Made by a program: the position numbers and the translations under genes. Below are positions 1 through 26,560 of a DNA stretch of 26,560 nt, piece by piece. The stretch spans positions 1 to 26,560 of IMG/VR virus record IMGVR_UViG_3300034199_000003. The stretch is one strand, 5' to 3'. This stretch comes from a virus. Under the pieces are notes generated by a model. That model was not told where the DNA came from. It did not search any database and saw nothing but the letters and a program-made list of their open reading frames with translations. Position 1 is the stretch's first letter. Every line of letters begins with the position of its first letter.

Positions 1-123
1 GAGGTACGCGCCTATGAGGTTCGTTTTTGCATTGACAGCCTCTTTGACAGCCGACGCCAGATCAATCGCAGTATTGCTGGTAAAGAGCGTTTTGCCGGAG
101 AAGCGGTGTTTAATCTCAATCAT
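1..123 (-). CDS. Pentapeptide-repeat-like protein, N-terminal part (cut by window edge)
   Basis: Forty-one codons are visible from an ATG at 123 before the window ends. The N-terminus (MIEIKHRFSGKTLF...) resembles the cap that precedes the repeats in phage pentapeptide-repeat proteins, and the last visible residues (NLIGAYL) fit the first A(N/D)LxxAxL unit. A good ribosome binding site (AGGAG) lies six to seven bases upstream, and the start follows the preceding small ORF by one base. Pentapeptide proteins fold as a right-handed quadrilateral beta-helix, and some mimic DNA; no function can be assigned here. The repeat region lies outside the window, so the family call rests on the N-terminus only. 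Confidence 0.6.
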   Translation of the reverse strand, partial: MIEIKHRFSGKTLFTSNTAIDLASAVKEAVNAKTNLIGAYL

Positions 124-124
124 T

Positions 125-208
125 TCAAGCTCCTATGAAGTTGATGTAGCTGAGGATCGCGATGCTCGCAGCGAGGAAGTAAAGGGCGTCGAGCCAGAAG
201 GGGCGCAT
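125..208 (-). CDS. 27-residue putative membrane peptide
   Basis: A 27-codon ORF starts with an ATG that overlaps the stop of the clamp-like gene (TGATG) and ends one base before the ATG of the pentapeptide-like gene. GGAG stands about six bases before the start. The peptide begins MRPFWLDALYF and continues with an almost uninterrupted hydrophobic stretch (residues 8-26), so it would form one short transmembrane helix. Its fit between two coupled genes is the main argument that it is translated. No family is recognised. It may alternatively be only a coupling leader for the next gene. Confidence 0.4.
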   Translation of the reverse strand: MRPFWLDALYFLAASIAILSYINFIGA

Positions 209-786
209 CAGAGGCTCCAATCAGGACGGCTGAATTTGTTCTTTGAGCGCATCGGCATTACGACGCCGAAAGCATAAGTGCTGTCTCCGAAGCATACGGG
301 CGCCGCGTTCTCACCGTTAGACACCCAAGTCGGGTGCTTGAGGCCCAGAACAGCCCCGGCTTTGGCCAGGCGCGACAGAAGCGCAACGTCGAAAATCACG
401 CCGTCGCTTTTACCGGAAGCTTCTGACGGAATAACACGGCGCCAATCAGGGAAGCTGCCGTCAACAGGCTCAAAAGGGATGGATTGGTTGCCTTGCGCCA
501 AATTCAGGCTCTTATCGGTGCCTGTCAGAATTGCGGCAGAGGTGAATTTGAATGGCGCACAAATGGCGATTGGGATGATCCAGGAGCCGAGAAGCGTATT
601 ATCCGCTTCGTCGTTAAACAATTCAGACCGGCATGCGAAAAGCACGTGGCCGTCAGTGGCGACATATGTCGAGCAACGTGCTTCGACAGTGACATAGACG
701 CCGTTAAGGTAGCAGCGCGTTGATTCGGAAGACGCGCAGAACGAAGCGGCCTTGAGGTGGCGTAGTGAAATAATGGACTGTGACAT
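208..786 (-). CDS. Truncated DNA polymerase III beta (sliding clamp)-like protein
   Basis: The protein has 192 residues, about half of a bacterial DnaN (roughly 370). The motif YVATDGHVLFACRS (residues 41-54) corresponds to the DnaN pattern ATDGHRLA, and PVDGSFPDWRRVIP (107-120) to the DnaN motif VDGxFPDYRRVLP. Both signatures sit in and just after the middle domain, so this looks like one and a half clamp domains. Known clamps are rings built of domain pairs; this one would have to oligomerise differently, or act as a clamp decoy or cofactor. It lies downstream of the replication genes in the same orientation. The start at 786 has GGAG upstream, and the stop overlaps the next start. The family call is by motif only. 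Confidence 0.6.
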   Translation of the reverse strand: MSQSIISLRHLKAASFCASSESTRCYLNGVYVTVEARCSTYVATDGHVLFACRSELFNDEADNTLLGSWIIPIAICAPFKFTSAAILTGTDKSLNLAQGNQSIPFEPVDGSFPDWRRVIPSEASGKSDGVIFDVALLSRLAKAGAVLGLKHPTWVSNGENAAPVCFGDSTYAFGVVMPMRSKNKFSRPDWSL

Positions 787-816
787 TGGTAAGGCTCCAG
801 TTCAAGGGGAGGGAAA

Positions 817-830
817 GGGGCCGAGGCCCC
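817..830 (-). terminator. GC-rich hairpin between two coupled-block genes
   Basis: GGGGCC and GGCCCC form a near-perfect palindrome (GGGGC stem, CGAG loop) in the 51-base gap between the 103-residue gene and the clamp-like gene. In the leftward transcript it is followed by a short U/C-rich tract (TTTCCCT). This fits a weak intrinsic terminator or attenuator that would lower expression of the clamp-like gene and those after it, or an mRNA-processing hairpin. Confidence 0.4.
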
Positions 831-837
831 AATCGTA

Positions 838-1149
838 TCAGGCGGCGATTTCGGCCAGCGCGGCGGCGACCAGGGCGTCAGAAGCCTTCGCCTTCACGCG
901 AACGGTCTCAACCAGCGTGACCTTGGAGACGCTGGCGATCTGCTCAGCGGTCAAGAGCTTGGCGACAGCCTTGGAATCGAGCGTGGTGCGCTCCGAGAGG
1001 CCCAGATTAAGGTAGCAGGAGAAACCCTCGATCTGCTCGACGCCGAGGAGCTTGAACTCCTTCTTGAGGGCGTCAACGGCGGCGTTGGCGGCATCGGCAA
1101 CGGCTTTGGCGGCGGCGTAGCGGTCGGCGAGAGTGTCGAAGTTGGACAT
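838..1149 (-). CDS. Hypothetical 103-residue protein in the replication block
   Basis: The start is placed at the ATG at 1149, which has GAGGA upstream and lies 28 nt from the predicted transcription start of promoter motif A; the frame stays open further upstream but would run through that promoter. The N-terminal 35 residues are Ala-rich and helical. They are followed by a compact segment containing LGLSERTTLDSKAVAKLL (residues 49-66) and KVTLVETVRVKAK. The S-R-T-x-L/I-D-x-K pattern followed by a short C-terminal strand recalls small phage proteins encoded next to YqaJ/RecT-type recombination genes, but I cannot assign a named family. It is the first gene of the leftmost leftward unit, ahead of the clamp-like gene, so a role in DNA metabolism is plausible. 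Confidence 0.75.
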   Translation of the reverse strand: MSNFDTLADRYAAAKAVADAANAAVDALKKEFKLLGVEQIEGFSCYLNLGLSERTTLDSKAVAKLLTAEQIASVSKVTLVETVRVKAKASDALVAAALAEIAA

Positions 1150-1183
1150 TTGGTGTTCCTCGGTTCGGCGTTTCGATGTACCC

Positions 1184-1212
1184 AACCTAAGACAGCCGTA
1201 TGCGTATGTCAA
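1184..1212 (-). promoter_or_regulatory. Promoter motif A (leftward)
   Basis: On the minus strand TTGACA (1212-1207) is separated by 17 bases from TAGGTT (1189-1184), a sigma70-like layout. The spacer begins TACGCATACG and so carries the recurring CGnATACG element. It lies 57 nt before the ATG of the 103-residue gene, between that gene and the stop of the Cys4 protein at 1218. Confidence 0.65.
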
Positions 1213-1217
1213 CTGGG

Positions 1218-1496
1218 TCAGTGACAAATTTTGTATAAAAATTCGACCAGCGTATTTCTCTTGGGCTCCCACGCATATTCAACACCGGGCCTTCTGCAGA
1301 TAGCGCAAGGGTATTCATTAATCGCAGAGTGGAGGTGCTGGCACCCGTCGCAGCCGCGGTCCCAAGGGTCTTTCCTACGTGCGTGTTGAACTCGCTGCCA
1401 CACATACCTGTACGCCTTCAGGACGTGGGGCTTCCAGATGCTCCAGAGCCGCAGCAGTTGCGCACGTATTTTTGTCATCCAAAAGCGTAACTTCAT
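1218..1496 (-). CDS. Small Cys4 (zinc-binding-like) protein
   Basis: The protein has 92 residues if translation starts at the ATG at 1496, whose first bases overlap the stop of the upstream zinc-ribbon gene (ATGA) and which has GGGAG eight bases away. Residues 1-42 are basic and aromatic with repeated W/R/K, suggesting an amphipathic helix that could bind nucleic acid or membrane. Residues 49-67 hold CDGC and CAIC, spaced like a small zinc knuckle. It is the last gene of the unit that starts with the SSB and polymerase. No named family is recognised. Confidence 0.7.
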   Translation of the reverse strand: MKLRFWMTKIRAQLLRLWSIWKPHVLKAYRYVWQRVQHARRKDPWDRGCDGCQHLHSAINEYPCAICRRPGVEYAWEPKRNTLVEFLYKICH

Positions 1497-1702
1497 TTTA
1501 TGCTCTCCCAAGGCGGAATTTTTTCACACTCGGCGCAAAAGTACCCAAAATGTCTACCTTTAGGGGTTTCTCGAAAGGTGAAGACGTTCCGCGTATGCGC
1601 ACTCTTACACAGCGGGCAAATGTCCGCGTATGGCATCGGTGGAACATGGCCTTCGGGCAGCAGATCGACCGGCTTCTTAGAGAACCTATAGCGAACAGTC
1701 AT
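1493..1702 (-). CDS. Small zinc-ribbon protein coupled to the DNA polymerase
   Basis: A 69-residue protein with CPLC (residues 29-32) and CAEC (56-59), the two knuckles of a zinc ribbon separated by about 23 residues. Its ATG overlaps the polymerase stop codon (ATGA) and its own stop overlaps the next start, so it should be made in step with the polymerase. Small zinc ribbons in phage replication operons usually bind nucleic acid or proteins; nothing here fixes the partner. The short length and motif are clear, the function is not. Confidence 0.75.
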   Translation of the reverse strand: MTVRYRFSKKPVDLLPEGHVPPMPYADICPLCKSAHTRNVFTFRETPKGRHFGYFCAECEKIPPWESIK

Positions 1703-3642
1703 TTTTCCATCCGCTCCGTAACAGTCGCCTCGGCATCCAGCGGCAACCCCGGTGCCCAGTCTGGTACGCGCCGCATGATCTCGACAATTTGTCCCATACG
1801 TTCATGGGCCGCGTTCTCGGGGGCCAGCGCGACAACCGAGTCGTAAATGTCCAAGATCAAATGCACGTCGGGCAGTTCGGCCTCAATCGCACGTTCGGTG
1901 GCAGTTAGGATATCTCTAGCAGACGCCTGGCAGATCAGTTCTAAAATTCCGCCGCCCCACGTCCTCTGTTCCAGCATCTTGCCGCGCCAAGCCCGCCAAA
2001 AGGTCAACTCGCCCTCCTCGTTGATGCGCGGCTTGTAGTGCAGAATCTTCCGGCCTGACGGGAGAATGATGTCAAGAACGTCTTCGTCGTTGCGCCAGAA
2101 GAAACTGACTTTGCCGCTGCAAGCTGGGACGACAGCGCCGCGGTAAGCCAGCGCTGCCCGCATAGACTCGCCCAGGCCCTTCCACATCATTTGTAGAGGG
2201 GCGTTGGCGTCGCGGTAGCCGGCGTGGATAGCAGCAACTTGCGAGTACGTCAGGTCGCGACGGTACTCGTAGGGAAGGTCTTTATCCGATTTGAACGAGA
2301 TAAACAGCTTGTCGATGCCTACGCCGTAACCTCCTGAAAGAACTACTTTTTTATAAGCCTGCCGTTCTTTGGGGTGGCTTTTCTTTGACAGCGCTGGGAT
2401 GCCAAGTGCAGCGGCGGCGGTAGCAGCATAAAGATCGTTGCCGCTGCGCAGAAGTTCCAGTTTCTGGTGGTCCCCGGCAAGCCATAGCGATTTACGCAGC
2501 TCAATATTTGACAGGTCTGAATCGATGACGCGAAAACCATCAGGCGCTTTGATTGCGCCCCGCAAAACATCTGACAGTTCTGTGTTAGTAAACTCGCCGT
2601 CCGGTTCCGCCGCCAGGCGCTTAATGACCTCACCAGTATCGTACTTACCGGAGGGCCTAGCGATATTAAACATGTTAACACCCTCGGAAGTGCCCCTTCC
2701 ACTCCGGGCGCCATAATAGCGGGTGGCATCCTGAAAAGTTCCGGCCACATGCCGGTCAAGCAGCGCTTGCGCCTTGGTCGGGGCCGAGCCGCCGCTGTCA
2801 AACAGGATCGTCAGCACTTGGTAAACGTCAAACGGCATCGTCTCCATATCGAGCCAGCTTTCGACCGTGGCCCGTTGCAGGTTTGGAATCGGCACGCCCT
2901 TTGACTTGCACCACTCCTGAATGCGGGCGCGCTGCGTGATCGCCGTTACAGCGCCGCCGGTGAAACCGCGCAAGTCGTTGGCAATCTCAAGCTCGATCTC
3001 GGCGCGCTTGGCCGCAATGCGCTCGCATAGCTCAATATCGAGCGGCAGGCCACGGGCATTCTTCGTCCAGGTGCGCCTCCATATCTCAAGCTCGTCGGGG
3101 CTGAGCGGCGGCAACATGCGGTCGACCGATTCCAGGCAATGAACGTCTTGCACGTTGTAATCCAGCAGCGCCTTGAACAGCGCGCCGTCTTCGTTGAAGG
3201 TTCCATCCTTGCGCGGCTTACAGGTGGCCATAACGAGGCGGTGGCCGTCCATTGACTTGCCTTGCACCCCAAGGGCCTCGCACAGCGCATCCAGGCCACC
3301 AGGAAGCGCCGCACGCTGCGCGCGGGCCATTGTGTCGTCAAGTTTGTTCAGGTCGAGGCCACAGGGGCCGAGCGTTGAGAAAATGACCGAAGCGTCAAAC
3401 GCGATATTGTGCGCAACGATGCGATCAGCCTCGGCAATCGCAGCCGTAAAGCTGGCCGTGGTGCTATTGCCGAGATGCGCGAGGCCCGGAATGTTACACG
3501 CCGAATGCACGACACGTTCGCCAGCCCATTTCCAGCAGGCCGTTGTGATCTGGGTTGACGGATCGACAGCGTACCGGCGCGCGCCAGCCTTTGTAAGGTC
3601 GCAGCGGGAACGTGTTTCCACGTCTAGCAGCAGCTTTTTCAT
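1699..3642 (-). CDS. Family A DNA polymerase with 3'-5' exonuclease domain
   Basis: A 647-residue replicative polymerase. The DEDDy proofreading domain shows Exo I at D7-x-E9, Exo II around N79 and D83 (HNIAFD) and Exo III at Y162-x3-D166. The polymerase domain shows motif A (DLSNIELR, D376 and E381), motif B with R427, K431 and Y439-G440 in the O-helix spacing of Pol I, and motif C at 599-602 as IYDS, with the catalytic Asp (D601) but Ser where most family members have Glu. There is no 5'-3' exonuclease domain, as usual for phage enzymes. The position equivalent to Pol I F762 is Leu435. It sits between two overlapping genes (ATGA at each end) and downstream of the SSB, and should replicate the phage genome in the host cytoplasm. 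Confidence 0.95.
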   Translation of the reverse strand: MKKLLLDVETRSRCDLTKAGARRYAVDPSTQITTACWKWAGERVVHSACNIPGLAHLGNSTTASFTAAIAEADRIVAHNIAFDASVIFSTLGPCGLDLNKLDDTMARAQRAALPGGLDALCEALGVQGKSMDGHRLVMATCKPRKDGTFNEDGALFKALLDYNVQDVHCLESVDRMLPPLSPDELEIWRRTWTKNARGLPLDIELCERIAAKRAEIELEIANDLRGFTGGAVTAITQRARIQEWCKSKGVPIPNLQRATVESWLDMETMPFDVYQVLTILFDSGGSAPTKAQALLDRHVAGTFQDATRYYGARSGRGTSEGVNMFNIARPSGKYDTGEVIKRLAAEPDGEFTNTELSDVLRGAIKAPDGFRVIDSDLSNIELRKSLWLAGDHQKLELLRSGNDLYAATAAAALGIPALSKKSHPKERQAYKKVVLSGGYGVGIDKLFISFKSDKDLPYEYRRDLTYSQVAAIHAGYRDANAPLQMMWKGLGESMRAALAYRGAVVPACSGKVSFFWRNDEDVLDIILPSGRKILHYKPRINEEGELTFWRAWRGKMLEQRTWGGGILELICQASARDILTATERAIEAELPDVHLILDIYDSVVALAPENAAHERMGQIVEIMRRVPDWAPGLPLDAEATVTERMEK

Positions 3643-3968
3643 TTGTCGTCTTTCTTCGGCGGGATCGGAGGCTCAACAGGGCCAACCCATTCGACCATGC
3701 ACGAATAATCATGGTGATGCGTGGGCCGCGTCTCGGACACAAGGCGGTAGCCTAGCGCCAGGTATTCGGGCAGGTCATCATGCCGGACGTGTCGCAGCCA
3801 TTTATATTCGACGGCGGGCGCCTGGAGCTTGACGACTTGGTCAAGGGCGTCAGCTATCCGCCGGAGGCTTATTGCAATCGACGCCCAGCCAGCCCCCGCG
3901 TCTATCATCGATACATCAGGTTCAAGGCGGTCGATTGTTTCCAGGTAAGCGTCATCTTCTCGGGACAT
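3639..3968 (-). CDS. Hypothetical 109-residue protein upstream of the polymerase
   Basis: The start ATG at 3968 has GGAG nine bases upstream, and the stop overlaps the polymerase start (ATGA). The first half is helical and acidic, with IAISLRRIADALDQVVKL (residues 31-48) as a probable helix. The second half holds aromatic residues, three consecutive His (residues 84-86) and a Pro-rich tail. No catalytic motif or known family is visible. The coupling suggests a companion of the polymerase, or simply a passenger gene. Confidence 0.75.
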   Translation of the reverse strand: MSREDDAYLETIDRLEPDVSMIDAGAGWASIAISLRRIADALDQVVKLQAPAVEYKWLRHVRHDDLPEYLALGYRLVSETRPTHHHDYSCMVEWVGPVEPPIPPKKDDK

Positions 3969-3992
3969 TTTTCAAACTCCGGGCGTGTTTGG

Positions 3993-4018
3993 AGACCGCG
4001 GTCCGAAGGCCACGGTCT
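3993..4018 (-). terminator. Stable cUUCGg hairpin after the SSB gene
   Basis: In the leftward transcript AGACCG pairs with CGGTCT, extended by further pairs with one wobble and one mismatch, closed by a C-UUCG-G tetraloop, one of the most stable RNA loops. It lies in the 74-base gap between the SSB stop and the 109-residue gene. No U-run follows, so it is more likely a processing or mRNA-stability element, perhaps allowing higher SSB than polymerase levels, than a full terminator. Confidence 0.45.
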
Positions 4019-4042
4019 GTATCGTTTCAGGTGCCGAAAGTT

Positions 4043-4783
4043 TTAGAAGGGCGCGTTACCCGAAGAGTTTCCGCCGCCCGGGTTGAACCCGGTGTCGGCT
4101 GCGGCGCCTGGGTTGAAAGCGCCCGCGCCCGGATTGAAGGAGGCTCCAGCGTCGGGAGCAAAACCGGCGTCGCCACTAGTCTTGATGTCGATGCCCTGCT
4201 CCTTGGCCATCTCCATAGCCGAGGCCCAATCCACGCCCGAGCCGCCGGTGGAAAGCTCGACGCCCTTGCCGGTGAACAATACGGAGTTGAGGTAGCAGCG
4301 GATGCCGACGTTATCGTTCATGCGCTTGGCGATGGCCAGCGCAACCGAAACGTAGTCGCCGTCATGCCAGAGTTTGCGGCCGCCCATCTGGAGCGCGGGC
4401 AGTTCCGACTGCGCGCCGCCGACGATCTGCTCGACTTTCGGCTGAAAGGTCGAGGAAGCGCGGAGGTACCAGTGCCCCTTGGCCCATTCCGGCGTCTTGC
4501 CATTCTTGTTCGGGATGTCGCCGTCCTTGATCGGAAACTCGATGCGCTGGAACGGGATGCCGCTCATATCGCGCGTCATGACCACCTTACAGGCGTCGAC
4601 GAATGGCTTGAGCGCCGGCTCCTCGTACCAGTTAGCTTTGGTTTTGGGGTAGCGGATGTTCAGGGAGTACGACGGCTTTTCGAGCGGTTTGCCGGCGAAG
4701 TCCTTCGTTTCCGGCTCGAAGAGACGCTGCGCGAAGACGGCGGTGCCGTTGAAGAGGAAAATGTTGACTAGCTCACGAGCCAT
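4043..4783 (-). CDS. DUF2815 single-stranded-DNA-binding protein
   Basis: A 246-residue protein of the DUF2815 family, phage proteins that accompany DUF2800 and family A polymerase genes and are related to T7 gp2.5-like ssDNA-binding proteins. Family features include an N-terminal strand region, KGHWYLRASS (around 103-112), a GDYVSVALAIAKR segment and the NVGIRCYLNSVLF stretch. The C-terminal 35 residues are a flexible Gly/Ala/Pro tail with three FNPG repeats, ending in NAPF. The Pro-Phe end recalls the C-terminal tip of bacterial SSB (DIPF), which recruits partner proteins, but the acidic residues are missing. It is the first gene of the unit containing the polymerase and follows promoter motif D by 62 nt. 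Confidence 0.85.
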   Translation of the reverse strand: MARELVNIFLFNGTAVFAQRLFEPETKDFAGKPLEKPSYSLNIRYPKTKANWYEEPALKPFVDACKVVMTRDMSGIPFQRIEFPIKDGDIPNKNGKTPEWAKGHWYLRASSTFQPKVEQIVGGAQSELPALQMGGRKLWHDGDYVSVALAIAKRMNDNVGIRCYLNSVLFTGKGVELSTGGSGVDWASAMEMAKEQGIDIKTSGDAGFAPDAGASFNPGAGAFNPGAAADTGFNPGGGNSSGNAPF

Positions 4784-4822
4784 TTGAGAGTTCCTGTTGC
4801 GAGTTGCTATTTACGACGGTGA

Positions 4823-4851
4823 AAAGTGACATGAGCGTATTCGGTTGTCAA
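4823..4851 (-). promoter_or_regulatory. Promoter motif D (leftward, SSB-polymerase unit)
   Basis: TTGACAACCGAATACG reads on the minus strand from 4851, 62 nt before the SSB start. The TTGACA overlaps the stop codon of the upstream 89-residue gene. At 17-base spacing the -10 position reads CACTTT, a poor hexamer, so this copy may need an activator. Sixteen bases (TGACAACCGAATACGC) are identical to motif E at 13258-13273. Confidence 0.5.
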
Positions 4852-5117
4852 TCGGATTTCGGTTCTTTTAGGGCTGCGATGGCGATCATGGCACTATAGA
4901 TGTCTGCATACATGCTCTCGCCATCATCGCGGTCGGTGCCGAAAGGGCGAGAAATTGCCGCTTCAACCATTTCCGGCGTCGGCTCTTTCGGCGCGATTAC
5001 ATATCCAGCAGCCTCAATGGCTGCGATGGCGGCGCGAGCTTTTCGCCGGGACGCCGGTGATGTCACGCCACTCCCGGAAATCGCCAGCCCTATCGTCTCG
5101 ATTATATCGGGGGTCAT
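4848..5117 (-). CDS. Hypothetical 89-residue protein
   Basis: A short helical protein. An Ala-rich helix (RRKARAAIAAIEAAGY, residues 24-39) is followed by a Pro-containing segment (VIAPKEPTPEMVEAA) and a C-terminal helix. The AAIEAAGYVIxPxEPTxEM arrangement is common in small phage proteins of unknown role. The start at 5117 overlaps the previous stop (ATGA), and it is the last gene of the lipoprotein-led group. Nothing indicates enzymatic function. Confidence 0.7.
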   Translation of the reverse strand: MTPDIIETIGLAISGSGVTSPASRRKARAAIAAIEAAGYVIAPKEPTPEMVEAAISRPFGTDRDDGESMYADIYSAMIAIAALKEPKSD

Positions 5118-5362
5118 TGGTCAGAGCCTTCTACATGATCCGCAACGCGGTCTTTTGCCTTTACGAGAAGGGCTATAGCCTCCGTGAGTGCCGGGCTGGC
5201 TCCAGCCTCTTCCACGGCGAGCATGGCCTGGCGGATGCATGTCTCTGCGGCGGTATACCAATTGAGATCAATGCGGGTCGGAACGCCATCGGGGCGCAGT
5301 TTCGGGCGCGGGCCTCCATTGAGAACCCATTCGTTTAATGCCGCTTCGTAATCAGGATTCAT
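5114..5362 (-). CDS. Hypothetical 82-residue protein
   Basis: A small acidic protein whose start at 5362 lies three bases after the stop of the 200-residue gene, and whose stop overlaps the following start. It contains an N-terminal PDYEAALNEWVLNGG segment and a central Ala/Glu-rich helix (residues 38-55). No motif or family is recognised. Frame conservation and coupling on both sides support it as a real gene. Confidence 0.7.
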   Translation of the reverse strand: MNPDYEAALNEWVLNGGPRPKLRPDGVPTRIDLNWYTAAETCIRQAMLAVEEAGASPALTEAIALLVKAKDRVADHVEGSDQ

Positions 5363-5365
5363 TTC

Positions 5366-5968
5366 TCAGTCCTTGGCTTTCGTGGGGAGCGGGGGAAGCG
5401 GCATCCAATGCGTAGGGGGTGCGCTACACAGGTTTTTGTCACTGACGGAATGCCAGCCATAGGTTGACGCGAATGTCGCGCACATCCCCGATCCATCGTC
5501 ATAATCATTGAGCGTGTCGCGTACTGCGATCCTTCTCCAGCGTCCGGTTCCCGTACTATGCCCTGTTGTTAGGATGATGATCGTCCCGTCTTTCTTGATT
5601 TGATCAAGCGCCGGATCGTCCAGCGTCCTCCACCCATCCGATACGGGAGCGGGGGAGAGGCGGGACTTTCCTTCCGCGTAAACGGCGCGCAATTTGTCGT
5701 TCGGAGGTGCGGGGTTGTCGTAGTCTGGCGCGGGGGAGAGGTGAGAGGCGGCGGAACCGTATGCGGCTCCCAAGCCTTCAATGCCTTGGTTTGGCCCCTG
5801 ATAAGCTGCGATCTTCTTGTGCAATCTCTCGATTTCCGCCTCTTGCTCACGGATGACGCGGGCGGCTTCGCACACGGCTTCCCTATCGAGGTCGTCCCAT
5901 AAATTCCCGTCAGCGTAGTCTCGCGCCATCGCCTCTAGTGTGATGGCGGCGATCAGGTCTTTGCTCAT
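5366..5968 (-). CDS. DUF551-like small phage protein with coiled-coil N-terminus
   Basis: The 200-residue protein has an N-terminal helical part (residues 1-55) with a heptad-like segment (AARVIREQEAEIERLHKKI) and a Pro/Ser-rich linker repeating HLSPAP and RLSPAP. A C-terminal domain beginning near GWRTLDDPAL ends in THWMPLPPLP. The W-M-P-L-P ending and the W-near-start layout match DUF551-type modules in phage and prophage proteins, whose function is unknown. The start at 5968 overlaps the preceding stop (ATGA). Confidence 0.7.
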   Translation of the reverse strand: MSKDLIAAITLEAMARDYADGNLWDDLDREAVCEAARVIREQEAEIERLHKKIAAYQGPNQGIEGLGAAYGSAASHLSPAPDYDNPAPPNDKLRAVYAEGKSRLSPAPVSDGWRTLDDPALDQIKKDGTIIILTTGHSTGTGRWRRIAVRDTLNDYDDGSGMCATFASTYGWHSVSDKNLCSAPPTHWMPLPPLPTKAKD

Positions 5969-6261
5969 TTGGTTTTCTCCAAGGCGGCGCGTGCGGCGTT
6001 CAATGCAGATCGCGTTTCACCCGATAACTGATCAGGGTTTTCGTGGACTTCTACCAGCGCCTCTCTCAGCGCATCCCGTTCCGCCGTAAGCGCATCAACG
6101 GCGGCGCGGAGGGTTTCAAGCTCGGTGACTAGGGCGGGGATAGCCTCCGCAACGTCGTGAAACGTACTTAACGTCGAGAACGGCTTCACGTAAGAATCAT
6201 TCTCGGAAATGCGCGTCGCCGCTTTTGCCAGTGCTTTTAAGGATGATAGGTCTAGGGTCAT
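5965..6261 (-). CDS. Hypothetical coiled-coil protein
   Basis: The start is taken at the ATG at 6261, which overlaps the lipoprotein stop (ATGA) and has AAGGA at normal distance; an in-frame ATG further upstream would overlap the lipoprotein gene needlessly. The 98-residue product is mostly helical, with a clear coiled-coil stretch (LVTELETLRAAVDALTAE, then RDALREALVEV) in the middle. Such proteins are common passengers of phage early operons. No function can be given. Confidence 0.7.
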   Translation of the reverse strand: MTLDLSSLKALAKAATRISENDSYVKPFSTLSTFHDVAEAIPALVTELETLRAAVDALTAERDALREALVEVHENPDQLSGETRSALNAARAALEKTK

Positions 6262-6584
6262 GGGATGGTCCTTGGAGCCGGTATGCAATTCCTTTCGTAG
6301 AACGCCCTATCTTCCGCGGGGTTCGCGTCTCCAATGCGATCAAGCTCCCACCGATAGCGGAAAGACGAGTCGTCAATGATCCCGTTTGGCGTGAGAATAA
6401 GCTTCTCAATGGATGCGTACCACGCCACCCAGCAGTGTGAGCCAATCTTGTAAACTCCAGACTTCCTTGCCTCAGCACCACGGAACAAGATCACGGTTCC
6501 GACGCTTGAATTGCTATATTGCACTGGACCGCTGTCACAGCCTGCTACGGCCAACAGGGCGAGAATTGCGAGGGCTTTGGTCAT
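6258..6584 (-). CDS. Putative phage lipoprotein
   Basis: The 108-residue product begins with MTKALAILALLAVAGC, a short signal peptide with a lipobox (LAVAGC) and lipidation Cys16. Asp17 follows, which under the Lol +2 rule known from enterobacteria favours retention in the inner membrane. The mature part is about 90 residues with two further Cys (near GSHCWVAW and ERNCIP) that could form a disulfide. AGGAG precedes the start. It heads a group of small leftward genes and follows a structured intergenic region. Lipoproteins outside the lysis cassette often block superinfection; a spanin-like role is less likely because no lysis genes are adjacent. Confidence 0.75.
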   Translation of the reverse strand: MTKALAILALLAVAGCDSGPVQYSNSSVGTVILFRGAEARKSGVYKIGSHCWVAWYASIEKLILTPNGIIDDSSFRYRWELDRIGDANPAEDRAFYERNCIPAPRTIP

Positions 6585-6797
6585 GGTGTTCGTCTCCTAT
6601 AAAAGTGCGGGGCGCGTCTCGGCGCCTTACGGTGTGCCTAGTAGACAGCATGACCGTGAACGAGAACGGTCCAGGGCACACACCCCTATCCCTTGGATTA
6701 TCAGAATGTTGCAAGGAGCGCCCCAGCTTCGGTAGGGGGGCTACCGCTGTGCCACTAGTACGCTCCAGCCCATGGCTGACCCAGCTCCGCAGGAATC
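6585..6797. ncRNA. Hairpin-rich intergenic region, candidate structured RNA
   Basis: This 213-base gap has no credible ORF but is packed with inverted repeats. They are GGCGC/GCGCC (6611-6615 with 6622-6626); GTGTGCC/GGCACAC (6632-6638 with 6675-6681) enclosing GACCGT/ACGGTC (6652-6657 with 6666-6671); CCTTG/CAAGG (6691-6695 with 6712-6716); GGAGCG/CGCTCC (6715-6720 with 6761-6766) enclosing CAGC-GGTAG/CTACC-GCTG (6724-6749); and CAGCC/GGCTG (6766-6778). Most can form at once. No U-tract marks a terminator, and no tRNA T-loop or anticodon arm is evident. The strand is unknown. It lies in the 3' region of the DUF2800 message and before the lipoprotein, so it may be a UTR element or a separate RNA. 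Confidence 0.45.
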
Positions 6798-7793
6798 TCA
6801 GTAAACCAGTTTAGCTTGGCCGCCAGGTTTGTAGGCCAACTGCTGGACCAATTCTTTACCTTGGCTCCCCATCTTCTCGGCGGTGGCCGGCGAGACGGGG
6901 TCGACGCCATTGACGCCGAAGGCCGCCATCAATTCCGTCACCGCAAGGCGTTCGTCGCTCCATTTACGGTGGCTCGACGTTACGCCAACTGAAGCGTCAG
7001 GAACCTGGGCGCCGGAAGCGAAGCGCTTCATGATGTCTTTTTCCAGGTTCTTGCGGAAATCTTCCAAACCGCGCAGCACGCGCAGCATCCGTACGGCTGC
7101 CTCGTTGGGCACTTCACCAGGCGTCATCGTGACCGCGGTCATGATAAACGGCAGCATTTCCTGCGTGGCGCCGCAGACGCCGAAAGCGGAACAGTACCGG
7201 CAATGCCTGCCTGGCTTCGGGCCTTCGCCGCCGAGGCCGCGCTTGACCGCTTCAAGCACGAGTTCCCGGTGCGCCTCGACTTCCTCAAGCGTGACGATCC
7301 ACTGCTTGACATCCGACTGGTCGCCAGACGTGCGGCTGTTCGGTTGAACGATAACAAGGCGGTAGTGCTTCGACGAGCCAAATTCTTCAAGCGCGGCGGC
7401 GGCGTAGGTCAGCAGCTGCTTGTTCTGGTACGCGCTGACATCACTCGCGCCATTCTTGTAGTCGAGCAGCGTTGTGATATCGGGCTGGGGCTTAAAAACG
7501 TCAACGGTTCCAAAAACATCTTTAGATAGGTGCACCCTTACCTCAGCTTTCACTGAGCCCCCTAGCTGCCGAACGTAGTCAAGGACCAGATCAATTCCGA
7601 ACAGTACTTCTTCGGGCTCCTTGTCGTGTTTGGGGCTACCCAAAAGAGCCGCCTCGATCAGCGCATGAACACGCGTCCCTTCGCGAGACGCATCGCTATC
7701 CGAGTTGGGCAGCGTTGCGCCAGCAATTGCGGAATATGGGCATTCTAACCACCTAGCTGCACTGCTAGGAGCAAAAACCGCATGCTTAGCCAT
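6798..7793 (-). CDS. DUF2800 RecB/Cas4-like nuclease with Fe-S cysteines
   Basis: A 331-residue protein of the DUF2800 type, a PD-(D/E)XK nuclease family of phages. RecB/Cas4 signatures are in order: N-terminal Cys in WLECPYS (C18), His43 in the REGTRVHALIE helix, Asp98 in GTVD, the D111-Y-K113 catalytic pair, and the QxxxY motif (Q126, Y130). Cys198, Cys201 and Cys207 (CRYCSAFGVC) with C18 reproduce the four-Cys arrangement that holds a 4Fe-4S cluster in AddB and Cas4. It should cut or resect DNA ends during phage recombination or replication. DUF2800 and DUF2815 genes usually co-occur, as here. The start at 7793 has AAGGGA upstream. Confidence 0.85.
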   Translation of the reverse strand: MAKHAVFAPSSAARWLECPYSAIAGATLPNSDSDASREGTRVHALIEAALLGSPKHDKEPEEVLFGIDLVLDYVRQLGGSVKAEVRVHLSKDVFGTVDVFKPQPDITTLLDYKNGASDVSAYQNKQLLTYAAAALEEFGSSKHYRLVIVQPNSRTSGDQSDVKQWIVTLEEVEAHRELVLEAVKRGLGGEGPKPGRHCRYCSAFGVCGATQEMLPFIMTAVTMTPGEVPNEAAVRMLRVLRGLEDFRKNLEKDIMKRFASGAQVPDASVGVTSSHRKWSDERLAVTELMAAFGVNGVDPVSPATAEKMGSQGKELVQQLAYKPGGQAKLVY

Positions 7794-7807
7794 CTACACA
7801 TCCCTTG

Positions 7808-8359
7808 TTAAGCTCGTTTAAAAACGTCGAAGTCCCCGAAGTTAACCGCTGTAAAAGCTCGGTAAGCCGCAGCAGCGTCTTCTTCATGCAAGAAGAGCCC
7901 AAGAGAGATCGTCTTATTGTGCATGCTCACAGATGCGTACCATTTCTGTCTGCTACATACCCAACTAACACCCTTATGCTTACTGGTTCCTCGGTCACTC
8001 CGCATATTTCTCTTGTTTTCTAGAGAAGAGGCTTCTCGTAAATTAAGCCATCTGTTGTCATGGCGAATCCCGTTCACGTGGTCTATTTCATCAGCGGGCC
8101 AGTTCCCTGTTTGTAAAGCCCACACTACTCTATGCGCGAGATACCGGGTCCCGAATATGCTCCCATGGGGGTACCCGTTGGATTTAATACACATAAGTGC
8201 TTCTGCGCCCGCAAAATGGGTATTCCAAACTGCGTAAGCTCTTTTAGTCGCGAATAAGTTCTCCGGCCTGCGTTTCCAGTAGAGCTTTCCGGTCCACGGA
8301 ACATAGATAAGGAGAGCCCTCAAAAGCTCAACATCTATGCTTTTGAGGGCTTTTTTCAT
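7808..8359 (-). CDS. HNH endonuclease with AP2 DNA-binding domain (homing type)
   Basis: A 183-residue protein. The HNH core spans about residues 76-115: HR (76-77), D93-H94 in EIDHVNG, then DNRWLNLR and Asn115. It is followed by an AP2-like domain (residues 126-160, SKHKGVSW...KWYASV...ISLGLF) and a short tail. This architecture is typical of free-standing homing endonucleases in phages, which cut genomes lacking the gene and spread into them. It sits between two replication genes without disrupting either, and its base composition is visibly less GC-rich than its neighbours, consistent with insertion. The start (8359) overlaps the previous stop (TAATG) and is followed at once by a 13-bp inverted repeat inside the coding sequence. 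No strong ribosome binding site is seen. Confidence 0.88.
   Translation of the reverse strand: MKKALKSIDVELLRALLIYVPWTGKLYWKRRPENLFATKRAYAVWNTHFAGAEALMCIKSNGYPHGSIFGTRYLAHRVVWALQTGNWPADEIDHVNGIRHDNRWLNLREASSLENKRNMRSDRGTSKHKGVSWVCSRQKWYASVSMHNKTISLGLFLHEEDAAAAYRAFTAVNFGDFDVFKRA
8315..8356. repeat. Perfect 13-bp inverted repeat in the 5' end of the HNH gene
   Basis: AGCCCTCAAAAGC (8315-8327) and GCTTTTGAGGGCT (8339-8351) are exact reverse complements separated by 11 bases. On the plus strand a T6 run (8351-8356) follows directly, the layout of an intrinsic terminator, but no rightward gene precedes it. In the leftward HNH message the hairpin begins about eight nt into the coding sequence, where it could hinder translation initiation. 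Both arms encode N-terminal residues (KALKS and ELLRAL). Confidence 0.75.
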
Positions 8360-8850
8360 TAGGCTTTGCCGCCGCCCTGCCGATAAGCGGCAATCAAGGC
8401 GTCGTCGGGCAAGTCATGGACGAGCTTGCCGAGGAACTCCTCCTTGGTGACAGACGGCGAGAGGCCGAATGCTTTCTGAATGACCCACGCGAACACCTGG
8501 GCCTCCCCGTGCTGCGCCGAGAGAGTAGTAAGCAACTCCTTCAGCTTGATGACGGCGAGGCGTTCAGCGGGAGCCGCACCGGGGTTGAAGGCAGCTTCGA
8601 CGGGGGCCGGAGCCGCACCGAAGGGGTTTTCAACCGGGGCTTCCGGAGCCGCGCCGAAAACAACAGTCTCGGGCTGGATCGGGGCGGGCGCCTCGGCCTT
8701 CTTGCGGGTCTGGCGGGTCTTCGGCTGGGTCGGTTCGCTGGAAGTACTGGTTGGCGACTCCTCAGACGGGGGCCGGTTACTGTCGCGCATGGAGTCAACG
8801 GCCTCGAACAACTCTTCGAGAGTATCGGCGGAAACAGTGAACTTAAACAT
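8359..8850 (-). CDS. Hypothetical protein with FNPGA-type linker
   Basis: The 163-residue protein has three parts. There is a short N-terminal module (MFKFTVSADTLEELFEAV), a long Pro/Ala/Thr-rich linker (about residues 24-98) containing NPFGAAP and AAFNPGAAPAE, and a helical C-terminal domain (about 99-160) with an amphipathic helix and a DLPDDALIAAYR ending. The FNPGA element also occurs repeatedly in the tail of the SSB-like protein (4043-4783), hinting at a common partner or shared ancestry of the tails. It is the first gene of its unit, 55 nt after promoter motif B, with GAGG before the ATG. Function unknown; a replication accessory role is an inference from context. Confidence 0.75.
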   Translation of the reverse strand: MFKFTVSADTLEELFEAVDSMRDSNRPPSEESPTSTSSEPTQPKTRQTRKKAEAPAPIQPETVVFGAAPEAPVENPFGAAPAPVEAAFNPGAAPAERLAVIKLKELLTTLSAQHGEAQVFAWVIQKAFGLSPSVTKEEFLGKLVHDLPDDALIAAYRQGGGKA

Positions 8851-8882
8851 TTGTAGCCTCTTTCGATGATTTGACAGTCACA

Positions 8883-8911
8883 TTCTTAGGACGGGCGTAA
8901 TCGCCTGTCAA
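8883..8911 (-). promoter_or_regulatory. Promoter motif B (leftward)
   Basis: On the minus strand TTGACA (8911-8906) and TAAGAA (8888-8883) are 17 bases apart. The spacer starts GGCGATTACG, a one-base variant of the recurring element, and ends CCCGTCC, like motif C. The start of the 163-residue gene lies 55 nt downstream. There is no terminator between the helicase stop (8930) and this site. Confidence 0.65.
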
Positions 8912-8929
8912 GGTGCTTTTCGGATAATT

Positions 8930-10375
8930 TTACGCCTTGTGGAGAACGCCGTGCTTGTCGACCGCCCCTTGGGCGCACCAGCCGCGGCGGGCGTCATAGA
9001 CGCAAAAAAGGTGCTGGGCGTCAAGCGGATACGAGGGGGAGAACCAGCGCACCTGGCCCGACGCGGTCGGAATTATCCACAGGTGGCGGCCAATAAGATA
9101 GGAAGGCGACCCAATCGGCTTCACCCACTTGGGTTTGCCGTGGCGCGACAGCAACGAACCCTCGGCGGCGCCCATGCGCAAATCGCCGCCGACAGTGCGT
9201 TCAAGCGAATCAAGCTTTTCGCCAGCATCCGCTTCAGCGCTGTCTATCTTGCCGCTACCGGCCGCGCGCCGCTTTGGCGGCTTGATCATGTCGAGCGCGC
9301 CATGTCGGAGGATATTGCCGCCGAAATCGACCACAACGCAATCGTTGGCAAATTCCGATAGGCGCGCGCCGCGCCCCAGGCTTTGCGCAAACAGAACGCT
9401 AGACTTCATGGGCCTACACAAGGCTATAAAATCAATATCGGGCACGTCGAATCCGGTCGAAAACATGGCTACGCTGAGGAGTATTGGAAACTCACCACGC
9501 CTGAACGCTTCTATGTTGACGTTTCTTCCGGTGTTGCCGGTGTGAACGGCCCGCGCGTCTATGTTAAGCTTCTTGCACTCAACTTCCAACGCGTTGGCGT
9601 GCGCTATATCGCAGGCAAAGACCAACGCCCGCGTGCGGCCCTCTTCTTTCATAGCCTCGACGAAGGCGGCCGCATGCGCCGGAGCGAGCGCCACGCCGCG
9701 GTTAGTCAGTTCGTTACCGGACCACTCGCCTTGCGAATTGGTCTTCAGGCCCTTGGTTTCAATGTTCGGCGCCGCTGCCGCTACCGCACGTAGCGGCTTG
9801 ACATAGCCATCCTCAAGCGCCTCCAGGAAGCCGTAGCTGTAGACCTTTTTGCCGAAAGTGTTCTCAAGGGAGCCGGTCCCGTCCTCGCGCCAGCCTGTGC
9901 CGGTCAAGCCCCGAAACCACCCCTTGGATAGCGTATTCTTGATCTGGAGGTACTGGCTGGCCGAACCGTCCTTGTGCGCCTCCATCCGGGCGCGGTGGAC
10001 TTCGTCAATGATGACGACGCCCACGTCTTTGAAATAGTCGAGCCGGTTGGCGATTGTGCCGACGCTGCCAACAGTCAAGCGCCCGAAGACAGCCGACTCG
10101 CCAAGGCCCGCGCTGCAGATGCTCGGCGACAACCCCAGCCATTTACACGCCTTGGCGTTCTGCTTCACCAACTCCTCAGTGTGAGCGATGATCAGCACCC
10201 GGCTGCGCGGGAGCGCACGCTGGGCCAGCGCGGCCATTACTAGCGACTTGCCCGAGGCGACCGACATTTCAGCATATGCAAAGCGGTCAGTCGCACAGGC
10301 GAGCGCTTCAACTGCTTCCTTTTGGTGGCTTCTGAGTTCCACGCTCAAAATCTGTTCATCAATTTGCAAGTCCAC
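8930..10375 (-). CDS. DEVH-box superfamily 2 DNA helicase (RadD-like)
   Basis: The protein has 481 residues from the GTG at 10375. The frame is open further upstream, but that part would overlap the divergent gene and its promoter and has no helicase similarity. Visible motifs are ELRSHQKEAVEAL near the N-terminus (Q-motif region), Walker A SVASGKS (residues 38-44), DEVH (124-127), GLTGTG (motif III-like), and in the second RecA domain FSTGFDVP with QSLGRGAR (331-338, motif VI). The layout resembles RadD/SSL2-type helicases of phages. It would unwind or remodel DNA using ATP during phage replication. A C-terminal region of about 100 residues has no assigned domain. The GTG start has only a weak GGGG upstream. 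Confidence 0.9.
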   Translation of the reverse strand: MDLQIDEQILSVELRSHQKEAVEALACATDRFAYAEMSVASGKSLVMAALAQRALPRSRVLIIAHTEELVKQNAKACKWLGLSPSICSAGLGESAVFGRLTVGSVGTIANRLDYFKDVGVVIIDEVHRARMEAHKDGSASQYLQIKNTLSKGWFRGLTGTGWREDGTGSLENTFGKKVYSYGFLEALEDGYVKPLRAVAAAAPNIETKGLKTNSQGEWSGNELTNRGVALAPAHAAAFVEAMKEEGRTRALVFACDIAHANALEVECKKLNIDARAVHTGNTGRNVNIEAFRRGEFPILLSVAMFSTGFDVPDIDFIALCRPMKSSVLFAQSLGRGARLSEFANDCVVVDFGGNILRHGALDMIKPPKRRAAGSGKIDSAEADAGEKLDSLERTVGGDLRMGAAEGSLLSRHGKPKWVKPIGSPSYLIGRHLWIIPTASGQVRWFSPSYPLDAQHLFCVYDARRGWCAQGAVDKHGVLHKA

Positions 10376-10394
10376 GAGAACGCCCCACCGTAAT

Positions 10395-10424
10395 TTGACA
10401 CGCGCATACGATTGCGCATATGGT
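10395..10424 (+). promoter_or_regulatory. Promoter motif F (rightward) at the divergent junction
   Basis: TTGACA (10395-10400) is followed by CGCGCATACG and, at 18-base spacing, TATGGT (10419-10424). The GTG of the RHH gene lies 50 nt downstream of TTGACA. The spacer and -10 region are made of the tandem repeat listed separately, so the site may be autoregulated. No clear promoter for the leftward helicase was found in the same 75-base gap. Confidence 0.55.
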
Positions 10425-10425
10425 T
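10402..10425 (+). promoter_or_regulatory. Tandem 12-bp repeat, candidate operator
   Basis: GCGCATACGATT is followed directly by GCGCATATGGTT, two 12-mers differing at two positions. They cover the spacer and the -10 region of promoter motif F, just upstream of a ribbon-helix-helix gene. RHH proteins commonly bind tandem sites as pairs of dimers, so this is a plausible operator. The link is inference. Confidence 0.45.
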
Positions 10426-10450
10426 GCAAAACGCAAGATAGGAAAATGCC

Positions 10451-10654
10451 GTGACAAAAATAGATGAAGTTCCGCCCTTTGTTCCGACGCCGGCAACGGC
10501 GGAAGAATCGGGGCCGATGGTCGTCATGACCGTTCGCATCGCGCCTAAGACACGGGATGCGATCAAGGCGCTGTACCGCCAGGAACTCAGGTTCAACAGC
10601 GTCTCCCACGTTATTCAGGTGGCCGTCGATCAGTTTCTGGCCGCGCAGGGCTGA
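10451..10654 (+). CDS. Ribbon-helix-helix (CopG/Arc-type) regulator
   Basis: A 67-residue protein starting at a GTG with AGGA eight bases upstream; the nearby ATG at 10446 would give only two codons. After a Pro/Glu-rich N-terminal arm of about 22 residues comes an RHH fold: strand VVMTVRIA (24-31), helix A KTRDAIKALYRQ (33-44), turn around FNS, and helix B SVSHVIQVAVDQFLAA (50-65). RHH proteins bind DNA as dimers through the strand and often repress their own promoter. It is the first gene of the rightward operon and lies beside a tandem repeat, which supports autoregulation. Confidence 0.75.
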   Translation: MTKIDEVPPFVPTPATAEESGPMVVMTVRIAPKTRDAIKALYRQELRFNSVSHVIQVAVDQFLAAQG

Positions 10655-10655
10655 C

Positions 10656-10991
10656 GTGGCGTACAGCGAAGACTCGCTTCAGTTTTATGCGGCGAAGCGC
10701 TTTCACGACGCATGTCAAAAGACCGTTTGGTTTCACCCCGCAAACGGTGAGAAGCGCGACAAGATCACCGCCGCCAAGCTCAAGAAAATGGGCGTCCGGT
10801 CTGGCGTGGCCGACTTCATCCTGTTGTGCCGGGGGCTGCCGATTGCCGTCGAACTGAAGACGATCACTGGCCGCCAGTCCGAGAACCAGAAAGGCTTTCA
10901 GTCCGCATGGGAAGCCGCAGGCGGTGTCTACGTGGTTGTGCGGACGCCTGGAGAAATTGACGGCCTTGTATTCCGTTTTCTCCTCGACTAG
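10656..10991 (+). CDS. VRR-NUC domain nuclease
   Basis: A 111-residue stand-alone VRR-NUC protein, the PD-(D/E)XK branch found in FAN1 and in many phage replication modules. The start is a GTG at 10656, one base after the RHH stop codon, with AGGG upstream. Family motifs are H27-x-x-N30 (WFHPANGE), the basic AAKLKKMGVRSG segment, G50-V-A-D53 with the active-site Asp, and E66-x-K68 in VELKT, followed by a Q-rich segment ending in FQ (81-82). Such enzymes act on branched or flapped DNA, so it may resolve replication or recombination intermediates. It fits the helicase, polymerase and DUF2800 set. Confidence 0.9.
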   Translation: MAYSEDSLQFYAAKRFHDACQKTVWFHPANGEKRDKITAAKLKKMGVRSGVADFILLCRGLPIAVELKTITGRQSENQKGFQSAWEAAGGVYVVVRTPGEIDGLVFRFLLD

Positions 10992-10994
10992 CGG

Positions 10995-11023
10995 TTGACA
11001 AGCAAATACGGCTGTCCTAATTT
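10995..11023 (+). promoter_or_regulatory. Promoter motif C (rightward)
   Basis: TTGACA (10995-11000), a 17-base spacer beginning AGCAAATACG and ending GGCTGTCC, and TAATTT (11018-11023) form a good sigma70-like promoter. The GGCTGTC part is shared with motif A. The ATG of the next gene lies 50 nt after TTGACA. It gives the last four genes of the rightward operon an extra start. Confidence 0.7.
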
Positions 11024-11050
11024 TACGCATTGACAAACGAGGATCTCCCC

Positions 11051-11290
11051 ATGCGCATCAAAGTGGACACCGGCGAAAGCAGCCTCGTGAAAGAGAGCGT
11101 GAAAATAGCCGGTATGATCTCTAGCGCTGCTGACGGCTACACGATTGACGGCGTTATTAACGGCATGGGTATTGTTCTCGCGCATTTCCTCTGCGACCGC
11201 ACTGAGGAGGACCGCAAAATGGTTCTAGACGCTTTTGTCGAGGTTACCCGCCGCAATATACGCCAGTTCGCTGGTGAGCACACCGCATAG
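11051..11290 (+). CDS. Hypothetical 79-residue protein
   Basis: The start is the ATG at 11051, with GAGGA eight bases upstream and directly downstream of promoter motif C; upstream in-frame TTG codons fall inside the promoter. The protein is helical, with a central segment (DGYTIDGVINGMGIVLAHFL, residues 29-48) and a charged C-terminal helix (EEDRKMVLDAFVEVTRRNI). The pattern is common among small phage proteins, but no family can be named. It leads the DUF6378-like, Cys-rich and GcrA-like genes. Confidence 0.7.
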   Translation: MRIKVDTGESSLVKESVKIAGMISSAADGYTIDGVINGMGIVLAHFLCDRTEEDRKMVLDAFVEVTRRNIRQFAGEHTA

Positions 11291-11302
11291 GAAAGAATCA
11301 AT

Positions 11303-11572
11303 ATGGCCCACCACACTGATATCTTGATGAATACCGCACACACGCTCAGAGACCGAACCGAGCAGTATGGAAGCCCCTCCGAGACATACCAGCGCGCGGC
11401 GGCGATTGCCTCGATCACGACCGGAAAGCAGTTGACGCACTACGACATTGTCATGGTCATGCATGCGGTCAAGATGTCGCGCGTGGTGACCGGGCGTGGC
11501 AATCTTGACCACTACGAGGACGCTATCAATTATCTGGCGTTCGCGGCTGAGTTCGCTACCGAGGAGGCGTAA
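11303..11572 (+). CDS. DUF6378-like protein (all-alpha, MazG-like arrangement)
   Basis: An 89-residue protein with the DUF6378 pattern: an N-terminal helix leading to RTEQYGSPSETYQRAA (residues 18-33), a middle helix THYDIVMVMHAVKMSR (45-60), and DHYEDAINYLAFAAE (69-83). The D...EDxxNYLA ending and the K-x-x-R in the middle resemble the compact helical folds of small phage nucleotide-related proteins. The biochemical role of the family is unknown to me, and a nucleotide-pool function is only a guess. AGGA precedes the ATG. Confidence 0.75.
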   Translation: MAHHTDILMNTAHTLRDRTEQYGSPSETYQRAAAIASITTGKQLTHYDIVMVMHAVKMSRVVTGRGNLDHYEDAINYLAFAAEFATEEA

Positions 11573-11575
11573 GCC

Positions 11576-11812
11576 ATGATTAGCCCGGGGGCTGCTGAAT
11601 GGATCACCGTAGCACTAGCGCGGCGCATTCATGACTTGGGCGTGATTGGAACATGCAGCAGCCCCCGGTGCATGTGCAGTCCTGATAACGAAGGATGGCC
11701 GCATGCGGCTGATTGTCACTGCCACGACCGAAAGCACGCCATGCTTGAAATGGCGAAGATTAACAACCGCTTCGCCGCTGAGGTGAAGAAAGCAATGGAC
11801 GCCACGCCATGA
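11576..11812 (+). CDS. Cys/His-rich small protein
   Basis: The 78-residue product starts at the ATG at 11576, with GAGGAGG inside the end of the previous gene. It carries Cys27, Cys32, Cys34, Cys47, Cys49 and His50 (SSPRCMCS and DCHCHDRKH), enough ligands for one metal site, followed by a helical C-terminus. Its stop overlaps the GcrA-like start (ATGA), so the two are coupled. No named family; metal binding is inferred from the ligand cluster. Confidence 0.7.
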   Translation: MISPGAAEWITVALARRIHDLGVIGTCSSPRCMCSPDNEGWPHAADCHCHDRKHAMLEMAKINNRFAAEVKKAMDATP

Positions 11813-12210
11813 CCAGGGAAGAAGACACGATTATCCGGATGCGGGCCGAAGGATTCTCGACTACTAAAATTGGCGCGGTTCTTGGAATTAGCCGGAGCGC
11901 AACGTGCGGGCGCATGCACCGCATGAGGGCGCGCGGCATCGTGTTCAAGGAGGTGGTGGTCAAGTGCCCTGACGGCCGCTCGCGCACCGAGAAAACGCAC
12001 CCCAGGCCGCTGGCGCCCAAACCGCCGGCGGGCGCCGCAGTGATTGGCCGCGTCTCGATTATGGACCTGGCGCCTTGGCATTGCCGAGCGGTCACGCCGC
12101 AGTACGACAGCACTCTTTATTGTGGCGCCTTGAAGCGCGACGGCAGCTCGTACTGCGCTGACCACCACCAGCTTTACTACCTAACGAAGCGGCCTCAGAC
12201 GCCAGCGTAG
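11809..12210 (+). CDS. GcrA-like cell-cycle regulator homologue
   Basis: A 133-residue protein with both parts of GcrA. The N-terminal helix-turn-helix (residues 1-43) contains EDTIIRMRAEGFSTTKIGAVLG and SRSATCGRMHRM, the GcrA pattern ending in SRxAVIGKxHR. The C-terminal sigma-interacting part contains CRAV (C92), LYCG (C105) and SYCADHHQLYY (C116, H119), matching GcrA's FCG...SYCxxHxxxAY ending. In Caulobacter GcrA binds sigma70 domain 2 and activates promoters, helped by GANTC adenine methylation. A phage copy could redirect host RNA polymerase to phage genes or alter host cell-cycle genes. It is the last gene of the rightward operon and overlaps the convergent tail gene by 16 bp. Confidence 0.9.
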   Translation: MTREEDTIIRMRAEGFSTTKIGAVLGISRSATCGRMHRMRARGIVFKEVVVKCPDGRSRTEKTHPRPLAPKPPAGAAVIGRVSIMDLAPWHCRAVTPQYDSTLYCGALKRDGSSYCADHHQLYYLTKRPQTPA

Positions 12211-13223
12211 ATGAAGACGTAGGCCGCGATTGTCGGCTGCACGAGAGAGAACAGGGTTCCGCTGCCGGTGTTCTGCGTGGTGATGCCGGTTGTGGCGCTA
12301 TTAACGGTAATGCCTGTTACCGCGGTAGCGGTTGCTGTCGTTGGGGTCCAGTAGAACGACGCCCCGCCGCCGTCTTGGATTGTCGACGCCGTAACCGTTG
12401 CGCTATAGTTAACAAAGTACACGCCGGCCCCAGGCCCGTGAGCGTGGCCTGGATCGGTGACCCCGTGGGTGTGGCCTGGGTCAGTGACGCCATGGTTATG
12501 GGCCGGGAGGTTCACCACGCCAATTGCGGAGCTTTGTACGCCGCCAGTTGTGCCGATAGTGTAACCTGTCAGCACTCCAGCCGCTGTGCCGCCCATGTTG
12601 TCGGCGCCCGCTTTGATACGACCCCTACAGTCAGGGACGTTGAAAGTGGTCGAGCCGTCACCAGTGCCGTATGTCGTGCCGATAGCCGCGAATAGGGCTG
12701 CGTAAGTTGTGCGGCTGATTGCCTGACCGTAGCAGATTTGCCAGCCGGTTTGCGGCGCCGGCGATGCACTTTCTTTGTAGTCGCCGACCGTGAAAGCGGC
12801 GGACTGCACTCCGACTTCAATAATGTTCGTGCCGTCAGAAGTGATGGGAAACACGACACTCCGCGGGCAGATAACCGACGTGCCACCGCCGCCGGACGAA
12901 ATAGTGACTGTGAACGCGCCAGAGGTGTAATTGGCGACAAGCCAGATACCGGTGATGCCCGAGGGTATCGTAATCACGACATTTTGAACCAGGGCGCCGC
13001 TAACGGCCAGGATAGCCGGGATGTAGGAAAGACTCGTGAGCGGCGAGGACACGACAGGGAACGTGCTCGTCAGGACAATGGGGCCGCCTGCGTAGGCCGC
13101 TAGGTTGATAGGCTGCACCCCCGATACGGCCGCATCGGTTATCGAAAAGTTCGAGTTGACGGGCACGTTCCAGAGCGAGCTGGCGAAAACGGGCAGCGCG
13201 AGATTTTTATTCGGGGTTGCCAT
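12195..13223 (-). CDS. Tail-collar domain protein (fibre or spike tip)
   Basis: A 342-residue protein. The N-terminal 150 residues are beta-rich and carry Gly-rich turns (SSGGGGTS). Residues 158-203 form a phage tail collar domain (GWQICYGQAISRTTYAALFAAIGTTYG..., FNVPDCRGR). The segment after it contains HNHGVTDPGHTHGVTDPGHAHG spread over 242-263, seven-residue repeats rich in His that in related tips bind metal ions between trimer chains. The C-terminus (IAAYVFIYAGV) is the usual end of collar/Mdp-type proteins. It probably forms part of a host-binding fibre. GAGGA precedes the start; promoter-like motif E is 44 nt upstream. Its 3' end overlaps the convergent GcrA-like gene. Confidence 0.88.
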   Translation of the reverse strand: MATPNKNLALPVFASSLWNVPVNSNFSITDAAVSGVQPINLAAYAGGPIVLTSTFPVVSSPLTSLSYIPAILAVSGALVQNVVITIPSGITGIWLVANYTSGAFTVTISSGGGGTSVICPRSVVFPITSDGTNIIEVGVQSAAFTVGDYKESASPAPQTGWQICYGQAISRTTYAALFAAIGTTYGTGDGSTTFNVPDCRGRIKAGADNMGGTAAGVLTGYTIGTTGGVQSSAIGVVNLPAHNHGVTDPGHTHGVTDPGHAHGPGAGVYFVNYSATVTASTIQDGGGASFYWTPTTATATAVTGITVNSATTGITTQNTGSGTLFSLVQPTIAAYVFIYAGV

Positions 13224-13257
13224 TGGCCTGTATCCTCGTGCCCGTGGGCGTGTTATG

Positions 13258-13273
13258 CGTATTCGGTTGTCAG
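13258..13273 (-). promoter_or_regulatory. Regulatory motif E upstream of the tail-collar gene
   Basis: CTGACAACCGAATACG on the minus strand shares 15 of 16 bases with motif D and lies 44 nt before the tail-collar start. No good -10 hexamer occurs at 16-18 base spacing (CGCCCA at 17), so on its own this would be a weak promoter. It may need an activator or may be a protein-binding site. Confidence 0.45.
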
Positions 13274-13290
13274 TTCATAGGAGCGCCGCT

Positions 13291-13605
13291 ATGCCTACAA
13301 TACTCGTGATACTCGTCATTTGCGTGGTATGCCCAACACCAGCTTTTATCGCTTTCACGGCTGCCACCATCGCTTCATACGCCATCTTCAAGATGGCCAA
13401 GTGGCTATACGGTATCGTCAATCGCTTTCTGAAAGCTATCAAATGGCCGCCTGCGCGTGTCGTAGAGCGGCTGCCACCGCTTCATCCGGCTGCCGTAGAA
13501 GAACGGATGTCCTTCCCTTCTCCGCCCGCTTGGCCTTCTCGACCTCTCTCATTAAACGGTCAACGAGTCCTTGGTGAGCGCTTCTTACCGACCCGCCGCG
13601 CTTGA
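13291..13605 (+). CDS. Putative small membrane protein, antisense overlap with ejection gene
   Basis: An ATG at 13291 has an excellent ribosome binding site (TAGGAG, seven bases). The product (104 residues) begins with a hydrophobic segment (PTILVILVICVVC) and a second one up to about residue 33, followed by a basic aromatic stretch (KMAKWLYGIVNRFLKAIKW) and a Pro/Arg-rich tail. It would be a membrane protein with a cytosolic basic part, roughly holin- or membrane-anchor-like. The last 167 bases run antisense to the 621-residue gene, and it is the only rightward gene in the late block, with no clear promoter. The start signals are convincing, the tail less so. Confidence 0.4.
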   Translation: MPTILVILVICVVCPTPAFIAFTAATIASYAIFKMAKWLYGIVNRFLKAIKWPPARVVERLPPLHPAAVEERMSFPSPPAWPSRPLSLNGQRVLGERFLPTRRA

Positions 13606-15304
13606 ATGTCGCCGCGGGGGCGGCCGGAAACTTCTTGTGGACCGTCATCTCGCGCACGGGCGTCTTCTCTTCACGCTGCGTTGCAAGCGCAGCAGGTTGC
13701 GCCGCCTTATACGCAGTACCAACTGCGGGGGCTGCGCGAGACGCAACGCCAGCAGCAACGGGGAGTCCTTGTTGGAGCGCCGACGAATGACCGAAGGCAT
13801 ACGCGCCGGCAGCGGCAGCCGCCGTCCATGGGTTCCCGGTGGTCACCCCATGATACGCCCCACCAAGCTCAGCCATGTTGGCTAGCCAGCTGCTACCAGT
13901 ACCCCCGCGGAGTGCAGCGCCAGCTACTGCGTAGGGCAACGTCGGGTCTTTCTCCGCCAACTGGTCTATGAGGTTTTGACCGCTAGGCGTCTTTTGCGCG
14001 CGGAGGAATTTACCCATCTCGGCGCTAGCCGTAACTTTATCCCCGGTACCCAGCGTTTTGGAGAGATCGTTAAAATTATCTTTGAGCCCCTGATACTGAT
14101 CCATCAGTTGGCCATAAGCAGGTGCATGCGCGCGCAGGTCCTGCCCAATTGCATTATGGACCGACATAAGCGCGTTTCTAGCTTCCGGGGGTTGCGCCGG
14201 TGCGCTGGCGACATCGTAGAGACGCTGTTTCAGCCGGTCGATACCTTGGAGCGACGCCGCAGGGTCACCGGGGGCCGCATTGCCGTGCGCGGCAATCGTG
14301 TCCCAAGCGTCCAGCAACTGATTATGTGCTGTGGGGTCAAAGGCAAGCGCGGGGTCACCAAGTTTCCCCCATTGTTTCTGGAGTTCAATCTGCGTGTTGG
14401 TCAGCGGCACCGATCCTTTATTGGCCTCCGCCAGTCCCTGTTTCGTATTGGCCCACTCATTAATCGCAGCGTTCTTTACCGCTTTCATGGCGGCGCTCGC
14501 CCGTGCAGACAGGTCAAGAGGTCCTTGGTTCCCGGAAGCAAAATCCTTAAACGTCTGGAGGGCATCTCCACCTGCCGCACCCGCATTATAAGCCGTACCG
14601 AATGCGTTGGCGGGTTTACCAGAAAGAGTACTCATACCCAAAGTAGCCGCCGGCCCAGCTTTCCCGGCCAGCCATGCAGCGTCTTGAACAGGGTCCGCAA
14701 CGCTAGCAGCCTTACCGAGATAGCCTAGCCCCTTGCCAACTGCGTTAATACCGGAAACTACGGGGGCCGCAGCACCTGCTGCTTCCGCTCCGGTGGCAAG
14801 CTTGCCTAGCGCCCCCGCGCCGCCCGTAGCGATTGGCGCGTATGATAGCATGAGGTTAGCAGGATGCTCCGCGACCTGTTCCTTTAAAGGCGCTGTATCA
14901 CCGTGCCGGATAGCTTGCCAAGCCGCTGAGTACGGCGCAGCCGCCGCGCTAAATGCGGCCTGATCATTTGGGCTAGCGGTCTCAGTCAGCCCCATTTGAG
15001 CCCCCGCCCCACGACCGATTGACTTCACCCCTTCCCATGTTTCGCTGGGGTTCATGACCGCGTGCGGGATCGCCATTGCAGCGCTACCCGCGTCAGGTAA
15101 GAAGTTCCCCGCCCCGCGCTTAAATACGCCCCCCCACCCTACATTATTGTAGTCAACGGCCTGAGGAGCTTTTGACGCGTCTGGCGCCCGCGCCACAGGG
15201 GGTGCGGCGTCAAAGTTCAACCCCGCGTCAAAAGACGGCTCTTCGTTTGCTGCAGCCTGCGGTGCGGCGTCGAAAGTTAGGCCGTTAGAAAAGTCGTCGC
15301 TCAT
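13439..15304 (-). CDS. Large Ala/Gly-rich virion (ejection-type) protein
   Basis: A 621-residue protein. The N-terminus carries two similar acidic repeats (GLTFDAAP and GLNFDAAPP), then a GVFKRGAGNFLPDAG segment. The central part is Ala/Gly-rich with several weakly hydrophobic helices (for example ANLMLSYAPIATGGAGALG) and a helical charged region (about 270-450). The C-terminus is a basic coiled segment (FKRGGSV... DRLMREVEKAKRAEKG ... DEAVAAALRHAQAAI). Position at the end of the late unit, after the lysozyme-carrying protein, matches ejection proteins (P22 gp20/gp16 type) that leave the capsid and line the channel through the envelope. The role is inferred from composition and order. It starts eight bases after the previous stop. 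Confidence 0.75.
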   Translation of the reverse strand: MSDDFSNGLTFDAAPQAAANEEPSFDAGLNFDAAPPVARAPDASKAPQAVDYNNVGWGGVFKRGAGNFLPDAGSAAMAIPHAVMNPSETWEGVKSIGRGAGAQMGLTETASPNDQAAFSAAAAPYSAAWQAIRHGDTAPLKEQVAEHPANLMLSYAPIATGGAGALGKLATGAEAAGAAAPVVSGINAVGKGLGYLGKAASVADPVQDAAWLAGKAGPAATLGMSTLSGKPANAFGTAYNAGAAGGDALQTFKDFASGNQGPLDLSARASAAMKAVKNAAINEWANTKQGLAEANKGSVPLTNTQIELQKQWGKLGDPALAFDPTAHNQLLDAWDTIAAHGNAAPGDPAASLQGIDRLKQRLYDVASAPAQPPEARNALMSVHNAIGQDLRAHAPAYGQLMDQYQGLKDNFNDLSKTLGTGDKVTASAEMGKFLRAQKTPSGQNLIDQLAEKDPTLPYAVAGAALRGGTGSSWLANMAELGGAYHGVTTGNPWTAAAAAGAYAFGHSSALQQGLPVAAGVASRAAPAVGTAYKAAQPAALATQREEKTPVREMTVHKKFPAAPAATFKRGGSVRSAHQGLVDRLMREVEKAKRAEKGRTSVLLRQPDEAVAAALRHAQAAI

Positions 15305-15312
15305 CAGGGGCC

Positions 15313-18300
15313 TCAGTTGTTCAACAAATAGCGGCGTAAGCCGGGGGTCTGGAGCTTTTGTTCAACGGTGTCAAAGTGTGAAGCGGGGCCGGTGAGTAAC
15401 TGGTTGAAGATAGGCCCTTTGGCGTTCTTCCCATTGAGCATTTTTTCTAACGCCACCTTCTCGCTAGCGTACTGCTGCCCGTTGTGATCCGCGTTGAAAG
15501 CCTGCATGATATTCTGTGTCAGGTATTTGTCAGCTTGTGCCGGATATTTAGCAGCAAGAGATTTCTTGGCCTCGTTCAGATAATTCATGCGGTCAATATC
15601 TTGCTGCTTATTCACGTATTCGCCGGCCAGCACCTTAGAAGCCGCGCCTTTCGTCAAACTCGTAGACGGAACGGCTTGGCTCACTTCCCCAAGAGCGCCC
15701 AACGAGTTCTGGCTGGCGTTGTGGGTGCGGGCAAACTCGAAGCCTTTTGTGAGCTTATTTGCAGCAGCCCCGGAGTCTAAGTCTTCCTGCGACACAGCGT
15801 CGCCAACCCCTGCCGCGTGGAGGGCAGCGTTTGCGCGGTTAAGCCAAAAGGATGTGTAAGCTTGCAGGGGGCCGCCTGACAGGACACTATTTTCAGGTAG
15901 GTTCTGCAATTGCGTAGTCAACTGGTTCAGCTGCTGCCCTGTGCTGACCGCTTTATTGTAGTTATCGGCTGTTTGCGCTTCGACAGCTTGCGAAATAGGA
16001 ACGTTGCGCGCGGCTACCCCCGGGTTCATCTGAAGCGTGTGGAAATCACTATCAAGCTGTGACTGCCCAGCGCTCCCAAGATGCGCATAAGTCGGCTGTG
16101 CGGAAATCGTCGACGCCGCTGTAGTTGTAGCAATTGGAGCGCCGGTAACCGGATCGGTGCGAAGAGCACCAGCGAGAGGCTGCGACGGCCCTGGAAGACT
16201 GGAAGCCCCTGGAGCTTGTGCCCCAGGTATCGGCACACCCGCCGGAACGCCGGGAGGCGCGCCAGGTTGCGTAAGATTGCCAACTGATTTGGACAGCGCG
16301 GCCTCGCCGATGAGATGCGGACGTTGCCCAGCAGGCGTCGAAAGCCAAGCACCGAGTAGCATTTTCTGGCCGTCTTGCGTCGTAACCCAATCCTGGCCAC
16401 CCGCGCTGAAAAATCCCTTCTGCGAAAGCTCAAGATTGCGTTGCGCGGTTTCGGTATTCGTAAGTCCAGTAGATGCCTGCGTCTGCCCGATGTTTGCTTG
16501 GTTAGCCTGTTGCTTGGCGTAGGATTCCGCACCGCCGCCCAGCCCTTGAAGCACGGCCGAGCCGAGGTAGCGGCTGTTTGACGACGCCATAGTGCCTAGG
16601 CCTTGCAGCAAAGGACCGAGCCAGTTTTGATTCTGGCCGTACCAGTCGCCCGCTTTCTGACCGCCTTGTGTGACCGATTTCCCGAGGCCACTGCCCGCGT
16701 CAGATATTGTTTGCCCGGCGTTCTGTGCAAAACGCTGAATGCCGCCCGCGAGTCCTGCTCCGGCACTATCACCGCCGCCGCCGCCGCCGCCGCTGAGGTC
16801 TTGATTCCGCTGTGTCCAAGCGGGGGCATACTTTCCGTACTTATCTGGGTTGGACGCCAACAAGTGGTCCTGGAAGTCCTGCCGAAGTTGCATGAATTTA
16901 TCGGGGTCGCCGCCAGATGCAGCAATCAGTTCCTTGGCTTTGCCAGGGCCTGACATAACAGCGGTGTCAAATGCCATGGTCTGGAGCGCCGGGGGTAGCT
17001 TATCGCCCCCGATTGCGTTCCAGTATTCATTTTTATAAATACTGGCCGCTTGATCCTTGCTGAGCTTTGTAACGTCAACCCCCGGGTGCGCGGCCTGGTT
17101 AATGCCGAAGTTTGACGGCGAACCATTGGAATCGGATGGGTTTAGACCACCTTCATGCTGGAACGTGAACCCGAGCGCGTTACCGAAGCCGGCCACTGGC
17201 GCAGCCGAAGGCGCCGCTTGCGCGATAGCCTGCTCAGCCGGGGCCGGTGCCGCCGGATTCCCGACCTGCTCATGGGTATCTTCGGCAGGAGTAGCAGCGG
17301 CCAACCCCAGACCCTCGGGGCGACGGGGCGGCTGCGGATTGTCAATCGGCTGCGATTCCAGCGCGGCGCGCAACTTCTCCAGGCCGATCTTTGACGGCGC
17401 CAAGCCAGACGAACCCACCCCGCCCGCAGCGTCAAGCGTTGCGCCGCCGGTCGGGTCGGCCACCACATCTGGGTCACCGCCATCGGCAAGGCCGCCACGA
17501 GCAAATTCCAAATCTTCGGCAACCGGGCCGCCATCTTCGCGACGGCGGCGCACCAGACCGCCGTCCGCAAACTTAAAGAACGGCAGTACGAGCCCGGCCA
17601 GCTTCAGCGCGTCGCCAAGTCCGTCACCACTTGAAGAGCCTGACGACTGGGGCGCCTCGGCCTTCTGCTCACTGAGGTTCTGCGCCGTCTGGTTCTCGTT
17701 GGGGATGCTGAGACCAGCGCCCGGAGTTTGATAGAGGCCCTCGGGATCGCCGCCATCGGCGAGGCCGCCGCGCGCGCGCAAAAAACCGCCGCGGGCGTTA
17801 CCCGGAGCGGGTGTGCTTGAATCGGTCGCGTTCGGGTCCGGTATGACCGGGTTGGCCGGAGGCGGCGCGGCCGGCGTGGGATGCAAATCTAGCGGGGCTG
17901 CGGGAGTTCCGGCTACTTTATTATAAACAGCCGCACCCAGACCTTTGGGGTCTGTCCCCATTTTGTAGAGGTTTTCCGCTTGGGTGGCGTCGCCAATGGC
18001 CTGCTTGAGGCCGCTTTGCGGGAGCGCCGGAATGTTTCCAGGACGCAGTGGCTGGTGCTGCGGCACCGAACTGCTGGGGACATAACTCGGCTTGCCCGGT
18101 GTCGCCTGCGCGCTTCCGCCGTAAAGGCCCCCGGCCTGCGGGCCGTACATGCCTTCATGCTGTTGCAAGATAGCGGTCCAGTCGCCGGGCGAACCGCCTT
18201 GATCAAAGCCGCCTCGTGAATGATCGGTCACCAGACCGCCCGTCGAATCCGCGAGCAAGCCGCCAGCGTACCGCTTGGGTCGCGCTGCCTTCTCGTAGTC

Positions 18301-19317
18301 GACCGTCTTGAAGCCGCCCGCCAGCCCGACCGCCTCGGGGTGCTTCTTCTCGACCTCATCAGCCATGAAGCCGAGGCGGCTGATCTTCTCAGGGTCTTCC
18401 TTATAGTTGAAGCTGTAGATTGGCAGGCCGTTTTTGGCCGTGCCGATTTTCTTGATGTTTTCCTTGAGCCGGCGGTCTGAAAAGAAGCTCGACGGCTGCG
18501 TGGTCGTGGTCGTCTGGCCGGATAGCGCGCCCGTGCCCTCGGCAATGTTTGCCATAAACTGCGCCGTCTGGAATGGGTAGCTCTGTTGTTGCAGGAATTG
18601 GTTGTAGAGCGCGGTATCCCCGGCTTGCGTCGTCTGCTGCCCGACTTGCCCGGCCGCCATTTGCGCCTGCGCCCCGGCGAGGCCAGCGGTTTGGCCCTGC
18701 GTGCCGATGTTGGCGATCTGCTGGCCAGCCGCCGATAGACGCGCCGCGTCGGCTTGCTGCGCCGCCAGAGTGACACCCTGTTGCTGTTGGGCGGTTGATA
18801 GCGCGGTGTTGTAGCCCTGCTGCAGAATGGGGGCCATAGCGTTGCCGTAGGCAAGCGACTGTTGGCCGGCAAGGTTCGCCGCGGCCACGCCCGAGCGGTC
18901 GCCGCCGAAAGCGCCGCTGCTGATCGCGGTGCCAAGCTGACCGGACTGCGCCGTCTGGTTCTGCTGGTTCAGGAGCGCCGACTCCTGCGCCGTCACGTCC
19001 TGCGTGTACGGGTTCATGTACTGGTTGATGGCCGAACTGTTCAACTGTGATGGGTCAACCGGGCCAGCGCCAGCCGCGGTTAGCGCCTCGCCCGCACCGA
19101 TAGCGGGCTGCGCCGCATTGGCGTACTGGTTTGTTCCAGCGGTCGCGGCGTTTTCGGTTGCGTTGAGCGGCGCAACGAAAGCATTCGGGTCCGTCGAGTA
19201 TTGCTGAAACGGCGTCTGCGCGACTTGCTGCGCATTCGCGTTGACCGCGTTATATTGCGCCAGTACTGAGGGCGGTATGGTTACGCCTTGCGTTGAGGTA
19301 GACGTTTTGCCGCCGAT
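15313..19317 (-). CDS. Giant virion protein: internal S74 chaperone-like domain plus lysozyme domain
   Basis: With an ATC at 19317 as start the product has 1334 residues; the first conventional start is TTG at 19044 (1243). The ATC is preferred because GGGAGG lies five bases upstream and the extra N-terminus (GGKTSTSTQGVTIPP...PFQQYSTDPNAFVAPL) looks like the normal start of this phage protein type. Domains (ATC numbering): Gln/Ala-rich helical region to about 270; Peptidase S74-like segment 277-343 (SFFSDRRLKENI...GFMADEVEKKHPEAV) with Ser280 and Lys285 in the autocleavage spacing; ARGGLADGGDP-type repeats (about 507-615); GH108-like lysozyme (about 713-841) with Glu722 in HEGG; C-terminal helical region. 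It probably enters the cell envelope at infection and opens peptidoglycan. Confidence 0.85.
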   Translation of the reverse strand: MGGKTSTSTQGVTIPPSVLAQYNAVNANAQQVAQTPFQQYSTDPNAFVAPLNATENAATAGTNQYANAAQPAIGAGEALTAAGAGPVDPSQLNSSAINQYMNPYTQDVTAQESALLNQQNQTAQSGQLGTAISSGAFGGDRSGVAAANLAGQQSLAYGNAMAPILQQGYNTALSTAQQQQGVTLAAQQADAARLSAAGQQIANIGTQGQTAGLAGAQAQMAAGQVGQQTTQAGDTALYNQFLQQQSYPFQTAQFMANIAEGTGALSGQTTTTTQPSSFFSDRRLKENIKKIGTAKNGLPIYSFNYKEDPEKISRLGFMADEVEKKHPEAVGLAGGFKTVDYEKAARPKRYAGGLLADSTGGLVTDHSRGGFDQGGSPGDWTAILQQHEGMYGPQAGGLYGGSAQATPGKPSYVPSSSVPQHQPLRPGNIPALPQSGLKQAIGDATQAENLYKMGTDPKGLGAAVYNKVAGTPAAPLDLHPTPAAPPPANPVIPDPNATDSSTPAPGNARGGFLRARGGLADGGDPEGLYQTPGAGLSIPNENQTAQNLSEQKAEAPQSSGSSSGDGLGDALKLAGLVLPFFKFADGGLVRRRREDGGPVAEDLEFARGGLADGGDPDVVADPTGGATLDAAGGVGSSGLAPSKIGLEKLRAALESQPIDNPQPPRRPEGLGLAAATPAEDTHEQVGNPAAPAPAEQAIAQAAPSAAPVAGFGNALGFTFQHEGGLNPSDSNGSPSNFGINQAAHPGVDVTKLSKDQAASIYKNEYWNAIGGDKLPPALQTMAFDTAVMSGPGKAKELIAASGGDPDKFMQLRQDFQDHLLASNPDKYGKYAPAWTQRNQDLSGGGGGGGDSAGAGLAGGIQRFAQNAGQTISDAGSGLGKSVTQGGQKAGDWYGQNQNWLGPLLQGLGTMASSNSRYLGSAVLQGLGGGAESYAKQQANQANIGQTQASTGLTNTETAQRNLELSQKGFFSAGGQDWVTTQDGQKMLLGAWLSTPAGQRPHLIGEAALSKSVGNLTQPGAPPGVPAGVPIPGAQAPGASSLPGPSQPLAGALRTDPVTGAPIATTTAASTISAQPTYAHLGSAGQSQLDSDFHTLQMNPGVAARNVPISQAVEAQTADNYNKAVSTGQQLNQLTTQLQNLPENSVLSGGPLQAYTSFWLNRANAALHAAGVGDAVSQEDLDSGAAANKLTKGFEFARTHNASQNSLGALGEVSQAVPSTSLTKGAASKVLAGEYVNKQQDIDRMNYLNEAKKSLAAKYPAQADKYLTQNIMQAFNADHNGQQYASEKVALEKMLNGKNAKGPIFNQLLTGPASHFDTVEQKLQTPGLRRYLLNN
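16773..16792. repeat. Trinucleotide (CCG/GGC) run encoding poly-Gly
   Basis: A (CCG)n run of about seven units encodes the seven-Gly linker just after the lysozyme domain of the giant virion protein. Runs like this change length easily by slippage without breaking the frame. Confidence 0.6.
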
Positions 19318-19362
19318 GATAGCCTCCCGATGGCGGGCCGGTTTATAACCAGCCTGCTTCCA

Positions 19363-19851
19363 TTATTCCGCCGCGTCTTGTTTCATACCAGTTTTGCCGC
19401 GATAAAGCCAGTATCCGCCGCTCGGCGGCCCAAAGTGGCGCTCGTAGAGCCTAACTTTTCCCGCAGCCCGGTTGCTGCTCAAAATCCCGATCAGCAGCGG
19501 CATTTCTAGAGTGTCCGCCGCCTTCTTGGCAAATTCGCAGAGGCGACTGGCGCGGCCGCCTTTAGCTGACCGAAAATCAGGATGGACGAAAATCGCACGC
19601 TCGGCCAGGATGTTCTCGTCGCTATACGGCATGGTATCGATACGCAGGAGAATCCCGGCCTCAAGCATCCCGTTTTCACCCTCGATCACGCCAATCAAGC
19701 CGTGGTTGAGGTTGAGGCTGCCCCACACCTCGCCCAAGAGCTTACGCGTGCTTGGCGCAAGAAGACCATTTTCCTCAATGCAGAGGAAACTAAGGTCCAT
19801 GAACTTATGGACGTCGTCTGGCGTGCCGTAGCGAACCTTAATTTCAGTCAT
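19363..19851 (-). CDS. GNAT-family N-acetyltransferase in the late unit
   Basis: A 162-residue protein with GNAT features: N-terminal strand and helix (EIKVRYGTPDDVHKFMDL), central strands (GLIGVIEGENG...AGILLRIDTM), and motif A (ERAIFVHPDFRSAKGGRASRL, residues 84-104), where R94-x3-G98-G-x-A forms the acetyl-CoA pyrophosphate loop. LYERHF (135-140) is the usual GNAT ending. GNAT genes are found among virion genes of several podovirus-like phages; targets are unknown and could be a virion or host protein. The start overlaps the upstream stop (ATGA). Its TAA lies in the same frame as the giant virion gene downstream, which has no ATG of its own. Confidence 0.85.
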   Translation of the reverse strand: MTEIKVRYGTPDDVHKFMDLSFLCIEENGLLAPSTRKLLGEVWGSLNLNHGLIGVIEGENGMLEAGILLRIDTMPYSDENILAERAIFVHPDFRSAKGGRASRLCEFAKKAADTLEMPLLIGILSSNRAAGKVRLYERHFGPPSGGYWLYRGKTGMKQDAAE

Positions 19852-20540
19852 TCAGACCCCCGCTTCGGCCCCGGCAAATTCTGCATTGTCTTGATTGTCT
19901 TGGCGCGCATCTGTTTCACGAAGTCGTCGAGAACTCGGTGGCCGCGTTCCATGTCGCCGTCGCCAGCTTTTATGACTTCTTCTGGGGTGAGCGTGTATTC
20001 GCCACCCGCGACCACGACCTTTACGTCATTTCCGGTGCTGCCGCCATGCGCATGGCCCGGTAATGGTTCGCCGTAAGGGCCGCCTGCTTGGTTATAAGGC
20101 GCGGAGTCGCCGCCATAGGGGCCGCCTTTATGGCCGTAGGGAGCTTTCCCGGCGCCGTACGGAACGCCGCCAAAGACACGGCGCATGACCTTAAAGCCCG
20201 CATTTGTGTTGCCCTCGCCCATCCCGGAAATTACGTCCGCAGGTATGACATAGCTGCCTGACGGCACGTGGACCGGCAAATGGTCAGTTCGTCCAGCGAC
20301 TGCACTGTGAATCGGCCCAGTGTGTATCTTTTCGCTACTCCCGCCAAGCTTACCGCTCGGTGGTGTGATGCCCTCGATCTGCTGGCCGGGAGGGTTAGGG
20401 AAGCCGCCGCCGGGGGCGCGTGTCTTTCGAGCGGTGTTGAGCGCGGCGGCGATCGCCTGGTCTTGCGGGTGTCCCGCGCGAACCATCTCGGAGATGTTCT
20501 CGCTAATTATCGCTTTGCTTTTGCCCTTGGCCAGTGGCAT
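19848..20540 (-). CDS. Small virion-associated protein with PYG-rich repeats
   Basis: A 230-residue protein of a type seen next to gp10-like genes in alphaproteobacterial phages. It has an N-terminal MPLAKGKSKAIISENI helix-forming motif followed by HPQDQAIAAALNTAR, a conserved core with IHSAVAGRTDHLPVHVPSG, SYVIPADVISGMGEGNT, and AGGEYTLTPEEVIKAGDGD before a basic C-terminus (DDFVKQMRAKTIKTMQ). Between them lies a flexible stretch of PYG repeats with Gly, Lys and His (about 126-163). The VPxGSYVIPADV and GEYTLTPEEV segments look like two copies of one small beta module. The function is unknown; the place between connector and ejection genes suggests a structural or scaffolding role. Confidence 0.75.
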   Translation of the reverse strand: MPLAKGKSKAIISENISEMVRAGHPQDQAIAAALNTARKTRAPGGGFPNPPGQQIEGITPPSGKLGGSSEKIHTGPIHSAVAGRTDHLPVHVPSGSYVIPADVISGMGEGNTNAGFKVMRRVFGGVPYGAGKAPYGHKGGPYGGDSAPYNQAGGPYGEPLPGHAHGGSTGNDVKVVVAGGEYTLTPEEVIKAGDGDMERGHRVLDDFVKQMRAKTIKTMQNLPGPKRGSE

Positions 20541-20550
20541 TGCTCGATCC

Positions 20551-20895
20551 TTAACCCGAGAAGCTGACGGTAACGGTCTGGCCTGCGCCCGGCGCGATCA
20601 CAAGCCCGTTATTGAACGGCAAATTGACGACAAAGACGCCAACGGTCGCCGGCATGACAGCCAGCGGGTTCGTCGTGGCCGTGGCAAGCGAGGCATCATA
20701 TAGATTTCCCGCCACGCCGGCCACAATTACGCTAACCGTCGCCACGCGCCCCTGCCCGGTCGCTACGAGGGTCGCCGCGGTGACGCCGGTAGCAACCTGA
20801 TTGCCCGCGATCAGCAGCGTTTGCTGCGCCGCCCCGTTGAGCGCCGTCACGATATTCTTCGTTGCCGTCAGGATGTCAGTCAAACTTGCGGTCAT
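20551..20895 (-). CDS. Small beta-rich virion protein
   Basis: A 114-residue protein with an N-terminal helix (TASLTDILTATKNIVTALNG) and then a beta-sandwich-like run: GRVATVSVIVAGVAGNLYDAS, NPLAVMPATVGVFVVNLPFNNGLVIAPGAGQTVTVSFSG. The ending (VNLPFxNGLVIxPGxGQTVTVSxS) is a recurring pattern in small phage structural proteins, possibly a decoration or tail-accessory role. The start overlaps the gp10-like stop (TGATG), so it is translated together with that connector protein. Confidence 0.75.
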   Translation of the reverse strand: MTASLTDILTATKNIVTALNGAAQQTLLIAGNQVATGVTAATLVATGQGRVATVSVIVAGVAGNLYDASLATATTNPLAVMPATVGVFVVNLPFNNGLVIAPGAGQTVTVSFSG

Positions 20896-23018
20896 CAGTA
20901 TCGTCCGTCAGGAGCGCCTCGGTAGCGCATGCCGCCCAGGCGCCAGAATGAACCGATGTCAGAGCTTCCTATTGTAAGCTGCAACAGCCGCCCGCGCAAT
21001 CGCGGCGATATGTACGTGCTGGCGCCCGTGAAAGGGAACGGCCCAATGTTGGTTGGCGCCTGCCCCGGGAAGTCAGACACGCCAAAAGTCAAATTGACCG
21101 TTGCGTTCTGCGGGCCGGAATAGGTTCCCCATTTCATATCGGGCCAGACTTCATCGATGAAGATTTTCACGTCCGCGTCTGAGAGCGAGAAAAAGCCAGT
21201 CGTGAAATTTGAGACAAGCGCCTGCCCGTCAGCATCAGGCGAAATTTCGTGTTGGTAAAGATAGAGCGTGCTGGCGGCCGCGCCCAGCGGCGGCCCGACC
21301 ACGCTTTGATTGAACCACGCGGAGCGATCAAGAAGACCGAAGTCCCACGCGTCAAGGACGACATTGTATTTCACGTATGAATCGTTGTAGCCGGAACTGC
21401 TTGTTGACGGGTAAAACCACGAAATCTCGTTAAACAGCGAATTGACCGCAACGCGGATGCTGTCGAGATGAACGAGGTTAAGGTTCTGAAACACAACGTC
21501 CCACACCGGGCAGTTGATCGGGTTGACGCCGTTCGCGTCGAGCCGGTAAAACTGGTCAGGCCCCATCCAGAAGACAACGCCATTCAGGGACGCGGCCGCC
21601 TTGCGAGCGATCAGGCCGCAGCCCGTGCCAATTTCGTTGAAGCTGTAGACGTAGGGCTGGCCGATATACTGCATTGACCAAATGCCGATATCGGTCCAGA
21701 GCAGTCCTTGCTGCGGCCCCTGGATACCGCCAACGATGCGCGAACCGGTAGGGATGCGATATGAACCAGCCTGATTGGTGACCGTAGCGACCCACACGTT
21801 GTAATTCTCGATATCACACCACCGCACCAGCAGCCTGTCTTGGATGCCCGTGAAGGTCGACCCCCATGCAACAATCTGGCGCTGCGGCATCGCAACGAAA
21901 AACCCGTCGTTAACAGGAGGCGCTTGCGGAATAATCGCTGCAATATTTGAGCTGGTGTCGGGCTGCCACTCATAAATGCCCGACATATTGACGCCCTCGA
22001 CGACCGCACTCTCGGGGCACGCCAAGAGCGTGGCCCCCCAATTGCCGAGGGACCAGTCCGACGCGTTGCACGTCGTGCCGCCGATGACCGGAGCGCCGCC
22101 GCCGACACCATAGCCGCCTTCGCCGTAGCCGCCTTCGCCGTAGCCGCCGGGGGCGTAGCCCACTGCGCCGCCGAGGTTATAGATCAAGTTCATCAAGTCG
22201 CCATTCATCGTCACGGTGGCGCTGGATACCGCGCTATTGGCGGCCAGGAACGTGAAATTATTGGCGTCGATGATAGATGTGACGACGTAATCACCGTAAA
22301 GAACGATGCCACCGACGTTCTGGGGTAGTAGAATCGTGAAAGTGCTGCCGACGCTTTCACCGTGGTTGGCGAACAGGACCGCGATAGTCGGGCTATTGGC
22401 TACGGTCGTGAACGCAGGGAGCGTTCCGGGGCTGTCATTGGAAGTAGCGGGCAGCGGCTGCTGGAGCACATTTGTTGCGACGACTTGATAGCTGGTCGAC
22501 GTGAGCACAGCATAAACCGGGTAGAGGCCAAAGAGGACCACGCCACCGACCGACACCGGCGCGACAAAGTAAACTGAATCAAAAGTGCTTATGGCAGTGA
22601 GCCCGCTGTCGGTCACCGTGACGATGGGGCTGCCGGCAGTTGTAGCGACACCGGGGGCCGGGTTCGTGACGTTGAAACTGGGCGTGATCAGGTTGAGGCC
22701 GGAGCCAGTCGTAATGCCGTTGGAGCCCTGAGTTCCGACCATGACGCCGAGATAGCCGGAGCCTGTAATGTCGGTCTCCATGCCAGCGGCCACCCATGCG
22801 TCGCCGTCGAGGTCTTCCCACGCATGCAGCGAACGGATGACCGAGGGCAGTTGCGTGGGGAAGAACTTTGACCAGCCCCCGAGCTTTTCTACGAGGCCCA
22901 GCCCAAGGCGGCTCGAACGGTACCGAATGAGTTGGCACGCCGATATCCCGGCCTCGTTAAGGACAGGCGTCTCGTTTGTGTCGACGCCCGCGCGGAGCTT
23001 CAGCGTGGAGTGCGCCAT
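20895..23018 (-). CDS. P22 gp10-like head-tail connector/stabilisation protein
   Basis: A 707-residue protein from the ATG at 23018, which overlaps the upstream stop (TAATG) and has GAGGG nearby; an upstream in-frame start would overlap the previous gene by 49 bases. It is beta-rich. Features typical of P22 gp10-like proteins include IQDRLLVRWCDIENYNVW, PTGSRIVGGIQGPQQGLLWTD, a VYSFNEIGTGCGLIARKA segment and GVVFWMGPDQFYRLDANGVNPINCPVWDVVF, then a repeat-like C-terminal half. Two or more YGEGG repeats near residue 292-305 form a flexible loop. In P22, gp10 seals the portal after packaging and holds the tail needle. Gene order (gp4-like, gp10-like, ejection proteins) supports the call. Confidence 0.7.
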   Translation of the reverse strand: MAHSTLKLRAGVDTNETPVLNEAGISACQLIRYRSSRLGLGLVEKLGGWSKFFPTQLPSVIRSLHAWEDLDGDAWVAAGMETDITGSGYLGVMVGTQGSNGITTGSGLNLITPSFNVTNPAPGVATTAGSPIVTVTDSGLTAISTFDSVYFVAPVSVGGVVLFGLYPVYAVLTSTSYQVVATNVLQQPLPATSNDSPGTLPAFTTVANSPTIAVLFANHGESVGSTFTILLPQNVGGIVLYGDYVVTSIIDANNFTFLAANSAVSSATVTMNGDLMNLIYNLGGAVGYAPGGYGEGGYGEGGYGVGGGAPVIGGTTCNASDWSLGNWGATLLACPESAVVEGVNMSGIYEWQPDTSSNIAAIIPQAPPVNDGFFVAMPQRQIVAWGSTFTGIQDRLLVRWCDIENYNVWVATVTNQAGSYRIPTGSRIVGGIQGPQQGLLWTDIGIWSMQYIGQPYVYSFNEIGTGCGLIARKAAASLNGVVFWMGPDQFYRLDANGVNPINCPVWDVVFQNLNLVHLDSIRVAVNSLFNEISWFYPSTSSSGYNDSYVKYNVVLDAWDFGLLDRSAWFNQSVVGPPLGAAASTLYLYQHEISPDADGQALVSNFTTGFFSLSDADVKIFIDEVWPDMKWGTYSGPQNATVNLTFGVSDFPGQAPTNIGPFPFTGASTYISPRLRGRLLQLTIGSSDIGSFWRLGGMRYRGAPDGRY
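22111..22140. repeat. Two identical 15-bp tandem repeats (YGEGG coding)
   Basis: TAGCCGCCTTCGCCG occurs twice in direct tandem, and a third, partly diverged copy follows. It codes for the Gly-rich GYGEGGYGEGG linker of the gp10-like protein. Confidence 0.75.
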
Positions 23019-23776
23019 TACGCCCTCACCGACGTAGCAGCGGGGGACGGCGCTTCGGACGACCAAGCTGACGCCCTAAACCGTTTCCGCAGCTCTTCAC
23101 CCATGGCGCCTTTCAAAAGAGTTTGGTAGGTTTTCTCATAGTTTATGGCCATGTTTGGGTCGTCCGCGCTGGCCGAGAAGTTACGTTGGTAAGCTGAAAT
23201 GAACACCATCGACGCCATGAGCAGCAAGTCAGGCAGGAAAGCGCTGATAAACGTGGTGGCTGTAGGCGCTAGGATCGTGTTCGCGTATTTGAACAAGCTC
23301 GGCGCGCGCGTCGTGCCTGTGATCAGCAACTGGTAACTCTGATCTGGCGCGGGGGCAACAAGGAAGTTGAGCGACGTGTCGCCACCAGTCGCCGCGTCGC
23401 CGCCGTAGGGCGCGAAATACTGAGGCGGCGCGGTGAACGACGTGTCGCTATAAACGGCTTGGAGAAATTCCTTGGTGACCGGGGTTAGCGTCATGCGTTG
23501 CGTGCCGCTGAGCACAGCGATGTTCTGTACGGTCACGAAATCGTTAACCGATAGCGACAGGACGTTATTGCCGGCGGTAAGCGAGTAGGTGGAGTTATCG
23601 GTTTGTAGCGGTAATAGGTCGAGGTCGCGCTGAATGCGCAACTCGGCATAATTGAGCATCTGCGGCATGAGCGCCGTCAGGTTCGGATCGGTCGCGGGGC
23701 TGGCGATGACCGCCATTGTGCCTACAGCGGTGACATAGCTGTTGTAGGTCAGGGGGTTCGTTGCGGGCGTGCTCAT
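23018..23776 (-). CDS. P22 gp4-like head-completion/adaptor protein
   Basis: A 252-residue protein with an N-terminal helical part (LTYNSYVTAVGTMAVIA, LTALMPQMLNYAELRIQRDLDLLPLQ) leading to beta strands (NSTYSLTAGNNVLSLSVNDFVTVQNIAVL), a FFAPYGGD-like loop, and a C-terminal helix run (FLPDLLLMASMVFISAYQRNF ... NYEKTYQTLLKGAM). The LPDLLxxAxxxFxxAYxRNF...YExxYxxLL ending is the typical end of phage adaptor proteins that sit on the portal ring. The gene lies directly before the gp10-like gene, as gp4 does in P22. AGGGA precedes the ATG. Assignment is by pattern and gene order. Confidence 0.72.
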   Translation of the reverse strand: MSTPATNPLTYNSYVTAVGTMAVIASPATDPNLTALMPQMLNYAELRIQRDLDLLPLQTDNSTYSLTAGNNVLSLSVNDFVTVQNIAVLSGTQRMTLTPVTKEFLQAVYSDTSFTAPPQYFAPYGGDAATGGDTSLNFLVAPAPDQSYQLLITGTTRAPSLFKYANTILAPTATTFISAFLPDLLLMASMVFISAYQRNFSASADDPNMAINYEKTYQTLLKGAMGEELRKRFRASAWSSEAPSPAATSVRA

Positions 23777-23785
23777 GTGCGGTCC

Positions 23786-25393
23786 CTAGAGTTGATTATT
23801 GGCATTAACCAAGTTCGTCACGCCGGATGCGCTCACGGCCGTAGTCCAGCCCGAGCAAATATTGTTGACAATCTGGCCGTAGGTTCCGGCGGCGATAGAG
23901 AAGCATGTTGAGGGGCTTGAGGACGAAGCTGCGACATTCCCGCTAATAACAGAGTTCGTAATTGTCCCGAGTCCGTTAACCATAATCCCCGTGGGGGATG
24001 TCGTATTGTAGGCGTTGTTTCCTATGAACTGTAGCGATGAAACTGTACTTCCGCTTACATTTGCAAAGACATTTCCAGCAGAGCTGGTTACGTGATTGAA
24101 TGCTGTAAATGTCGAGTTCTGTATGGAAACCGCCTGCGCCGTCCCGAATGACAGAATTACTCCGTTAAATACAGCATCGAACTGACAATGACTAATCGTC
24201 ACCGGCCCGTTATCCACGAATGAGCCGCAGCACGCGGTTGTAAAGTCCATCTGGACTCCGTCCTGATAACCCCATAGCTGCTCGTTGGCCAGTAGAATCC
24301 AGTCGGAGTGTTGAATATAGTAGGCGATACCGTTGTTTGCCGCCCATGCGACTAGACCAGTTGTCAACGCGGTATTGTTTAGCGAGCCAGCATTCCACTT
24401 GTTATCGTGGATGGAAACCCAGTCGACTACGTAGTTAATCAGCACACAATAAGCGATGCAACTCCCGTTGTTGTTATAGACATTTTGACGCGCTACGCCA
24501 ATGTTGCCAACTGAACCACGAAGATCAATCGCCGCGTAGCTGTTCGCGAAGAAGTTCCCCGAAATGTCATTGTTGGTGCTGGAATTGTCCGTAACACCGT
24601 AGACCAGCAGCGTCGATCCATAGACGGTGGGGCTGGACGCCGATGGTGATTGGCTCGGATACCAGAACCCACAGCCTTTGATAGCAGCGTTTGTGTCGAG
24701 CAGGAACGCCGCCGTGGAAATCGTCTGTGACCCGGAACCCCAATTAACCGCGAACATCGCGCCTGACACGGACCCATATGCGATGAGGGATGAATTATAG
24801 ACCGCCCCGTTCGACGCGCACTGCACAGTGACGTTGGGCTTAATGTCGATCTGGGACGCCAGGTTCCAGAATCCAGCGGGAACCCAGACCACGCCGCCAC
24901 CCGCCGCATAAGCCGCGTTGATAGCATTTTGCAAACAGGTTGAATTGCTTGTGCTGCCAGTGGACGTGCTCGGCGTGCATCCGTAGGTGGCGCTGGTTAT
25001 ATCGTAGGTTCCGCTAAGGCCGCCAGTTGCGTCAGCGGCCCATGTGGGGTTAGCGCTTGAGCCCTGCGTATGGAGAACGTAGCCGGTTGTACCGGGCGCC
25101 AGGGCCGACCAAGTAGCCGCGCCTCGGTACAGGACAGACCCTTGTGTCGCGCCAAATACCGCATCGAGCCACGTTGACGGCGCGACGAAAGCCGGATCGG
25201 ATGACGCCCCGTTACCGGAGAGTATCGAATTGGCGGCCCCCGGCCCAACAAAGACCGGCGCGGCTGTACCCTCCCCAACAGGGACCGCGTGTGCGGTCGG
25301 CGAGTTGGTTTGCAGACCGCCCTGTTTGGCCGGCACATTTCCAGCCATTGCGGGGCTGGTAGCAAGCAGGAGTGCGAGAAGAAGCTTCTTCAT
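23786..25393 (-). CDS. Beta-helix (pectin-lyase fold) tail protein with signal peptide
   Basis: A 535-residue protein. Residues 1-17 form a clear signal peptide (MKKLLLALLLATSPAMA) with a likely cleavage after A17. Residues 18-125 look like tail-fibre stem: SVLYRGAATWSALAPGTTGYVL and similar repeats (VFVGPGAANSILSGNGASSDPAFVAP) are common in fibres. From about 130 on, a right-handed beta-helix is suggested by STCLQNAINAAYAAGGGVVWVPAGFW (spread over 149-175) and many NN-rich turns, as in tail spikes and phage depolymerases. It may bind or cleave host surface polysaccharide. Catalytic residues are not identifiable. The signal peptide is unusual for a virion protein. The start overlaps the DUF4376 stop (ATGA). 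Confidence 0.8.
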   Translation of the reverse strand: MKKLLLALLLATSPAMAGNVPAKQGGLQTNSPTAHAVPVGEGTAAPVFVGPGAANSILSGNGASSDPAFVAPSTWLDAVFGATQGSVLYRGAATWSALAPGTTGYVLHTQGSSANPTWAADATGGLSGTYDITSATYGCTPSTSTGSTSNSTCLQNAINAAYAAGGGVVWVPAGFWNLASQIDIKPNVTVQCASNGAVYNSSLIAYGSVSGAMFAVNWGSGSQTISTAAFLLDTNAAIKGCGFWYPSQSPSASSPTVYGSTLLVYGVTDNSSTNNDISGNFFANSYAAIDLRGSVGNIGVARQNVYNNNGSCIAYCVLINYVVDWVSIHDNKWNAGSLNNTALTTGLVAWAANNGIAYYIQHSDWILLANEQLWGYQDGVQMDFTTACCGSFVDNGPVTISHCQFDAVFNGVILSFGTAQAVSIQNSTFTAFNHVTSSAGNVFANVSGSTVSSLQFIGNNAYNTTSPTGIMVNGLGTITNSVISGNVAASSSSPSTCFSIAAGTYGQIVNNICSGWTTAVSASGVTNLVNANNQL

Positions 25394-26040
25394 GGGATAG
25401 TCACCGTATTTGAGGGAAGCGGCGCGCCGGTCTGGGCTGCTGTCGTAACGGCGTCAACGTAGCGCGCGGTCGCCATTGCAAAAGTCAAAAACTGCGTCGT
25501 CGTGAAAGTATGCAACGCGCCGGCGGCGTCCGCCCATGGCTTCGTTGTCGAGCCGTTTGTAAATGTCGCGGACCCCATCGCCGTACTCTCCGCGATGTAA
25601 ACCGCCTCCGCTGTCATAAGTCCCTGCGATGTTGCGTCGCAGGAGTACGTGCCATTGATCGCGGGGGTTGAAGTTGATGTGACGGCGACACCCGCCGCCA
25701 TCGCCGTGTTAAATGCTTGCTGCCCCGCAAGCGCCTGCGCTACGGCTTGCTGCGCTTGCGACAGCGCCACAACCGTCCATCCTAGCGTCCATGCGCCTGA
25801 AAGCAGCGTTGGCAAGGCGTCCTGAACGAGAGTTTGCGTCAGCGGGTTGACGACAGGAGGCACGGCGACAGTGACGGGCGCGAGTGTGTATCCGTTGGCG
25901 ATAGCGGTTTGCGTCTGTGGGAAGATCGCAATCAGGTCAAGTCCGCTGAAGTTGGTTTCGGGGTTCTCGGCCTGAAGCTGCGCCAGCCCGTAGGGGTACT
26001 GGATGAGTGTCGTGCCTTGAACTTCCGCGTAAAGCGTCAT
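25390..26040 (-). CDS. DUF4376-containing tail-fibre-associated protein
   Basis: A 216-residue protein. The N-terminus (MTLYAEVQGTTLIQYPYGLAQLQAENPETNF) resembles tail-fibre assembly-type proteins. After an Ala/Gln-rich helix (VALSQAQQAVAQALAGQQAF) the C-terminal part (about 125-205) matches DUF4376: GTYSCDATSQGLMTAEAVY, KPWADAAGALHTFTTTQF and ATARYVDAV. DUF4376 occurs in phage tail proteins and is probably structural. AGGA precedes the start, and the stop overlaps the signal-peptide gene. It lies next to a probable receptor-binding protein, so a chaperone or fibre-linker role is reasonable. Confidence 0.8.
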   Translation of the reverse strand: MTLYAEVQGTTLIQYPYGLAQLQAENPETNFSGLDLIAIFPQTQTAIANGYTLAPVTVAVPPVVNPLTQTLVQDALPTLLSGAWTLGWTVVALSQAQQAVAQALAGQQAFNTAMAAGVAVTSTSTPAINGTYSCDATSQGLMTAEAVYIAESTAMGSATFTNGSTTKPWADAAGALHTFTTTQFLTFAMATARYVDAVTTAAQTGAPLPSNTVTIP

Positions 26041-26052
26041 GATGCGATTTCC

Positions 26053-26560
26053 TTAGAAAATGGCGACAGCATATGGGTTGGTCCCTACCGTCGCCCACGT
26101 TGTCGTCACCACGCCAGCGGATGTTATCTTTGATACGGTGCCTGAGGTATAGTTAGCGGTATAGACGTTGCCGCTGCTATCTACGGCGATGCTGGATGGG
26201 CCACTCCCTACGTTCGCCCACGTTGTCGTCACCACGCCAGCGGGCGTTATCTTTGACACCGTGCTTACGTTATAGTTTGCGGTATAGACGTTGCCGCTGC
26301 TGTCTATGGCGATGCCGTCTGGGCTGCTCCCTACAGTCGCCCATGTTGTCGTCACCACGCCAGCGGATGTCACCTTTGATACGGTGCTTGAGCCGTTGTT
26401 AGCGGTATAGACGTTGCCGCTGCTGTCTATGGCGATGCCGATTGGATTGCTCCCTACCGTCGCCCACGTTGTCGTCACCACGCCAGCGGATGTTATCTTT
26501 GATACGGTGCCTGAGGTATAGTTAGCGGTATAGACGTTGCCGCTGCTATCTACGGCGATG
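26053..26560 (-). CDS. NHL/beta-propeller repeat protein, C-terminal part (cut by window edge)
   Basis: The frame is open from the TAA at 26053 to the window edge (169 codons), so the start lies outside; a GTG at 26481 is only an internal codon. It contains repeats of 41 residues of the type NPIGIAIDSSGNVYTANNG followed by SSTVSKVTSAGVVTTTWATVGS. The I-A-V/I-D-S-S-G-N-V-Y-x-A-N core is the blade signature of NHL/SMP-30/Vgb propellers. Such propellers bind sugars or proteins or carry lyase activity; here a tail or adhesion role is suggested by neighbours. At least four blades are visible, six to eight are usual. The end (AVAIF) is short, so the last blade may close with the first. Confidence 0.75.
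   Translation of the reverse strand, partial: IAVDSSGNVYTANYTSGTVSKITSAGVVTTTWATVGSNPIGIAIDSSGNVYTANNGSSTVSKVTSAGVVTTTWATVGSSPDGIAIDSSGNVYTANYNVSTVSKITPAGVVTTTWANVGSGPSSIAVDSSGNVYTANYTSGTVSKITSAGVVTTTWATVGTNPYAVAIF
26083..26560. repeat. 123-bp tandem repeats in the beta-propeller gene
   Basis: Repeat units begin at 26083, 26206, 26329 and 26452, exactly 123 bp (41 codons) apart. Units 1 and 4 are identical over all 109 bases that can be compared (26083-26191 and 26452-26560), whereas units 2 and 3 differ at a number of positions. This implies a higher-order 369-bp copy, or homogenisation by recombination. Confidence 0.9.

Follow-up and report, generated by a model that had tools for sequence, protein, structure and literature searches.

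The Arc operator in Pant is an imperfect inverted repeat between the -35 and -10 elements of a sigma70 promoter, and Arc represses by covering the promoter. Arc of phage P22 is an RHH protein of 53 residues (PMC4803016). In L5 and the Cluster A phages, one short repressor site occurs in many genomic copies, one of them inside the early promoter, and each phage clade has its own variant of the motif (PMC6550527). In T7, the small DNA-binding protein Gp5.7 acts as a repressor of those promoters on the phage genome that host polymerase uses (PMC5569994).

The DNA analyzed here, called the window, is a 26,560-base virus fragment with six copies of a 16-base motif, TTGACAnnCGnATACG. The system predicted from it resembles P22 Arc in having a very small phage RHH-like protein and an inverted-repeat operator within a sigma70 promoter. 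It differs in the operator sequence, in having about 6-12 operators per phage contig against one locus for Arc, and in its candidate protein, which is outside all Pfam families and whose binding is predicted. Many copies of one short site are also a feature of mycobacteriophage L5. The stoperators of L5, however, are asymmetric, lie mostly away from promoters in one orientation along transcription and block elongation, whereas the present sites are mostly promoter-embedded and partly palindromic; in addition, no tyrosine integrase was found in four contigs of the group (G001, G002, G020 and G022, which may be incomplete). With T7 Gp5.7 the system would share the shut-off of host-RNAP early promoters, but the fold of Gp5.7 is winged-HTH-like and the protein works through both DNA and RNA polymerase, whereas here the candidate is RHH-like and the repeated operator is defined. 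A GcrA-like gene in the window recalls the GcrA/CcrM promoters of Alphaproteobacteria. GANTC is the CcrM methylation site. Binding of Caulobacter GcrA depends on N6-adenosine methylation by CcrM (PMC3667746).

The window and its six motif copies

The gene set of the window is that of a tailed phage with its own replication functions (Table 1). Megablast of the window gave zero matches, so that none of the sequenced phages is closely related to it; MW202675, the nearest structural relative, is without the motif. Searches of the window for tRNAs and Rfam families also gave zero matches, and a generic promoter scan did no better than on shuffled sequence (7 versus 4.7 in shuffles). A long inverted repeat at 8314-8355, AGCCCTCAAAAG...CTTTTGAGGGCT, followed by T's on the + strand, extends over the initial codons of the gene for the HNH endonuclease, 7808-8359(-).

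All six copies named in the original prediction were recovered in their places by pattern matching, three of them exact and three with one mismatch. At this stringency simulated sequences gave a mean of 0.037 matches (maximum 1 in 300), letter-permuted patterns a mean of 0.026 (maximum 2 in 500) and the reversed pattern none. These controls, together with the profile counts in relatives given below, rule out a chance origin of the six copies. A two-mismatch match at 5773 is intragenic and looks like chance.

Start codons follow the end of the 16-mer at about 35-53 nt, rather than at the 44-62 nt first reported. The -10 boxes proposed at 17 bases in the 1212, 8911 and 10995 copies are present, but each agrees with TATAAT at only three of six positions. 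Since 17-base TARnnT boxes recur in relatives, these three weak boxes are credible. Two further copies had been described as lacking a good -10. Of the remaining three copies, 10395 has TATGGT at 18 bases, 4851 has the weak box CACTTT at 17, where orthologues of its gene have TACCTT, and 13273 is the only copy in the window without any. One copy had also been seen to overlap a stop codon, which proved correct. The 4851 copy contains, within its TTGACA -35 hexamer, the TGA stop of ORF 4848-5117(-); the coding end and the promoter thus share bases.

Table 1. Features of the window and, for the motif copies, corresponding sites in related contigs
Feature	Position	Strand	16-mer	Remarks	Sites in relatives
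Operator/-35 copy TTGACATACGCATACGGCTGTCT	1190..1212	(-)	1212-1197, exact	-10 TAGGTT at 1189-1184; upstream of gene 838-1149(-)	Orthologues with motif at G001 58960, G002 33574, G022 9577
Operator/-35 copy TTGACAACCGAATACGCTCATGT	4829..4851	(-)	4851-4836, exact	Weak -10 CACTTT at 4828-4823; upstream of ssDNA-binding protein gene 4043-4783(-)	Orthologous promoters at G001 64025, G022 4516, G023 1072
Operator/-35 copy TTGACAGGCGATTACGCCCGTCC	8889..8911	(-)	8911-8896, 1 mismatch	-10 TAAGAA at 8888-8883; upstream of gene 8359-8850(-)	Orthologues preceded by sites in G001 (65649/65621) and G022/G023
Helicase	8930..10372	(-)		PHROG 16, E=1e-65; divergent from RHH-like gene	
Operator/-35 copy TTGACACGCGCATACG	10395..10424	(+)	10395-10410, exact	-10 TATGGT at 18 bases; between divergent helicase(-) and RHH-like gene(+)	
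RHH-like protein, 67 aa	10451..10654	(+)		Leading candidate regulator	
Operator/-35 copy TTGACAAGCAAATACGGCTGTCC	10995..11023	(+)	10995-11010, 1 mismatch	-10 TAATTT at 17; upstream of operon 11051-12210(+), which ends in GcrA-like gene	Position (downstream of VRR-NUC gene) occupied also in G001 627, G002 45088, G020 1339
GcrA-like protein	11809..12210	(+)		PF07750, E=3.6e-10; alternative regulator	
Weakest copy CTGACAACCGAATACGCATAACA	13251..13273	(-)	13273-13258, 1 mismatch	Starts CTGACA; no -10; between tail-fibre gene(-) and next gene	Oppositely facing copy in G001 6886, G002 50817, G020 4835; 2/3 with -10 at 17
Replication-type genes				RusA, DNA polymerase, ssDNA-binding protein, exonuclease, HNH, helicase, VRR-NUC-like, GcrA-like	
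Structural genes	from 12.2 kb onward				

Distribution in related contigs

Relatives were recruited with the polymerase, helicase and RHH proteins as queries, and also by searching for the extended motif. The motif was also found in further contigs of the same uncultured phage group (six by count; those named are G001, G002, G015, G019, G020, G022 and G023), where reversed-pattern controls gave 0-2 matches. G001 (67,094 bp) contains seven exact copies plus five others with at most two mismatches. Both ends of G001 (L022, L025; L039) recur at 100% identity in an independent contig, G014, which joins them with 19 extra bases; G001 is thus close to a complete circularly permuted genome.

A profile of 23 positions built from 34 seeds and used at a threshold of at least 12 bits gave 57 matches in seven non-redundant contigs, against 3-5 in controls made with the reversed profile, permuted columns and Markov sequence. 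The strong sites are nearly all intergenic, ahead of early and replication genes, though 87% of the DNA is genic according to gene calls made with a simple script. The structural half of G001, from 7 to 48 kb, has no site. For each of the 1212, 4851, 8911 and 10395 copies, orthologues of the downstream gene are preceded by a site in several relatives. Tandem copies spaced 25 and 28 bases occur in G002 and G001. Degenerate copies are found directly before terminator-like GC-rich hairpins and T-runs at G001 50084-50106(-), G022 15535-15557(+) and G002 24735(+).

Three relatives, G003, G004 and G005, are without the motif. G003 (L081-L082) has a dispersed palindrome of its own, CGTTGACnnTCAACG, for example at 5834, 9577, 15469, 21185, 24130 and 31680 (-), and TTGACANNCRACG has 26 matches there at up to one mismatch versus 1 in the reversed control. 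This element lies mostly on one strand, 20-65 nt ahead of start codons and mostly without a -10; it could also fold as an RNA hairpin. A different repeated promoter, TTGACAgcGTACTGGcaTGTGTGTACGTT, stands ahead of small unrelated ORFs at G004 36387, 36084 and 37831 and at G005 50605.

Promoter geometry and inverted repeat

At 21 of the 48 strong sites TAnnnT lies exactly 17 bases after TTGACA, and at every other spacing from 8 to 35 it is found 0-2 times. Judged by this fixed spacing, TTGACA is a genuine -35. Thirty-two of the 48 sites are no more than 130 nt upstream of a same-strand start, and 22 have a -10. Since the sites occupy orthologous places ahead of orthologous genes, they are by sequence host sigma70-type promoters (TTGACA, 17 bases, TARnnT) and are conserved as such.

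The conserved part extends past the -35 and consists of GACA, CG and ATACG, with CGnATACG as the inner core. TGTC is present in the mirror position at 11 of the 48 sites (about 0.2 expected from base composition). The core is often completed to an imperfect inverted repeat, GACAnnCGnATACGnnTGTC, the right half being present in only part of the sites. Many promoters have this repeat in their spacer, and it occurs there in the reversed orientation as well.

The candidate repressor

Since the repeated word lies inside host-type promoters and relatives keep it ahead of early genes, it most likely serves as the binding site of a switch protein, encoded by the phage, that shuts out host RNA polymerase. 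The most likely binder, and the leading candidate, is the RHH-like protein. Its predicted structure, a middling model with a pLDDT of 74, has an extended segment followed by two helices (32-44 and 51-66). The best Foldseek matches are ParD2 and the PrpA RHH, with a probability of 0.8-0.9 but weak (E>0.7). The protein has no Pfam or NCBIfam match above cut-off, and a search for cultured relatives gave zero matches. Every motif contig in which the locus is covered has the gene, and a motif copy always lies ahead of it. Conversely, all eight viral loci found with the gene are on motif contigs, and the gene is absent from G003-G005. This co-occurrence follows one clade and so represents one evolutionary event. 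Two features expected of an Arc-like RHH regulon were found: an operator ahead of the candidate repressor's own gene, and an inverted-repeat operator between -35 and -10. The sites ahead of the RHH-like gene itself are without TGTC.

In an otherwise unrelated contig, G017 (L042:9014-9205), which is one of about ten chance-level matches, a 50-aa RHH gene is immediately preceded by TTGACAGCCGTATACGCGTGTC, a near-perfect palindrome that is followed 18 bases on by TACACT. The strand VVLAVRV of this RHH resembles VVMTVRI. As support for an RHH reader, the palindrome is suggestive only.

It is possible, but unlikely, that another phage protein reads the operator with the same repression of early promoters, either the Cro/YdaS-like HTH protein of G001, G002 and G022 or one encoded outside the 26.5-kb fragment. 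Inverted-repeat operators are usual for Cro/YdaS-like HTH proteins. The HTH gene is common to these three motif-bearing contigs, and one G001 protein matches YdaS. However, no motif copy lies ahead of the HTH gene in the contigs examined, and G020 did not yield the gene (G023 and the window being fragments).

A divergent control region with two operators is found at G001 48128-48219 (L024:8128-8219) and G002 22813-22902. One operator is reversed inside a TTGACA-17-TAAGTT promoter, and a DnaA-box-like sequence, TTATCCACA, lies between the two. The region is a possible origin or control hub. An 80-aa protein encoded beside these operators (G001 48256-48498) was dropped as a regulator; it was not found in G020, G022 or G023.

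Alternatively, the motif might bind an activator, either GcrA-like or of another kind, which overlaps the -35 and from there brings in host RNA polymerase. The position of the GcrA-like gene in the operon behind the 10995 copy, its presence in most motif contigs and the poor -10s of several copies would fit such an activator, but on balance it is improbable. The suggestion that copies without a good -10 depend on an activator has lost ground, as the orthologous promoters of the 4851 copy have a -10 and at the 13273 junction relatives have a complete promoter in the opposite orientation. A weak -35 is usual in activator-dependent promoters; the near-perfect -35 found here argues for repression and against activation. 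The GcrA-like gene is also kept in the motif-less G004 and G005, and GANTC, which the motif itself does not contain, occurs at the sites at 0.23 per kb versus 1.6 per kb genome-wide. Both findings make a GcrA-like reader less likely, and GcrA was dropped.

Operator or sigma contact

The original prediction that the motif is linked to promoters yet goes beyond an ordinary one was borne out; it had pointed to either a shared DNA-binding regulator or an unusual sigma contact. Three lines of evidence favor the regulator and speak against the sigma contact. First, the operator is reversed inside two genuine promoters, G001 48197(+) and G002 22880(+). Second, copies without the leading TT (GTGACA, TCGACA, TAGACA, CTGACA) have a -10 in 0 of 11 cases, whereas 22 of the 37 sites that keep TT have one (Fisher p=4e-4). 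As these TT-less sites never have a -10, the conserved unit is the GACA..CGnATACG site and not the -35. Third, 19 of the 25 TTGACA-N16-18-TAnnnT promoters in the group contain the core, and two have it reversed. The motif-less G003-G005 keep such promoters with other spacers, the core being in none of those listed. The combination of a core in both orientations, loss of TT and the same -35/-10 with other spacers fits a regulator site, and the CGnATACG core is, on these sequence patterns, a predicted operator and not a sigma contact.

On the same grounds we dropped a purely sigma-read promoter class, in which host sigma reads the 16-mer, or the CGnATACG spacer tunes the promoter, with no regulator involved. 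TTGACA in most copies and the exact 17-base spacing speak for it, but the core occurs in copies that have no -35/-10, and it matched only 5 times in 150 genomes of the one rhizobial order tested, fewer than the reversed-pattern control. Such a class is decidedly improbable.

A host-encoded regulator exploited by the phage is the least probable reading, very improbable in spite of a look-alike palindrome, TTGACATTCGGATACGAATGTC, upstream of a gene in a Bradyrhizobium MAG, since that MAG has 7 matches versus 11 in the reversed control, the extended motif matched only 8 times in 84,980 genomes and no excess is seen in the order represented by 150 genomes, so that a host regulon was dropped and the reader is probably phage-encoded.

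Proposed mechanism and implications

With moderate confidence, we infer binding, repression and its timing as follows. A phage-encoded repressor, likeliest the 67-aa RHH-like protein acting like P22 Arc, would bind the operators laid over the -35 and spacer of host sigma70-type promoters and so keep host RNA polymerase off the early and replication promoters. It would also repress its own promoter. Repression could govern when and how strongly early genes are transcribed, or end early transcription later in infection. As no tyrosine integrase was found in the four contigs named above, which may be incomplete, prophage immunity is a less likely role than a switch in the lytic cycle.

Some copies lie near terminators or in non-promoter places and are unexplained by promoter repression. 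A broader and rather doubtful proposal is that the -35 hexamer, together with an extension specific to the lineage, is recognized by a hitherto undescribed family of RHH-like phage repressors, which covers early promoters and may act as a roadblock at non-promoter copies, such as the tandem pairs and the terminator-side copies. Related phages would then have different operator words, as G003 suggests.

The DNA word, the regulon and the protein family look new, while the mechanism would be classical and of a known kind. The RHH-like protein would be a compact candidate DNA-binding part outside every family library searched, and phages of the group, with their early regulons, could be recognized by the operator. 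Together, the operator, the geometry of the promoters and the candidate repressor give a testable regulatory map for phages known only from metagenomes, in which early-gene control is otherwise invisible.
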